Shown one piece after another: positions 1 through 63,834 of a stretch of DNA of 63,834 bases. The notes beneath the pieces are model-generated. The model ran no database searches. It was not told where the DNA came from and was given only the letters and a program-made list of their open reading frames with translations. The stretch is from an uncultured Gammaproteobacteria bacterium. Its GTDB lineage: Bacteria > Pseudomonadota > Gammaproteobacteria > Pseudomonadales > Pseudohongiellaceae. The stretch covers positions 1 through 63,834 of the forward strand of contig CAJXPR010000004.1 of the NCBI GenBank assembly GCA_913058135.1, read 5' to 3'. Made by a program: the position numbers and the translations under genes. How positions within the stretch are numbered: the first letter of the stretch is position 1; each line of letters opens with the position of its first letter.

Positions 1-47
1 GAGATTTCTGCCTGTCTCGTGGGCTCGGAGATGTGTATAAGAGACAG
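1..47 (+). other. Untrimmed Nextera adapter (contig end artefact)
   Basis: Not genomic. Bases 1-5 match the end of the Illumina P7 primer, 6-13 (ttctgcct) match the i7 index known as N703 in primer orientation, and 14-47 match the Nextera read-2 transposase adapter including the 19-bp mosaic end. Translation across it gives the peptide MGSEMCIRDR, a familiar adapter artefact at the start of predicted proteins. The match to adapter and index is from memory of the published oligos. It should be trimmed before any use. Confidence 0.97.
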
Positions 48-48
48 G

Positions 49-711
49 CGCGATATTGGTTCCTATGTGCAGGCCGCGCAGCAACACCTGGCGGAGCATC
101 TGACATTGCCCACCGGCTATTCGCTGACCTGGTCCGGGCAGTATGAATACATGGAGCGGGCCAAGGAGCGACTGACACTGGTAATACCGTTGACCCTACT
201 GATAATCGCCTTCCTGCTCTACATGGCGTTCCGGGGGTTAGGGGAAGTCTTGATCATCATGGCAACGCTGCCCATGGCCATTGCCGGCAGCAGCTGGCTA
301 CTGTGGTGGCTGGCGTTTGACCTGTCGGTCGCCGTCGCAGGGGGGTTTATCGCCCTGGCCGGTGTGGCGGTGGAAATCGGTGTCATTATGCTGATCTATC
401 TGAACCAGTACAGTACACGCTACCTGGCTGAGGCGCGTGAACAGGGCGGCGCGACTGTGGAGGGCTTGCGTGATGCAATTGCCAAGGGCGCACTGCAACG
501 GCTACGTCCGGTGGTCATGACCGTCGCGGCCATCACAGTAGGGTTACTGCCCATCATGCAGGGGCACGGCACCGGCGGTGAAATCATGCAGCGCATAGCG
601 ACACCGATGGTGGGCGGCATGATCAGCACACTGGTGCTGACATTACTGGTATTGCCAGCGGTTTTTTTCCTGTGGCAGAGGTGGGTACTTAGAGCGCAAC
701 TACGGGGGTGA
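49..711 (+). CDS. cusA: CusA-type heavy-metal RND permease, C-terminal fragment
   Basis: This is the last 220 residues or so of an inner-membrane proton-driven metal-efflux pump of the HME-RND family, the permease partner of a CusB adaptor and CusC outer-membrane channel. The 5' end is cut by the contig end and adapter, so no start exists. Visible are the end of the second periplasmic domain, then about five hydrophobic helices with the family motif RLRPVVMTV and a GGEIMQRIATPM stretch, close to the CusA C-terminus. The fragment ends naturally with a stop. It resembles CusA (Cu/Ag) more than CzcA, but the metal-binding methionines lie in the missing part, so substrate is uncertain. It is separate from the complete czcA-like gene at 6495. 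Confidence 0.85.
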   Translation, partial: RDIGSYVQAAQQHLAEHLTLPTGYSLTWSGQYEYMERAKERLTLVIPLTLLIIAFLLYMAFRGLGEVLIIMATLPMAIAGSSWLLWWLAFDLSVAVAGGFIALAGVAVEIGVIMLIYLNQYSTRYLAEAREQGGATVEGLRDAIAKGALQRLRPVVMTVAAITVGLLPIMQGHGTGGEIMQRIATPMVGGMISTLVLTLLVLPAVFFLWQRWVLRAQLRG

Positions 712-1321
712 AGCGAGTTTGCAGACAAGGGCAAGTTGAGACCGAAATTCATCTGACGTGCAAACCTTAAAACTCTCTAGTTTCAGAATCTATATCCAAT
801 CAGCGTCGGTTTGCAGCGCGAAGACCGCTGGCTGGATGCGCTGCCTAGCCTTAGCCAGATCATAATTAGTAGTCCTGCAGCGCTACTGTCCGCACGCTGC
901 ATGGAAACACGGCGTGCGGTAAGTGCCACCGGTAATCCGCCTGCTAACAGATGCTGATGGCAACGCCGGAGAGACGACAGGTTATCCTGTGCGCCCGGCG
1001 TTAACGATTCGGTAAAAATAAACCAGGGACTTAATCCAGCAAACACTTGTGACCGGCGATTGGCGAATATTTTGACCCACTCTCGAACGGGCAAGATAGT
1101 TGAAGCTGGATACACAGTCTAAGAAAAAGCTGAAATTTAAAGGTACACGAAATGCGAGATTGGATCACCGCGACGCCAACATCGCATAATTTAAGTCTGG
1201 AGAGTAATGAGATTATAAATGCCGTTACCTAACCGCGTGAGAAAAAGTCCCGCACTGACAATTACAAAACGGAGAGCTGCCGACCAGACAACGCCACAAA
1301 GCCATTGTTTTTCATAATAAA
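712..1321. other. Stretch without recognisable gene
   Basis: About 600 bases follow the cusA stop with no gene I recognise. A 110-codon open frame exists on the minus strand (783-1115), but its translation has no motif, signal or compositional support. The plus-strand frames are interrupted. The sequence looks like decayed or non-coding DNA between two integration junctions. An 11-base word AAGCCATTGTT at 1299-1309 recurs at the end of the neighbouring island (see findings). Confidence 0.5.
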
Positions 1322-1341
1322 ATTGGCGCACCCGGAGAGAT
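1322..1341 (-). repeat. att-like copy of the tRNA-Arg 3' end (core 1)
   Basis: On the minus strand these 20 bases repeat the last 18 bases of the tRNA-Arg gene including CCA (ATCTCTCCGGGTGCGCCA) and two following bases. The same core occurs at 1492-1510 and inside the intact tRNA at 11802-11820, all in the same orientation. Identity stops upstream of the core, where a different short hairpin (GGATT GCG AATCC) stands in place of the T arm. Such 3'-end tRNA repeats are typical attachment-site scars of integrative elements. Which element made this copy is inference. Confidence 0.7.
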
Positions 1342-1456
1342 GGATTCGCAATCCGCATTGGCGGATTACTCACCCCTAGCGGGGCGCCCTGACGGGCGTC
1401 CAAAACGCAGTGCGTTTTGTCGAACTGGGGAGTTCTCACTAACCAAAGTCCACAAA

Positions 1457-1486
1457 CAAAAAAGGCCCGCATAAAGCGGACCTTTT
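1457..1486 (-). terminator. Rho-independent terminator of the displaced tRNA-Arg 3' end
   Basis: On the minus strand a 9-bp stem (AAGGTCCGC / GCGGGCCTT, one G-U pair) with loop TTTAT is followed by a run of six T. It begins a few bases after the CCA end of the partial tRNA-Arg at 1493. This is the arrangement expected for the original terminator of the tRNA gene, so the segment probably marks the ancestral chromosome side of the island junction. Confidence 0.75.
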
Positions 1487-1491
1487 GTTGT

Positions 1492-1547
1492 TTGGCGCAC
1501 CCGGAGAGATGCGAACTCCCGACCAAGTGGTTCGAAGCCCCTACTGT
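1492..1547 (-). pseudogene. Partial tRNA-Arg(UCG), 3' half (displaced att copy)
   Basis: The minus strand repeats about 55 bases of the intact tRNA-Arg at 11803-11879: the anticodon arm with loop CTTCGAA, variable region, T arm, acceptor 3' strand and CCA. Two changes are visible: A58 of the T loop, almost invariant in tRNAs, is C here (base 1511), and one base is missing from the anticodon stem. The 5' half is absent, so it cannot make a tRNA. It looks like the original 3' end pushed away when an element carrying a replacement 3' end integrated. The adjoining terminator supports this. Confidence 0.85.
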
Positions 1548-1987
1548 AAGCTCTAGATGATTGTTTTTATTAACTTTAATAGTGCGTCCGTTGCGTGATT
1601 TTGCACTATAAAGCACAACAATGCCCAACCAAACCCACAAAAGTCCCGCACGGTTTGTTTAACAAATAGGCTAAAGATCACGTGTAATTCTTTGCCTGGG
1701 CCGCCAAATCGAAGGCCACTTGCCTGCCCTAAATCCGGGGGAGAAGCGGATCCAAGGACGCGAACGTAGAGCTTTTAGATGGCCGCTCGCCATCAATGAT
1801 TGGGTCCGTACCTGTCACGATAAAAAAGCGTTTAACCGCAGGCTCGATGTGCCGCAGAAGATGCCATGGGTTTTAGACGAACAAAGGGAAAGGAAATTTG
1901 GTGGATTTCAGCATATCTAAGTCAACGATTGACCCTGCGATGAACGCGGTGATAGAGTCAGATTAGTAATCCCGACGAGCCCGTACT
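1548..1987. other. Island left end, no recognised gene
   Basis: This stretch lies between the att-like junction and the first cargo gene. One plus-strand frame (1720-1920) encodes 66 basic residues, but I recognise no domain in it and see no strong ribosome binding site. It may be a decayed gene. An integrase would be expected near such a junction, but none of the frames shows tyrosine-recombinase motifs. Confidence 0.4.
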
Positions 1988-2377
1988 GTGTACCCAAAAG
2001 TTGTTCTTGCATTGATGCTGGTCCTGAATTACTCGATGGCATTCGGAGCCGTTGAGGCAGCCGCCATGCCAGACGAACAGCATCCCTTTGGCAAGACAAT
2101 TCATCACGATCATCACCACTCGCATGCCGATGAACACGGTCACGATCACAACAACCCCGCGCCCGCGGGCCAGGATGGCGCAGCACAACACGAAGCCGCT
2201 GGCGACGTACACGATCATCAGCACAAACACGGTATAAACATCCAATTGAACATGGATATACCCGGTTTATTGGCTCTGGACTTTTTCAGGGTTGACTCTC
2301 CGCCAGTCACCTGGTATCGGCTCAATCACAATTCATTGAGTTACGCCCCCGCAGTTCCTCCGCCCAATCCCCTGTAG
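1988..2377 (+). CDS. Histidine-rich periplasmic protein, possibly CzcI-like metal binder
   Basis: A 129-residue protein starting at GTG 1988. Residues 1-25 form a plausible signal peptide (hydrophobic, ending near AFGAVEAAA). The mature part has a cluster of about 15 His with Asp and Glu (HHDHHHSHADEHGHDH and a second HDHQHKHG patch), which suggests divalent-metal binding in the periplasm. The C-terminus ends in a Pro-rich tail. Small exported His-rich proteins often precede czc operons. It stands first in the metal-efflux gene row, about 110 bp before the HupE gene. A weak hairpin (CGGGC/GCCCG, 2381-2395) follows the stop, with a T run ten bases further on. An internal ATG at 2015 is an alternative start. 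Function is inferred from composition and context. Confidence 0.6.
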   Translation: MYPKVVLALMLVLNYSMAFGAVEAAAMPDEQHPFGKTIHHDHHHSHADEHGHDHNNPAPAGQDGAAQHEAAGDVHDHQHKHGINIQLNMDIPGLLALDFFRVDSPPVTWYRLNHNSLSYAPAVPPPNPL

Positions 2378-2490
2378 TCTCGGGCTTTATGCCCGTTCGT
2401 ATCGTTTTTTTGAGTCCGATCCAGGACTGCTGACCTTGATGGCAGCAGTGTGTATCGATCTACGATATCCGACTGTCAGGTTGTTTCAAC

Positions 2491-3210
2491 ATGAAAAATT
2501 ATTTTTGCCACTCCCGCCTTTTCATCAGGCTGGCCGTGGTCTCAATCTTGGTGCTTTTTACATTTGCAGGATTTCCGGCTGACGTGCTGGCGCACGGCGT
2601 CACCGAAGGTGATAAAGGGTTTATTCAGGAAAGTAGCGGGGTCATGATATTTCCGTTTATTTACCTGGGTGCAAAACATATGGTCACAGGCTACGACCAC
2701 CTGCTGTTTTTAGTCGGTGTTATCTTTTTCCTTTACCGATTCAAAGATGTTGCAGTCTACGTCAGCCTTTTTGCGCTGGGTCACACCATAACCCTGCTGT
2801 TTGGCACACTGATGCAGATAAGCATTAACGCTTATCTGATTGATGCCATTATTGGTTTTTCCATCGTCTACAAAGCCCTCGACAATCTGGGTGCCTTCCA
2901 GCGCTGGTTCGGCGTGCAGCCCGACACGCGCATTGCAACCATGATTTTTGGCCTGTTTCACGGCTTCGGGCTGGCCACCAAAATTCTCGACTACCAGATT
3001 TCACCTGATGGACTGGTGACGAATCTGATTGCCTTTAATGTCGGCGTTGAAATCGGTCAGCTGCTGGCGCTGAGCGTCATCCTGATTGGCATGGGGTTCT
3101 GGCGCCGCTCCACCGGGTTTAGCCGCCAGGCCTACACCGCGCAAGTTGTGCTGATGACCGCCGGCTTCCTGCTGACGGGTTATCAACTCACCGGATACTT
3201 CGTTGCCTGA
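2491..3210 (+). CDS. HupE/UreJ family membrane protein
   Basis: A 239-residue inner-membrane protein with an N-terminal signal-like segment ending near VLAHG and about six further helices. It carries the HupE/UreJ_2 family motifs: HMVTGYDH (H63, D69, H70), GHTITL (H98) and GLFHGFGLA. Family members are linked to nickel or cobalt uptake, and homologues with an added N-terminal segment are common in heavy-metal islands, where the role is unclear. Here it sits directly upstream of an anchor protein and CzcCBA genes on the same strand. Involvement in handling the same metal as the pump is an inference. Substrate cannot be read from the sequence. Confidence 0.85.
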   Translation: MKNYFCHSRLFIRLAVVSILVLFTFAGFPADVLAHGVTEGDKGFIQESSGVMIFPFIYLGAKHMVTGYDHLLFLVGVIFFLYRFKDVAVYVSLFALGHTITLLFGTLMQISINAYLIDAIIGFSIVYKALDNLGAFQRWFGVQPDTRIATMIFGLFHGFGLATKILDYQISPDGLVTNLIAFNVGVEIGQLLALSVILIGMGFWRRSTGFSRQAYTAQVVLMTAGFLLTGYQLTGYFVA

Positions 3211-3245
3211 CATCCATCAACCATTTTTGAAACAGGAACTCAATC

Positions 3246-3929
3246 ATGCACATAACCAATAAGCCAGCAGAGGCAGATCTGCCCTCGACGCTGCAACTTC
3301 TCAAATCGACCGTCATTGCAGCTATCGCCGCCTTGCTGCTATTGCTCATTATTGTGATGCCCGCTGAATACGGCGTAGATCCCACAGGGCTTGGCAACAT
3401 CACAGGTCTTACGCGAATGGGCGAGACCAAAATGGCGCTGGCCGATGAGGCCGCCGCGGAAGAACGGGCACTGGCGTCTGCCATAAATCAACCGCTGACA
3501 GAGCCCGATGTCGAGTCTGCCGAAACTCAGGAGCCCAACTCACCGGCACCCGCTTCCGCACGCGCAGACGTCGCACAATCGCCAACGCCAACGCCAGTTG
3601 ATTCCGCTATTCGCAGCGATGAAATGCAAGTGTCACTGGCACCGGGTGTTGGCAGAGAAATCAAGGTGACCATGGCACAGGGAAAGACTGTTGAGTACAG
3701 CTGGGAATCCGAGGGCGGCATTGCCAACTTTGATGTTCATGGTGACTCGGCGCCACTGGAGATTGATTACCACAACTACAGTCGGGGTGCCGAACAAAGC
3801 AGTAGCGGCATACTTGAGGCAGCCTTTGATGGCAATCATGGCTGGTTCTGGCGTAACCGGACCGATAGCCCGATTGTGGTAACCATACAGACGCGCGGCG
3901 AATACACCGACATATTTCTTCTTGAATAA
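3246..3929 (+). CDS. Membrane-anchored periplasmic protein of czc clusters
   Basis: A 227-residue protein with one N-terminal transmembrane helix (about residues 24-42, Leu/Ile-rich) and a periplasmic remainder. After the helix comes an Ala/Glu/Pro-rich linker (about 60-120). The C-terminal domain (about 125-227) is rich in Trp, Gly and acidic residues and includes motifs EYSWESEGG and HGWFWRNRT. Similar proteins are annotated only as transmembrane anchor protein and recur between HupE and czc genes. Its stop lies a few bases before the czcC start, and the czcC ribosome binding site overlaps its final codons, so the two are likely co-transcribed. Molecular role unknown. Confidence 0.7.
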   Translation: MHITNKPAEADLPSTLQLLKSTVIAAIAALLLLLIIVMPAEYGVDPTGLGNITGLTRMGETKMALADEAAAEERALASAINQPLTEPDVESAETQEPNSPAPASARADVAQSPTPTPVDSAIRSDEMQVSLAPGVGREIKVTMAQGKTVEYSWESEGGIANFDVHGDSAPLEIDYHNYSRGAEQSSSGILEAAFDGNHGWFWRNRTDSPIVVTIQTRGEYTDIFLLE

Positions 3930-3939
3930 GGAGCCGTTT

Positions 3940-5202
3940 ATGCGCGCTCAAAAGATTGTAATGGCCAGCGCGGTCTCAACAGCACTGCTATTGATCTCTG
4001 CCCTGTCACTCGCTGCGGAAGAGATAACGCTCGAGCAGGCAATTATCAACACCATCACTCAAAATCCGGATTTGCAGGCTTTTGGCTACGAATTGCGGGC
4101 ACAGGATGGTGTGATTTTACAAGCCGCACTGTCACCAAAACCTGAGCTCACGGTTACCGTGGAAGATGTACTTGGAACAGGCGTGGCGCAGGGACTGTCG
4201 GGTGCACAAACCACCGCAAGCATCAGTTGGGTACTTGAAGGCCAGCTGCGCCAGCGGCGAATAGACGCTGCACGCACAGGATCACTGGTGCTGGCCAGCG
4301 AAGCGGAAGTGATGCGCCTGGATGCTGCCGCCCAGACAGCACGTTATTACACACAGGCGCTGGCGCATCAAGCCAGGCTACAACTGGCGGCACAGTCTAT
4401 TACGCTGGCAGAAGATACTGTGACCACAATCAGCCAACGGGTTGCTGCCGGCACCTCGCCCCGATCCGATCTGGCCAGAGCACGGGCAGAGTTGTCCATG
4501 CGAGAGCTGATGCAGGAAGACCTGAATCATGAGCTGGTCGGGTTTTATCACCGTATCGCAGCACAATGGGGAGCGCTGGAGCCGGATTTCAGCCACGTCG
4601 GGGGCGATCTTACCAATCTTCCTGCCGTTGAGCCGTATCCTTCTCTGGAAGCACGAATTGAGCAGAACCCGGATCTGACGCGCTTCCTGTCAGAGCAACG
4701 CTTGCATGAAAGCACCCTGTTACTGGAGCAGGCCAGGCGCAACTCGCTGTGGCGTTTTAATGCCGGTGTGCGCCGGATCGAGAGTAGCTCTGATGTGGGT
4801 TTTGTTGCCGGTGTGACCATTCCCCTGAATCGCGGCAATCAGAACCAGGGCCGCATCGAAGAGGCGCGTGTCAGGTTGGAGCAAGCTTCCGTCAACCAGG
4901 AGGCTGAACGCATTCGAATGAAACTGTCACTGTTTCTGTTTTATCAGGAGCTGGAACACAGCCTGCATATTGTTGAGTCCTTGCGCAGCGATGTCATTCC
5001 TGAATACGAACTGGCCTTGTCCGAGGTGAGGCGAGCATATGAGCTAGGCAGTTCCAGCTACATGGAGTGGCTGCAGGTCCAGAATGATTTGCTGGCAGCG
5101 CGAGAGCAACTGCTTGAAGCCAGTGTGCTCGCCCATCAAAACATGATTGAAATTGAACGATTGACCGGTGTGCGCGTAGCGCAGAGCGCATCTGAACAGT
5201 GA
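3940..5202 (+). CDS. czcC: CzcC-like outer-membrane efflux channel (TolC family)
   Basis: A 420-residue outer-membrane factor that forms the exit duct of the metal-efflux pump. Residues 1-24 are a signal peptide (LISALSLAA). The rest has the long-helix TolC pattern in two related halves, with typical coiled-coil segments such as RVAAGTSPRSDLARARAELS and RRAYELGSSSYMEWLQVQNDL. I chose ATG 3940 rather than an upstream TTG at 3922, because TAAGGAG at 3927-3933 lies six bases before it. It overlaps the region before czcB and is followed by adaptor and permease genes in the standard C-B-A order. Confidence 0.9.
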   Translation: MRAQKIVMASAVSTALLLISALSLAAEEITLEQAIINTITQNPDLQAFGYELRAQDGVILQAALSPKPELTVTVEDVLGTGVAQGLSGAQTTASISWVLEGQLRQRRIDAARTGSLVLASEAEVMRLDAAAQTARYYTQALAHQARLQLAAQSITLAEDTVTTISQRVAAGTSPRSDLARARAELSMRELMQEDLNHELVGFYHRIAAQWGALEPDFSHVGGDLTNLPAVEPYPSLEARIEQNPDLTRFLSEQRLHESTLLLEQARRNSLWRFNAGVRRIESSSDVGFVAGVTIPLNRGNQNQGRIEEARVRLEQASVNQEAERIRMKLSLFLFYQELEHSLHIVESLRSDVIPEYELALSEVRRAYELGSSSYMEWLQVQNDLLAAREQLLEASVLAHQNMIEIERLTGVRVAQSASEQ

Positions 5203-5210
5203 GGCTGAGC

Positions 5211-6485
5211 ATGTATCCAATAAATTATTTTTTCGTAAACCTGTGCCAAGCTCGGGCAATCTACCGCATTGCTCCTTTGCTTTTATTCATGACGCTGTCT
5301 TCCTGTGGGGAGTCCGCAAATACCGGGGCTACAACACCCGATGCGGAGAACGCAGTCACCGATGAGCGCGGGCCAAACAACGGCATCCTGCTGCGCGACG
5401 GTGAGTTTGTGCTGGAGCTGGCCATTTTCGAAACCGGCGTACCGCCTGAATATCGGGCGTGGGCAACCGTCAACGATCAACCTGTGGACCCAGAGGATCT
5501 GGACCTGAATGTCCAGCTTACCCGCCTGGGCGGTGTCGTGGATGACATTGACTTTGTGCCAACCGGGGATGCCCTGCGTGGTGATATGGTGATTTACGAG
5601 CCTCACTCGTTCAGTGTCTCGGTCGCGGCCTCGTACAATGGCAACACGCATAGTTGGTCCTATGACAGCTTTGAGGGGCGCACGAGGATAGAGCCGGCTG
5701 TCGCTGAAGCCCTGGGCATTGAAACTGACATTGCGGGGCCTGCGGTTATCGAGGAGACGATCCCGGTTTACGGTCGTATTGTGGCAAATTCAGATGGTGT
5801 CAGTAACGTCACCGCTAGATTTGACGGAAAAATTGAAACGGTGGCTGTTGCATTGGGAGATTACGTCAATGCGGGAGACACGCTCGCCACCATCGAAAGC
5901 AATCAGAGCCTCACATCTTCCGAACTGCTCGCCCCGATAAGCGGCCTCATTACTGCAAGAAACGCGTCGGGAGGGGAATCAACGGCCGGGAGAGTGCTGT
6001 TCACCATCACCGATACATCGACCGTCTGGGCCGATCTTGCGGTTTTTCCTTCTGACTTGCCACGCATTAGTGTCGGGCAAGGTGTATACATCAACACACC
6101 GCTTACTGATACGTCGATTACCGGCACAATTGCCAGAATCCTGCCAGAGACAGCGTCAAACCAGGCAGTGACAGCACGTGTTGTGCTGAATAATCCGGAC
6201 GGTGTGCTGCGGGCCGGAACCTGGGTTCAGGCAGAGATAAAAATCGCCGAGCACGCGGTCCCGTTGGCCGTCAGACGCGAAGGGCTGCAGGCATTTCGCG
6301 ATTTTACCGTCGTTTACGCACAGATTGGCGACCAATATGAGGTCCGCATGCTGGACCTTGGACGCCAGTCAGCGGAATGGGTCGAAGTGCTGGGTGGACT
6401 GGATCCGGGGACGCGTTACGTCACCGAGAACAGCTACATCCTGAAAGCTGATGTCGAAAAAGACGGTGCATCGCACGACCACTAG
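5211..6485 (+). CDS. czcB: CzcB-like periplasmic adaptor lipoprotein
   Basis: A 424-residue membrane-fusion protein linking the permease and the outer-membrane channel. The N-terminus ends in a lipobox (TLSSC), so it is probably a lipoprotein. The segment of about 120 residues after it is the extra N-terminal domain seen in long CzcB proteins. Then follow a barrel-sandwich/lipoyl-like hybrid (ARFDGKIETVAVALGDYVNAG and its partner LLAPISGLI), a beta-barrel and a membrane-proximal domain. The C-terminus ends in HDH, which may bind metal. ATG 5211 has GAGG six bases upstream; a GTG at 5199 is less likely. Ten bases separate it from czcA. Confidence 0.9.
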   Translation: MYPINYFFVNLCQARAIYRIAPLLLFMTLSSCGESANTGATTPDAENAVTDERGPNNGILLRDGEFVLELAIFETGVPPEYRAWATVNDQPVDPEDLDLNVQLTRLGGVVDDIDFVPTGDALRGDMVIYEPHSFSVSVAASYNGNTHSWSYDSFEGRTRIEPAVAEALGIETDIAGPAVIEETIPVYGRIVANSDGVSNVTARFDGKIETVAVALGDYVNAGDTLATIESNQSLTSSELLAPISGLITARNASGGESTAGRVLFTITDTSTVWADLAVFPSDLPRISVGQGVYINTPLTDTSITGTIARILPETASNQAVTARVVLNNPDGVLRAGTWVQAEIKIAEHAVPLAVRREGLQAFRDFTVVYAQIGDQYEVRMLDLGRQSAEWVEVLGGLDPGTRYVTENSYILKADVEKDGASHDH

Positions 6486-9925
<3,440 letters not shown>

Positions 9926-9990
9926 GATGTAGTAGGCCAACGGTGTCTACCTTTTGCAGGGTGCAGGCGGTTGTAAAACGACTGCGAAGT

Positions 9991-10311
9991 CTAAATCCGT
10001 CTTTGCCATTCTGCCTTGTATCCGAAGCGTGTGGAAACAACCAGTGTAGATAATATATCCGCCTTGGCGATGAGGGGCACCAGTCCCTCGATGGCTTTAT
10101 TAACGTTGGAGCCCAATGCGCCTGATGAACTGTCTACCTGTTCAAGCGCCGGTGAGAGTTTTCCCAGCAGAACAATGGCACCTTCAGCTGCCAGAACAGG
10201 CTCCTTACGAGCGAGCTGCTTGATCTCTTTGAGAGCTTCCTGGATGCGCTTGATGGGCAGATCGGAACGCCAACCAAAAGCGGACGGCGAAAACGGGAAG
10301 TGAATTGGCAT
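9991..10311 (-). pseudogene. N-terminal remnant of a conserved hypothetical protein
   Basis: The 106-codon frame contains a stretch (about residues 18-78) resembling the N-terminus of a widespread hypothetical protein of about 400 residues, with PIKRIQEALKEIKQLARKEP and SPALEQVDSSSGALG. After VPLIAKAD the resemblance stops and a short unrelated tail follows, so most of the gene is missing. The family resemblance is from memory and no function is known for it. It sits in the degenerate right end of the island between czcA and a toxin-antitoxin pair. Confidence 0.45.
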
Positions 10312-10392
10312 TTGTGGGCACTGGAATGAGCTGGGTGCGCGGCGGGTTCATCATCATGACGCATTCATTCCTTTCCGGAATTATTGTTAGTG

Positions 10393-10722
10393 CTACTCGA
10401 ACAACTCAGCATGCGTTCCGCAACGGACAAAGATAACGAAGTCGTGCTTGGGCAAGTCTTCAGTTCTGTATATAAGCAAAAAATCGCCACCCGCATGGCA
10501 CTCCCTATGTCCTCTCCAGTTGCCAGCCAGTGCATGATCCATCCACTCAGGTGGCAGCGGCCCGGCATTGGCAATGATAAGCATCATCAGCTCTTTAAGA
10601 CGGTTCATGTCATGCCGGCCTGAGCGGGATAAGCGCTGCCAGTCTTTGAGGAATTCCCTCGTATAGTCTGACGCGCGCGGCAGCCTCGCCCGCTTACTTG
10701 CCGCTGGCTTCTTCGAGGTCAT
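10393..10722 (-). CDS. YafQ/RelE-family toxin (mRNA interferase)
   Basis: A 109-residue basic protein of the type II RelE/YafQ toxin group, which cleave ribosome-bound mRNA. The core shows the family pattern: DHALAGNWRGHRECH, then GDFLLIYRT, and a C-terminal VRCGTHAELF. In YafQ the catalytic histidines and a terminal His-x-x-x-Phe fall in these places. An extra basic N-terminal stretch (KKPAASKRARLPRA) precedes the fold. Its start overlaps the end of the upstream antitoxin gene by 29 bases, the usual antitoxin-first arrangement. In the island it may stabilise the DNA (inference). Confidence 0.88.
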   Translation of the reverse strand: MTSKKPAASKRARLPRASDYTREFLKDWQRLSRSGRHDMNRLKELMMLIIANAGPLPPEWMDHALAGNWRGHRECHAGGDFLLIYRTEDLPKHDFVIFVRCGTHAELFE

Positions 10723-10972
10723 TTATCAACATATCTGCATCGGCGAAGCGAGCTCGACGCTCCTCAATCATCTCATCTGCCTCGGATATCGCGGCTCGAC
10801 TGGTAGCATTGGGAACTTTGATTGCAAAAGGAAACTCTTTGTCTGCAACAACCCGGGTCAGAAATACTCTGACCGCATCTGAGACTGTCAGGCCCATTGA
10901 GGCCAGCGTTGCTTGAGCTTGATCCTTGACATGTTCATCGACACGTACATGAATCATTTTGGTAGCGGCCAT
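10694..10972 (-). CDS. RelB/DinJ-family antitoxin
   Basis: A 92-residue antitoxin with an N-terminal ribbon-helix-helix (MIHVRVDEHVKDQAQATLA, then SDAVRVFLTRV) typical of DinJ/RelB, followed by an acidic toxin-binding tail. I take ATG 10972, which has AGAGGG upstream. A longer frame runs back to 11122, but that part encodes a merT remnant and is not antitoxin. Upstream on the minus strand lies an AT-rich imperfect palindrome (GTATAC...GTATC, about 11000-11015) that could hold the promoter and the autoregulatory operator. These antitoxins usually repress their own operon. Confidence 0.88.
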   Translation of the reverse strand: MAATKMIHVRVDEHVKDQAQATLASMGLTVSDAVRVFLTRVVADKEFPFAIKVPNATSRAAISEADEMIEERRARFADADMLINDLEEASGK

Positions 10973-11041
10973 AATAAAGCCCTCTTCTGGATATACTGAT
11001 TGAGATACATTGTATACCCTAAGATTGTGCTTAGCAATCAT

Positions 11042-11155
11042 AGAGGGGGCGGCGCATACCTTTCTCTGACGGCACTTCTTCGGTGACCGAAAGATTCGGC
11101 GCCAGGCGAAGAACAAGGCCACCGCTGCAATGCCGCTGGCAGCCAGGGGGAAACG
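11042..11155 (-). pseudogene. merT: merT remnant (mercuric ion transporter, middle part)
   Basis: The frame continuing upstream of the antitoxin encodes a block matching the middle of MerT: VALFFAWRRIFRSP followed by KKCRQRKVCAAP. It keeps the cysteine pair region of the cytoplasmic loop known from MerT (Cys-x-x-x-x-x-Cys). The N-terminal helices and the C-terminal helix are absent. Right of about 11155 the sequence switches directly to a merR remnant on the other strand. It is therefore a dead fragment of a mercury-resistance operon, and the antitoxin gene starts just beyond its broken 3' side. Confidence 0.75.
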
Positions 11156-11360
11156 CCCTGCTTCGGCTGGAAGATGGTCTCACTGCCTGGAAGCCAGCGC
11201 TCTCGCCGAGCACAAGTTGGAGCACATACGAGCGAGGATCACGAGACTGAAGGGCATAGAGAAGGTGTTGCGTGAAATGTTCGGCCGATGCCACGCACAG
11301 CAGGGCAATGTCTTTTGCCCCCTGATTGAGTCATTGCATGAAGGAATCACGAAAGCATGA
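11156..11360 (+). pseudogene. merR: merR remnant (mercury regulator, C-terminal half, frameshifted)
   Basis: The plus strand first encodes LLRLEDG in one frame, then after a single-base frame change HCLEASALAEHKLEHIRARI and MFGRCHAQQGNVFCPLI to a natural stop. These match the dimerisation helix and metal-binding loop of MerR of mercury resistance operons, and the three mercury-binding cysteines (equivalents of C82, C117, C126) are all kept. The DNA-binding half is missing and the frame is broken, so no functional regulator is made. It abuts the merT stump head to head. This shows one deletion removed both 5' ends and the divergent promoter between them. Confidence 0.8.
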
Positions 11361-11802
11361 CAGCCAAAGAGTTGAGCGTGCCGACAAAAAACACGTGTAT
11401 GAATCAGCGCAGAGTCATTGATAATCAAGATTCTCAATGATTACAGGCTTGGCGTCAGTTATCGATCTTTCGATGGCGATAGCCTGATTTCCGTAATGAG
11501 TCCGCCGCCCCCCGATCAGCTCACCGGTGATGCCGGAGACGGCATAGGCTTTCGGTATTGAAGGCAGATAGGCACCGCCCCGCGGCGCAAAAATCAGCAA
11601 AAACTGTACTCGCTGGAAGTTGTCGCGCGGATTCTACTTCTCTACCGTCGGTTGGTTCTGGCAAATCTAGTAAACTTTGGGAAGTCCACTCATTCCGCAA
11701 GCGGTGTGATGGGCAGTCCCGCAAACTCCCGCATTTCAACGGTTTTCAAACCTGGAGCAGCCTACCCAAAGGATCACAAGCCATTGTTCCAAAAGGAAAT
11801 AT
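11361..11802. other. Island right end, no recognised gene
   Basis: About 440 bases lie between the merR remnant and the tRNA 3' end. A minus-strand frame of 61 codons (11415-11600) and a plus-strand frame running into the tRNA antisense are present, but neither resembles a known protein. The latter includes the peptide APGEIRTPD, a known spurious translation of tRNA DNA. The word AAGCCATTGTT at 11778-11788 stands 15 bases from the tRNA end, at the same offset as next to the att-like copy at 1324. No integrase is detectable. Confidence 0.45.
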
Positions 11803-11879
11803 TGGCGCACCCGGAGAGATTCGAACTCCCGACCAAGTGGTTCGAAGCCACCTACTCTATCCAGCTGAGCTACGGGTGC
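11803..11879 (-). tRNA. tRNA-Arg (anticodon UCG)
   Basis: The minus strand folds into a complete 77-base cloverleaf with encoded CCA: acceptor GCACCCG/CGGGTGC with discriminator G, D arm GCTC..GAGT, anticodon arm with loop CTTCGAA (anticodon TCG, reading CGA and possibly other CGN codons) and T arm with loop TTCGAAT. It has its own near-consensus promoter 11 bases upstream, but no terminator close downstream, because island sequence follows the CCA end. This is the intact copy of the integration target. Confidence 0.96.
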
Positions 11880-11889
11880 GTGGGGCCGC

Positions 11890-11918
11890 ATTATATAGAG
11901 ATCTGCGGCGCGGGTCAC
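11890..11918 (-). promoter_or_regulatory. Sigma-70 promoter of tRNA-Arg
   Basis: On the minus strand GTGACC (11918-11913) and a perfect TATAAT (11895-11890) are separated by 17 bases. Transcription would begin near 11883, four bases before the mature tRNA 5' end. The GC-rich stretch after the -10 box resembles the discriminator of stringently controlled stable-RNA promoters. The -35 match is four of six. Confidence 0.75.
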
Positions 11919-11921
11919 CTG

Positions 11922-14222
11922 TCAGCGGCCAGATAATTCATCCCCTTGCTGAAAGAACCTGAAGTTGTTCCGGCCCGACCGTTTAACCTGATACAGAGCG
12001 CTGTCAGCCCTTTGCAGCAGGTCTTGAGCGGAAGCCGGTGCTTGAGGATCAAAAATGGCAATACCGATACTGATCGAGACCTTTAATTTCGAAAGCCCCG
12101 TATCAAACTCATCGCGTATCGCGCTGAACACCTTGCGAGCCGCCAGCTCTGCGTCGTCAGGCGCGCTGATCTCCGACAACAGCAAAACAAACTCATCGCC
12201 TCCCTGGCGAGCCAGGGTATCTGATGTCCTGACAACAGCACTCAACTGTTCTGCAAACCATTTCAGCAAATCGTCGCCAACGTCGTGACCATACTCATCG
12301 TTGACGTGCTTGAAGTGGTCTATGTCGATGAACATCAGCGCAAATGAACGCTTGTGCCGGCGGCTCAACGCCAGGGTCTGCGCCAGCCTCTCCTGCAACA
12401 GGCGGCGATTAGGCAGACCGGTCAACTCATCATGGCTCGCCTGGTGAGCCACACGCTGCTGCAGCGCCTTGCGTTCTGTGATGTTTTCTATCTGGGCTAT
12501 GTAATGCAGTGGATCTCCATTGCCGCCTCTTACCATCGAGCCGCTGAGCACAACCCAGATGACGGAGCCGTCCTTGCAAAAGTAGCGTTTCTCCATCTGA
12601 TAGCTGGGTATCCTGCCAGCAGTGAGCGCTTCCATATGCTGGAGATCAAGCTCAAGGTCATCGGGGTGGGTGATTTCCTGAAAGGTCAGCTTTAACAGCT
12701 CGTCCTCGTCATACTGCAACATATCCAGCAGTGCCTGATTGACTTCCAGCCACTCGCCAGCCAACCCTACCAGGGCCATGCCAACTGCGGCGCTTTCAAA
12801 TGCCCCGCGGAATCGCTGATCGCTCTCACTCAGTGCCAGCTCCAGACTCTTCTGAAGATGGATATCAGTATGGGTTCCTATGGTACGGGCGGGCTTACCG
12901 TCCATGGTTCTGCTGATAATGGCACCGCGCCCAAGAATCCACCGCCAGCTGCCATCGCGGCATTTAAGCCTGTGCTCCAGGCTGAAGTTCCTGGTTTTGC
13001 CTGAAAGAAAGTCGGTGACAGCTGCCTCCGCACGCTCCAGGTCCAGGGGGTGGACCAAACGACGCCACTCCGAGAACTCATTTCTTATTTCATCCTCGGC
13101 ATAACCCAACATGGACTTCCATTCGGTATTGAAATGAACGTCACCCGTCAGGTTGTTCCAGTCCCAGACGCCGTGCCCGGCGCCGGACAAGGCTGATTTC
13201 CACCTGAATTCGGTTTCCCGCAACTCACTGTTCATTTCCGCCGCCCGTGCCTCTGCGCGTTCTCTTCCCGACGCCAGAGCCCAGGTCAGAACTGCCATCA
13301 GCACCGTAAACAGCGCGCCGACCGACAGCACAGCTTGCGGCTCAGTGTTTTCATGCGGCTGGATGAAACTGCCGTCCGCCGAAAAACTGACTGTCCACGT
13401 GCGCTGGCCAATCTCAATTTGTTCAGTCCGGGTAAAAGGCTGGGCTTCGACCCTTGCGGGTTCGTTCAGCGATGAATATAGCCGCTGATCAGTACTCATA
13501 TCCGCGCCATCATAGATAGTCAGTGCTATCCGGGACCCGTCCAACTGGATACCTTCCATCAAAATATCCATGCTGAATGGTGCGTAAACCCACCCCAGCA
13601 GCTCATCGGTGTCTATTTCCGTGCCCGTCATTTCCCCTTCATAGAGAGGCAGATACAACAACACACCAGCGATTGGGCCGCGATCTGCATCCTGCACAAG
13701 ACTGACCCTGCCTGACAGCGCCAGCGTACCGCTGACTCTGGCCTGATCCATCGCCTCGCGGCGCACCCGCTCGGAATACATATCAAAGCCGAAGGCATTC
13801 AGGTTATTGCCCCTAAACGGTTCGATAAACAGAATTGCTGAATACGCATCACGCTCGCCTTCAGGCGATACAGAATATTGCGGAAAACCCTCTGCCCGCA
13901 CGCTTGCGATGTGCTGTTCAAGTTGCGCCGGTTGAAGTTTCAACGCATAGGCGATACCCAGAATGCCCGGGTAGGTCTGTTCCAGGTCCAGCTCTTCCGT
14001 GTAGGCTCGAAATTCTTCTCTGCTTACGCTGTCAGACGCAACAAACGGGCCCTTGACGCCCCTGAGCACTTGGCCGTAGACCTGCATTCGCTCCTGTATC
14101 AGCTCCAGGCTGTCACTGGTTTCCTGCTCAAAACGCGCCTGATCTTCCTCTGTGACGACATTGACCGCGTTTTGCCAGGCCATCAGTGTCAGCAAAGTGC
14201 CCATAACCAGCACACCGATCAC
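11922..14222 (-). CDS. CHASE-PAS-PAS-GGDEF diguanylate cyclase
   Basis: A 766-residue inner-membrane protein making cyclic di-GMP. An N-terminal helix, a periplasmic CHASE domain (about 30-245, with GILGIAYALKLQP and FGFDMYSE) and a second helix (about 295-315) form a sensor. Two PAS/PAC units (about 330-460 and 465-590) follow. A GGDEF domain ends the protein, with intact GGDEF at residues 674-678 and inhibitory-site RTSD five residues before it. No EAL domain is present. GTG 14222 is the only ordinary start after the upstream stop, but in-frame residues before it (KWLRFTR) would give a better cytoplasmic N-terminus, so a CTG at 14282 is possible. The ligand is unknown. The gene follows the M48 gene by 73 bases. 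Confidence 0.92.
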   Translation of the reverse strand: MIGVLVMGTLLTLMAWQNAVNVVTEEDQARFEQETSDSLELIQERMQVYGQVLRGVKGPFVASDSVSREEFRAYTEELDLEQTYPGILGIAYALKLQPAQLEQHIASVRAEGFPQYSVSPEGERDAYSAILFIEPFRGNNLNAFGFDMYSERVRREAMDQARVSGTLALSGRVSLVQDADRGPIAGVLLYLPLYEGEMTGTEIDTDELLGWVYAPFSMDILMEGIQLDGSRIALTIYDGADMSTDQRLYSSLNEPARVEAQPFTRTEQIEIGQRTWTVSFSADGSFIQPHENTEPQAVLSVGALFTVLMAVLTWALASGRERAEARAAEMNSELRETEFRWKSALSGAGHGVWDWNNLTGDVHFNTEWKSMLGYAEDEIRNEFSEWRRLVHPLDLERAEAAVTDFLSGKTRNFSLEHRLKCRDGSWRWILGRGAIISRTMDGKPARTIGTHTDIHLQKSLELALSESDQRFRGAFESAAVGMALVGLAGEWLEVNQALLDMLQYDEDELLKLTFQEITHPDDLELDLQHMEALTAGRIPSYQMEKRYFCKDGSVIWVVLSGSMVRGGNGDPLHYIAQIENITERKALQQRVAHQASHDELTGLPNRRLLQERLAQTLALSRRHKRSFALMFIDIDHFKHVNDEYGHDVGDDLLKWFAEQLSAVVRTSDTLARQGGDEFVLLLSEISAPDDAELAARKVFSAIRDEFDTGLSKLKVSISIGIAIFDPQAPASAQDLLQRADSALYQVKRSGRNNFRFFQQGDELSGR

Positions 14223-14295
14223 CAGCGAGGAGATCCGCGTAAAGCGCAGCCATTTTTCGGATAGTGTTTTTGTTCTGTCCAGAGACGTACCTGCT

Positions 14296-15876
14296 TCAGT
14301 TAACCGTAGCGCGCCGCACCACTACTTGTGCCTGCACTGTTTGTGGATCCGTTTCAGCCGGCAAGGTCAGTCCGGAGTCCACATCCCGTGACTGTCCGGA
14401 AGCCAGCCCGCGCACAGCGATGGCGCGCCGGACGCCCTCTCTGCCCACGGAGGCCTGCAGCTCAAGCTCAATGTCAGTGAGATCGACCGGAGCGCGGTTA
14501 ACCACGCGCACCTGAATTTTGCCGCCCTGGCCGACAAACGCCTGCGCCTGCACATAGTTGCCGGGGTTATCAGCAACGTCCAGTCGCATATAGGCAGCCT
14601 GCGCTCGCGCCCCTAGCTCTCCCGGCGCCGTGGCTGCCTGCTCAAAGTACTGCTTGGCGGCGCCCCGGTCATTGGCAGCCAGCGCCATGGTGCCCAGTTC
14701 ATTCATCGCCAGTGCTGTCGGCAACAGGTCAACACTGGCCTGCAGATCAGCGCGTGCCCGGCTTTCGTTGCCCTGGCGCGAATACGCCAGGCCTCGCCCC
14801 AGGTAATAGTCAAAATAGGCGTCGTCACGTGCCAGCGCCTGGTTGTAGGACTCGATGGCCGCACCATAGCGACGCTGCATCAATGCGATATCGGCTTTCA
14901 GGCCGTAAAAACGGGCTTCCTGCGGCACCATGGCAATCGCGGTATCCAGTTTACGCTCGGCCTCTTCCACCTTGTCGTCGCTCAACAGAGCGTAAGCTTC
15001 ATCGAATGCCTCGTAAGCGGGCTGGGTTTCGCGCAGGCGGGCAGTGCGCTGCTGGTAGCGCTGCTCGCCAAGTTCGCCATTGGTGTAACCTTCCGCGCGA
15101 AGTTGTGCCACCAGTTCCCGGTTATTCTGCACACGCTCGGTCGAAGGCGGGTGGCTGGCAAACAGCCCGTCCAGCCAACCCGGTGGCGTGCGCCCTTCAG
15201 ACAGGCGCACAAAGGTTTCCTGAAGACTGACAGCCGCCGCAGGATCATAGCCTGCCTCTGCCATATAACGGGTACCATACAGATCACCCTCACGCTCGGC
15301 ATCACGGCCATACCGTGTATTGATCAGCTGTGCACCCAATTGTGCACCTCCGACAATAACGCCAGCATACTCATTGTCTCGCGCCGCCACCGTGGTCACC
15401 AGCAGCGCCCCCTGCAGCAAGAGGCCGCGTTCCATCGACTGGGCACCATGACGTGCCGCAGAATGCACCACCTCGTGCCCCAGCACAGCGGCCAGCTCAG
15501 CTTCATTGCTGAACTCGGTCAACAGACCCCGATTGATCGCTATCTTGCCCCCGGGCAATGCCCAGGCGTTGGGGACAGAATTGTTCAGTACCACAAATTC
15601 ATACGGCAGATCGCGCGGACTCTGCGCGGCGACCCGCTGGCCGACTTCGCTGACGTAAGCTGTCAGCTCCGGGTCAATTTTCCATTGCCCACCCTGACTT
15701 TGCTGGGTAGGCTGATAGTTTTCCTGACCCAGGCTGATTTCCTGGCGTTCGGACACAAAGGTCAGTTCACGATCCCCGGTCACCGGGTTTTCAGCACAGG
15801 TCGACAGCACCATCGCCACGGTCACCGCTATCAGGTGGCGCGAAAAATTGGGCTTATTCCTTGTCTTGTCGGTCAT
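14296..15876 (-). CDS. M48 family metallopeptidase lipoprotein with TPR repeats (BepA-like)
   Basis: A 526-residue periplasmic zinc peptidase. The signal ends in a lipobox with Cys27 (VLSTC), predicting a lipoprotein. The catalytic HEVVH begins at His134 and the third ligand is Glu194 in DAEREGD. After the peptidase domain come TPR-like helices (about 270-420) and a C-terminal beta-rich domain (about 430-526). The architecture resembles BepA/YfgC, which handles quality control of outer-membrane proteins, with an added C-terminal domain. ATG 15876 has AGGAG upstream, whereas an earlier in-frame ATG at 15903 does not. Likely co-transcribed with the diguanylate cyclase downstream. Confidence 0.9.
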   Translation of the reverse strand: MTDKTRNKPNFSRHLIAVTVAMVLSTCAENPVTGDRELTFVSERQEISLGQENYQPTQQSQGGQWKIDPELTAYVSEVGQRVAAQSPRDLPYEFVVLNNSVPNAWALPGGKIAINRGLLTEFSNEAELAAVLGHEVVHSAARHGAQSMERGLLLQGALLVTTVAARDNEYAGVIVGGAQLGAQLINTRYGRDAEREGDLYGTRYMAEAGYDPAAAVSLQETFVRLSEGRTPPGWLDGLFASHPPSTERVQNNRELVAQLRAEGYTNGELGEQRYQQRTARLRETQPAYEAFDEAYALLSDDKVEEAERKLDTAIAMVPQEARFYGLKADIALMQRRYGAAIESYNQALARDDAYFDYYLGRGLAYSRQGNESRARADLQASVDLLPTALAMNELGTMALAANDRGAAKQYFEQAATAPGELGARAQAAYMRLDVADNPGNYVQAQAFVGQGGKIQVRVVNRAPVDLTDIELELQASVGREGVRRAIAVRGLASGQSRDVDSGLTLPAETDPQTVQAQVVVRRATVN

Positions 15877-16104
15877 GTGAGCACTCCTGCGCAATGGATC
15901 CAATCATTGATTGTAGTCCTCGCGGGTGTCAGCAGCAATCGCCATGAACGGCGCGGCTCTGACACGTTCTGTTGCAGACCTGTGCTTTCTCGTACGTAAC
16001 AAACGCGGTAATATCACGGTCTGACCTAGCAACACCATCGTAATAATTAGAAAAACCCCCAGAAAAAACATCACCATCCTGTTCCAGGAAAGAGGAGAAT
16101 CCGC

Positions 16105-18294
16105 TTGATCAGATTTCTGCTGCTCATGTTATTACCCGTTTTCGCGTCTGTAGGTGCGCAAGCGCAGACAGCCTCTGCCGAACGTGGCGCCGAGCTGTTT
16201 CAATCCGAATGTGCGCGCTGTCACGTGCAGGCCGACATCGAAATGCGCGTCACCAATGACTGGCTGGGACGTCCTGCCAGCGAGCTCCACAGCGAAATCA
16301 TGGCCACCATGCCGGCGGAAACCCCCGGATCGCTTAGCCCGGATCAGTATCTGGATTTGACCGCCTATGTGCTGCAGATGGCCAATGCCACGCAGATCGG
16401 CGACGGCCTGACGCTGCCGCAGTTGGCTTCCCTGAACATTGAGCGGGCGGAAGCGGGCGCCGGTCCGGAGTATTACCCGTGGACAAGCATGAATGGCGGC
16501 CTGAATTCCAACCGCTACTCCCCGCTCGAGCAGATCAATGCTGACAATGTCGGTGAACTTGAGATCGCCTGGACCTGGAGCGGGGCCAACTATGGTCCGC
16601 GTCCGGAAGGGCTGAACGTGACCTCTCCCATCATGATTGACGGCGTGCTGTATGCCACCGTCGGCACCACACGAAACGTCGTGGCCATTGATGCCGGTAC
16701 CGGACAAACGCTGTGGATGTGGCGCCCTCTGGAAGGTGAGCGCTTTGAAGAATCACCGCGCAAAAACTCCGGCAAGGGCGTCGCCTACTGGACTGACGGC
16801 GAGCAGGAAACCATCTATGTGGTGACGCCGGGCTACTACCTGGTGGCGCTTGATGCGCGCGATGGGCGCATGGTGGAGTCCTTTGGTAACGGCGGCACGC
16901 TGGACCTGATGGAAGGCATGCGATTCTCCGAAACACGTGAAGATCGCGACATCACGCTGACTTTCCCCCCGACCGTGATCGAAGACGTATTGGTCGTGGG
17001 CGCAGCCCATCAGGTCAGCATGCGTCCCCCGACTGCTGATAACGTCAAGGGCGATGTACGGGGCTTTGACATCCGCACCGGTGAATTGCTGTGGACACAT
17101 CGCAATATCCCGGCCAAAGGTGAAGAAGGCTATGAAACATGGCACGAAGGTTCTGCGCAGTTTACCGGCAACGGTGGCGTATGGACTGCCATGTCGGCTG
17201 ATCCGGAACTGGGTCTGGTTTACCTGCCCGTGGAATCCGGCACCGGCGACCGCTATGGTGGCGACCGGCCGGGCAACAACCTGTTTACCGGCTCTGTGGT
17301 CGCCGTTGACTACCGCACCGGTGAACGTAAATGGTACTTCCAGCACTTGCGCCACGATATCTGGGACTATGACACGCCGTCCGCACCGGTGCTGGCTGAC
17401 CTGCCTGACGGGCGTAAACTGCTGGTGCAGATGACCAAACAGTCCTTCGCTTATGTGCTTGACCGGGAAACTGGTGAGCCGATCTGGGAAATGGAAGAGC
17501 GTGCCGTGCCGCAATCGGACGTTCCCGGTGAGTGGACCGCTGATACGCAGCTGTTCCCGACCAAACCCCCGGCTTACGACCGCCAGGGTTTCAGCGAAGA
17601 TGACCTGGTCAATTTCACCCCGGAAATCCTCGCCAAAGCCAAGGAGGCGGTTAAGCCCTATCGCATGGGTCCGTTGTTCCAGCCACCGTCACTGGCTGAT
17701 GCCGAAGATGGCACCATTGGTACTCTGAGTCTGCCCGGCACACTGGGTGGTTCCAACTGGGAAGGTGCTGCCTACGATCCGGAAACGGGCATGCTTTACA
17801 TTCCTTCACGGACCGATGTCGCCGTGCTGTCACTGGTGCCCGGTGCCGAGTTCTCAACGGTGGACTGGATCCAGGGGCCGGCTCGCACACCTAATGTGGA
17901 CGGCATTCCCATCGTGCAGCCACCGTGGGGGCGGATTACCGCGCTCGACCTGACCACAGGTGAAAAAGCCTGGTGGATCGCCAATGCTGACACGCCTGAG
18001 CGCATTGCCAACCACCCGCTGCTTGAAGGCGTTGAGCTGGAGCGCACAGGCATCCCGACACGCGCTGGCCTGCTGGCAACAAAGACGCTTTTGTTTGCCG
18101 GTGAGGGCCAGGGCGGCAATCCGGTGTTCCGTGCCCATGACAAGGCCACCGGCGAGATTATCGCCGAAATTGACCTGCCGGCCTCACAGACTGGCCTGCC
18201 GATGACCTACGCCCACGAGGGTAAGCAGTACATCGTCATGTCAGTGAGCGGTAACGGTCCGGCCCAGTTTGTAGCACTCACCTTGCCGGACTGA
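16105..18294 (+). CDS. PQQ-dependent dehydrogenase with N-terminal cytochrome c
   Basis: A 729-residue periplasmic quinohaemoprotein. After the signal peptide (1-20) comes a small cytochrome c domain with CARCH (Cys36, Cys39, His40). An eight-bladed PQQ propeller follows from about residue 120, with repeated blade motifs such as VAIDAGTGQTLWMW and AYVLDRETGEPIWEM, and the active-site region DIWDYDTPSAP. In most alcohol dehydrogenases of this group the haem domain is at the C-terminus, so the N-terminal position is notable. No vicinal disulfide is present. Substrate could be an alcohol, aldehyde or sugar. TTG 16105 is chosen because AGGAG stands seven bases upstream and it gives a full signal peptide. 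No pqq synthesis genes are in the window. Confidence 0.88.
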   Translation: MIRFLLLMLLPVFASVGAQAQTASAERGAELFQSECARCHVQADIEMRVTNDWLGRPASELHSEIMATMPAETPGSLSPDQYLDLTAYVLQMANATQIGDGLTLPQLASLNIERAEAGAGPEYYPWTSMNGGLNSNRYSPLEQINADNVGELEIAWTWSGANYGPRPEGLNVTSPIMIDGVLYATVGTTRNVVAIDAGTGQTLWMWRPLEGERFEESPRKNSGKGVAYWTDGEQETIYVVTPGYYLVALDARDGRMVESFGNGGTLDLMEGMRFSETREDRDITLTFPPTVIEDVLVVGAAHQVSMRPPTADNVKGDVRGFDIRTGELLWTHRNIPAKGEEGYETWHEGSAQFTGNGGVWTAMSADPELGLVYLPVESGTGDRYGGDRPGNNLFTGSVVAVDYRTGERKWYFQHLRHDIWDYDTPSAPVLADLPDGRKLLVQMTKQSFAYVLDRETGEPIWEMEERAVPQSDVPGEWTADTQLFPTKPPAYDRQGFSEDDLVNFTPEILAKAKEAVKPYRMGPLFQPPSLADAEDGTIGTLSLPGTLGGSNWEGAAYDPETGMLYIPSRTDVAVLSLVPGAEFSTVDWIQGPARTPNVDGIPIVQPPWGRITALDLTTGEKAWWIANADTPERIANHPLLEGVELERTGIPTRAGLLATKTLLFAGEGQGGNPVFRAHDKATGEIIAEIDLPASQTGLPMTYAHEGKQYIVMSVSGNGPAQFVALTLPD

Positions 18295-18342
18295 GCGCGG
18301 GTACTGGTCACACCGACAGGCCTCCGGGGCCTGTCCACAAAA

Positions 18343-18375
18343 AAACGGCGCCCGATTACGGCGCCGTTTTTTTTT
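18343..18375 (+). terminator. Rho-independent terminator after PQQ dehydrogenase
   Basis: A 10-bp perfect stem (AAACGGCGCC / GGCGCCGTTT) with a seven-base loop is followed by an unbroken T run. A second GC-rich hairpin (GACAGGCC/GGCCTGTC, about 18315-18335) lies just before it. Together they separate the dehydrogenase gene from the ectoine operon. Confidence 0.92.
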
Positions 18376-18402
18376 GCCCATAACCGGACCGGGAAGGTGG
18401 CT

Positions 18403-18431
18403 TAGACATCAGCGTCCCATTTTGATATAAT
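18403..18431 (+). promoter_or_regulatory. Sigma-70-type promoter of ectABC
   Basis: TAGACA (five of six to consensus) and a perfect TATAAT are separated by 17 bases, giving a start near 18438 and a 5' leader of about 108 bases rich in A and T. Ectoine promoters in other bacteria respond to osmotic stress. No operator or regulator gene (such as ectR) can be identified here, so the control mechanism is open. Confidence 0.65.
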
Positions 18432-18545
18432 TATCACGTTTTCAATATTCATAGATAAAAACTATAAGCATCTGTTATTGGCAGCCACGCGTAATAAAGC
18501 CGGCTTAATCAATTTTCATAAACAAAGGGAAACAAACTGCTTGTT

Positions 18546-19106
18546 ATGACTACTTTTCAAGAAGCGCCAGCGCTTCAAGAAAGACCCGACCCCCGACAAA
18601 CCATTCAATTACGCACCCCGACTTCGGAAGACGGTGCGCCTGTCCATAATCTGATTCGCAAGAGCGCGTTTCTGGACGATAACTCCCTGTATTGCTATCT
18701 GGCCATCTGTACGCATTTCTCGCAGACCAGCATTGTTGCGACCATGGGTGACGATATCGTTGGCCTGGTAACCGCCTACATCCCGCCAGAGCAGCCCGAC
18801 ACACTATTTGTCTGGCAGGTAGCCGTTGACACAGTAGCGCAAAAACAGGGACTCGCCGGTCGCATGCTGAATGCCATTTTGGCTTCCGACGCGTGCAAGG
18901 CGGTCAGATTTGTGGAAACCACAGTCACCAGCGACAACGCCGCTTCGCGTGCGATGTTTGCCTCACTGGCCCGACGCAACAATTGCAGCATTGACGAGTC
19001 TGTCATGTTTGACCGACAGACCCATTTCCTCAATCTGCATGACACCGAATACAAGTTGCGCATCGGTCCGCTTAGTAAAGACACCCCTAATGGAGAACAG
19101 AAATGA
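18546..19106 (+). CDS. ectA: L-2,4-diaminobutyrate acetyltransferase
   Basis: A 186-residue cytosolic GNAT enzyme that acetylates L-2,4-diaminobutyrate with acetyl-CoA, the second step of ectoine synthesis. Typical EctA features are LRTPTSEDGAPVHNLI at the start, DNSLYCYL, the acetyl-CoA loop QVAVDTVAQKQGLAGRML and FVETTVTSDNAASRAMF. The length is normal for the family. The stop overlaps the ectB start by four bases (ATGA), implying translational coupling. It is the first gene of the operon downstream of the promoter at 18403. Confidence 0.97.
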   Translation: MTTFQEAPALQERPDPRQTIQLRTPTSEDGAPVHNLIRKSAFLDDNSLYCYLAICTHFSQTSIVATMGDDIVGLVTAYIPPEQPDTLFVWQVAVDTVAQKQGLAGRMLNAILASDACKAVRFVETTVTSDNAASRAMFASLARRNNCSIDESVMFDRQTHFLNLHDTEYKLRIGPLSKDTPNGEQK

Positions 19107-20377
19107 CAGACATATTTAAGGATATCGAATCCGAAGTACAAAGTTATGCACGTGCGTTCCCGGTCATTTTTGACAAAGCTCAGGGTGCGTACCTTTATGA
19201 CACCGACGGCAAAGCCTACCTTGACTTTCTGGCTGGCGCCGGCACGCTGAACTACGGTCACAACCACCCGGTGCTGAAAAAAGCCCTGCTCGAGTATATC
19301 GAGCGTGATGGTATTGCGCACGGCCTCGACATGCACACCAGCGCCAAGGAAGAGTTCCTGACCAATCTTAGCGAGCTGATCTTCAAGCCGCGCGACATGA
19401 ACTATATGGTTCAGTTTACCGGCCCGACCGGTACCAACGCCGTTGAAGCGGCGCTCAAGATTGCCCGTAACGTTACTGGCCGTCACAATATCGTTGCCTT
19501 TACCAATGGTTTTCATGGTGTGTCACTCGGCGCCATGGCGGCGACCGGTAACTCGCACCACCGCGATGCCTCCGGCATTCCGCTGGGCGGCGTGACACAT
19601 CTGCCGTACTCAAACTATATGGGCGAAGAGCTGGATACCGTCAAGTTCTTCGAGAACCTGCTGGAAGATTCATCCAGCGGTCTGGACAAGCCGGCAGCCG
19701 TCATTCTGGAAACCATCCAGGGTGAAGGCGGCCTGAACGTCGCCAGCAACGAATGGCTGCGCGCCATCGAAAAACTGTGCCGCAAGCATGACATCATCCT
19801 TATCGCTGATGATATTCAGGCCGGTTGCGGACGCTCAGGTCGATTCTTCAGCTTCGAAGAGTCAGGCATCAAGCCGGACCTGATCACGCTGTCCAAATCG
19901 CTCAGTGGTTATGGCCTGCCCTTTGCGGTAACGCTGATCAAACCGGAGCTGGACACCTGGAAGCCCGGCGAGCACAACGGCACCTTCCGTGGCAACAACC
20001 ATGCCTTTGTAACGGCCAACGCTGCGCTCAAGGAGTTCTGGTCGGATGATAAATTCCAGACCGAGGTGCAAAAGAAAATTGCACGTCTGACAGAGCGCCT
20101 GAAGAAAATCGCCAGCAAGTACGACAAAAAGCTGATCAAGGCCAAAGGCCGCGGTTTCATGCAGGGTCTCGAATGTCGCGATGGCGAACTGGCAGGCAAA
20201 ATTTGCCGGTACGCGTTCACCAAAAACCTGGTGATTGAAACCAGTGGTGCTGACAGCCAGGTAGTGAAATGTCTGTGTCCGCTGATTATCAGCATGGAAG
20301 AGCTGGACAAGGGCCTGGATATTCTGGAAGAAGCCGTTGCGCACACCTTCCAGAAAGAACTCAGCATCGCATCATAA
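19103..20377 (+). CDS. ectB: Diaminobutyrate-2-oxoglutarate transaminase
   Basis: A 424-residue PLP enzyme that makes L-2,4-diaminobutyrate from aspartate semialdehyde and glutamate, the first committed step of ectoine synthesis. Family features include FTGPTGTNAVEAALK, the cofactor-binding DDIQAGCGRSG, and TLSKSLSG with Lys265 as the likely Schiff-base lysine. Length and ends match EctB. It overlaps ectA by four bases and is separated from ectC by 112 bases that contain a strong hairpin. Confidence 0.97.
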   Translation: MTDIFKDIESEVQSYARAFPVIFDKAQGAYLYDTDGKAYLDFLAGAGTLNYGHNHPVLKKALLEYIERDGIAHGLDMHTSAKEEFLTNLSELIFKPRDMNYMVQFTGPTGTNAVEAALKIARNVTGRHNIVAFTNGFHGVSLGAMAATGNSHHRDASGIPLGGVTHLPYSNYMGEELDTVKFFENLLEDSSSGLDKPAAVILETIQGEGGLNVASNEWLRAIEKLCRKHDIILIADDIQAGCGRSGRFFSFEESGIKPDLITLSKSLSGYGLPFAVTLIKPELDTWKPGEHNGTFRGNNHAFVTANAALKEFWSDDKFQTEVQKKIARLTERLKKIASKYDKKLIKAKGRGFMQGLECRDGELAGKICRYAFTKNLVIETSGADSQVVKCLCPLIISMEELDKGLDILEEAVAHTFQKELSIAS

Positions 20378-20400
20378 GTTCAGCTTATATGGCACGATGA

Positions 20401-20437
20401 CGCGCTGCCTGTCCGCTTTCGGGTGACGGGCAGCGCG
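20401..20437 (+). other. Strong mRNA hairpin between ectB and ectC
   Basis: Two arms, CGCGCTGCCTGTC and GACGGGCAGCGCG, can form a 13-bp stem with one G-U pair around an 11-base loop. No T run follows, so it is not an ordinary terminator. It may stabilise or process the operon mRNA, or lower expression of ectC relative to ectAB. This is inference; the structure itself is read from the sequence. Confidence 0.6.
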
Positions 20438-20489
20438 GCCTGCCCTGCGCGGCCGGGCAACCAATGGAATTCAAGTAGAGGAACAAGGC

Positions 20490-20873
20490 ATGATAGTCAG
20501 ACAACTACAGGAATGTGAGCAGACCGAACGTTGTGTTAAATCGAAGACCTGGCAAAGTACGCGCTTGCTGCTGGCAGGCGACAACATGGGATTCTCTTTC
20601 CACATCACCACGATTTATGCCAATACCGAAACCCACATGCATTACAAGAATCATCTGGAGTCGGTGTATTGCATTTCGGGCAAAGGTGAAATCAAGGATC
20701 TGGCCACAGGCGAGACTCACGCCATTACGCCCGGCACTATCTACATTTTGAACAATAATGATAAACACATCCTATGGGCTCATGAAGAACTGAGCCTGGC
20801 TTGTGTGTTCAATCCACCGGTCACCGGTCAGGAAGTACACGATGAATCGGGTGCTTATCCGGCAGCGTCCTGA
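20490..20873 (+). CDS. ectC: L-ectoine synthase
   Basis: A 127-residue cupin enzyme that cyclises N-gamma-acetyl-diaminobutyrate to ectoine. The iron ligands described for EctC, Glu57, Tyr85 and His93, are present at the same numbers (HLESVY, GTIYIL, DKHILW). The start has GAGGAACAAGG upstream. It is the last gene of the operon. No ectD (hydroxylase) or dedicated aspartokinase gene follows, so the cell probably makes ectoine rather than hydroxyectoine from this locus. Confidence 0.97.
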
Positions 20874-20931
20874 ACACCGAACCTTAAACGGGGGATGCTG
20901 TCGGGCTGTTGGAAAGAAAAGCACAGAAGAC

Positions 20932-20974
20932 AAAAAAAGCCCGCCTGCTGGATTGCCAGCGGCGGGCGTTTTTT
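20932..20974 (+). terminator. Bidirectional terminator between ectC and the convergent gene
   Basis: A GC-rich stem with arms GCCCGCC (20939-20945) and GGCGGGC (20961-20967), extended inside by GCTGG/CCAGC, has an A run on its left and a T run on its right. It can stop transcription of ectABC on the plus strand and of the minus-strand gene ending at 20988. Confidence 0.92.
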
Positions 20975-20987
20975 ATCCCGGGAACAC

Positions 20988-21563
20988 CTAAAACGCAGTC
21001 AGACCGGTCACCGGAAAAATACTGGACATCAGGATCAGGTAGCCCAGATTAAATACCAATAGGCCATAGTGAATCGTCCGGTTGTGCGTAAACAGCAACC
21101 AGATCACCGAAAAACTCACCAGCACCGTGCCCAGCGAACGACGTTCCCAGGTGTCGGCAAAATCCGGCAATAACGGGTCAGACGCGCGGGACAGCACCAG
21201 AAATATGATCACCATGCCAAAAAACCAGTTTTTGGTCTGGAAGTAATGTTCCTCCAGGTCCATCTTCTGGTAATAGCGCAGCTCAGGTGTCAGCACAAAG
21301 GTCAGCAGTACCATCATGATGGGTGCAGCCAGGAACAGCACCATGGGCGCGACTTTGGTGAAGTTGTAAGCCTGGTATTCCCAGAACCCCAGATAATGGT
21401 AGGTGATGATGATCAGTAACCAGATTGACCAGCCTGCCAATAGCCAGGGGTGACTGACGCGGTGGCGTGCACGGATGATCTTGCCCCAGCCCATCAACAG
21501 CTCGGCCATGGCAAACGCGACCACCACCGAGACGAACATCATGATGAACTCAAATTTGGACAA
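20988..21563 (-). CDS. Multi-pass membrane protein of unknown function
   Basis: A 191-residue protein with about six hydrophobic helices, beginning MSKFEFIMMFVSVVVAFAMAELL. Short charged loops such as RARHRVSHPW and RYYQKMDLEEHYF connect the helices. I recognise no named family. It is the last of four minus-strand genes in close order (SDR, nitroreductase, receiver-like, membrane protein), five bases after the receiver-like gene, so co-transcription is likely. Partnership with the receiver-like protein is possible but unproven. Confidence 0.7.
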   Translation of the reverse strand: MSKFEFIMMFVSVVVAFAMAELLMGWGKIIRARHRVSHPWLLAGWSIWLLIIITYHYLGFWEYQAYNFTKVAPMVLFLAAPIMMVLLTFVLTPELRYYQKMDLEEHYFQTKNWFFGMVIIFLVLSRASDPLLPDFADTWERRSLGTVLVSFSVIWLLFTHNRTIHYGLLVFNLGYLILMSSIFPVTGLTAF

Positions 21564-21568
21564 GTGCG

Positions 21569-22057
21569 CTACTCCTGATCGTGCTCCGCAAGAAACGTGG
21601 CCAATGCCTGTTTATTCAATGTTTCGGCATTGTCCCGGTATACGATTTCCTCAAGCAGGCCTGCCAGTGACTGGCGAAAATCATCCGGGTGCAGGTAGGC
21701 CGCCACGTGCCCGTCGGCAGGCTCCAGCGCGCGCTGCTTCAGGTCCTGGCGGTGGTCTTCACTGATAATGATGACCGGTGAGGGATCCCTTAGCGGGCTT
21801 TTACGCTCCATGGCGCGCAAGCGGTAAAGAAACTGGTCACGCGGTTTTTTGTGACTGTTCCAGCCAGTAATGATGCAGGAAAGCTGATTGGTCAGCCAGC
21901 CGAACCCGCGATCATACTGATGCACGGCATCCATGGCGTTGGCTTCATTATAGGTATTGATGCTGGTGTATTTGCCGGTGATACCGATTTCTGCAGCAAC
22001 ATCGTCGACCAGACGATTATCAATATCGTAGATCAGGATGACAGGTTTGAAACGCAT
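21569..22057 (-). CDS. Degenerate response-regulator receiver-like protein
   Basis: A 162-residue cytosolic protein with the alternating strand-helix pattern of a receiver domain: ILIYDIDNRLVDDVAAEIG at the start, then SCIITGW, PVIIISEDHR and AAYLHPDDF. The expected phosphoacceptor Asp at the end of strand 3 appears to be replaced (SCIITGW), and the conserved Lys near strand 5 is His (YLHP). It has no output domain. It may be a phosphorylation-independent pseudo-receiver, or another Rossmann-like fold. It lies between the nitroreductase and membrane protein genes with gaps of 21 and 5 bases. Confidence 0.6.
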   Translation of the reverse strand: MRFKPVILIYDIDNRLVDDVAAEIGITGKYTSINTYNEANAMDAVHQYDRGFGWLTNQLSCIITGWNSHKKPRDQFLYRLRAMERKSPLRDPSPVIIISEDHRQDLKQRALEPADGHVAAYLHPDDFRQSLAGLLEEIVYRDNAETLNKQALATFLAEHDQE

Positions 22058-22078
22058 TGCGTGCCCTCAGGCTTTTCA

Positions 22079-22765
22079 TTATTCTTTTGCGGACGCACTT
22101 TTAATAACAACGCTCGCCGAAATCGGCTCACGTGTGGTCCGGGTACGATTGGCCGGTACCGAGCTGTCTTCATACCCGAACGCCAACCCGAACAGTATAC
22201 GGGTTTCGTCGCCCAGGCCAAAGGCATCACGTACCAGATCCGGGTAGTTGCGCATGGTGCCCATCGGGCAACTGTGCACGCCATTGGCGACCATCGCCAG
22301 CATCAGGTTTTGGGCGTACATGCCAACATCAATCGCCACCGTGGTACCAAAAGCCCTGTCCATGCCTATAAATGCCATGTAGGGTGCGTCAAAAAATTCA
22401 AAGTTGCGCAATACCGCCCGTTCCCGACCTTCCCGGTCATGGCGCTCGATTTTCATCTGAGAGTACAGCGCGACGGCACATTCCACCTGGCGCCTGCGGT
22501 ATTCGCCGTCAAAGTCACCCCGGTATTCATAGTCCGGATTCGCTGGTTCACCGGCAATCACCCGGCGCTGCATTTCCGCACTGAGCTGATCGCGCAAATC
22601 ACCGGTGGCGACAAACACCTTCCAGGGTTGCACATTACAATTGGACGGAGCCAACTGTGCCAGCTCAAAGATTCGCGTCAGGACATCGTCCGGAATGGCA
22701 TCCGGCAGATATCCCCGGACCGAACGGCGCTGATGAATGGCATCGTGAAGCGTCATGTCAGCCAT
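22079..22765 (-). CDS. Nitroreductase family FMN protein
   Basis: A 228-residue NAD(P)H-dependent flavin oxidoreductase. The FMN-phosphate motif RRSVRGYLPD is at residues 13-22, LAPSNCNVQPWKVFVA at about 39-54, and a C-terminal GLAFGYEDSSVPANRTRT contributes to the FMN site, as in the family. The natural substrate (quinone, nitro-compound or other) cannot be told. Its ATG overlaps the stop of the SDR gene by one base (TGATG), indicating coupled translation. Confidence 0.88.
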   Translation of the reverse strand: MADMTLHDAIHQRRSVRGYLPDAIPDDVLTRIFELAQLAPSNCNVQPWKVFVATGDLRDQLSAEMQRRVIAGEPANPDYEYRGDFDGEYRRRQVECAVALYSQMKIERHDREGRERAVLRNFEFFDAPYMAFIGMDRAFGTTVAIDVGMYAQNLMLAMVANGVHSCPMGTMRNYPDLVRDAFGLGDETRILFGLAFGYEDSSVPANRTRTTREPISASVVIKSASAKE

Positions 22766-23496
22766 CAGCTTAATAACTGCCCGCCGTCGACATCGACGGT
22801 CGTGCCGGTGGCGTACCCGTTAAGCATCAGGTATATCAGTGCGCTGGCGACCTCTTCCGGCCGCCCGATGCGCCGCACCAGTTGGCCCTGGGTCATGGCG
22901 GCCACACGCTCTGACTTCTCATCGCCCATCCAGTCAAACAGCGCGGTATCAATGATACCCGGCGACACCACATTGACCCGGATCGGGCTCAGCTCCACGG
23001 CCAGGCAACGCACCATGTTCTCCACCGCGCCGCCGACACAGCTAAGCGCCGACATATTGGGCTTGAAACGGCGTGCAGGGGCACCGCTGACAAAGGTAAT
23101 GCTGCCGTCGCTGGCGACAAATGGCGCGCCAATCCGGGCAACCTTGGCATATCCCCAAAGTTTGCCGAAAGCAGCCTGGAACTGCTCCTCGGTCTGTTCG
23201 ACAAAGGGCTTCAATGTACGCGTGCCGCCGGTTGCAGCGGAAACCAGATGATCGATACGCCCGACTTCTGTGAACAGGCGTGTCATGGCCGCATCATCGT
23301 GAGTATCCAACTGCACCAGCTCCACCTGTCCGGCAGTGGCCGCGCGCGCCTTATCCATATGCTCGGCCGAACGCCCGCAAGCCCAGACTTTGCCGCCCAG
23401 CTTGCTGGCGGCGACGGCAGTGGCCAGCCCGATACCCGAAGTGCCGCCGATCACCACAATATTCTTTCCGTTCAGCACAGTTTCTGGTGCCTGCAT
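22765..23496 (-). CDS. Atypical SDR lacking the YxxxK catalytic pair
   Basis: A 243-residue Rossmann-fold protein with an intact nucleotide-binding motif GGTSGIG near residue 17 and the C-terminal SDR signature LAVELSPIRVNVVSPGIIDT. Where classical SDRs have Tyr-x-x-x-Lys, this one reads SALSCVGGAVEN, so both catalytic residues seem absent. It probably belongs to the divergent SDR subgroup seen in some proteobacteria, or acts as a binding protein. It leads a minus-strand operon with a nitroreductase. Confidence 0.85.
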   Translation of the reverse strand: MQAPETVLNGKNIVVIGGTSGIGLATAVAASKLGGKVWACGRSAEHMDKARAATAGQVELVQLDTHDDAAMTRLFTEVGRIDHLVSAATGGTRTLKPFVEQTEEQFQAAFGKLWGYAKVARIGAPFVASDGSITFVSGAPARRFKPNMSALSCVGGAVENMVRCLAVELSPIRVNVVSPGIIDTALFDWMGDEKSERVAAMTQGQLVRRIGRPEEVASALIYLMLNGYATGTTVDVDGGQLLS

Positions 23497-23739
23497 AACC
23501 CTTCTCCCTATAGACTGTCGAATAGCGCGATATTAGCACAAATGCCCGCCTGCCTGCCCGTGCACCTGACACTGTGTCAAAAACCGTGAAGCAACGCACA
23601 ACTTTAAGCTGATTGGGCAGTTGCCAAGCGCCAGAGAACAAGGATAATACACACCGTCAGCCTGCTTGCTGAATACGTTCAAGATTTAGCGTTCCATTGC
23701 GCGGCCTGCAGCCGCCGGAACTACCATGAGGTTTTATGT

Positions 23740-24096
23740 ATGGCTCGCACTACTACACATTTTTTGGGTCGCCGTGCCGCTGACTTGCGGTGGCCGCTGC
23801 TGGCTGCACTGGTCCTGTTGGTGAGCGCCTGCGGCAACAGCTGGGTCCAGCTTACGCCTGCGGGTGAACAGGTCAGCGTGGCCAGGGCAGCAGACGTCAC
23901 CAATTGTCGTCGTATTGGCGTGGCCAACGTCAATGCGCTGGACAGCATTGGTTTTGTCAATCGCGGTGCCAACCGGCTTCAGGAAGAACTCGTGGACCTG
24001 GCCCGCAACGAGGCAGGCGAAGCCGGTGGCAACCGCGTGGTGCCTGAGTCGACCATCGATGAGGGACGCCAGACCTTCGGCATCTACCGATGCTGA
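23740..24096 (+). CDS. DUF4156 outer-membrane lipoprotein
   Basis: A 118-residue small lipoprotein. The N-terminus has a basic start, a hydrophobic stretch and the lipobox LVSAC (Cys31). The rest shows the DUF4156 pattern: WVQLTPAGEQVSV, CRRIGVANVNALD, EELVDLARNEAGEAGGNRVV and GRQTFGIYRC, with two conserved cysteines. Function is unknown. It is transcribed alone, with about 240 bases of divergent spacer to the SDR gene and 98 bases to the MMPL gene. Confidence 0.85.
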   Translation: MARTTTHFLGRRAADLRWPLLAALVLLVSACGNSWVQLTPAGEQVSVARAADVTNCRRIGVANVNALDSIGFVNRGANRLQEELVDLARNEAGEAGGNRVVPESTIDEGRQTFGIYRC

Positions 24097-24194
24097 CACG
24101 GCTCTTCGCACGAAAGCGCTAATCTGACTGTCAACAACAACAAATCAATCGGTCCTTGTGTTAAGCGGTAACAGGACGTACTGGAGTCACCCCG

Positions 24195-26960
24195 ATGGAG
24201 AATGGGCTTCTGGTGCTGAGCCGCTTTTTCGCCAGCGCACCCGCTAAAATGGTCAGACACAGGCTGCTGGTCTGTCTGTTGCTGCTGGCCGGCACTCTGC
24301 TCAGCGCTTACAGCATTGCCACCCGCACCAGTCTGGACATGAGCATCGACAGCTTTCTGGACCAGAGCGACCCGGCCATTGCGGCCCTGAATTCGTTTCG
24401 CACCCAGTTTGGCAGTGACGATTCAGTGTTTCTGGTTTATGAAGCGCGGGACGGCAATGTGTTTTCCGCTGCGTCCCTGCGCGCCGTCAGTGAGCTGACA
24501 GACAAACTACGCAACTGGCGCGACCTCGACCCGAGCCAATACAGCGCTGACCTCAACGAACTCGGGCAGATCAGACGCGTGCAGTCCATTACCACCCTGC
24601 GCGTTCAACAGGTCGATGGTGACACGCTGCGCTCCGAGCGTCTGGTCCCTGAAATCATTCCGGACGATCCGGCAGCACTGGCAGCCATCCGCGACAACGC
24701 CATGGCCGAGGAGGACTTCAAGCTCGCCTTCTTTTCAGCCGATGCCCGCTTTGGCGCCCTGATGATACAGACCACCTTTGGCGCCGAACCGGTTGAAGGC
24801 TTCGAACTCGCGGTCAATGCCGACGATGTCACGCTGGGCGATTTTTTCAGCGACTTTGACAGTGCAGCCACCGGTGACGGCGGCTTTGACATGTATTATG
24901 ACGAAAGTGCGACCGTCCAGGACATCCCCTTCCAGACCGTTGACATGATCGAGTATCAGCGTTTCTTTACTGCGCTGAGCGAAGTCTTTGCCGAGGTTGA
25001 TGACACACTGGATTTCTACCCGGTCGGCAATCCGCCGTTGATGGCCTGGGTGTTTGATGTACTGCAGCAGTTCGCCTGGCTGGCCGTCGGCATGGTTGCC
25101 ATTTTTGTCTTTCTGCTGCGCACCCTGTTCCGCTCCTTCAGCGCTGTCGCCTGGTCAATCCTCACCATCGCCCTGAGCCTGGTCTGGACCTGGGGCATAA
25201 CAGTCGCATTTGGTGTCACGCTGTCGACGATGATTTCCCTGACCGTGCTGCTGGTATTCGCGGTGGGCATTGCCGACTGCGTCCACGTCATGAGCGCCTA
25301 TTTTGTCTACCGCCAGCAAGGTCGCGAACACGACGAGGCTTTATCCAGGGCCTATGGTAAAACCGGCCTGGCCATTATGGTGACTACTATCACGACCATG
25401 ACTGGCGTGCTTGCCCTGACCACCTCGGGCCTGGTGCCCATCCGCGTGTTTGGCGCAATGTCTGCGCTCGGCGTGTTCATGGCATTTTTCTTTACCCTGG
25501 TGTTACTGCCTATCCTGCTCAGTATCTGGCATCCGGGCGCGCATCCGGAACAACGCTCGCAGAACGGCAATGCCGGGTTAGCAAACCGCTGGCGGGCAAG
25601 CCCGCTGCCGCTGCGAATCATTGTACTTGCCATCGTGCTCGCTGCCCTGATGTGGTTAACCAGCATTGTCATGGCGCTCTACATCGCTCTGGTCGGGGTA
25701 GCGGCGCTGGCAGTCCTGCACTGGCAGGATAAGCTGCTGGCAGCCTGTCCGCCCCTGGTAGCTCGCCGGCCTGTCACCATTCTGCTGCTGTTTGCCGCAC
25801 TTTTTGCCGCCTCCCTGTACGGTACCAGCCAGGTCCAGATTGACAGTAATGTATCGGAGCTTGCAAGACAGGACAGCGCCCCGCGAATTGCTTACAACAT
25901 CGTTGATGAGCATATGGCCGGGGCCCAGAATATCTCCATCATGATAGACAGCGGCATCAGCGACGGCCTGATGGAACCGGCCCTGTTGCGCGCCATGGAC
26001 ACCCTGCAGGCGCGCATCATTGACCGTTACCCCAACGAAGTATCGCGCACCTATTCGCTGGCCAATATTGTCAAGGACACCAATCAGGTCATGAATCAGG
26101 ACAACCCGGACTTTTACCGCATTCCTGATTCAGCAACCACGGTGTCGCAACTGATGTACCTGTTCAACAGCGCCAATCCGGAAGAGCGTCGCAGCCTGGT
26201 GTCCGATGACTTCAGTCGCAGCCATATCACCATCAATGCCTATAACGCCGGGTCCTATCAGTATCAGCTGTTTTTTGACGAGTTGGGCGAAGAAATAGAC
26301 GCTGTGTTTACGCCGCTTCAGGCCAGCTTCCCGGATCTGGAAGTTACCGTCACCGGTTCGGTGCCCCTGATGATGCGCGCCATGGACGAGATCGCGCAGT
26401 CCCAGTACAGCAGCTTTCTGTTGGCACTCGGTGTTATCAGCATCATCATGATTGTCACCCTGGGCTCAGTCCAGGCCGGCCTGATATCCATTGTACCCAA
26501 TCTTATTCCGGCCCTGCTGGCATTTGGCCTGATGGGATTACTGGACATTCCACTGGATACCGACACGCTGCTGATTGCACCGGTAATCATTGGTATTGCG
26601 GTAGATGACACCATTCACTTCATGACACACTACCGTGTAGAACTGGTGCGCACGCGCAATATGCAGCAGGCGCTGGACAGCACGGTGCACGATGTGGGTC
26701 GGGCGGTCCTGTTCACCACCATGATCCTGGGGCTGGGTTTTGCCATCCTTGGATTCTCGGAGTATCTGGGCATGGCCAAGATTGGCATTTTTGGAGCGCT
26801 GGCAATATTTGTCGCTTTATTGTGCGACCTGCTACTATTGCCAGCCATGTTAATGAAACTTAAACCCCGATTCGGGCTCAAGGGACCGATTGAGGGGTTT
26901 ATGGCTGCGAGTGAAAGTGCCACCCTGGTTAACCGCAAACACGCCGGAGACAATGCATGA
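24195..26960 (+). CDS. MMPL/SSD-type RND transporter
   Basis: A 921-residue inner-membrane protein with the RND topology: one helix, a large periplasmic domain, five helices, then the same again. It belongs to the MMPL branch with a sterol-sensing-like membrane core (VLLVFAVGIADCVHVMSAYF in the first half, PVIIGIAVDDTIHFMTHYR in the second). Such proteins move lipids or other hydrophobic molecules across the envelope. The start at ATG 24195 gives a short cytoplasmic N-terminus. The stop overlaps the next gene by four bases (ATGA). The neighbours, a LolA-like protein and an outer-membrane barrel, suggest a lipid export route. Confidence 0.9.
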   Translation: MENGLLVLSRFFASAPAKMVRHRLLVCLLLLAGTLLSAYSIATRTSLDMSIDSFLDQSDPAIAALNSFRTQFGSDDSVFLVYEARDGNVFSAASLRAVSELTDKLRNWRDLDPSQYSADLNELGQIRRVQSITTLRVQQVDGDTLRSERLVPEIIPDDPAALAAIRDNAMAEEDFKLAFFSADARFGALMIQTTFGAEPVEGFELAVNADDVTLGDFFSDFDSAATGDGGFDMYYDESATVQDIPFQTVDMIEYQRFFTALSEVFAEVDDTLDFYPVGNPPLMAWVFDVLQQFAWLAVGMVAIFVFLLRTLFRSFSAVAWSILTIALSLVWTWGITVAFGVTLSTMISLTVLLVFAVGIADCVHVMSAYFVYRQQGREHDEALSRAYGKTGLAIMVTTITTMTGVLALTTSGLVPIRVFGAMSALGVFMAFFFTLVLLPILLSIWHPGAHPEQRSQNGNAGLANRWRASPLPLRIIVLAIVLAALMWLTSIVMALYIALVGVAALAVLHWQDKLLAACPPLVARRPVTILLLFAALFAASLYGTSQVQIDSNVSELARQDSAPRIAYNIVDEHMAGAQNISIMIDSGISDGLMEPALLRAMDTLQARIIDRYPNEVSRTYSLANIVKDTNQVMNQDNPDFYRIPDSATTVSQLMYLFNSANPEERRSLVSDDFSRSHITINAYNAGSYQYQLFFDELGEEIDAVFTPLQASFPDLEVTVTGSVPLMMRAMDEIAQSQYSSFLLALGVISIIMIVTLGSVQAGLISIVPNLIPALLAFGLMGLLDIPLDTDTLLIAPVIIGIAVDDTIHFMTHYRVELVRTRNMQQALDSTVHDVGRAVLFTTMILGLGFAILGFSEYLGMAKIGIFGALAIFVALLCDLLLLPAMLMKLKPRFGLKGPIEGFMAASESATLVNRKHAGDNA

Positions 26961-27850
26961 GATTGACACTAAGCGGCCTGCTCCTGGTCGTCGCCTTTAT
27001 CACTTCAACCGCCCAGGCGCAGGCGGAGGCACAGCTCAGCGGACGGGAAATCCTTGATCGGGTAGAGGACAACCAGCGCGCTGTTTCGGACGCTGCGTTC
27101 AACCGCATTCAGCTGTCCAGCTGCCGCTTTGGCCTGCAGAATAACCAGATCACCTGCGCCGAACGCCCGCGCGTCAAGGCGCTGGAGTCGGTCAGCATCA
27201 ATACCGGCGTCGACAACCGCGACACCCAGTCCATTTCCATCGTGCTGGAACCGGCGGCCGAGCGTGGCATCGGCATGCTCAGTTACGCCTATGATGACCC
27301 CGAACGTGATAACGAGACCTGGCTTTACCTGTCTGCCCTGGGCCAGGTAAAACGCATCGCCAGTGGCAACTCCGACGATGATTCAGAGTCAGCGTCACTG
27401 TTCGGCTCCGAGTTCACTACCGAAGACCAGGACACCGGCAAGCTGGAGGAATACGACATCAGTATTCTGGAGGAAGGCACCGAGTCCGGTCGCGATGTCT
27501 GGATCATTGAAACCATCCCCAACGAAGACCGTGCCCGAAAAACCCGTTATGCCCGCACGGTACAGTATGTCGACAAGGAGCGCTTCGTCGTGCTGAGAGC
27601 AGACATGTATGACCGCCAGGGGCGGGAAATCAAACGCTTGATGGCGTCCCGTATTGAACAGGTCAACGGCGTGTGGACAGCCCGCTCCCTGACCATGATG
27701 AACCTGGTAGCCAACCGCCTGTCCAATATGGCGATACTGGAAATCAATTCCGGCATTGACGTACCAGAAAATTTTCTGACGCCAAGAACACTGACCGACG
27801 TTGCTTTTCGCGAAGCTGAACTCAGCCGCATTCGTGCGCAGGTCGATTGA
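26957..27850 (+). CDS. LolA-like outer-membrane lipoprotein-sorting protein
   Basis: A 297-residue periplasmic protein with a signal peptide (1-22, ending AQAQA). The remainder has the half-barrel pattern of the outer membrane lipoprotein-sorting protein family (LolA/LppX fold), with WLYLSALGQVKRIA, GSEFTTEDQ and VWIIETIPNEDRARKTRY as recognisable blocks. Proteins of this family commonly partner MMPL transporters and carry a lipid or lipid-like ligand through the periplasm. It is translationally coupled to the MMPL gene upstream, and the next gene begins within or just after its end. Confidence 0.85.
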   Translation: MRLTLSGLLLVVAFITSTAQAQAEAQLSGREILDRVEDNQRAVSDAAFNRIQLSSCRFGLQNNQITCAERPRVKALESVSINTGVDNRDTQSISIVLEPAAERGIGMLSYAYDDPERDNETWLYLSALGQVKRIASGNSDDDSESASLFGSEFTTEDQDTGKLEEYDISILEEGTESGRDVWIIETIPNEDRARKTRYARTVQYVDKERFVVLRADMYDRQGREIKRLMASRIEQVNGVWTARSLTMMNLVANRLSNMAILEINSGIDVPENFLTPRTLTDVAFREAELSRIRAQVD

Positions 27851-27891
27851 AACCCGACTGGCTGTCTATGCTGGAGCCCGGATTGTCGCCA

Positions 27892-29352
27892 ATGCCTGTT
27901 GATTGCAAATTCCGACGCCATTTATTGAGCGTGCTGGTATGTCTGCTGCCCGCTGGGAGCCCGGTATCTGCGCAGGACAGTGACGCCGACGCCTTCCCGG
28001 ATTCAGTGGAATTTGATCCTGGCGCTTTTGATGATGCAGCGTTCGATGACAGTATGTTTGATGGCGCCGGTCTGTTCGAGGCCAACGCCAGCGAGCCTGG
28101 CAATTTCCGTTTCCAACTCAGCCAGCAAACGGTAGCGCATCTCAGCAGGCATCGCTACAGCACACCCTCAGGGGCAGCCGGGACACAACATCGTGGCCTG
28201 GAAAACAACCGCCTGGGCCTGAACATCCGTTATCAGAATCCATTTGCCGCTGGCTGGTTACTTCAGGGCAGCGCCCAACTGCGCGCCTATCTGCCCGGCG
28301 ACTATGAACATGACAACCCTGGTCGTGATGGCTGGGAATGGCGTCTGAACGAACTTTTTGTGCAACGCAGCGGCGCAAAAAACAGTTTTTCCTTCGGCCG
28401 TCAAACCATTGTCTGGGGCGAGACCATTGGCCTGTCGGTGCTCGACGTGATCAACACCACTGAGTATCGCGACCTGACTATCATCGACATCGAAGATGCC
28501 CGCCTCAACCAATGGCTGGCGGTCTGGGATCACTTTGGTGAGCACGGCAACTGGTCCAGTTTTGTCAACCTGTACCCGGAGTTTGACCCGGTGCCGGTCA
28601 CCGGCAGCCCGCTGTTTCCGGAACCGGCACGGGTCAATGGGCAGCCCCTGAGACTGGGCAGTCATGACCGGGACCGGCACTTGTTCGAATTCGGCACGCG
28701 CTGGAATCGAAACTTCACTGGCAGCGACATCGCCGTCATGACGGCAAGACTGTACGAAAACCCCTTGCGTTACACTCTCCCCAACGACGGCAGCAACCGG
28801 GCCCGGACACGGATCAACGACTATACGCTGCTGGGTTTCAGTGCCAATCGTGCCATCGATCGTCTCTTGCTGACCTTCGACCTGGCCTACAGCTATGGCC
28901 TGTTGACCGATGTGCTGCAGCGCGTGTCCGATGGCGCCGGCGGCACGCTCTGGCTGCCAGCTTATGATAAACAGAATCGGCTGAGCATGGCGGCCGGCTT
29001 TGAATATGGCATCTCTGCTACCCGGCAGATCAGTCTGGGCATCCAGGCACAACGTTTTATTGGTTTACCACAGGACTCCGCCACCACCCAATGGCGTCAG
29101 CGCGACGCAGACGGCCTTGCCCTCCTTCGCTACAGCCACAGCCTGCGCAACGAAGAATTGGTGCTATCGGCAACCGCGCAGGCGGCGCTGGACGGCGATG
29201 AGGCGTTACTGAATCTGGCTGCAGATTACCGTCTGAGCGATGCCTGGGAGCTTGCCGGTCAGATAATTCTGACCCATGCCGCCCACGACAGCGCGTTGTA
29301 CTTTCTGGAGCGGGATGTGCGCGCCGGCCTGACCCTGAGCTGGTCGTTCTGA
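27892..29352 (+). CDS. DUF1302-like outer-membrane beta-barrel protein
   Basis: A 486-residue exported protein. After a signal peptide (LLSVLVCLLPAGSPVSA) comes an acidic Asp/Phe-rich segment (DPGAFDDAAFDDSMFDGAG). A long series of amphipathic strands follows, ending in aromatic LTLSWSF, as expected for an outer-membrane barrel. FSFGRQTIVWGE and related blocks resemble DUF1302-type proteins. I start at ATG 27892 because it gives a normal signal peptide. A TTG at 27847 overlapping the previous stop, and ATG 27868, are alternatives. It probably completes a three-part envelope pathway with the MMPL and LolA-like proteins. Confidence 0.7.
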   Translation: MPVDCKFRRHLLSVLVCLLPAGSPVSAQDSDADAFPDSVEFDPGAFDDAAFDDSMFDGAGLFEANASEPGNFRFQLSQQTVAHLSRHRYSTPSGAAGTQHRGLENNRLGLNIRYQNPFAAGWLLQGSAQLRAYLPGDYEHDNPGRDGWEWRLNELFVQRSGAKNSFSFGRQTIVWGETIGLSVLDVINTTEYRDLTIIDIEDARLNQWLAVWDHFGEHGNWSSFVNLYPEFDPVPVTGSPLFPEPARVNGQPLRLGSHDRDRHLFEFGTRWNRNFTGSDIAVMTARLYENPLRYTLPNDGSNRARTRINDYTLLGFSANRAIDRLLLTFDLAYSYGLLTDVLQRVSDGAGGTLWLPAYDKQNRLSMAAGFEYGISATRQISLGIQAQRFIGLPQDSATTQWRQRDADGLALLRYSHSLRNEELVLSATAQAALDGDEALLNLAADYRLSDAWELAGQIILTHAAHDSALYFLERDVRAGLTLSWSF

Positions 29353-29379
29353 GCTATACGGTCAGTCCGGCAATCAGGC

Positions 29380-30693
29380 TCAGCTTATCGCTTTGTCCCG
29401 GCTTTTACCGGTTGACTCAAAGATCTCCCGGTCAAACTCATTTTCCCAGTTCGCCACCGTGGTCGCTACCGACAGGTCACCAGTGATATTGGTACTGGTC
29501 CTGAGCATGTCCAGCGGCCGGTCAAACGGCAGCACAAAACCCACCACAACGGCTATCTGTTCCGGGCTAAGACCAATCGTGCCCATCACCGCAGCCATCA
29601 GAAACACCGATGCGCCCGGCACGGCGGCCGTGCCAATGGACACCATGGTGGTGGTTGCCGCCACCAACAGGTAGTCGATGAAACCCAGCTCCACCCCGAA
29701 CACCTGTGCAGCAAAAACCGAAACCACCCCGACGTAAATGGCCGAGCCGTCCATATTGATGGTAGCGCCCAACGGCAGTACCGTTGATGCCACAGCAGGC
29801 TTGACACCCAGATTTTCTTCGGCTGCGGTCAGTGTCACAGGCAGCGTTGCCATGCTTGAGGATGTCGAGAACGCGACCAGCATGGCGTTCTTGGCGCCCT
29901 TGAAAAATTTCAGTGGTGACAGCCCCAGCACAAATTTCATGATGCTGCTGTGCACCACCACGGTGTGGAAAACCAGCGCGATGATTACCGTTGAAGCCAG
30001 CGCTACCACGTCAAGCAGAGCGGCTACACCTTGCGTGCCGGCTACCCAGGCAATGAGCGCGAAGACGCCGAACGGTGCAAACTCCATCACCCAATGTGTC
30101 AGCTTCAGCATGACCTCTGCACCAGCATCCATGATATCAGCCATCGGCTGTGCTTTGGCCCCGACCACCAGAATGCCCATGCCGAAGATCAGGGCAAAAA
30201 AGATGATCGCCAGCACATTACCCTCTGCCAAAGCCGCCACCGGATTGGTCGGTACGATAGACATCATGCGCTCGCCGATGGGAATGGGGTCCTGCAAGGC
30301 GCCAGGTGTTGCACCTGTCAGGTCTACGCCGATACCCGGCTGAATAATGGCGGCCATGGTCAAGCCAATTATGATCGCCACCAACGTTGTACCCATATAC
30401 AACGCCAGGGTTTTTATCCCCAGCGAACCCAGTTTTTGCGGATCACCCATGGCAACAATGCCCGCGACAATAGTGATGAAAATGAGCGGCACCACCACCA
30501 TCTGGATCAGGCGGATGAACAGGTCGCCGATCCAGCGGATCGACTGTGCCCCTTCACCCCATATCGCCCCGACAATCACGCCCAGAATCAGTGCCAGTAC
30601 GATCCGTTTCCACAAAGGGGTCGTAAACCATTTCTGGGTAAAGGTGTTTGATGAACCCGCCAATTTCGTCATCCTCTTTTTGATTTTTATCAT
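29380..30693 (-). CDS. Dicarboxylate/amino acid:cation symporter (DAACS family)
   Basis: A 437-residue inner-membrane transporter of the GltP/DctA family importing glutamate, aspartate or C4-dicarboxylates with H+ or Na+. Conserved elements include the serine-rich hairpin AFSTSSSMATLPVTL, the substrate-binding PLGATINMDGSAIY (the NMDG motif) and PGASVFLMAAVMG. The substrate cannot be fixed from motifs. ATG 30693 or ATG 30672 could start it; neither has an ideal ribosome binding site. It is convergent with the barrel gene and divergent from the ferredoxin reductase gene. Confidence 0.92.
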   Translation of the reverse strand: MIKIKKRMTKLAGSSNTFTQKWFTTPLWKRIVLALILGVIVGAIWGEGAQSIRWIGDLFIRLIQMVVVPLIFITIVAGIVAMGDPQKLGSLGIKTLALYMGTTLVAIIIGLTMAAIIQPGIGVDLTGATPGALQDPIPIGERMMSIVPTNPVAALAEGNVLAIIFFALIFGMGILVVGAKAQPMADIMDAGAEVMLKLTHWVMEFAPFGVFALIAWVAGTQGVAALLDVVALASTVIIALVFHTVVVHSSIMKFVLGLSPLKFFKGAKNAMLVAFSTSSSMATLPVTLTAAEENLGVKPAVASTVLPLGATINMDGSAIYVGVVSVFAAQVFGVELGFIDYLLVAATTTMVSIGTAAVPGASVFLMAAVMGTIGLSPEQIAVVVGFVLPFDRPLDMLRTSTNITGDLSVATTVANWENEFDREIFESTGKSRDKAIS

Positions 30694-30796
30694 TTTGTAC
30701 CGATTCGGGACAGACTATCTAAATCCTTGACGAAGTGCCAATTATTTCCATTTGTGCGACAATGCCGCCTCTCTGGCGTACAGCAGGCAAGACTTC

Positions 30797-31543
30797 ATGA
30801 CAGACTGGGTCAAAGGCGTGGTGGCAGACATCACGCACTGGACAGACAATCTATTTTCCCTGAGCATCCGGGCTGATATTGCGCCCTTTACCGCAGGTCA
30901 GTACACCAGCCTGGCGCTGGACATTGACGGTGAGCGGGTGGCACAACCGTACTCGATTCTGAGCGCGCCTGGTACCCAGCCCCTGGAATTTTTCTTCTAT
31001 ACCCAGCTTGAAGGCGACCTGTCGCGCAAGTTGTCACGGTCGGTTGCGGGCGACACTGTCTGGGTGCAACAACAGCCTGAAGGCACCCTGACGCTCTCGG
31101 GCATCAAGACACCGGGCCGGAATCTGTGTCTGATGGCCACCGGCACCGGTGTCGCCCCGTTCATCTCCATGCTGCAGACTGATCTGCCCTGGCAACAGTT
31201 TGAACACGTTGCTCTGGTATACGCAGCACGGGTCTGGGATGACTTTCAGTACCGCGAGTTGTTTGCCGCACTGCAGGCAAAGTACCCGGAGCGGTTTACG
31301 CTGCTGCCATTCATCAGCCGTGAGCGACGTGACGGTACACTGCATGGCCATATCCCTGACAAGTTACGCAGTGGTGAGCTGGAGCGCCACCTGGGCCGTG
31401 AGCTAAAGGCAGACGACAGCCATGTCATGCTGTGCGGCAACCCGGGCATGGTCAAGGATGCAGTGACGATTCTGCAGACTCGCGGTTTCCGTGATAACCG
31501 GCCGGGGCAGCCGGGACAGCTGAGTTACGAAAGCTACTGGTAA
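30797..31543 (+). CDS. fpr: Ferredoxin-NADP reductase
   Basis: A 248-residue FAD enzyme exchanging electrons between NADPH and ferredoxin or flavodoxin. It has the FAD-binding barrel, the NADP motif GTGVAPF, CGNPGMVKD and a C-terminal aromatic end (YESYW) typical of bacterial Fpr. The usual RxYS flavin motif reads QPYS here, so the arginine that contacts the FAD pyrophosphate is replaced. I choose ATG 30797 over an upstream frame start at 30752 because homologues begin near this point. Confidence 0.88.
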   Translation: MTDWVKGVVADITHWTDNLFSLSIRADIAPFTAGQYTSLALDIDGERVAQPYSILSAPGTQPLEFFFYTQLEGDLSRKLSRSVAGDTVWVQQQPEGTLTLSGIKTPGRNLCLMATGTGVAPFISMLQTDLPWQQFEHVALVYAARVWDDFQYRELFAALQAKYPERFTLLPFISRERRDGTLHGHIPDKLRSGELERHLGRELKADDSHVMLCGNPGMVKDAVTILQTRGFRDNRPGQPGQLSYESYW

Positions 31544-31631
31544 AACCTGTCGACGGGGTTCCGGCTCTGGATTTCTGCGCGAATTCCTATACATTAGGGG
31601 GTCGCCGACGTTTTTTCCGGAGAGTTTAGCC

Positions 31632-34625
31632 ATGTTCAGCCTCGCCTCACTCCAAGTGTGCCAGTTCCTTCGCCGATCTTCCGGCATTGCCATTGCCTTG
31701 CTGGCCCTGGCCGCCTGCTCACCAGATGCACCGCCGCCAGCGCAACCGAACAATACTGCCGCTCCTGAAAGCCAGGCTGCAGTCAACTATACACGGGTGT
31801 ACCCGCCTCTCCCCGAGGACGCGCTGGATGCGCACATTTATGAGCTTGATAACGGACTGAGGGTCTATCTGACGCAAAATGCCCAGGAACCGCGCTTCTA
31901 CGCAGAAATCGCCGTGCGGGCCGGCAGCAAACAGGATCCGGCCGATGCCACCGGCCTGGCGCACTACCTTGAGCATCTGTTGTTCAAAGGCAACCAGTCG
32001 CTGGGTACCCTGGACTACAGCGCCGAACAACCTTATCTGGAGCAGATTGAAGCACTCTACGAGCAGCATTTCAGCGAGACTGACGAACAGCGCCGCGCCG
32101 AGATCTACGCGGAAATCAATCGGGTTTCGCAGGAAGCGTCAATGTATGCAATACCCGGTGAGCTGGATACGCTCTACAGCGGCATGGGCGCCAGCGGCCT
32201 GAACGCACATACCTGGCACGAGGAGACTGTTTACAAGGTCAGTCTGCCTGCCAACCGTCTGCGGCAGTGGGCCGCCATCGAGGCTGATCGATTTGTCGAT
32301 CCGGTGTTCCGGCTGTTTCACACCGAACTGGAGGTAGTCTATGAGGAGAAAAACCGTACCCTGGACAACCGCGACCGTATCTCCTACTACGCCCTGGCTA
32401 ACCTGCTGTACAAGAACCATCCCTACGGCCAGCAATCCACCATCGGTGACGCCGAGCATCTGAAAAACCCTTCGCTGGTCTATATTCAGGAATATTTTGA
32501 TACCTGGTATGTGCCCAACAACATGGCCATTTTCATCAGCGGCGATATTGATATCGATGAAACCATGCAGGTCATCAGCGAAGAGTTTTCCGACTGGGAA
32601 GCGAAGCCGCTGCCGCAGCAACAGACCTGGCAGGAAGACCCGATCACGTCAGTGGAACGTGTCACGGTGACCTATCCGGGACAGGAAGAAGTGCAGATGG
32701 CATTCCGCACGGTGCCCCATGGGCATCCGGATCAGGAAGCGCTGATGCTGCTGGACATGATTCTGGACAATCGCACCGCCGGGCTGATCAACCTCAACCT
32801 GAACCAGCGCCAGCGTGTGCAGGCGGCCGGTTCATCGCCCGAGTTTCTCAATGACTACGGTTCCCAGCGCCTGTGGGGCGTGCCGCGCGACGGCCAGACC
32901 CTGGCCGAGGTCGAAGCTCTGCTGCTGGAGCAGCTGGACATCATCAAGCGCGGTGAATTCGAGGACTGGATCCTGCCCGCCATTATCAATGATTTCCGCC
33001 GCATGAACATGCGTGGCCTGGAATCAAACACTGCCCGGGTGGCGGACATGCGATCGGCATTTCTGTCCGATACTGACTGGACCTATCACATCGATCAGAT
33101 GGCCAGACTGGAAGCCGTCACCCGCCAGGACGTCATTGATGTCGCCAATCGCTATTTCGGCGACGACAACTATGTCGCCGTGCATCGTGTTGATGGCCCC
33201 GCCGTGATCCCGCCGGTCGACAAACCGCAAATTGACCCGGTACAGATTGATCCCAGTCGTCAGTCAGAGTTTGCCGCGCAGATTCTGGCCATGCCCTACG
33301 AGGAAATCGAACCCACGTTCCTGGAGGCCGGCCGCGACTATGAAATCAGCGAGTATGCGCCGAATGTGCCTTTGTACTATGCCCGCAATCCACTGAACGA
33401 GCTGTTCACGCTCAATATCAGCATAGACGTGGGCACTGAACACAATGACCTGTTGAGCCTGGCCAGCTCGCTGATGGGCAAAGCCGGAACGGCGGACCTG
33501 TCGGCCGAAGAGCTGCAGAAAGAATGGTATCGGCTGGGCAGCGACTTCGGCCTGAGCAGCAGTGCTAACGAAACCAGTATTGCCATCACGGGCCTGGACT
33601 CACAGTTTGAGGAAACTCTGGCGCTGATGCTGGAACTGATCAGTGACCCGCGCGCCGACGAAGACACCTTCGCCGAGCTGAAACGGACCATTCTGGAGGC
33701 GCGCCGCAACCAGCGCGAAGATCCACAGGCGATCAGCCAGGCATTATACCTGTACAACCGTTATGGCGAAGACTCGCCAATGCTGCAGGCAATGAGCAGC
33801 GATGCCATAGAGGCAGTAGAGCTCGAAGAACTGCTGGCGCTGATCAGCAACCTGCAACAATACCAGCACCGCATCAGCTATACCGGCTCCATGCCGCTGG
33901 AACGTGTCACCGCCATCCTCAGAGAACATCACCAGCCCGGTGACCAGTTGCAGGAACCGCCGCCCTACGAGTACCGGCGTGCGCGTGAGATTGCCGATAA
34001 CGAAATCTATGTCATACATCGGGAAACCGCGCAGTCACAGGTCCGTCTGGAGTTTCCGGACGGCACTTACGAAGAAGATCTGGTGGTGCCTGCATCGGTG
34101 TACAACAGCTACTTCGGCACCAGCATGTCCAGCGTGGTATTCCAGGAATTGCGCGAAGCACGCGCGCTGGCGTATTCGGCAGCGGCCAACTATTCACAGG
34201 GCGGACGGCCGCAGGTGCAGACCCTGGTGCTGGGCGCCATCGGCTCGCAGAACGACAAGGCCGTGGAAGCCACAGCCGCCTTTGTTGACCTGTTCGACAA
34301 TATGCCACGCTCCGGCGATCGATTCGACGATGCCGTCAATGCACAAATCAATCGTTACCGCACCTCCACCATCGGTTTCCGGCAGATCCCCGGCACCGTT
34401 TACGCCTGGCAGCAGCTGGGTCTTGATGGTGACCCGCGGCGGCAACGCTTTGCCCAACTGCAGGAGATGACACTGGAAGACCTGCTACAGTTCCAGCAGG
34501 CACATGTCGCCGGTCGCGCCAAACTGATCTCCATCGTCGGCGACACCAGCCGCATTGATATGGACGCGCTGACCGAGCTGGGTGAGATTCGGAAACTGAC
34601 TGTCGACGACGTTTTTGTGGAGTAG
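31632..34625 (+). CDS. M16 family zinc metallopeptidase lipoprotein (two-half, pitrilysin type)
   Basis: A 997-residue exported peptidase. The signal ends in a lipobox with Cys29 (ALAAC). The inverted zinc motif HYLEH (His111, Glu114, His115) is intact, with the downstream acidic ligand in ELEVVYEEKNR. The C-terminal half repeats the fold without zinc residues, as usual. M16 enzymes degrade or mature peptides inside a closed chamber. The stop is four bases before an ABC ATPase gene, opening a compact row that also has a permease, a PDZ lipoprotein and two propeller proteins. Substrate unknown. Confidence 0.92.
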   Translation: MFSLASLQVCQFLRRSSGIAIALLALAACSPDAPPPAQPNNTAAPESQAAVNYTRVYPPLPEDALDAHIYELDNGLRVYLTQNAQEPRFYAEIAVRAGSKQDPADATGLAHYLEHLLFKGNQSLGTLDYSAEQPYLEQIEALYEQHFSETDEQRRAEIYAEINRVSQEASMYAIPGELDTLYSGMGASGLNAHTWHEETVYKVSLPANRLRQWAAIEADRFVDPVFRLFHTELEVVYEEKNRTLDNRDRISYYALANLLYKNHPYGQQSTIGDAEHLKNPSLVYIQEYFDTWYVPNNMAIFISGDIDIDETMQVISEEFSDWEAKPLPQQQTWQEDPITSVERVTVTYPGQEEVQMAFRTVPHGHPDQEALMLLDMILDNRTAGLINLNLNQRQRVQAAGSSPEFLNDYGSQRLWGVPRDGQTLAEVEALLLEQLDIIKRGEFEDWILPAIINDFRRMNMRGLESNTARVADMRSAFLSDTDWTYHIDQMARLEAVTRQDVIDVANRYFGDDNYVAVHRVDGPAVIPPVDKPQIDPVQIDPSRQSEFAAQILAMPYEEIEPTFLEAGRDYEISEYAPNVPLYYARNPLNELFTLNISIDVGTEHNDLLSLASSLMGKAGTADLSAEELQKEWYRLGSDFGLSSSANETSIAITGLDSQFEETLALMLELISDPRADEDTFAELKRTILEARRNQREDPQAISQALYLYNRYGEDSPMLQAMSSDAIEAVELEELLALISNLQQYQHRISYTGSMPLERVTAILREHHQPGDQLQEPPPYEYRRAREIADNEIYVIHRETAQSQVRLEFPDGTYEEDLVVPASVYNSYFGTSMSSVVFQELREARALAYSAAANYSQGGRPQVQTLVLGAIGSQNDKAVEATAAFVDLFDNMPRSGDRFDDAVNAQINRYRTSTIGFRQIPGTVYAWQQLGLDGDPRRQRFAQLQEMTLEDLLQFQQAHVAGRAKLISIVGDTSRIDMDALTELGEIRKLTVDDVFVE

Positions 34626-34629
34626 CGTC

Positions 34630-35568
34630 ATGGCACGGAACAGCCCAGACCTCCCGAACCCGGTATTGTCTATTGCAGCGCTGGACAAGCGTTACGGCGC
34701 GACCCATGTGCTGAACCAGCTGAGCCTCAATGTCGAACGCGGCGCCATTCATGGACTGGTCGGCCTCAACGGGTCAGGTAAGACCACAACACTGGAATGC
34801 GTGTTGGGTATGCAGGCTTTCCAGGCAGGCGAACTGAAAGTTCTGGGCAGGGAACCGACCAGGCTTTGGCAAGGCCGGGGTGACGTTGTTGGTATTTTTG
34901 ATGTGCCCAGTCTGCATCCGGCCCTGACCGTTCGCCAGGTGCTTGAACATGCACGTCTGATCTGCGGCAGGCCGGTGCGCAGCCCGGCCGAGGTCGAAGA
35001 CTTGCTGGGAATCAGCCGCTACAGCGGATACAAGATCAGACAACTGTCACTGGGCAATCGGCGCCGTGCGTCCATTGCCCACGCACTGATCGGTCAGCCT
35101 GAATTTATTGTGCTGGATGAGCCTTTTAACGGCCTCGATGCCGGCGGCGTGGACGATGTGCTGGCCCTGATCAAACAACTGAATCACGACCATGGGACTA
35201 CCTTCCTGCTGTCCAGCCACCAGTTGGCCTATCTGGAGAGTATCTGTACCCACCTGGCCATCCTGCATCGCGGTCGTATTGTCCTGAACGACAGCGTCGA
35301 AAGCCTGTTCCATGACCGGCAGACCCGCCTTGATGTGCGCTGTGACCAGCCCGACAGAGCCATCGCCCTGCTCGCCGAGGTGCCCGGCGTCAGTGACATC
35401 ACCCGTGACGGCGACGCCGGGCACGCCCTGTTTGGCATGACCCTGACTGACGTGGAAGCAGCAGCCATAAACAGTGCCCTGGTCCTGGCAGGCATTTCGG
35501 TTTCCGGCCTCGAAATGCGCCGTCCCAGTCTGACCCAGCTCTTCCACGATATTGTCGAGGCGCACTGA
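34630..35568 (+). CDS. ABC transporter ATP-binding protein
   Basis: A 312-residue cytoplasmic ATPase of the CcmA/NatA type. Walker A is GLNGSGKTT, the signature is LSLGNRRR (a variant of LSGGQ), Walker B is FIVLDEPF and the switch is SSHQ. About 90 C-terminal residues form an extra domain after the ATPase core. ATG 34630 has GGAG upstream, overlapping the M16 stop. Its stop overlaps the start of the permease gene by one base. Whether it exports or imports, and what, is not evident. Position beside an M16 peptidase would fit peptide export, but no precursor gene was seen. Confidence 0.9.
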   Translation: MARNSPDLPNPVLSIAALDKRYGATHVLNQLSLNVERGAIHGLVGLNGSGKTTTLECVLGMQAFQAGELKVLGREPTRLWQGRGDVVGIFDVPSLHPALTVRQVLEHARLICGRPVRSPAEVEDLLGISRYSGYKIRQLSLGNRRRASIAHALIGQPEFIVLDEPFNGLDAGGVDDVLALIKQLNHDHGTTFLLSSHQLAYLESICTHLAILHRGRIVLNDSVESLFHDRQTRLDVRCDQPDRAIALLAEVPGVSDITRDGDAGHALFGMTLTDVEAAAINSALVLAGISVSGLEMRRPSLTQLFHDIVEAH

Positions 35569-36428
35569 TGGACGGATTTGTCACTGCCCTCAAGGCCGAA
35601 GTCTTTGTCGCCCTGCGGAGCAACGGAACACGACTCGTGGTTGTATTGCCGGCACTTGTCAGCAGCCTGCAGTTGCTGCTGGTCAGCTTTCGCAATGCGG
35701 GCGAACAGGCGCGCGAGGCGCTGTCGGGTCAGGGCTTCGGCCAGACATCTGTTGAAGGCGCGGACGCCTGGGGTGCGCTGGTGGATGCCATGTCCACGGG
35801 TCTGACGCTGATCGGACTGACCCTGGTCGCGTACGCCGCCTGGAGTTTTGCTGGCGACCGGGACAGCGGCGCACTCCGGCATTTGCTGATCCGGCGCGTC
35901 AGCCGACGGGCGCTGGTAGCGGCCAAGCTGGTCACCGCACACATCGTTGGCATGCTGTCAGTGCTATTAATGCTGGCCATGGCGGCCCTGGTCGCCCACG
36001 GTCTATGGGATTTTGGCCCGGTCGTGGAAGATGGTTATGAATTGATCGGCACACAGGAGATTTACGCCGAGATCCGCCTGGGACTGACGCTGGCGTTGAT
36101 ACCGCTGCCCGCGGCCATCGCCTTGGCCACACTTGTATCCGTCAGTACCAATAATGCCACACAGGCCATCACCGCCGCGCTGGGTCTGACCCTGGCGCTG
36201 AACATATTCAAGGGCCTGATGGGCGACGCTTCCGATTATCTGTATGCCAGCTATCAGGCGTCGCTGCTTGATGAGTCCTATCTGAGCGATGTCAGCCGCC
36301 TGGTGCGCGGCTTCTCTGATGTGCTGATCGACCCGGCCACCCTGCAACTCAATCAGTGGGCCCCCTGGCCGCAAATGCTGGTTATGGTGCTGGCCAGTCT
36401 GATTATTGTGCAATACCGGAAACTGTGA
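35568..36428 (+). CDS. ABC-2 type transporter permease
   Basis: A 286-residue inner-membrane protein with about six helices and the ABC-2 permease pattern. A cytoplasmic N-terminal stretch is followed by a helix and a long loop. Then comes SFAGDRDSGALRHLLIRRVSRRALVAAK, the segment that contacts the ATPase in NatB/NosY-like permeases. Start and stop overlaps (TGATG) tie it to the ATPase upstream. A 41-base gap with its own ribosome binding site leads to the PDZ lipoprotein gene. Confidence 0.88.
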   Translation: MDGFVTALKAEVFVALRSNGTRLVVVLPALVSSLQLLLVSFRNAGEQAREALSGQGFGQTSVEGADAWGALVDAMSTGLTLIGLTLVAYAAWSFAGDRDSGALRHLLIRRVSRRALVAAKLVTAHIVGMLSVLLMLAMAALVAHGLWDFGPVVEDGYELIGTQEIYAEIRLGLTLALIPLPAAIALATLVSVSTNNATQAITAALGLTLALNIFKGLMGDASDYLYASYQASLLDESYLSDVSRLVRGFSDVLIDPATLQLNQWAPWPQMLVMVLASLIIVQYRKL

Positions 36429-36469
36429 CTGACATGAGCGGTCAAGAGTGTATACAAGGGAGGTCCGCC

Positions 36470-37423
36470 ATGCGATCTGATTTCTGCTTACTGCTGCTCA
36501 GCCTGACTTTGTTGAGCGCCTGCATCAGCTACGAACCCAGACAACGGGTGCCGACATTGGCATTGTCGCCGGACACAGCGGTGCTGGCCAGCAACACAGG
36601 CGCTGCGACGACGCCCGGTGTCAGTTTCGGTTTGACCGGCGGCCTCAACGAAAGTGATTCACTGACCAATATCAGTATTTTGCCAGGCATTCGGGTTCGG
36701 GCTGTGGTGCCCGGTGGTGCCGCCGAGCGTGCGGGCATTCGCGCCGGCGATGTCATCCTCAGTATCAACGGTAGCGAAAGCAACCATCCTGATGTACTGG
36801 ATGCGCTGGCACTGAACACCACTGAGGCAAGCGACTTTGAGTTTGAGGTACGGCGCAACACCACGGTGTTCATGGCCACTGTCGAGGTGACGCCGGTGAC
36901 TGCACAACAGGCCGAGCCGGTTGAACTGTACCGGGCCGATCCGGTGCTGATGCGGGCAGGCTTCAGTACTGAACTGATGCAGGATCCGGCAGGCCGTCGG
37001 GTCTCTGGCGCACGCGTGGTCCGCCTGTTTGATGACAGCCCACTGACAATGGCCGACATCGGTATTGATGACATCATTCTGGCCATTGATGGCAGACCCG
37101 TTGAGTCGGCTCAGGGGCTGGTGACCACACTGACACAGCGCTATGAGCCGGGTGACGATGTCACGCTTAGCGTCAGTCGGGGCAACCGCATTCGTGAACA
37201 GCGCGTTGAGCTGTGGCATCCTGGCCGCAAGCTGAGCAGACTCAGTCTGTGGCCCCTGTTCCGCTACGAATCGACACTGAACCCGGACCAGACCCGGCTT
37301 ACCGTTGGCGACCTGATATTGTTCTCGTTATTTAGCTATCAACACAGCGGTGCAGAGCGCGAGTACAATGTGCTGGGGCTATTCCGTTCAGCCAGCGACT
37401 ACGGCGAATTGATTGAGGAGTAA
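36470..37423 (+). CDS. Lipoprotein with two PDZ domains
   Basis: A 317-residue envelope protein. The signal ends in the lipobox LLSAC. PDZ domain 1 is at about residues 70-145 (VVPGGAAERAGIRAGDVILSING) and PDZ domain 2 at about 185-265 (SPLTMADIGIDDIILAIDGRP). No protease domain is attached, so it may recruit C-terminal tails or regulate the M16 peptidase encoded nearby (inference). ATG 36470 is supported by GGGAGG seven bases upstream. Five bases separate its stop from the first propeller gene. Confidence 0.82.
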   Translation: MRSDFCLLLLSLTLLSACISYEPRQRVPTLALSPDTAVLASNTGAATTPGVSFGLTGGLNESDSLTNISILPGIRVRAVVPGGAAERAGIRAGDVILSINGSESNHPDVLDALALNTTEASDFEFEVRRNTTVFMATVEVTPVTAQQAEPVELYRADPVLMRAGFSTELMQDPAGRRVSGARVVRLFDDSPLTMADIGIDDIILAIDGRPVESAQGLVTTLTQRYEPGDDVTLSVSRGNRIREQRVELWHPGRKLSRLSLWPLFRYESTLNPDQTRLTVGDLILFSLFSYQHSGAEREYNVLGLFRSASDYGELIEE

Positions 37424-37428
37424 GTGGC

Positions 37429-39039
37429 TTGATCACGGACAGGCGCAAACAACAGGCAATCGTTCTGGCCCTGGTAGCACTGACAGCAATGCTTGTGCCG
37501 GCCGCACCGACGCAGGCGCAGCCTGCCAGCCGGCAACTCAATTTCATCGCGTCCGAATTTCCGGCACCGGACTGGCCCAACCAGATGGCCATGGCCGACC
37601 TGAACGGCGATGGTCGTAACGATCTGATTGTACCCCGCTGGACCGTCGGAACCGGGCGTCAGTTGCTGGTTTACCTGCAGCAGAGCAATAACCGTTTCCC
37701 CGCCCAGCCCTCCAGATATATTGCCATCGTTCCGGAAATTGTTGCGGTCAGTTTTGCCGATATCCGGCCGGAGGCAGGCGAAGAGTTACTGTTATTGACC
37801 GGCACCGGCGCATTCAGTCTGTCATCCGCGATCGATGGCTACAGTGGCAATATCCGGCCACTGTTTGACTGGCCACTGATCGCTGCCATTCCCGATCGCC
37901 GGGTGACAGAGTTTCTGCCGCCTCCGACAGATATCAACAACGATGGTCATGTGGATCTGCTCCTGCCCGGAACAGACGGTCATGGTGTTTTCCTGGGTGG
38001 CCCGGATGAACAGTTCACGCTGGTGCAGCAATTCAGTACTGTCAACGAAGACCTGGACCCCGCCGACCTGCCTGACAGCGCCGGGCGCTTCACTACACAG
38101 GTACAATTCAACCGCCAGGACGGCCTGGTGGTCAGCCTTCAGGCTCGCCCCAACTCGGCGTTTGCGGACTTCCTCGACGACGCACACAACGACGACAGCA
38201 ACCTCCTGCTTGAGCGCAGCCTGTGGTTGCCGCCGGCGGCGTTTGCCAACATTAATCGGGCCGACAGCAGCGACATTGTGTTTCTCAATATTGGTGACGA
38301 TATCCGCGGCCAGATCAATGTCCTGACTCAACACACAGGTCAACAAACGGGCCAACAACCGGACCAGCAATACAATGCGTCCCCTGATTGGCAGGGACCC
38401 ATCGACATGGAGGGTGACATTTACCTGCAGGAGATCAATGGCGATGGCCTGACCGATGTCATGCGCGTGACGGAGGATGGTAATGACTGGGACGTTTATT
38501 TCTATCTGAACCGCGGCGGCGATTTTGATTTCGACCAACCCGATCAGGTCATGCGATTCAGCGGCTACGATGTGCAAATCAACATCACCGATATCACCGG
38601 CAGTGGCGACCCTGAACTCGGTGTCAGCTACTATACCATCCCTGTAGTTAACGCGATTCGTAATACCAGTATCGTGCGTACACAACTTCTGTACGGCAAC
38701 AATGGCGAGCGGGAGCAGTTCCGCTTCAATAACCGCCCCGACTTCCGCCTGGAAGAGAATTTTTCTCCCAGCAATATCCGCGGCCTGTCCAGCCCGATCA
38801 GGCTGGATACTGATCTGGACGGTGATGGACGTATTGACGCGCTGTATCTGACCGATGATGGCACGCTCGCTGCCAGGCACATAGACGCCAATCTGCAATT
38901 TGCCAGTGAACCGTTTTGGCAGTACGTGCCACAACGCACTATTATTGCCTTTAGTGTGCAGGATCTGAACGCAGACGACACACCTGATCTGCTGCTCTAT
39001 CATTCGAATACCATTACCGTGCTGGTATCCTCGCCATGA
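37429..39039 (+). CDS. Secreted FG-GAP/VCBS-repeat propeller protein 1
   Basis: A 536-residue exported protein. A signal peptide (1-33, ending PTQAQ) precedes repeats with Ca-binding loops of the DxNxDG type: DLNGDGRNDLI, DINNDGHVDLLLPG, EINGDGLTDVMRV and DLDGDGRIDALYL, plus degenerate ones. This is the FG-GAP/VCBS propeller pattern. No catalytic domain is visible. TTG 37429 is the start, with GAGGAG eight bases upstream. The stop overlaps the second propeller gene by four bases (ATGA). The two proteins look like diverged paralogues. Confidence 0.85.
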   Translation: MITDRRKQQAIVLALVALTAMLVPAAPTQAQPASRQLNFIASEFPAPDWPNQMAMADLNGDGRNDLIVPRWTVGTGRQLLVYLQQSNNRFPAQPSRYIAIVPEIVAVSFADIRPEAGEELLLLTGTGAFSLSSAIDGYSGNIRPLFDWPLIAAIPDRRVTEFLPPPTDINNDGHVDLLLPGTDGHGVFLGGPDEQFTLVQQFSTVNEDLDPADLPDSAGRFTTQVQFNRQDGLVVSLQARPNSAFADFLDDAHNDDSNLLLERSLWLPPAAFANINRADSSDIVFLNIGDDIRGQINVLTQHTGQQTGQQPDQQYNASPDWQGPIDMEGDIYLQEINGDGLTDVMRVTEDGNDWDVYFYLNRGGDFDFDQPDQVMRFSGYDVQINITDITGSGDPELGVSYYTIPVVNAIRNTSIVRTQLLYGNNGEREQFRFNNRPDFRLEENFSPSNIRGLSSPIRLDTDLDGDGRIDALYLTDDGTLAARHIDANLQFASEPFWQYVPQRTIIAFSVQDLNADDTPDLLLYHSNTITVLVSSP

Positions 39040-40820
39040 CCTGTCTCAGCTCTCTCTGTCTTTGTCGCCGTGCAACCGTGTCGCTGCTCCTGGGCCTCAG
39101 TCTGGTCCACACGCTGGTCCATAGCCAGACGACTGACTCACTCCCGGGCTACCGGCCTTTCAACTTTTCACTGCCACCAACAACAGAACGGATACTGGTT
39201 GTCGATGCTGACGGTGATGGGCTTGATGATCTGATGACCTTTGCCGGCAACACTGTCAGCCTGTACTTTCAGTCACCCGCCGGCTTCGACTTCAATGCTC
39301 CCGACACGCAGATCAGCTTTCCGGGCAACGCCGTGGGCTGGGACATCAGTGACAATTATGCTCAGGCAGCGGACAGCGATACCTGGTCACTGCTGGCGCT
39401 GATCGACGGTCAACAGGTACTGCGCTGGTACATTCAGGAACGACAGTTTGTTGCCGCCGGGCCTCTGCTCAGCAACCTTGGCGGATTCCTGGGCCAGGGC
39501 GTATACCGACTCAATTTCTCGCGCGACATCAATGACGATGGCCTGGCCGATCTGATCATTCCGCGCGCAGGTGAACTCGCCCTGCACATCCGCAACCCTG
39601 ACGGCAGTTATCAGCTGCCGCTGACCATTGTTGCTGACATGCAGCTGCGCACTGTGCTGACTCCGGGTAACCCGCGTGACCTCAGCCTTGTCGGCGCTAA
39701 CGGTGGTGAGCCTGTTGACCTGACCCGCGACGTCGGACAGAGCCTGCGCATACCATTGCTTACACTGCGCGACGTCAACGGTGATAACCGCCCGGACCTG
39801 ATCTCCGATACCGATGAACGCCTGGATGTATTTCTGGCCAATGCCGGCAATGCTGATGAGTATTTTCGGGCAACACCCGACTACAGTGTCGACCGTACCG
39901 CGATTCGCGAACGGCTGGGCGAATTTGATATCGACCAGCTCGACTTCGCCAACCTCACCGGTGTGCTGGCACTGACCCATGAAGAGATCCTGCAGGACAT
40001 GAACGGCGACGGCATAGACGACATGATTCTGCGTGAAGGCGGCCGTGTTGCCTTGCATCTGGGCAATGAAGACGGTATCGATTTTGACCAGGCGGACCAG
40101 ATTCTGCGCTCAGGCGGCAATGTACTGAGTGTCTTCCTGCAGGATGAAAATGCAGACGGACAGCCCGACCTGTGGTTATGGCGGGTGGAGCAGATTTCTC
40201 TGGGTGATGTGTTTCTGTGGCTGGCAATATCCGGCACCATCAATATCGAAGCCTTTGTGTACCCCAATGAGGGCGATACCTTCGCCCGCCGTCCGGCTCG
40301 CCGGCTGACCGTCGCGCTGCGCTTCCCCTCGGCGGTGAGAATGATAAGTTCGGTACAGGAAGTGCGTGACCGCGCCAGCGACACCGAGGCGGTTTTGCCA
40401 ACCGCCCGTGGCAGCTTGCTGTCAGACCGTTCCATCGCCGCCCAGACAATGGACGATCTGCTGGTATTGCTGGATGATCAGGTCGAGATTTTTTATCAGG
40501 CACTGGCACCGGAGCCTGAGGCCGATGACGACCGCTTTCTTGCCTCCATTGGTTACCGCCGCGACCGTGACGACTATGAAATTGATGTGCGCCGCATTAT
40601 CGACCAGTTTGATATCGGCGTGAATCGTGACGTAAATGCGGTCAGTGACCGCGAACCTGACATCAGCCTGCCGGTTACCGGCGACGCCCGCCGCGGCGAT
40701 ATCATCACCACCGACCTCAACAATGACGGCGTCGACGACATCATGGTTTTTATCGAGCGCAGCGACACGGCAGTGACCGGTCTGATATGGTTGTCGGACA
40801 TCAATCAGGACATACCATAA
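39036..40820 (+). CDS. Secreted FG-GAP/VCBS-repeat propeller protein 2
   Basis: A 594-residue paralogue-like neighbour of the preceding protein. An N-terminal hydrophobic segment (about 14-29) acts as signal. Calcium-loop repeats include DADGDGLDDLMTF, DINDDGLADLII, DVNGDNRPDLI, DMNGDGIDDMIL and DLNNDGVDDIMVF. A C-terminal part (about 440-560) with fewer repeats is unassigned. The gene is coupled to the first propeller gene (ATGA) and to the small membrane gene downstream (TAATG). Binding of a ligand or partner at the cell surface is plausible; enzyme activity is not indicated. Confidence 0.85.
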   Translation: MTCLSSLCLCRRATVSLLLGLSLVHTLVHSQTTDSLPGYRPFNFSLPPTTERILVVDADGDGLDDLMTFAGNTVSLYFQSPAGFDFNAPDTQISFPGNAVGWDISDNYAQAADSDTWSLLALIDGQQVLRWYIQERQFVAAGPLLSNLGGFLGQGVYRLNFSRDINDDGLADLIIPRAGELALHIRNPDGSYQLPLTIVADMQLRTVLTPGNPRDLSLVGANGGEPVDLTRDVGQSLRIPLLTLRDVNGDNRPDLISDTDERLDVFLANAGNADEYFRATPDYSVDRTAIRERLGEFDIDQLDFANLTGVLALTHEEILQDMNGDGIDDMILREGGRVALHLGNEDGIDFDQADQILRSGGNVLSVFLQDENADGQPDLWLWRVEQISLGDVFLWLAISGTINIEAFVYPNEGDTFARRPARRLTVALRFPSAVRMISSVQEVRDRASDTEAVLPTARGSLLSDRSIAAQTMDDLLVLLDDQVEIFYQALAPEPEADDDRFLASIGYRRDRDDYEIDVRRIIDQFDIGVNRDVNAVSDREPDISLPVTGDARRGDIITTDLNNDGVDDIMVFIERSDTAVTGLIWLSDINQDIP

Positions 40821-41062
40821 TGAAAAAAATTGTCTGGATTAGCTTTATCAGTGCGCTGGTCATCGTCAATGTGCTGGCTTACGCCGCAGACCGCCTGGGG
40901 GATGTCTATATCGCCATGCCCTACCGCCTGGTGGTTGTACTGGGCGTCACCCTGATCAGCTGTGTGTTCGGAGGCGCCTGGGTGCTGATGAACAGGGCAG
41001 ATGAAGAAGTGCCGTCCAACCGGGACACCCGCACGCCAAACCGGACCGATCAGGATCTTTGA
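40820..41062 (+). CDS. Small inner-membrane protein, end of propeller operon
   Basis: An 80-residue protein with two hydrophobic helices (about 4-22 and 33-54) and a short polar C-terminus. I recognise no family. The ATG overlaps the stop of the propeller gene by one base (TAATG), so translation is coupled and the gene is likely real despite its size. A longer reading from 40787 would lie inside the previous gene and has no merit. It is the last gene of the seven-gene row and converges on an SLC13-type permease gene four bases away. Confidence 0.65.
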   Translation: MKKIVWISFISALVIVNVLAYAADRLGDVYIAMPYRLVVVLGVTLISCVFGGAWVLMNRADEEVPSNRDTRTPNRTDQDL

Positions 41063-41066
41063 ACCT

Positions 41067-43088
41067 TTACAGCGGCCAGACCCACAGCAGCACCGGCACG
41101 CTGACTGCAACCACGACAATCTCAACGGGCAAACCCAGTTTCCAGTAGTCACCAAACTTGAAGCCGCTGGGCCCCAGTATCAGGGTATTATTCTGATGCC
41201 CGATCGGTGTCAGAAACGCACAGGATGCGCCTATCGCTACGGCCATCAGGTATGAATCGGGGTTCACACCCAACTGCGCTGCTATGCTGATCGCCAATGG
41301 ACACATCACTGCAGCGGTTGCAGCATTATTCATGAAATCTGACAGCGTCATGGTGACGATCAACACCAGCGCCAATGCCATCACGGGGTTGCCCTGTGCG
41401 ACTGATTCCAGCAATGCCGTCGCCATGACGTCAGCTGTGCCGGTGCTGGCCATGGCACCGGCTACAGGTAACAAAGCACCCAGCAATACAATCACCGGCC
41501 AGTCGATGGCGTCATACACCGCACGCGGCGGCACTATCCGCAAGGCCATGTACGCCAGTACCGCAGCAGAAAACGACACCGCTACGGGTAGTAATCCCAG
41601 CGCCGTGATGGCAATGGCAGCAATAAAGATAGCAACGGCCAGCACTGCCTGCCCTTTGACGGGCACCCGGATATCCCGCGTTGCAAGTGGCACACAGCGA
41701 TAGTCCCCAGCAAATCCTGAGACAGCTTCCGGAACGCCCTGCATCAACAGGACATCACCCGCCTGGATGGTGGTCGAGCGCAAACGTTTGATGGAACGGC
41801 GCCCCTGCCTGGACACCGCCAACAGGTTGATCCCATAGCGCGTACGCAACTCAATGTCGGTGGCCGAGCGCGCCTGCAAGGGCGAGCCCGGCATCACAAC
41901 CAGTTCCTGAATCACCAATTCGTCGGACTTGGCGGGCGCCTTGGCCTCGGCATCTGCGTCATCCGGATTCTTGCCCTGTGCTGTCGATTCACTGCCCGCT
42001 TTTTTGCCGGTGCTCTTGCCGGTGCTCTTGCCAGTACTCTTGCCGGTGCTCTTGCCGGTCGTTTTGGCTGATTTGACGGCGGCGTCTGAGGAACGTTTGG
42101 CAGATCGGGTTTTTTTCCCGTCCACCTTTTTGGCATCGTTGGCATCGGCGGCCTCATCGCCCTCCCCGTCGGTTTCCTCCTGCTCACTGCCGCTTTCGAG
42201 AACTTCCTCTTCCAGCTTCAGTCCAAGACTCGACAGGGCCGCACCCAATGACTCCGGCTCTGCCTCAATGACCAGGATATCGTCTTCCCTCAGTATCCGC
42301 CGTGAATATGGCGCGATCACCCGCACCTCTCCGCGCACCAGGCCGACGATCTGTGCATCGGCTTTTTCCAGTATCACTTCCACTTCACGCAGCGTCTTGC
42401 CGATGGCCTTGCTTTCACCCTGAACCCGGACTTCGGTCAGATAGGTGCCCGTATCAAAGCTGGCGGTTTCAGCATTGCGTCTGGCCGGTACCAGGCGCCA
42501 GCCCAGCAATCCAACAAACAATATGCCAACCACCGTGACCGAAAGGCCCACCGGGGTAAAATCGAACATGGCAAAATGCCCCATGCCCGCTTCTTCGCGA
42601 AAGCCTGAAACGATGAGGTTGGGTGGTGTACCAATCAGGGTAGTCGTGCCGCCCAGAATTGACCCGAATGCCAAGGGCATCAGCACCCGACCTGGCGGCA
42701 GGTTCTGCTTGACGGCAACCTGGATCGCTACCGGCATTAACAGTGCCAGAGCGCCCACGTTATTCATGAAGCCGGACAGAACCGCCGCTAACGCTGTCAA
42801 GGCAAAAATGCTGAGTGTCTGGCCGGCCCCGGCAGGCAACACTTTTTGTGCCAGCGCGTTGACAGCACCGGTGACCTGCAGACCGTAACTGAGCACCAAT
42901 ACACAGGCGACTGTCACCACGGCGGGATGACCGAACCCGGCGAATGCTTCTGCAGCAGGCACCAGCCCGGTCAGAATACAGGCCAGCAGGGCACCGCCTG
43001 CGACCATATCGTGGCGCCAGCGACCCCACATGAACATGCCCATGCTGCAGACCAGAATGGCAATAATCATCAACTGGTCTACCGTCAT
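41067..43088 (-). CDS. SLC13-type permease with TrkA-C domains
   Basis: A 673-residue inner-membrane anion transporter of the SLC13/ArsB-like group. Both halves have the hairpin motifs of the family: LSGFMNNVGALALLMPVA and GTPPNLIVSG first, then MTLSDFMNNAATAAVMCP. Two TrkA-C (RCK-C) domains lie in the central cytoplasmic loop (about 200-285 and 385-460). The linker between them is low-complexity Lys/Ser/Thr/Gly. Family members move sulfate, dicarboxylates or similar anions. ATG 43088 has AGGGGA upstream; an earlier in-frame start at 43151 is less likely. Confidence 0.85.
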   Translation of the reverse strand: MTVDQLMIIAILVCSMGMFMWGRWRHDMVAGGALLACILTGLVPAAEAFAGFGHPAVVTVACVLVLSYGLQVTGAVNALAQKVLPAGAGQTLSIFALTALAAVLSGFMNNVGALALLMPVAIQVAVKQNLPPGRVLMPLAFGSILGGTTTLIGTPPNLIVSGFREEAGMGHFAMFDFTPVGLSVTVVGILFVGLLGWRLVPARRNAETASFDTGTYLTEVRVQGESKAIGKTLREVEVILEKADAQIVGLVRGEVRVIAPYSRRILREDDILVIEAEPESLGAALSSLGLKLEEEVLESGSEQEETDGEGDEAADANDAKKVDGKKTRSAKRSSDAAVKSAKTTGKSTGKSTGKSTGKSTGKKAGSESTAQGKNPDDADAEAKAPAKSDELVIQELVVMPGSPLQARSATDIELRTRYGINLLAVSRQGRRSIKRLRSTTIQAGDVLLMQGVPEAVSGFAGDYRCVPLATRDIRVPVKGQAVLAVAIFIAAIAITALGLLPVAVSFSAAVLAYMALRIVPPRAVYDAIDWPVIVLLGALLPVAGAMASTGTADVMATALLESVAQGNPVMALALVLIVTMTLSDFMNNAATAAVMCPLAISIAAQLGVNPDSYLMAVAIGASCAFLTPIGHQNNTLILGPSGFKFGDYWKLGLPVEIVVVAVSVPVLLWVWPL
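42004..42057 (-). repeat. 12-bp tandem repeat inside the SLC13 gene
   Basis: About four and a half copies of a 12-base unit (plus-strand TTGCCGGTGCTC) encode repeated Gly-Lys-Ser-Thr in the linker between the two TrkA-C domains. The third copy differs at two bases. The unit length keeps the frame, so copy-number change would only alter linker length. Confidence 0.8.
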
Positions 43089-43284
43089 ACACACGTCCCC
43101 TTTTGTCCTGCTATCGGACCGGTGCCGCCGGCCATTGCCGGTATTAGACACTAACGTCCTGAGCGGGGCAATGCCTCATGGCGATCACCCTGCCTCGCAT
43201 CGAGCTTGTTGTCCGTTTGAGCTTTCTGTTACGCTCCAGCGACCCTGCATTCAATGCAGACCGTGAATAACAAGGAGATTGATC

Positions 43285-43734
43285 GTGAAAACAACAATAT
43301 TCAAAAGAATGATTAACACCCTGGCTTCGGCATCGTTTGTGGTAGTGGTGGCATTGCTGTCTCCCGGGCAGGCCCAGGCTCAAGACCAGGCCCAGGACGA
43401 TGGTCCGGTCTTCGAGTTGCGAACCTACACAGCGACGCCCGGCAACCTGGACAAACTGCTGGCGCGCTTTCGTGATCACACCATGGCGCTGTTTGAAAAG
43501 CATGGCATGACCAATATCGGTTACTGGTTGCCTGTGGATCCGGAAGAAGCCGAAGACACGCTGATCTATTTGCTGAAACACGACAGTCAGGAAGCCGCCA
43601 ATGCATCCTGGCGCGCGTTCGGCGCCGACCCAGCCTGGGCAGTGGTCAATGAAGAATCCAACCGGGATGGTGCCATTTTGCAGGGTGTAGAGCGCAAATA
43701 CCTGACCGCGACCGATTTCTCACAAATGCAATAA
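43285..43734 (+). CDS. Exported NIPSNAP family protein
   Basis: A 149-residue protein. An N-terminal signal peptide (about 1-34, ending GQAQAQ) precedes a NIPSNAP ferredoxin-like domain: VFELRTYTATPGNLDKLLARF, MTNIGYWLP, DTLIYLLKHDSQEAANASWRAF and a terminal KYLTATDFS. NIPSNAP proteins are of uncertain biochemical role, and most bacterial ones are cytosolic. GTG 43285 is favoured over TTG 43279 because AAGGAG ends seven bases before it. It lies between two SLC13 genes on the opposite strand. Confidence 0.85.
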   Translation: MKTTIFKRMINTLASASFVVVVALLSPGQAQAQDQAQDDGPVFELRTYTATPGNLDKLLARFRDHTMALFEKHGMTNIGYWLPVDPEEAEDTLIYLLKHDSQEAANASWRAFGADPAWAVVNEESNRDGAILQGVERKYLTATDFSQMQ

Positions 43735-43765
43735 GTGCGGCACGCAAAGCTTGCGGGCGAGTTGT

Positions 43766-46114
43766 TTACAGAGGCCAGACTATCGGCATCAGTATCGCGC
43801 CCACTATGAATATCAGCAGGGTCAGCGGTAACCCCAGCTTCAGGAAGTCCACAAACCGGTAACCACCCGGCCCCATGACCAGCACGTTGGTCGGGTGCGA
43901 TACCGGACTGGCGACACTGACCGCGGCAGCCAGCGCAACTGCCATCATGGCCGCGTGGGGCTGCACGCCCAGCGCGATACTCACCGACAGGGCTATCGGT
44001 GCCATGATCACCACTAACACTACGGTCGGAATGATCAGCGTGCCCGCCACCGTCAGCAGGTACAGGCTGGCGACCGTCAGCCAGGGACTGTAATCGCCGG
44101 TCAGCATCAACAATTGATCCGACAGATAAATCGCGGCCCCACTGCCCTGCATGGCTGCGCCCAACGGCATCATGCCCGCCAGCACCACAATCGAACGCCA
44201 GTGAATGGCCTTATAGGCCTGCTCCATGTTCAGGCATCGTCCCAGTACCATCAGCGTGGCACCGATCAGTGCGGCAATATAAATCGGCAACAGGCCCAGA
44301 ATGGACAGCAATACCACCAGCGCCATACAGCCGACGGCAATCGGCGCGCGCGACTTGTCTACTTCCGGCGCCGATACCGGGTTCAGAATGATCAGGTCCC
44401 GGTTTCTGTTCAGCGCCGCCAACTGCTTGAGCGGCGCAACCAGCAACAGCGCATCGCCGCGCTGCAGTTCCATATCCCCGAGTCCGGAGCGGTAGGGCCG
44501 ACCGCCGCGCCACAAGGCGGCAACTTCGACCTGCCAGGCCTCCCTCAGTTTCAGGTCGGCGACGGTTTTGTTGTTGATCCATTTGTGCGGATGCATGATG
44601 GCCTCGACCATCGCCAGCTTGCCTTGCTCGAAAATTTTCATATAGGGCGTGGCATCGTCCAGCACACGCAGTTGCTGCAAGCCACGCAACAGATCAAAAT
44701 CTTCCAGGCGTCCCTGCACCAGCAGCAGATCACCACCCTGAATCTCCTCCTCGGCCGGCAGGGGCCGGATAAAATTGCCGTCCCGGAACATTGCCAGCAG
44801 GCGCAGGTCAAATGCCTTGCCCAGCCGGGTGTCACCCACACTGCGCCCGGCCAGTGATGCCTCTTTGGGCACTTTCAGCACCAGCAGGCGTTCATCCAGA
44901 TGGTACTTCTGCTGAACACGCTCCTTGTCGAGCGGGGTCGCACCGATCAGCTGGTATTTCTCACGCAGCGTTTTCAGTACCTTCTCATCACCCTGGACCA
45001 GCAGCTGGTCACCGCTGACAAAGGTATAGTCGGCCAGCCGCGTCCGACGCACAGTTTCGCCGCTAAGCACGGCCAGCAGCCATGACTGTGTTGATTCATA
45101 GAATTCCGCTGCAGTCATGCTCTTGCCGGCCAGTGAAGAATCTTCACCAACGGTGACTTCATACAGACCGGCATCCTCCAGCAGGCGATCATGCAGCACG
45201 GGTGCCTCGCGCTCGATGGACAGTTCGCTCCACTGCCGCAGCAACTTGAACCGGTCCAGACGGCCCTGCGCCAGCAGAATATCGCCGGCCTGCAAACGGG
45301 TAACTGACGACGGCAGAGATTGTGTATGCCCGCCCCGGCTGAGCGCGATAATCATCAAACCCGCAGCCGTGGTCAGCCCCGCTTCACCCAGACTTTTACC
45401 AACCAGCAAGGATGCCTCCGGCACCTGAACTGCAAATATGCGTTCCTGCAGACTGTAGAGTTCGCGCAGATCCCTGCTGTCTCCGGTCTCGGCCACCGGG
45501 TCGCGGGCTGGCAGCCAGTGCCGGCCAATCAGCGCAACAAACGCCGTGCCAACCAGAAGCACTGGGACGGCGATAGGGGCAAAATCAAAAAACCCGAACC
45601 CTTCATAGCCGGCTTCCTGCAGTGCCGTGCTGACCAGCAGGTTGGGAGGCGTACCGATGATGGTGAGGGCGCCGCCGAGCAGGCAACCAAATGCCATGGG
45701 CATCAACAGTCGGGACGGTGTTGCGCCTACCTGACGCGCCACCCCGACCACCACGGGCAGCAACAGAGCCGTGACACCAATATTGTTCATGAATGCGGAC
45801 AGCACCCCGGCAAGTAACATAAAGGTGACGACCAGCGCCAATTCGCTATTACCAGCGATTTTCACCACCCGCAGCCCCATAGCGTCGGCGATACCGGCAC
45901 GGGTGAGTCCGTCACTGAGAATAAACATGGCCCAGATAGTAATCACAGCCGGGTGACTGAATCCGGCGATGGCCTCTTCCGGAGCGACCAGACCGGTGAC
46001 AGCCAGAGAGCACAGCACCAGCAGAGCGACCACGTCCATCCGCAGCCTGTCTGTCGCGAACAACAGCACGGCTACCAGCAGAATGGTCAATACCAGTGCG
46101 ATATCAAATGTCAC
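43766..46114 (-). CDS. SLC13-type permease with four TrkA-C-like domains
   Basis: A 782-residue inner-membrane transporter of the same group as the protein at 41067 but longer. The helical halves carry LSAFMNNIGVTALLLPV and GTPPNLLVSTA. The central cytoplasmic region (about 205-580) holds repeated RCK-C/TrkA-C-like modules, each ending in a pattern like LQAGDILLAQGRLDRF. Substrate is likely an inorganic or organic anion. The start is GTG 46114 with AAAGGA upstream. A candidate promoter lies at 46164-46192. Confidence 0.87.
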   Translation of the reverse strand: MTFDIALVLTILLVAVLLFATDRLRMDVVALLVLCSLAVTGLVAPEEAIAGFSHPAVITIWAMFILSDGLTRAGIADAMGLRVVKIAGNSELALVVTFMLLAGVLSAFMNNIGVTALLLPVVVGVARQVGATPSRLLMPMAFGCLLGGALTIIGTPPNLLVSTALQEAGYEGFGFFDFAPIAVPVLLVGTAFVALIGRHWLPARDPVAETGDSRDLRELYSLQERIFAVQVPEASLLVGKSLGEAGLTTAAGLMIIALSRGGHTQSLPSSVTRLQAGDILLAQGRLDRFKLLRQWSELSIEREAPVLHDRLLEDAGLYEVTVGEDSSLAGKSMTAAEFYESTQSWLLAVLSGETVRRTRLADYTFVSGDQLLVQGDEKVLKTLREKYQLIGATPLDKERVQQKYHLDERLLVLKVPKEASLAGRSVGDTRLGKAFDLRLLAMFRDGNFIRPLPAEEEIQGGDLLLVQGRLEDFDLLRGLQQLRVLDDATPYMKIFEQGKLAMVEAIMHPHKWINNKTVADLKLREAWQVEVAALWRGGRPYRSGLGDMELQRGDALLLVAPLKQLAALNRNRDLIILNPVSAPEVDKSRAPIAVGCMALVVLLSILGLLPIYIAALIGATLMVLGRCLNMEQAYKAIHWRSIVVLAGMMPLGAAMQGSGAAIYLSDQLLMLTGDYSPWLTVASLYLLTVAGTLIIPTVVLVVIMAPIALSVSIALGVQPHAAMMAVALAAAVSVASPVSHPTNVLVMGPGGYRFVDFLKLGLPLTLLIFIVGAILMPIVWPL

Positions 46115-46163
46115 TCAAGCGGTCCTTTTATGCGTCATACGGGGTTGTGGGCATGACATTGCC

Positions 46164-46192
46164 ATAATCCCAAAAAAAACCTGAAACATCAA
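46164..46192 (-). promoter_or_regulatory. Candidate promoter of the SLC13 gene at 46114
   Basis: On the minus strand TTGATG and GATTAT are separated by 17 bases, each matching four of six consensus positions, about 50 bases before the GTG start. The region is AT-rich. It is a weak prediction. Confidence 0.35.
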
Positions 46193-46309
46193 TATGATAA
46201 ATATGTATGCCGGCGGGCTGAAGTGGTCTGCACGGGTTTGGTCCGGTGGATCGGGCTGGCCGGGCCACCTGATTGAGCTTTCCCGGGAAATGTGATTATA
46301 TCTGCGCCC

Positions 46310-47383
46310 ATGAAGACACGTCTGATAATACTATTGCTCAGTGCCCTGACATTTGCTTCCTGCTCCGACGAGCTGGCCAGCAATCGTCCGTTTATTCTGA
46401 CTACCGCGACCACCGGAGGGGCCTACTATCCCATCGGCGTGGCCATTGCCACCATCGCCAAATCGCAGCTCAGTGAAGAATACGACATCAGCCTGTCCGC
46501 CATCAGTTCCGCCGGCTCGCTGGAAAATATCAAGCTGCTGCGTGACAATCAGGCTCAGTTCGCCCTGCTGCAGGGACCCTTTGCCGCCTGGGGCTGGAAC
46601 GGCGAAGGCCCCATCAGTCGCCCACAAACCGGGCTGCGCTCGGTCGGCGCGGTCTGGCACAACGTTGAACATTTTGTATTGATGACAGAGCTGGTCGAGA
46701 ACGGCACCATGCAGGACTTCCGTAATCTGGATGGCGAACGTTTTGTGCTGGGTGCACGTAATTCCGGTGCCGAGCAGACCGGCCGATACATATTTGATGC
46801 CCTGGATATCGACTACGAGAACCGGCTGTCACTGGCCTATATGGGTTATGGCGGCGCTGCCAATGCCATTCAGGACGGCAATATCGTGGGCATGAATGTG
46901 CCTGCCGGGGCACCGGTCAGCGCCATCACCCAGGCCTTTGCACAGATGGGTGAGCGCATCTCCCTGCTCAATTTCACACAGGAAGAGCTGGACGCCATCA
47001 ATCGTCGCTACGATCTGTGGGACTGGTATGAACTGCCTGCCGGCACCTACCCCAATCAGAATGAACTGGTACGCTCCATTTCCAGCCCCAATGTGCTGGC
47101 CGTGCGCTCTGATGTGCCGGAAGATGTGGTCTACCATATCACCCGCACGATCTGGGAAAACCTGGCGGCGCTGCAGGACATCCACGGCGCGACGCGCGAC
47201 ATGCGACTGGAACGCGCCACGCGGGGGCTGGGTGCGCCGCTGCACCCCGGCGCCATCCGTTATTATCGGGAACAGGGTCTGGAGATAGCGCCGCACCTGA
47301 TTTTACCGGGCGATGATCGCCCGGCAGACGCCAGCGTTCCCTACACAACTGATACCACTGGCAGCAGCACCACAGAACAATAA
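46310..47383 (+). CDS. TAXI family TRAP transporter substrate-binding lipoprotein
   Basis: A 357-residue periplasmic binding protein. A lipobox (FASC) suggests it is anchored to the membrane, unlike many free TAXI proteins. The family pattern is clear: LTTATTGGAYYPIGVAIATI, SAGSLENIKLLRDNQAQFAL, ARNSGAEQT and GAPLHPGAIRYYREQG near the C-terminus. TAXI proteins bind small organic acids such as glutamate or other carboxylates. ATG 46310 is preferred to an upstream frame start at 46292. The fused permease gene follows after 18 bases. Confidence 0.92.
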   Translation: MKTRLIILLLSALTFASCSDELASNRPFILTTATTGGAYYPIGVAIATIAKSQLSEEYDISLSAISSAGSLENIKLLRDNQAQFALLQGPFAAWGWNGEGPISRPQTGLRSVGAVWHNVEHFVLMTELVENGTMQDFRNLDGERFVLGARNSGAEQTGRYIFDALDIDYENRLSLAYMGYGGAANAIQDGNIVGMNVPAGAPVSAITQAFAQMGERISLLNFTQEELDAINRRYDLWDWYELPAGTYPNQNELVRSISSPNVLAVRSDVPEDVVYHITRTIWENLAALQDIHGATRDMRLERATRGLGAPLHPGAIRYYREQGLEIAPHLILPGDDRPADASVPYTTDTTGSSTTEQ

Positions 47384-47401
47384 AACCAGCGAGTCCGACT
47401 T

Positions 47402-49423
47402 ATGAGATCACCGTTACTGAAATGGGCCGCCTTCCTGTTTGCCCTGTTTCACGTCTATGTCAACGTTTTTGCCACCATGTCGGAGCTGTGGTTTTCAGCC
47501 ATCCACTTTGGTGGATTCGTGGTGTTGTGCGCGTTATCCAGTAACGAAAAAAACGCCGATGGTGTGACGCCAGGTCTGCCCATGAAGGCATTGAACGTGG
47601 CACTGGCCGTCGCGGCCGTCATCGTGTCCGCTTACCTGATACTGTTCGAAAACGCCCTTTATGCTCGCGAAGCGGAGTTCATTTTTTCCGACTACGTGAT
47701 TACCTCGCTGGCGATCCTGCTGGCGATTGAGTTTACCCGCCGCACCACCGGCTGGTTCATGCCCATTCTGATTCTGATATCTCTGAGCTACATTCTGTTT
47801 ATGGGCCGCTATATCAGTGGCGTCTTTTCGTTCCCGGGCCTCAGCCTGGAAACGGTGCTTTACCGCAGCTACTTCAGTGAAGAAGGCATGTTCGGCATGA
47901 CCGCCAGTATCTCGGCGACCTATGTGTTCATGTTTATTCTGTTTGGTTCGTTCCTGCTCAAATCCGGCGCCGGCGACTTTATCGTCAATTTTGCCCGCTG
48001 CCTGGCCGGTCGTTTTACTGGCGGTGCGGGCATCGTGGCTGTGATCGGCTCGGGTCTGATGGGTTCGGTGACCGGTTCTGCCGTCGCCAACACGGTATCC
48101 ACCGGTGTCATTACCATCCCGATGATGAAACGCTCGGGATTCAATTCCCAATTCTCAGCCGGTGTGGTTGCCGCCGCGTCTACCGGCGGCGCCCTGATGC
48201 CGCCCATCATGGGTGCTGGTGCTTTTGTGCTGGCCAGTTACACGCAGATCCCCTATCTGCACATTATTGCGGTGTCAGCATTGCCGGCACTGCTGTTCTA
48301 CCTGACGGTCATCTTTTTTGTCCGCATCGAAGCCAAACGTCTGGGGCTGATTGCCGACAAGGCTGGTGACCACGAAAGCATGTGGCTGGTTGTCAAACAG
48401 GGCTGGCACTTCATTATTCCCCTGGCCGTGCTGGTGGGGTTGCTGATAGCCGGTTATACACCCATCCGGGCGGCGGCAGTGGCCATTCTTGCGGTCATCG
48501 CATCATCATGGCTCTCACCCACACCGATGAAACCCGCTGACATATTTGAAGCCACCGTCGACGGTGTTCGCACCATGATCTCGACAGCGCTGTTGCTCGT
48601 GGCTGTTGGTCTGATCATCAATGTGGTGACCACCACCGGCGTCGGCAATGCATTTTCGCTGATGATTGTGGAATGGGCGCAGGGCAGCCTGCTGATCAGT
48701 CTGGTGCTGGTAGCGCTGGCCTCACTGATCCTGGGCATGGGCCTGCCGGTGACTGCTTCCTATATCGTGCTGGCAACACTGGCGGCACCCATCCTTTACG
48801 ACCTGATCGCCCAGGACCAGATGCTGGCAGCGCTGCAGGCCACCGATCTGCCTGCCAGCGTGACAGCCACACTCAACCTGTTTGGTGGTGACCCAATGGT
48901 CGCGCTGCGGGAGATGCCGCTGGAGATGCGCCAGATACTGCGTCAGGAACTGCTGAGTCCCGAACTGCTCACCGGCATGTTGCTGAGCGCCCACCTGATC
49001 ATCTTCTGGTTATCTCAAGACAGTAACGTCACACCGCCGGTGTGCCTGGCGGCTTTCGCCGCAGCCGGCATCGCCGGCACCAGACCCATGGCCACCGGCA
49101 TGACCTCGTGGAAGATTGCCAAAGGCTTATATCTTGTGCCTGTACTGTTTGCCTATTCGCCTTTGATTTCCGGAACCTGGCCGGAACGTTTTTACACTTT
49201 CTTCTGGGCGACCATAGGTCTCTTTGCCATGGCAGGTCTGTTACAGTGGCGCCTGGACCGGCCGCTGAACCTGGTTACCGCCGGCATGCTCGCAGTGGGC
49301 GCCGGGCTGCTGATGTGGGCGCCGCTGACGATTTATCATCACATCGTTGGCGCCATTCTGGTGGGCGCTGTTGTATTCTGGCAAAAACATCAGGACAAAA
49401 TGGACAATGCGGCCACGACCTGA
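47402..49423 (+). CDS. TRAP transporter fused permease (4TM + 12TM)
   Basis: A 673-residue inner-membrane sodium-coupled permease of the TAXI-type TRAP systems, in which small and large membrane subunits are one protein. Recognisable blocks are GSGLMGSVTGSAVANTVSTGVITIPMMK, ASTGGALMPPIMGAGAFVLA, and near the end SNVTPPVCLAAFAAAGIAG with the family ending MTSWKIAKG. It works with the binding lipoprotein encoded just upstream. The region of roughly 500-550 contains a hydrophilic insert. Confidence 0.92.
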   Translation: MRSPLLKWAAFLFALFHVYVNVFATMSELWFSAIHFGGFVVLCALSSNEKNADGVTPGLPMKALNVALAVAAVIVSAYLILFENALYAREAEFIFSDYVITSLAILLAIEFTRRTTGWFMPILILISLSYILFMGRYISGVFSFPGLSLETVLYRSYFSEEGMFGMTASISATYVFMFILFGSFLLKSGAGDFIVNFARCLAGRFTGGAGIVAVIGSGLMGSVTGSAVANTVSTGVITIPMMKRSGFNSQFSAGVVAAASTGGALMPPIMGAGAFVLASYTQIPYLHIIAVSALPALLFYLTVIFFVRIEAKRLGLIADKAGDHESMWLVVKQGWHFIIPLAVLVGLLIAGYTPIRAAAVAILAVIASSWLSPTPMKPADIFEATVDGVRTMISTALLLVAVGLIINVVTTTGVGNAFSLMIVEWAQGSLLISLVLVALASLILGMGLPVTASYIVLATLAAPILYDLIAQDQMLAALQATDLPASVTATLNLFGGDPMVALREMPLEMRQILRQELLSPELLTGMLLSAHLIIFWLSQDSNVTPPVCLAAFAAAGIAGTRPMATGMTSWKIAKGLYLVPVLFAYSPLISGTWPERFYTFFWATIGLFAMAGLLQWRLDRPLNLVTAGMLAVGAGLLMWAPLTIYHHIVGAILVGAVVFWQKHQDKMDNAATT

Positions 49424-49476
49424 ATAAACATTACCACCGCCGGATAAACGTCATGGCATAAGAGAAGTGTCCGCTC

Positions 49477-49884
49477 ATGTTTTCTGAAAAAGAACTTAAT
49501 CTGGAAGAACATGAACTGCGGGAGCAGATCCGGAGCCTGCCTGAGCACCAGCGGCAATACTATCTGACGCTGGAAAGTGGTGCCCTGAAGAGCCCGGATC
49601 GTTATCTGCTGCTCAACCGGCTGTTCCCGCTCGGGCTGCATCACTTCTATCTGGCGCGCTGGGGTCGCGGCATCGTCAACGGCGGTCTGACCATTGCCGG
49701 CCTGACTCTGCTGCTGGGCACCGAACAGGTCGGTTACGGGCTCATGCTGCTGGTGGCCATGGTATTCATCGAAATACCGCAGTTACTCAATGCGCGCCAT
49801 CTGGTGCACAGCCGCAATAACCGGACCATGGCAAAGTGCCTGGCACGCGCTCTTAAATACCAGGCCGGCAGGGAGGGACGCTAA
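49477..49884 (+). CDS. TM2-domain-like small membrane protein
   Basis: A 135-residue protein. A charged N-terminal segment is followed by two helices with the TM2 pattern (RLFPLGLHHFYLARWGRGIVNGG, then VGYGLMLLVAMVFIEI). TM2 proteins are of unknown function. The stop overlaps the DUF58 gene by one base (TAATG), so it is translated with that cluster. It lies 53 bases after the TRAP permease, so it could also be on the same transcript. Confidence 0.7.
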   Translation: MFSEKELNLEEHELREQIRSLPEHQRQYYLTLESGALKSPDRYLLLNRLFPLGLHHFYLARWGRGIVNGGLTIAGLTLLLGTEQVGYGLMLLVAMVFIEIPQLLNARHLVHSRNNRTMAKCLARALKYQAGREGR

Positions 49885-51224
49885 TGACCTCTGTTGTCCC
49901 CCGGTCTGCGATCTCGCGTCTCCGGCGCCTGCAGGACCGCACGAATACCTTGCTGGGCCGCCTTCACCCGCATTTTCCGCTGACGCTGGCTGGCCTGGCA
50001 GTCCTTGCCATGGCAGTGCTGGCGCTGCAGGGCTTCGGCTATCAGCGTATGGACCTGGTAGTGTTTGCACTGACAGTTTGTGCGTTGAGCATTGTTATCT
50101 TCAGTGTGCTGATGGTTACCGCCACGGGTCTGGTACTGCGGCGACGACTGCGACGGCTGAGTGAGACATCGTTGCCCGCCTGTCAGGCTGAGGCCGGTTT
50201 TCCCAATGAAACCGGATTCCGCTTGCCTGCCCTTGCCTGGCTCCCTCTGATGACGCTGGAATGGCGCGTTGTCACGCCTGACCAGGTCGTCACTGCCAAC
50301 CGGATCAACCCCGATGACCACGCTGTCGATGAAGAGATCACCCCGGCTCGGCGCTGCCGTGCCGGACAGCTCGTACGGCTGTTCACGTTGCGCGATGTGC
50401 TGGGCCTGTGTCGCTTCTCCTGGCGGCAGTCGCAACAGATACCATTGCTGGTGTTACCCCAGACGGGTCGATTACGTACATTGCCGGTTTTGCGTTCCAT
50501 GGAATCCGAAGACGGCATCCCCAACCCCGCCGGACGCCCGGAAGGTGACCGTATGGATATCCGTCGCTATGCCGCAGGTGATTCGGTACGCGATATCATG
50601 TGGCGGGTTTATGCCCGCAACCGTCACCTTAATGTCCGGCTGGCCGAAAGAAGCGTATTCCATACCGATCGCACGCTGGCTTATCTGGTGACCGGTGAGG
50701 CAGATGAAGCAGCGGCTGGCGTTGCCCGCTTTGCCTTGACCCAGGGCGCCATTGGCGCTCCCTGGATTTTCGGTGCTGATGCCAGTGACGATACCGCCAG
50801 CACCCTCGCGGCTGCTTTGCCGCTGATCGCCGGTTCACGAGTAACAACTGATCGCGACAGGGCGATAACGCCGGATTACGGCCTGGACCGGTTTCTTAAG
50901 CGACAGGGATCCGGCCAGTGCGCCTGTATCGTTTTTGCACCGGCCACACCGGGTGCCTGGACCGAGCGACTAAAGCGCACCGTACAAAGCTTTCCCGGTC
51001 CATTTTCGGTCGTGTTCAGCACCGACGGCATCGACGACAATCAGCACGTTCCATGGTGGCAGACGCTGGTACTTGCCGAGCAGGCGCAAACCAGTCGCAG
51101 AGATACCCAGACCACCGCTATCCTGCGACAGTTGATGCTTGAGTTTCACAAACTCGGGGCACGTGTTGTAATGGTTGACCGGCAAACCGGTCTGTCTTTT
51201 GACCAGCATCTGAAAAGAGTTTAA
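49884..51224 (+). CDS. DUF58 domain protein
   Basis: A 446-residue membrane-attached protein with two N-terminal helices (about 32-55 and 60-80) and a DUF58 domain in the C-terminal half. The hallmark is RMDIRRYAAGDSVRDIMWRVYARNRHLNVRLAERS. DUF58 proteins occur with MoxR ATPases and transglutaminase-like proteins and are thought to be partners or clients of MoxR. The role is not established. It is the first large gene of a cluster with transglutaminase, MoxR and TPR genes in that order. Confidence 0.88.
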   Translation: MTSVVPRSAISRLRRLQDRTNTLLGRLHPHFPLTLAGLAVLAMAVLALQGFGYQRMDLVVFALTVCALSIVIFSVLMVTATGLVLRRRLRRLSETSLPACQAEAGFPNETGFRLPALAWLPLMTLEWRVVTPDQVVTANRINPDDHAVDEEITPARRCRAGQLVRLFTLRDVLGLCRFSWRQSQQIPLLVLPQTGRLRTLPVLRSMESEDGIPNPAGRPEGDRMDIRRYAAGDSVRDIMWRVYARNRHLNVRLAERSVFHTDRTLAYLVTGEADEAAAGVARFALTQGAIGAPWIFGADASDDTASTLAAALPLIAGSRVTTDRDRAITPDYGLDRFLKRQGSGQCACIVFAPATPGAWTERLKRTVQSFPGPFSVVFSTDGIDDNQHVPWWQTLVLAEQAQTSRRDTQTTAILRQLMLEFHKLGARVVMVDRQTGLSFDQHLKRV

Positions 51225-51252
51225 TGTCATTGGCTTATGGCTGACACATTCC

Positions 51253-53448
51253 ATGATTGAGAAAATACCGGAAAACAGCGGTTCGGCGCGGGCTGCTCGA
51301 CCCCGTGCCCCACAAAGCGTGATCAGAGCCTCGATTCTGGCTATTGCCTGCTGGGTACTGAGCACGCCCTTGACCACCGTTGCCGGATCCGCAGCCGCGT
51401 TGTCCGGATGCCTGATGGCTTGCCTGTGGCTGGACCGGCTGCACGCACAGGCACGTCTGTTCCGCCTGCGCACGCCCCTGATAGTGCTGTCGCTGGTCAT
51501 CGTTCTCGCGCTGGGCGCCGCTGTGGCCAACTGGCTTACCAGTTCTTCCGCGTTTGCGCAAACGCTTGGCGCCATGGTCAGCTACCAGCTGGGCCAGATG
51601 CTATTCTGGTTACTGCTGGCAGCAGGCATTGGTCTGACCCTGCGGCTGCTGGCCCGCCGCCACAGCTGGGGCAGCATTCCGGAGCTGCTGTTTGTTGCCA
51701 GTGCCTTTGTCATCACCCTGGCGGCGCACCAGCGCGGCATGATAGACAGACCTTACTTCATTGGTGACTTCGCCCTGATCCGCGGTATCGACCCTTCATC
51801 CATCCTGATGGCTATCGGCGTTATTGCTGTGCTGGCGCTGGCCGTGCTGCTGATGATGGAAAACAACCACAAGCGCCTGCCCTATCATTTTTCCGTGCTT
51901 GCGGTGCTGTGTTTCTCGCTGCTGGCCTACGTGCAGTTCTTCGGCATGCCCACACCCAGCCTGACTGATGATCTGGGCCTGACCGGGCAGGCAGCGGCGG
52001 GTGGCGGCTCTCAATCGGACAATCCATTCCGTGATGGCGAGAACGACGCCAGTGATCGCGAAGCACCGGTTGCTATCGTCTTGTTCCGGGATGACTACGA
52101 ACCTGACAGTGGCGCCTACTATTTCCGCGAATCAGCCTATTCACAGTTCAATGGCACGCTGCTGTGGACTGCCGAGGATGACAGTCTGGACCAGGATCTG
52201 GTCAGTGAGTTTCCGTCCTCACCCATTGAGGTAACCGAGCAGATTCCCGCCCGCGACCAGCGCCGCAGTGTGACCACCACCATCGGCCTGCTGACACCCC
52301 ACCGCAGTCCATTCGGCCTTGATGCGCCGGTTCGTTTTGAGCGGGCGCCCAATCCCAATAGTCTGCGCTTCCGGCAGACCTACACCGTTGAATCGCTGGT
52401 GCCCGAATTCGAGTTCCCGGACCTGATTGGCCGGCAGGCCGGCTCACCCGACTGGACAGTTGCGCAGTGGACAGAATACCTGGAGATGCCAGATGATCCA
52501 CGTTACGGCGAATTTGGTCGTGAGTTGATCGCCAACCTGCGTCCCGAATTCGCCGATGACCCCTATGCCAAGGCGCTGGCGGTGAAAGACTGGCTGGATA
52601 CCAACGGCATCTACAGTCTGGCCAATGAACATGCATACGCGACCGATCCGGCAGCATCGTTCCTGTTTGGTGACATGACCGGCTACTGTATTCACTTTGC
52701 CTATGCGGCCACCTATCTGTATCGCAGCCTCGGCATCCCGGCACGTGTTGGTGTGGGCTACTCGGTACCTTCTGCCAACCGCGCGGGCGGCTCAGCCCTG
52801 CTGATTCAGGCCGTGCATGGCCACGCCTGGCCGGAAATCTATCTGCAGGACCTCGGCTGGGTCATCGTCGACCCGACCCCCTCACAAACGCTGGTGGATA
52901 TGTCCACCGATCCGCAGGACTCCCTGCAACAGATGCTGGCCGACATGCTGCGTGACGATGCAGCCTTCGAAGCCTTTCTGCAGGATCAGGCCGGGGACAG
53001 CCGCTGGTCCCTGGAAAATCTCATCCGGGCAATCGTGACCCTGGCCATCGCGCTGCTGATCGCAGCGTTTCTCATCCGGGTGTACCGGGCCCAGATACCG
53101 ACGCTCGGTAGTGCCCAGCAGCAATACCGACTCCAATACCGCGCCGCCCTCGACACGCTCGCGGCGTTTGGCATCGTCCGGCGGCATGGTGAGAGCCGCG
53201 AGGCTTTTGCCCGCCGACTGACGGCACTACCGGCATTTACTGAACTCACGGGACAGCACTTGCGCGGAGCACCCGGTTACGGGCTGGCGCCTGCCGGTGC
53301 CTGGCAGGCAACGGGCAGCGGTGCGGATGAGAAACAAGTCTGGCAACAACTGCGTACAGAGTTGCAGCGCGAACTGGCCACATCGCAACCACCGTGGCGA
53401 CGTGCCCTGGCCATGGTACATCCGGCACCCTGGCTGGCAAGCCGCTAG
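51253..53448 (+). CDS. TgpA-like membrane transglutaminase
   Basis: A 731-residue inner-membrane protein with about six N-terminal helices, a periplasmic transglutaminase core and a final helix (about 595-613) with a cytoplasmic tail. The catalytic triad is visible as Cys479 (GYCIHFAYA), His524 (GHAWPEI) and Asp540 (VIVDPTP). TgpA of Pseudomonas is a periplasmic transglutaminase of this architecture, and others may be proteases. It follows the DUF58 gene by 28 bases and precedes the MoxR gene. Confidence 0.9.
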   Translation: MIEKIPENSGSARAARPRAPQSVIRASILAIACWVLSTPLTTVAGSAAALSGCLMACLWLDRLHAQARLFRLRTPLIVLSLVIVLALGAAVANWLTSSSAFAQTLGAMVSYQLGQMLFWLLLAAGIGLTLRLLARRHSWGSIPELLFVASAFVITLAAHQRGMIDRPYFIGDFALIRGIDPSSILMAIGVIAVLALAVLLMMENNHKRLPYHFSVLAVLCFSLLAYVQFFGMPTPSLTDDLGLTGQAAAGGGSQSDNPFRDGENDASDREAPVAIVLFRDDYEPDSGAYYFRESAYSQFNGTLLWTAEDDSLDQDLVSEFPSSPIEVTEQIPARDQRRSVTTTIGLLTPHRSPFGLDAPVRFERAPNPNSLRFRQTYTVESLVPEFEFPDLIGRQAGSPDWTVAQWTEYLEMPDDPRYGEFGRELIANLRPEFADDPYAKALAVKDWLDTNGIYSLANEHAYATDPAASFLFGDMTGYCIHFAYAATYLYRSLGIPARVGVGYSVPSANRAGGSALLIQAVHGHAWPEIYLQDLGWVIVDPTPSQTLVDMSTDPQDSLQQMLADMLRDDAAFEAFLQDQAGDSRWSLENLIRAIVTLAIALLIAAFLIRVYRAQIPTLGSAQQQYRLQYRAALDTLAAFGIVRRHGESREAFARRLTALPAFTELTGQHLRGAPGYGLAPAGAWQATGSGADEKQVWQQLRTELQRELATSQPPWRRALAMVHPAPWLASR

Positions 53449-53495
53449 AATTTATTCATTGATACAGTCTTGATGCAAGTATGCAGGAGTCGACA

Positions 53496-54542
53496 ATGCA
53501 AGTGATGGAAGCCGAAGCCACGACAGTCCCGGCACTGAACGCTGCCAGCCGCGTGCTGCAACGCCTGACGCAGGCCGTGCGTGCCCAGGTGATAGGCCGC
53601 GATGATGTCATTGATCTGACCGTTATCGCGCTGATGGCGGATGGTCACGTGCTGCTGGAGGACTTCCCGGGATCCGGCAAGACCACCCTGGCCAAGGCAC
53701 TGGGGGAAGCCATCGTTGACGATCAGGCACCGGACAGTTCGGAACACACCGTGCCGATTGCCGCCTTCCGGCGCATACAGTTTACGCCCGACCTGTTGCC
53801 GTCAGATGTCACCGGCAGTCCGGTATTCGACACCAACAGCAACAGCTTTCATTTTCGTCATGGTCCCATTTTTGCGCACGTGGTACTCGCTGATGAGATC
53901 AACCGGACGTCTCCCAAAGTCCAGTCTGCCATGCTCGAAGCGATGGGCGAAAAGCAGGTCACGGTAGACAACATCACTTATCCACTGGACCCGCTGTTTT
54001 TTGTCATCGCGACACAGAATCCGCTGGACCTGGTCGGCACCTACCCGCTGCCTACGCCGCAGCTGGACCGCTTCCTGTTCAAGATCACTATGTCCCACAT
54101 TGATCGTGACGCGGAACTGGCAGTGCTGGATACCTGGCAACAGCGACGCGAACCGGGCGCCGACCGTATTCGTGTGGGTCGTAACGAAATCATCAACGCC
54201 CGTCGCGACATTGACCAGCACGTGTATATAGCCGATGCCATCAAATCCACACTGGTCGACATCTCCCGTGCCCTGCGTGCTGATGAACGCGTACTGCAGG
54301 GAAACTCGACACGCAGCCTGGTACTGATTCTGCCGGCACTTCAGGTACTGGCGGCCCTGCGCGGGCGCAACTATGTCAACGCCGATGACCTGGAAATGCT
54401 GCTACCTCATGTGCTCGCTCATCGCGTCGAGCTGGCGCCGGGTGTCGCCGATTTCAACAGGGTGTTGCGCGACTGCATGCGCGAACCGCTGGAGCAGTTG
54501 GCACGCAGTACCCTCAAGGCCCATTACCCATCTGCTGGTTAG
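53496..54542 (+). CDS. MoxR family AAA ATPase
   Basis: A 348-residue ATPase with Walker A in EDFPGSGKTTLAKAL, Walker B in VVLADEINRTSPK, sensor VIATQNPLDLVGTYPLP and arginine-finger region PQLDRFLF. MoxR proteins act as chaperones in assembly or activation of membrane or metal enzymes. ATG 53496 has AGGAG seven bases upstream; an in-frame ATG at 53481 lacks one. In most genomes moxR precedes DUF58 and tgpA. Here it follows them. Confidence 0.93.
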   Translation: MQVMEAEATTVPALNAASRVLQRLTQAVRAQVIGRDDVIDLTVIALMADGHVLLEDFPGSGKTTLAKALGEAIVDDQAPDSSEHTVPIAAFRRIQFTPDLLPSDVTGSPVFDTNSNSFHFRHGPIFAHVVLADEINRTSPKVQSAMLEAMGEKQVTVDNITYPLDPLFFVIATQNPLDLVGTYPLPTPQLDRFLFKITMSHIDRDAELAVLDTWQQRREPGADRIRVGRNEIINARRDIDQHVYIADAIKSTLVDISRALRADERVLQGNSTRSLVLILPALQVLAALRGRNYVNADDLEMLLPHVLAHRVELAPGVADFNRVLRDCMREPLEQLARSTLKAHYPSAG

Positions 54543-54553
54543 ACTGGTTTCTT

Positions 54554-56620
54554 ATGTCATTTCGGTTGTCGCCAATAAGACTTGTTCCGGCTCTGTTGCT
54601 GGCAGCCATGCTGTTACCGGCGACGTCACTGCAGGCGCAGGAAAACAACGACGGCTTTGACTCGATCCAGTTCAATACACAGCGCCTGTGTTTTGGCATG
54701 AGTGGCATAACACAGGAGCGGGCTCTGGCGATCTGCGACGCGCTGGCACTGGGACAGAATGTCAGGGCGCGGGAACTGGCCCAGCAATGGGTAACCGATG
54801 AGCCCGACCAGCCGGGTGCCCAGTTCGCGCTGGCCGAAGTGCTGTTCCGGGTGGAAGGCAACCTGCCCCGCGCCCTGTTCCACCTGAACATCGCCGAGTC
54901 ACTGACCGATTACAGCTCACTGGGTCGTGCCATGGCGTCGGGCAATCTCGAGTGGCATTATCTGACCCTCAGTCAGCTTTCCTATGCTCATCAGCTGATC
55001 GGCGATCAGGAAAAATCGCTGGAATACCTTGATCGTATCAGCGCCATCTACGGACAGGACACCGAATCTTTTCGCGGCTGGCCACTGATCAAGATGAAAC
55101 GCTATGACGAAGCCCGCGCCAGTGCCGAAAAAGTGCTGGCTGCCAGTGACAATCCCCGCGACCGCAGCCGTGCCTGGAATACCTTGTGTGCCGTCGAGCT
55201 GGCCGACCTGCGTCCGGCCGAATCCCTGCAGGCCTGCGAAAATGCCATGAACGAGGATGAGAACATTGCCGCATCCCAGGCCGAAGAGCTGGATACGGTG
55301 CATTTGCTTAATGCCTCCGAAGTGTCTCTCAATCTGCTGCGCTTTCGGGAAGCCGAGGACTATCTTGATCGTGCGTCCCGCCAGATTGACCCCGACAGCG
55401 TGGGCAACCCGTGGATCTACAAACTGTATCTGTACATGAACCAGGGCCGTTTTGATGCCGCCCGCGAGGCGCTGGACAACATGCTGGTGTGGCGCGATAA
55501 CCAGTCACCTTTGGTGGGCGTCATGAACCGTGCGGATCATTTTATGGCCAGCGCCATTTTCCTGATGCTGGCGGGCTATCCTGACGATGCCGCACGGCTC
55601 ACCCAGACTGCCCTCAATCAACCGGATCGTACCGGCTCCTACACCGCCGACGAAGCGCAGAAGGATTCCTTTGCAGCGCTGGTCAACAGCGTCGCACACC
55701 GGATGCGCTACGAGCGCATGCGTGAGGAGCTGGCTACCCGTCCCCGACTGGGCGCCTGGCGTCTGCGCATTGACGCACTGGCGGCGCGCTTCCGTGCCTG
55801 GCGCTCAGCACGTCATGCCGCATCGCTGTTCGCCGATGCCGAGACGCTGACCAACCGGCTGCGTCCCTATGCACCGCTGGATGTGCATATCCCTGAATGG
55901 CTGGAACCGGAACTGATCGCCCTGATGGGACCCGGCGTGATGGCGCAACTGTTGATGGATACTGCCGATGAAGGTGCATTTGCCCTGAACCAGGGCTATG
56001 TATTTGCCTATCAGACCGAGATCGCAGCCCAGCAGGGACAGCACACACAGGTGCTGGCCATGGCCGAACAGGCTTTGTCGCAGTTGCCCGCCGAAGAAGC
56101 GATGTTGCGGGCGAGGGTATCAGCACGCCTGGCTAGCGCCGCCTGGCGTGAAGGCGAACGCCAGCGCGCCCTGACGCACTATGCTGCCGCATTGCGTCTG
56201 GATCCCACCATTCTCAGGCGACTGGACCTGCCTCTGCCGATTACACCCGGTGGCGCCAATACTGCGGCAGGCGCAGAGCTTATATCTTATCTGCGCCGCT
56301 CGCCCAGATTTCAGGTGGTCGACCAGGGTTTGCCCCTGGAAGTTCTGAATTCCGGCACGCCGGGCCTGTGTTTGCGCGACAGCTCAGGCGATGCCCTGTC
56401 CTGCGTGGAGCTGCAGGCACGTGACGAACTGGCAGCTGACATGACCGATGCCGACGACAGCGACGCCCAGCGCCTTGCCCGTCAGTTCCACGACAATACC
56501 TTCAGTCTCGCGTATACTATCGACCGATCCCAGCGTGTCGCTCTCCTGGGCAACAGTATTATCTTCAGTAATCAGAACGCCAGCCAACAACAACGACAAG
56601 ACACTGTGCTGCAGCGCTGA
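54554..56620 (+). CDS. Exported TPR-repeat protein of unknown function
   Basis: A 688-residue protein with a signal peptide (1-28, ending LQAQ). Helical repeats resembling TPR run through much of the length, for example DNPRDRSRAWNTLCAVELA and VMNRADHFMASAIFLMLAGYPDDAARL. A C-terminal part (about 560-688) contains four cysteines and could be a separate domain. I recognise no named family for the whole. It begins 11 bases after the MoxR stop and is likely the last gene of that cluster. Confidence 0.75.
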   Translation: MSFRLSPIRLVPALLLAAMLLPATSLQAQENNDGFDSIQFNTQRLCFGMSGITQERALAICDALALGQNVRARELAQQWVTDEPDQPGAQFALAEVLFRVEGNLPRALFHLNIAESLTDYSSLGRAMASGNLEWHYLTLSQLSYAHQLIGDQEKSLEYLDRISAIYGQDTESFRGWPLIKMKRYDEARASAEKVLAASDNPRDRSRAWNTLCAVELADLRPAESLQACENAMNEDENIAASQAEELDTVHLLNASEVSLNLLRFREAEDYLDRASRQIDPDSVGNPWIYKLYLYMNQGRFDAAREALDNMLVWRDNQSPLVGVMNRADHFMASAIFLMLAGYPDDAARLTQTALNQPDRTGSYTADEAQKDSFAALVNSVAHRMRYERMREELATRPRLGAWRLRIDALAARFRAWRSARHAASLFADAETLTNRLRPYAPLDVHIPEWLEPELIALMGPGVMAQLLMDTADEGAFALNQGYVFAYQTEIAAQQGQHTQVLAMAEQALSQLPAEEAMLRARVSARLASAAWREGERQRALTHYAAALRLDPTILRRLDLPLPITPGGANTAAGAELISYLRRSPRFQVVDQGLPLEVLNSGTPGLCLRDSSGDALSCVELQARDELAADMTDADDSDAQRLARQFHDNTFSLAYTIDRSQRVALLGNSIIFSNQNASQQQRQDTVLQR

Positions 56621-56643
56621 CTCCACTACCGCCAGGTTTTTTT

Positions 56644-57825
56644 ATGCACGAAATCCCGAGATCCCTGTCTCGCGGCTTGATTTTGCTCCTTGCCGCCGCG
56701 TCAGCGTTAGGGCCTGTAGCCATGCAGATCATGCTGCCTGCCATTCCGATTGTCCGCGAACGCTTCATGGTCAGCACCGGTACCGCTCAGCTCACTCTCA
56801 GTCTGTCGATGCTGTCTATTGCCATTGCCACGCTCATTTACGGACCGCTCTCAGATCGTTTCGGTCGACGGCCGATTATGCTCACCGGCATCTGTATCAC
56901 CGTATTTGGCTCTTTGCTGTGTATGCTGGCCGGCAGTATCGAATGGCTGATTCTGGGCCGTATCGTGCAGGCTGCGGGTGGGGCAGTCGGCCTGGTGCTG
57001 GCCCGCGCCATCGTCCGTGACGTCTATCAGGCCGACGAAGCAGCCGGGATCATCGCCACCCTGGTCATGGTGATGGTGGTCATGCCCATGCTGTCACCGA
57101 TGGTGGGCGGAGAGATGCTGGTGCGTTTTGACTGGCATTCGATTTTTTATCTGGTGGCAGCCATCAGCATCGTCATGCTGGTTGCCATGTTCCGGTATCT
57201 GCCGGAGACGCTGCACCAGAAGGTCAACTTCACCGGCGTGGGCAGTATGCTGAAAGGCTTTGCCACCCTGCTCGCGTCCCGAACCTTCTCGGCTTATGCT
57301 TTCAACGTGGCCTTTGTGTCGGTGGTGTTTTTCAGCTTCATCTCCGCCGCACCAGAGATCATGGTCTCAGTATTCAAACGCCCGCCCAACGAATACGGCT
57401 ACTATTTCATTATGATCCCGCTTGCCTTCATGGCGGGCAACTACATGGCCCGCGGTCTGTCAAAGAAATGGGGTATTCACCGGATGATCCGTCTGGGGTC
57501 GCGGCTCAGCATTGTCGGCATATGTATAGCCATCGCCTTACAGTTCAGCGGCCTGCACCATCCGCTTGCGCTTTTTGTGCCGATCGCATTAAGCATCTTT
57601 GGCAATGGTATCTCCCTGCCCAATGCCCAGGCAGGCGCCATTAATGAATTCCCGTCCATGGCGGGCAGCGCCTCGGGCCTGACCGGATTTCTGCAGATGG
57701 GGTTGTCGGCGGTGGCGGCGCAGCTGGTCGCGCTGATTTTTAATGGCACTGTTTATCCAATGCTGATGCTGATGCTGGCAGCAGCACTGATTTCACTGTG
57801 GAGTTTTACCCGGGTGCGGCGCTGA
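56644..57825 (+). CDS. Bcr/CflA family MFS drug exporter
   Basis: A 393-residue inner-membrane proton antiporter with twelve helices. MFS motif A is DRFGRRPIML after helix 2, and the Bcr/CflA-type pattern RAIVRDVYQADEAAG follows helix 4. Members export bicyclomycin, chloramphenicol, sulfonamides or other small molecules, so substrate is open. It follows the TPR gene by 23 bases. A 13-bp tandem repeat begins at its stop codon. Confidence 0.92.
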   Translation: MHEIPRSLSRGLILLLAAASALGPVAMQIMLPAIPIVRERFMVSTGTAQLTLSLSMLSIAIATLIYGPLSDRFGRRPIMLTGICITVFGSLLCMLAGSIEWLILGRIVQAAGGAVGLVLARAIVRDVYQADEAAGIIATLVMVMVVMPMLSPMVGGEMLVRFDWHSIFYLVAAISIVMLVAMFRYLPETLHQKVNFTGVGSMLKGFATLLASRTFSAYAFNVAFVSVVFFSFISAAPEIMVSVFKRPPNEYGYYFIMIPLAFMAGNYMARGLSKKWGIHRMIRLGSRLSIVGICIAIALQFSGLHHPLALFVPIALSIFGNGISLPNAQAGAINEFPSMAGSASGLTGFLQMGLSAVAAQLVALIFNGTVYPMLMLMLAAALISLWSFTRVRR

Positions 57826-57887
57826 CCCAGGTTCCTCACCCAGGTAGCCCACCCAGGCAGTTCACTCAGGCAGCCCACCCAGGTAAA
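57823..57887. repeat. Five 13-bp tandem repeats between convergent genes
   Basis: Five imperfect copies of a 13-base unit with core CACCCAGG (57823-57835, 57836-57848, 57849-57861, 57862-57874, 57875-57887) start with the TGA of the MFS gene and end nine bases before the Na/Pi gene stop. There is no obvious hairpin terminator here. The repeat may be a slippage product or a binding array. Confidence 0.8.
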
Positions 57888-57895
57888 CCAGGCGC

Positions 57896-59560
57896 TCAAA
57901 GCCCGGCGTGAGCCTCGACATAATTAACGGTGTGATTCTTGATGTGTTGCAAGGACATGAACATGTCGCTGTAGGTCTGCGCGGTCACCGCCTGGCACTC
58001 ACCGGCACGCAGTCGATCCAGGTGTCGTTCGCGCATGTCCTTGCCCAATTTTTTCAGTTTTTTCGAATCGGCAATCAGCGCCTTGAATTCCGCGGCATCG
58101 GCATCGCGCTCACGCGCCTTCGTGAGACGGTCAAAATAGACAGCAACTTCATCAAAGAAGCTCAGAATATCCGTCCAGGCTTCGGTACTGATATCCTCAT
58201 TGCGCTTAAACAGCCGGCTTCGGTAAATACTGAACGATTGCAAGGCGTCAGCGATGCTTTCAATCTCATCGGCCATACGCATCAAACCGTAGGAACGCGC
58301 CGACTGTCCCTGTGACACGGAACCGGTCAGCACGATGGTGATGAAGTTGATCATCTCCTCTTCGATATTGTCAGTGATATCCTCGAGATGGTTGATGCGC
58401 TCGAACAGCTTCTTTTTGTGCTTGGGTGCGGTGACGTATTCACGCGTTACCTCAAACATCTCGCGGGTGATGGTCACCATGTTATCCATTTCCAGCCCGG
58501 CCTGCTGGAGTGCCATCTCAGGCGCCATGGTCGTGCGATTACCCAGGTACTTCAGCTTGTGGGTTTCCTTCTCTTCCTTCTGCGGCACCAGCCAGATCAC
58601 GGTTTTGGTCAGGAAACCGATCAACGGGATCCAGAACAGCACGTTGAGCACGTTGAACATGGTGTGCGCGACCGCGATATGCCAGCCAATATTGGGGCGT
58701 GAACCGTCAGCTTCCTGCAGATTGGCATCACCGGCCACAATGTAGTCAACAAACTCGACATACCACGGGAAGATGACAACAAACAGGGCGGCGCCCAGAA
58801 TGTTGAAAATGGCATGGGCGCGCGCAGCGCGGACGGCCGATGTGTTGGCGCCGATGGCAGCCAGTTGCGCGGTGATGGTAGTGCCGATGTTTTCACCGAT
58901 GATCAGCGCCACTGCCGTATCAAAACTGATCACGCCGGTGGCTGCCAGGGTGATGGTGATACCGAGCATGGCCGAACTGCTCTGCACAATAACGGTCAGC
59001 AGACAGGCCAGCGCGATGCAGGCAAGCAGACTACCCAGCGACTGGGCGTCAAACAGGTACAGATAGGAGATGAAGTTTTCGTCGGTACGTAGCGGTGCAA
59101 ACGCACCACTCATGAATTCCAGGCCCGTGAATATAAGACCCAGGGCGACGGACGCTTTGCCCAGCGTACTCAACCACGTGCGTTGGGCTGCCACCATCGG
59201 GTAAATACCCAGCCCGATGAACAGCAGGCCGTATTTGCCAACCTTGAAGGAAATAATCCAGCCGGTCACCGTGGTGCCGATGTTGGCACCCAGAATGACG
59301 CCAATGGCCTGTTTGAGCTCCATCAGCCCGGCATTGACCAGGCTTACTGTCATCACCGTAGAGATACTGCTGGACTGGACGAACACCGTGATGCCGATAC
59401 CGGCCAGTACCGCCAGCACCCGGTTACGGGTCAGTGACGCCAGGATACCGCGTATGGCCTCTTTGCCGCTGGACTGCAGCGACTCCGAAAGGTATTTGAG
59501 CCCCAGAAAAAAGATGCCCAGGCCACCGATGGCGGTATACGAAATTTCAAAATAGTCCAT
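57896..59560 (-). CDS. Na/Pi cotransporter family protein with PhoU-like tail
   Basis: A 554-residue inner-membrane protein. Two inverted membrane repeats carry the QSSS motif (VFVQSSSISTVMTV and VIVQSSSAMLGITI) and GANIGTT / GENIGTT loops typical of NptA-type sodium-phosphate transporters. A cytoplasmic C-terminal part (about 335-554) is a PhoU-like helical domain. It probably moves phosphate, possibly outward, as proposed for bacterial PhoU-fused members. It converges on the MFS gene. Confidence 0.92.
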   Translation of the reverse strand: MDYFEISYTAIGGLGIFFLGLKYLSESLQSSGKEAIRGILASLTRNRVLAVLAGIGITVFVQSSSISTVMTVSLVNAGLMELKQAIGVILGANIGTTVTGWIISFKVGKYGLLFIGLGIYPMVAAQRTWLSTLGKASVALGLIFTGLEFMSGAFAPLRTDENFISYLYLFDAQSLGSLLACIALACLLTVIVQSSSAMLGITITLAATGVISFDTAVALIIGENIGTTITAQLAAIGANTSAVRAARAHAIFNILGAALFVVIFPWYVEFVDYIVAGDANLQEADGSRPNIGWHIAVAHTMFNVLNVLFWIPLIGFLTKTVIWLVPQKEEKETHKLKYLGNRTTMAPEMALQQAGLEMDNMVTITREMFEVTREYVTAPKHKKKLFERINHLEDITDNIEEEMINFITIVLTGSVSQGQSARSYGLMRMADEIESIADALQSFSIYRSRLFKRNEDISTEAWTDILSFFDEVAVYFDRLTKARERDADAAEFKALIADSKKLKKLGKDMRERHLDRLRAGECQAVTAQTYSDMFMSLQHIKNHTVNYVEAHAGL

Positions 59561-59635
59561 GGGCGCGAAGTCTATAAAACCAGTCGCAATATTACAATTT
59601 GTTTACCGTTCGATGACAGAAATAATTGTCAAAGA

Positions 59636-60559
59636 TCAATTAACCGGCCCGGTGACCGTGGTCAGTACCGCGGTCAGCAGCAGAATCAGGCCCGCCAGAG
59701 CGGCCTCCAGGGCAATCGATCGACGCAGGCGGAACAGGTTCTGCGCGGTCAGTGCGGGCGCCAGACGGTACTTGTGGCGGGCGGCGAGGCCCAGCAGAGC
59801 GGCCACCAGCAGCAACTTTATCAGCAGCAGACGGCCATGGGCAGCAGAGAGAAGTTGTGTAAAACCATCGCTGAGTTGCCACAGCATCCAGACTCCGCTG
59901 AACACCATGGCGGCAAGCACGATCCATGCGACCTGCCCAAACAGCTTCATGACCAGCGCCACGGCCCTGATTTCATCAGCATGCTGGTCCCGGCACAGGC
60001 TGTATAGCGGCACCAGTGCGCCAATCCATAAACTCACTGCGACAACATGCGTGACCACCATCAGGCGGCTGAACACGTCCAGCTGGTTGCTGTGGCCGAG
60101 CACAGTGAATGACACCGACAGCGCCAGAATGGCTATCGCACCCAGCACCATCGCCGGCATGGGCGACAGAGTGGCGGATTGTGACCGGGACGCAGGCCAC
60201 ACGCGCCCCAGATACAGCAGTGCCGCGCTGATGAGCGCGGCAAAAAATCCCGTCAGGCGCCAGCGCATCCCGTCACCCACCGAGGTATCGGCAAGAATGC
60301 CCGCCATTACCGGGTCAAGCATGCCTGCCGGGCCACGTTGATTGATGACACCAACCTGCAGCAGAAAGAACAGGCTGCTGGCAACGACGCCCATGACCGT
60401 CATCGGTAGCACATAGTGCGATAGCAGGCGCCTGTCCAGCTGCAGGTCGTCCCCCGGTACCCGGGCGCACAACCAGGATACCAGCAAGGCACCCGGGACA
60501 GTGATCATGGCCAGATAGGACAGCCACTTACTCAGCAGTATGGCGCTGTCCCATATCAT
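59636..60559 (-). CDS. copD: CopD family copper-resistance membrane protein
   Basis: A 307-residue inner-membrane protein with about eight helices. Conserved CopD/PcoD features include the segment VVTHVVAVSLWIGALVPLYSL with a helix-buried His, and HGRLLLIKLLLVAALLGLAARHKYRL towards the end. CopD proteins work with CopC in copper uptake or tolerance. It begins 18 bases after the copC stop on the same strand, a standard copCD pair. No copAB or sensor genes are adjacent. Confidence 0.87.
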   Translation of the reverse strand: MIWDSAILLSKWLSYLAMITVPGALLVSWLCARVPGDDLQLDRRLLSHYVLPMTVMGVVASSLFFLLQVGVINQRGPAGMLDPVMAGILADTSVGDGMRWRLTGFFAALISAALLYLGRVWPASRSQSATLSPMPAMVLGAIAILALSVSFTVLGHSNQLDVFSRLMVVTHVVAVSLWIGALVPLYSLCRDQHADEIRAVALVMKLFGQVAWIVLAAMVFSGVWMLWQLSDGFTQLLSAAHGRLLLIKLLLVAALLGLAARHKYRLAPALTAQNLFRLRRSIALEAALAGLILLLTAVLTTVTGPVN

Positions 60560-60577
60560 TGTGTCAGCCGCGCAGGA

Positions 60578-60991
60578 TCAGTGGTGATGATGTTCGTTGT
60601 GGCTGTGTTCCTGCACCTCAGCCTGGTCACCGCCGTCGCTGACCACAAAATTGAACGAGCCGCTGACGGTGTGACCGTCAGTACCAACAATAGTCCAGTC
60701 TACCGTGTGAGTGCCCAGCATCAGGTCCGGCAGATCATGCGTGAACGTACGCTGAGCCGCAGTCGATGGACTGAAGCCAACATCGATATTGTGGCTGGCA
60801 CCATGCACCAGCGTCAGACGCAGCAGCCTGACATCGTCATTAAAGTTCAGCACCAGCTGCTCCGGCGAGGTCACGACCGCCTCGTGGCCCGGCAATGACG
60901 AGCTCAGCTCACCATGAGCAAATGCGGTGCCCGCCGGCACTGCCATCAAAACCGTCAGTAAAATCGCCTTCAACCACGACTTTGTTTTCAT
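60578..60991 (-). CDS. copC: CopC domain periplasmic copper-binding protein
   Basis: A 137-residue exported protein. Signal cleavage after AFA leaves His26 as the mature N-terminus (HGELSSS), the expected His-brace-type Cu(II) ligand. DGHTVSG near the C-terminal third supplies further conserved ligands. The tail ends in EHSHNEHHHH, an added metal-binding patch not found in all CopC proteins. ATG 60991 has AAGGAG six bases upstream. The frame is open further upstream to 61147 but that part is not protein-like. Confidence 0.9.
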   Translation of the reverse strand: MKTKSWLKAILLTVLMAVPAGTAFAHGELSSSLPGHEAVVTSPEQLVLNFNDDVRLLRLTLVHGASHNIDVGFSPSTAAQRTFTHDLPDLMLGTHTVDWTIVGTDGHTVSGSFNFVVSDGGDQAEVQEHSHNEHHHH

Positions 60992-61211
60992 ATGGACTCC
61001 TTGAGAGCGGTGTATGTACAGGCTGTCGCCCAAATAGTACCGTATTGTACACTGAGAGTCTGAATACGCGCTTAATATCGCCTGTGACAATTCGTCGCAT
61101 GTTATCGGTAAATGACGCCCGTGCGCGACGAATCCATGCTGAAACAACAGGCGTACTCCGCTACAATAAGGCTCAATTGCTTCGCAACGTTAATTCACAC
61201 GGGGATTTGTC

Positions 61212-62336
61212 ATGAAAAAGAAAACCTGGTTAGGTGCAGTCGCTATCACGCTGGGCTCCTGTGCTTTGTCCTTTTCTGTCGCCCACTCAGCGCTGGCGCA
61301 GGGTCTGCCGGAGTACAACCTGGAGACAATCACCAGTGACATCGAAATGCCCTGGGGCATGGCATGGTTGCCTGAGGGTGACATGCTGGTCACTGATCGC
61401 AATGGCGAAATTTTCCGCGTCCGCAACGGGCAGGTTGGCGATCCGCTGGCCGGTGTGCCGGAAGTACACACTAACGGCCAGGGCGGTCTGCTGGATATTG
61501 TCCTGCACCCTGAATATGCCGACAACGGCTGGCTGTATATCAGCTACGCCAGTGAGGAAGGCGAAGGTGAAGGCAGTAATACCGCCATCATGCGCGCAAG
61601 GCTGGACGGCAACCGCCTGGTCGATCAGGAGGTCATCTACAAGGGCGCGGAAAACTCCATGCGCGGCCAGCACTACGGCGGTCGAATGGTGTTCGACAAT
61701 GACGGCTTCCTGTATTTCTCCATCGGCGACCGTGGCGATCATTTTACCAATGTCCAGGATCTGTCCCGTGACGGTGGCAAAATCTACCGTCTGAATGACG
61801 ATGGCAGCGTACCCGCAGACAATCCCTTTGTCGGCCAGGACGATGCCAAAGGTGCCATCTGGTCCTACGGCCACCGAAATCCGCAAGGCATCGACATCAA
61901 CCCGGTCACCGGCCAGGTTTGGGCCAGCGAGCACGGCCCCCGCGGCGGTGATGAAATCAATATCGCCGAAGCCGGTAAAAACTATGGCTGGCCCTACGTC
62001 GGTTATGGCATCAATTACAACGGCGAGCCTCTGGCCGAGTCCACCCATGGTGAGGGCATGGAACAGCCCATCTGGTATTGGGACCCCTCCATCGCCGTGG
62101 CCGGCATCACCTTTGTCACCAGCGACAGGTATCCGGAGCTGCAGAACAATCTGCTGGTCGGCGCCCTGCGTGCCACCAAGCTCGAACTGCTGGAGATCCA
62201 CGATGACCGTGTACTGCGTCGTACGGACCTGCTCACCGACATTGGTCGTGTACGGGCAGTGAGTCAGGGCCCGGACGGTTATGTGTATCTGGGTATCGAA
62301 GGAGAAGGCATCAAGCGTCTGGTGCCGAGCAACTAA
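61212..62336 (+). CDS. Soluble PQQ-dependent aldose dehydrogenase (YliI-like)
   Basis: A 374-residue periplasmic six-bladed propeller enzyme of the sGDH/Asd family. A signal peptide (1-30, ending ALAQG) is followed by WGMAWLPEGDMLVTDR, GGLLDIVLHPEYADNG, HYGGRMVFDNDGFLYFSIGDRGD, GHRNPQGIDIN and EHGPRGGDEIN, all typical. His and Arg of the PQQ pocket lie in these blocks. Aldose sugars are the likely substrates. No membrane or haem domain is present, so electrons would go to a separate acceptor. Confidence 0.92.
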   Translation: MKKKTWLGAVAITLGSCALSFSVAHSALAQGLPEYNLETITSDIEMPWGMAWLPEGDMLVTDRNGEIFRVRNGQVGDPLAGVPEVHTNGQGGLLDIVLHPEYADNGWLYISYASEEGEGEGSNTAIMRARLDGNRLVDQEVIYKGAENSMRGQHYGGRMVFDNDGFLYFSIGDRGDHFTNVQDLSRDGGKIYRLNDDGSVPADNPFVGQDDAKGAIWSYGHRNPQGIDINPVTGQVWASEHGPRGGDEINIAEAGKNYGWPYVGYGINYNGEPLAESTHGEGMEQPIWYWDPSIAVAGITFVTSDRYPELQNNLLVGALRATKLELLEIHDDRVLRRTDLLTDIGRVRAVSQGPDGYVYLGIEGEGIKRLVPSN

Positions 62337-62363
62337 TCAGACATTGCAGGATGAAAAATACGG

Positions 62364-63008
62364 ATGAGTGACAAGCTACTGGAAGGTTACAAGCGCTTTA
62401 AAGACGGATACTACGCGCAGAACAAGGACAGAATACGGGAGCTGGCACAGGACCAGCGCCCGTCCTATGTACTGATTACCTGTTGCGACGCCCGACTGGA
62501 ACCGTCGTTGATTTTTGACACGGAGCCTGGCGATCTGTTTGTTATCCGCAACGTCGCCAATCTGGTGCCGCCGTACGAAGTCGAAGGCTCCTACCACGGC
62601 ACCAGCGCGGCGCTGCAGTTTGCCATTACCGTGCTGGAGGTGCCCGAAATTATTGTGCTCGGACACTCCCGCTGTGGCGGCATACGTTCGCTGGTGATGG
62701 ATCAGGACAAGATGGAGAAGGACTCATTCATCTCCCGCTGGATGTCCATTGTTGCGCCGGTGGCCGGTCTGGCCGACCCGGACAAGCTCAACGACCCCAA
62801 AACCTTTACTCATTGCGAGCAGGCAGCGGTGGGATACTCTTTGCGCAACCTGATGACCTACCCCTGGATTGCCAGTCGTGTCGAAGCCGGCACCCTGAAA
62901 CTCAACGGCTGGCACTACAACATTTACAGCGGTGCTTTGAAAAGAGTCCACGACCAGGACACCATTTCCACGATGGTGGAAGCCTCAGAGGATGCCTCGT
63001 CAGACTGA
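62364..63008 (+). CDS. Beta-class carbonic anhydrase
   Basis: A 214-residue cytosolic zinc enzyme interconverting CO2 and bicarbonate. Zinc ligands are Cys41, His101 and Cys104, and the catalytic pair Asp42-Arg44 is present in TCCDARLEPS; HSRCGG contains the second cluster. Length is normal for the family. The last nine bases overlap the convergent RND gene. It follows the aldose dehydrogenase gene by 27 bases. Confidence 0.95.
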   Translation: MSDKLLEGYKRFKDGYYAQNKDRIRELAQDQRPSYVLITCCDARLEPSLIFDTEPGDLFVIRNVANLVPPYEVEGSYHGTSAALQFAITVLEVPEIIVLGHSRCGGIRSLVMDQDKMEKDSFISRWMSIVAPVAGLADPDKLNDPKTFTHCEQAAVGYSLRNLMTYPWIASRVEAGTLKLNGWHYNIYSGALKRVHDQDTISTMVEASEDASSD

Positions 63009-63784
63009 CGAGGCAGCCCCCTCTTCACCCTCGCTGGCATTGCGCCAGGGCAGGCGTGCTGCAATTCGGTCACGCAACTCATTGGCTGCCACATATACGA
63101 TAGGAATAAATACCAACGTAATCAGGGTGGAGGCAACCAGTCCGCCGATCACCACGCGCGCCAGCGAAGCCTGCATCTCGGCACCTGCACCCACGCCGAT
63201 GGCCAGTGGGAACAGTCCCAGCACGGTGGTCAGCGTGGTCATCAAAATCGGCCGCAATCGCAGACGCCCGGCCCTGATCACCGCCTCAACCACCGGCAAC
63301 CGCTCCTCGCGGCGCATCAGGTTGATGTAGTCCACCAGCACAATGGCGTTGTTCACGACGATACCAATGAGCATCACCATGCCCATGAAGCTTTGCATGT
63401 TCAACGTTGTGCCGGTCAGCAGCAGCGTAGGCACCACGCCTATAAAGGCAAGCGGTACCGAGAACATCACAATCAACGGATCAAGAAAGCGTTCAAACTG
63501 TGCCGCCATCACCATGTAGATCAATATCAACGCCATCACGATCGCCATGACAAAGTCACGCTGGGCCTTGATCTGCTCCTCATATTCACCGCCATAAACG
63601 ATGGAGAAACCATCCGGCAGCGTCATTGTTGACAGATCATTCTGTATCGCCTGCACAGCATCACCCAGTGCTACACCACTTTCCAGGTTGGCATTGATGT
63701 AGGTCACGCGCTGGCCGTCGATGCGCCGGATATCGGTAGGTCCCCGGTCATAGGTGGTGGTGACCAGAGACGACACCGGCACTA
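63000..63784 (-). CDS. RND efflux permease (AcrB/HAE-1 like), C-terminal fragment
   Basis: The C-terminal 260 residues or so of an inner-membrane proton antiporter, cut by the contig end, so no start is visible. The second membrane half is present: FVMAIVMALILIYMVMAAQFERFLDPLIVMFSVPLA, NNAIVLVDYINLMRREERLPVVEA, then RLRPILMTTLTTVLGLFPLAIG. This pattern belongs to the multidrug (HAE) branch rather than the metal branch. The C-terminus overlaps the carbonic anhydrase gene on the other strand. Confidence 0.87.
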
Positions 63785-63834
63785 CTGTCTCTTATACACA
63801 TCTGACGCTGCCGACGATCTACTCTGTGTAGATC
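63785..63834 (-). other. Untrimmed Nextera adapter (contig end artefact)
   Basis: Not genomic. Bases 63785-63817 are the reverse complement of the Nextera read-1 transposase adapter, 63818-63825 (tctactct) are the reverse complement of the i5 index known as 504 (AGAGTAGA), and 63826-63834 begin the P5 primer. It should be removed together with the left-end adapter. Confidence 0.97.

Follow-up and report, generated by a model that had tools for sequence, protein, structure and literature searches.

A row of seven plus-strand genes lies at positions 31632-41062 of the window, i.e. the whole stretch of 63,834 nucleotides that was analysed, from a marine bacterium. Which of these genes form a unit, and what could such a unit do in the cell envelope? 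The row is densely packed (Table 1, coordinates recomputed), and the gaps and overlaps given by the sequence-only reading are exact to the base; the domain names it had assigned are borne out by Pfam matches (E up to 0.001). That reading had proposed the seven genes as one unit. The row is real and its order is kept in relatives, but the unit is a five-gene cassette to which separable outer genes are joined. Promoter prediction gave no signal (5 found, 4.6 expected), and terminator prediction, with 12 hits against 6.8 expected and 8 of these hits on the opposite strand, was left unused.

Table 1. Genes of the row, with positions in the window
Feature	Coordinates	Strand	Remarks
M16 metallopeptidase	31632..34625	+	cassette neighbour, separable; Pfam, 16-sequence alignment
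Cassette gene 1, ABC ATPase	34630..35568	+	ATG start 34630; gap of 4 after M16
Cassette gene 2, ABC-2 permease	35568..36428	+	overlap of 1 with ATPase
Cassette gene 3, two-PDZ lipoprotein	36470..37423	+	ATG start 36470; gap of 41 after permease
Cassette gene 4, propeller 1 (FG-GAP)	37429..39039	+	TTG start 37429; gap of 5
Cassette gene 5, propeller 2 (FG-GAP)	39036..40820	+	overlap of 4 with propeller 1
Small membrane protein, 80 aa	40820..41062	+	overlap of 1 with propeller 2; facultative neighbour

The cassette is not rare. In a collection holding one genome per species, a gene for a propeller 2 relative was confirmed in 106 stretches, and in all 80 of those examined this gene lies in the cassette, as far as the DNA reaches. 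Looking for the same order in relatives had been proposed as a check: the genes present are on one strand and in the same order at 20 of the 20 loci fetched (several are truncated at contig ends), and none of the 80 loci from named genomes departs from this order. All seven genes are visible at 56 of these 80, the others being cut or without the small gene, and the five-gene core is complete at the 64 named loci where this could be tested. The orthologues of the permease, of propeller 2 and of the PDZ protein occur in an identical set of genomes (24/56). This conserved gene order is no chance arrangement.

Other searches covered wider or different sets. With propeller 1 in the class (E<=1e-8) and with the permease in the phylum (E<=1e-6), only the window's own genome matched, i.e. 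one of 369 and one of 398 genomes respectively; both sets are samples, possibly without other members of its own family, and they say little on rare carriers. A plasmid search with the permease gave no match. A search of 390 genomes gave 23 matches. The window's family accounts for 13 of them and f40 for 2; the remaining 8, partial matches of ABC-2 type (E 6e-5 to 4e-4), were set aside as other permeases on the match alone.

The boundaries of the cassette come from one natural-removal genome and two other contexts. The locus of G012, a Pseudohongiella species, retains DUF1302, SDF, FNR, M16, the small protein and CitMHS1, and exactly the five genes between M16 and the small gene are absent (for the ATPase and propeller 1 the search was of the locus only). 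The M16 of G012 falls inside the cassette-bearing genus, so the gap is most simply explained by loss; this one genome would then be a natural removal of the cassette. G285 and G354, two species from a different family, have the five cassette genes without peptidase or small gene. At their locus neither M16 nor the small protein gave a match above threshold, and no M16 orthologue was found in their genomes, the best M16 match reaching 43.8 bits vs 1,695-1,976 for full-length orthologues. When shadow ORFs inside the cassette genes are set aside, the five cassette genes are the only ones common to the 18-kb regions of G285 and G354 (58-76% identity, blastp 1e-10); the flanks are unrelated, which makes two contexts. 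A search within the family of G285 (E<=1e-8, a draw without G354) found G285 itself, one genome of 61. The absence of five genes in G012 and the presence of the same five in G285 and G354 thus point to the five-gene cassette as the unit: judged from these genomes, window 34630-40820 is retained or lost as a whole and also occurs as a whole in other contexts. The sequence-only reading had held that relatives keeping only subsets of the row would count against it. This applies in part: such subsets do occur, the core alone in two genomes and the outer genes alone in one, and 11 of 76 testable loci are without a recognisable small gene.

Gene packing by itself is no proof of contact, and the genes could be merely co-transcribed, the ABC pair and the exported proteins having separate jobs and building no joint machine. 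But the five genes stay together in unrelated contexts and are missing together in G012, and we regard separate jobs as decidedly unlikely.

The two outer genes were considered separately. The M16 protein is a single chain of 997 aa (Peptidase_M16_C 4.5e-35, Peptidase_M16 9.9e-16, Pfam) with a lipoprotein signal; its Cys29 and its zinc motif HYLEH (residues 111-115, HxxEH) are invariant in 16 sequences, and it is predicted to be active. The small protein has two hydrophobic segments (by eye) and matches no Pfam family at its cut-off; its gene is present at 65 of 76 testable loci, and in G012 as well. Both belong to the same row and, as far as gene content tells, are dispensable for the persistence of the cassette. 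The sequence-only reading had, as one possibility, joined the M16 peptidase to the ABC pair in a unit that would process and move a peptide. The invariant zinc motif is in line with this proposal, as are the presence of M16 at 61 of 61 testable named loci and its matches to YfmF and YfmH, which are under their cut-offs. However, G012 has the peptidase without an ABC pair at the locus, G285 and G354 have the reverse, and the small conserved gene encodes a membrane protein. Because peptidase and ABC pair split in nature, peptide maturation was rejected as the main reading; with the peptidase separable from the cassette, a role in peptide processing is without basis and appears very improbable.

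In the ATPase (ABC_tran 3.7e-23, Pfam) what we take to be Walker A, Walker B, the H-loop and the signature (LSLGN) are intact, and these motifs are conserved in 73 sequences. Among solved ATPases the best near-full-length match is NosF (7o0y_B, 1.4e-33, residues 19-311/317 on 5-292/308); the top match overall, Rv1281c (2e-35), has a shorter span (residues 23-247). By these alignments the ATPase resembles NosF along its entire length, C-terminal part included, which indicates similarity and not orthology. The permease (ABC2_membrane_2 6.9e-13, Pfam; PF12679, 48.9 bits vs a cut-off of 27.2) has six hydrophobic segments. Its profile gave no match to solved structures at E 0.1, so kinship with NosY stays putative.

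The conservation of the permease is uneven. Over 73 sequences the scores are 0.83 for periplasmic loop 3 and 0.78 for periplasmic loop 5, vs 0.59 for helices 1, 3 and 6. Periplasmic loop 1 is poorly conserved (0.59) and TM4 and TM5 (0.78 and 0.77) are conserved about as much as loop 5, so that a substrate path through the membrane part of the permease may still exist. Among 14 near-species sequences the helices average 0.61 and loops 3 and 5 reach 0.77 and 0.75. A GldF-like control of 16 sequences gives a helix mean of 0.90, with 0.90 and 0.82 for its presumed periplasmic loops. A NatB-like control comprises 14 sequences; its large periplasmic loop scores 0.70 vs 0.83 for the helices, and another loop read as periplasmic, in an uncertain topology, is above the helices at 0.94. 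Conserved loops with half of the helices variable are absent in the GldF-like control and partial in the NatB-like one, these controls being small and mixed.

The other three cassette proteins are predicted to be exported (lipoprotein sorting and signal peptides were judged by eye). The lipoprotein has two PDZ domains (PDZ_2 1.5e-22, Pfam), a conserved C-terminal tail and a cysteine, Cys18 of the 317-aa form, invariant in 16 sequences. Propellers 1 and 2 each carry a Sec-type signal and FG-GAP repeats (FG-GAP_3 5.2e-18 and 3.7e-14, Pfam) and are homologous (hhalign 99.0%, 8.7e-18). Their structure models are of moderate quality (mean pLDDT 70.6 and 77.6 respectively). Propeller 1 is predicted to be an integrin-alpha-like beta-propeller with a clear fold (Z 13.7, 327 residues, rmsd 5.4 to integrin alpha); the model of propeller 2, whose conserved middle contains LTHEE, QILRSGGNVL and DLWLWRV, is propeller-like with a partial fold match. 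The integrin alpha headpiece and the fungal PVL lectin share this fold with protein 1 and parts of protein 2. The likeness is of fold only (10-22% identity among the matches listed), unrelated propellers score as high with propeller 1, and the absence of a family from the matches listed does not amount to its exclusion.

Integrin-like folds are often adhesive, which counts for a role in surface assembly or motility, where an ABC pair like GldA/GldFG would power the display of the propellers as adhesins. The ATPase does match GldA (6.8e-34) and 1 of 18 permeases weakly matches GldF. But the GldA score is far below its cut-off (117.7 vs 402.6 bits), the genomes have a separate GldF-like permease (read by eye) and no secretion gene was detected in the cassette with Pfam; we consider this role quite unlikely.

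The reading we prefer, with a probability of about 0.5, is that the cassette products form one envelope complex in which, by analogy with NosDFY or PedA1A2BC, the ABC pair would power a cycle, mechanical or of loading, that acts on periplasmic proteins. ATPase and permease, presumably two of each, would sit in the inner membrane, and ATP binding and hydrolysis would move the conserved periplasmic loops 3 and 5 of the permease, on which the propellers would dock. The PDZ domains of the lipoprotein, which is probably located in the outer membrane, would hold the propellers or the exposed end of a protein. In this picture the ABC pair would work on periplasmic proteins, and its helices would not serve to pump a small solute. 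To our knowledge, few ABC transporters power periplasmic assembly instead of carrying solute.

In NosDFY(L), one cluster encodes an ABC pair with a periplasmic protein of its own and a lipoprotein, and the products assemble nitrous oxide reductase (PMC7558416). The cassette likewise clusters a NosF-like ATPase, an ABC-2 permease, exported protein and a lipoprotein. It differs by having two FG-GAP propellers where NosDFY has NosD, a beta-helix, and a PDZ lipoprotein where NosDFY has the copper protein NosL; no NosL-like match was found with Pfam, and no nosZ-like family is among the 20 window neighbours scanned. ATP-driven movement acting on the periplasmic side is also the principle of the mechanotransmission proposed for MacB/LolCDE, which belong to another permease family, MacB and LolC permeases carrying their own periplasmic domain (PMC10094684).

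FG-GAP loops bind calcium, and this counts for a metal or small-molecule importer, in which the propellers would bind a periplasmic solute for the ABC pair to import or load. PedA1A2BC of Pseudomonas putida, a proposed importer on which growth depends when lanthanides are scarce (PMC6839425), likewise joins permease, ATPase and an exported beta-propeller in one operon (PMC6839425, PMC12997753). PedC (TIGR03861) is the best NCBIfam match of the permease and matches 8 of 18 member permeases (best E 0.00022). The scores are nevertheless far under the cut-offs, 18.7 vs 241.35 bits for PedC and 111.9 vs 302.25 bits for the ATPase with PQQ_ABC_ATP (TIGR03864). In place of the YVTN propeller and substrate-binding protein of PedA1A2BC, the cassette has two FG-GAP propellers and a two-PDZ lipoprotein: neither propeller protein has a YVTN-type NCBIfam match at E 0.001, and Pfam detects no substrate-binding-protein gene among the five. 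The PQQ-enzyme gene of the window (16105-18294) is 13 kb from the row. An importer appears unlikely.

As read from its genes, the cassette lacks defining features of both NosDFY and PedA1A2BC, and membership in the Ped, Nos or Gld systems was rejected on cut-offs or partners. The sequence-only reading was right that this is a conserved, packed envelope row whose PDZ and FG-GAP partners match no system found. The available parts of the literature on FG-GAP and ABC operons with PDZ or M16, and on Pseudohongiella genomes, name no such operon, and the searches made found no described system of this make-up.

A more specific form of the preferred reading, i.e. of one envelope complex driven by the ABC pair, is offered tentatively and is itself doubtful: a NosFY-like motor would move two integrin-like propellers that a PDZ lipoprotein holds at the outer membrane, so that the two membranes are transiently bridged, and the self-contained, mobile five-gene cassette would encode a new class of ABC-driven envelope machine. 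With its compact size and boundaries set by nature, the cassette offers a clean object for studying force transfer from a motor to propellers, and also a handle on the roles of PDZ lipoproteins in the envelope. At 17 of 20 loci the C-terminus of propeller 1 is a conserved -[VIM][SA]xP, which is suggestive only of a candidate PDZ ligand.

The sequence-only reading had proposed a seven-gene envelope operon, with an M16 peptidase, an ABC pair, a PDZ protein, two FG-GAP propellers and a small membrane protein. When the gene positions were rechecked all its coordinates, gaps and overlaps proved correct, and Pfam bore out the M16 peptidase, ABC ATPase, ABC-2 permease, two-PDZ and two FG-GAP proteins. 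No Pfam family matched the 80-residue product at E 0.001. The M16 and PDZ proteins both carry a lipoprotein signal with an invariant cysteine, and both FG-GAP proteins a Sec-type signal peptide (by eye).

The order M16, ATPase, permease, PDZ protein, propeller 1, propeller 2, small protein is constant in 20 loci of relatives, as far as each reaches, with frequent overlaps of 1–4 bases between genes; this set leaves out the positive genomes G006, G028 and G033. No violation of order was found in 80 loci from titled records (the kept part of 106 confirmed, some genomes overlapping with the 20-locus set). There the five inner genes are complete in 64 of the 64 loci with enough DNA, M16 is present in 61/61 and the small protein in 65/76 testable loci. 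Most titles of these records name Pseudohongiella, Gammaproteobacteria or Pseudomonadales bacteria; a few metagenome bins bear odd labels, for example Rhodoferax or Klebsiella.

The window represents contig C4 in a genome of 3.78 Mb. Orthologues of propeller 2, the permease and the PDZ protein occur in the same 24 of 56 relatives, every one in the window's family (PDZ orthologues being matches at E <1e-70, since some PDZ match exists in 38/56 genomes). The ATPase was found in 19 and propeller 1 in 20 of the 20 fetched loci, to which these two counts apply; the missing ATPase corresponds to a contig end. M16 orthologues (≥60% identity) are present in those 24 genomes and in one more, the Pseudohongiella species G012. 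The small protein is present in 22/56, G012 included; G004, G011 and G024 gave no match in this search. Second, weaker copies of it lie elsewhere in the genome at G017:C26, G028:C11 and G033:C60 (E 1e-9 to 1e-8).

G012, of the same genus as the window and rated 100% complete, retains the order DUF1302, SDF, FNR, M16, small protein, CitMHS1, with 77 bases separating the stop of M16 from the start of the small protein. Its locus has neither ATPase, permease, PDZ protein nor propellers; the permease, propeller 2 and PDZ protein have no orthologue in the whole genome, the ATPase and propeller 1 having been checked at the locus. In the M16 tree G012 falls within the genus that carries the cassette (genus node supported at 1.00) and groups with G008 and G009 (0.99; one node within the genus has only 0.11), so the absence would most simply be a loss. 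A strong inverted repeat, seen by eye between M16 and the small-protein gene at the site of the missing cassette, may represent either a terminator or a scar left by that loss.

Two species of genus g84 (G285 and G354), placed in another family (f40) of the window's taxonomic order, carry the cassette. Their 18-kb regions match only over the five cassette genes (blastp E 1e-10; shadow ORFs inside these genes set aside), with identities of 72% for the ATPase, 76% for the permease, 63% for the PDZ protein and 59% and 58% for the propellers; the flanks are unrelated. Neither M16 nor the small protein gave an above-threshold match at these loci; such M16 proteins as the two genomes encode are distant, the best scoring 43.8 bits. 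The permease is absent from two further g84 genomes, G137 and G187. A glucose/sorbosone dehydrogenase-like gene follows the cassette in G285 and has no match within the G354 region. The three natural arrangements thus give identical cassette borders, drawn from few cases (one missing, two outside carriers) with thin sampling outside the window's family. The unit is five genes and not seven.

The nucleotide motifs of the ATPase are intact and conserved across 73 sequences. Among solved structures its best near-full-length match is NosF (1.4e-33); Rv1281c ranks first with a shorter alignment. Six hydrophobic segments are seen in the permease. Across 73 sequences (a few genomes counted twice) its best-conserved parts include periplasmic loop 3 (conservation 0.83), periplasmic loop 5 (0.78), TM4 (0.78) and TM5 (0.77), while TM1, TM3, TM6 and periplasmic loop 1 stand at 0.59. 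In a near-species set (n=14) the helices average 0.61, with 0.77, 0.75 and 0.60 for loops 3, 5 and 1. A GldF-like control (n=16) gave 0.90 for the helices, five being recognised, and 0.90 and 0.82 for the loops read as periplasmic; a NatB-like control (n=14) gave 0.70 for the large periplasmic loop against 0.83 for the helices, and 0.94 for one more loop. For both controls the family assignment and the topology are our own reading, and all averages were calculated by us from the conservation values. Because these loops are conserved while half of the helices vary, the pattern suggests that a periplasmic partner docks on them.

Propellers 1 and 2 are homologous. Each was modelled as a single chain, with moderate confidence. 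The propeller 1 model resembles the integrin-alpha propeller (Z 13.7 over 327 residues, rmsd 5.4), a likeness of fold only, since cytoplasmic-lattice and IFT propellers score similarly (up to Z 14.6). Propeller 2 matches the PVL lectin at Z 9.3 but with an rmsd of 11.6, and part of integrin alphaV at Z 9.2 (142 residues, rmsd 3.6).

The best-supported reading is that the ABC pair would drive the docked propellers and PDZ lipoprotein to move in the periplasm. The proteins would form a complex transmitting force, with the PDZ lipoprotein probably in the outer membrane. The principle comes from MacB and LolCDE (PMC10094684); the type V ABC transporter class is described in PMC8386196. The cassette resembles the NosDFYL scheme in combining ATPase, permease, periplasmic protein and lipoprotein (PMC7558416), and PedA1A2BC, required for lanthanide-dependent growth at low concentrations, in combining ATPase, permease and propeller (PMC6839425, PMC12997753). 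It does not qualify as a member of either system.

Around the row, two CitMHS transporters separate it in the window from a downstream TAXI/TRAP transporter pair, whose NMT1_3 and DctM genes recur in relatives (65 and 61 ORF hits, 107 loci); the neighbourhood is therefore old. A tight row of MMPL transporter, LolA-like and DUF1302-like genes (DUF1302 below cut-off) precedes it, and all three also lie upstream of the G012 locus.

Coordinates of the features, in the window or in the loci of G012 (L139) and G285 (L137)
Feature	Sequence	Coordinates	Remark
AaHKsRNA22 (Rfam)	window	1327-1430	barely over threshold, 42.3 vs 39.8 bits
tRNA (Rfam)	window	11806-11879	
MMPL, LolA-like, DUF1302-like row	window	24195-29352	
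Seven-gene row	window	31632-41062	plus strand
Five-gene cassette	window	34630-40820	
Two CitMHS transporters	window	41067-46114	
TAXI/TRAP pair (NMT1_3, DctM)	window	46292-49423	
Inverted repeat	L139	~6730-6810	
Glucose/sorbosone dehydrogenase-like gene	L137	15263-16939
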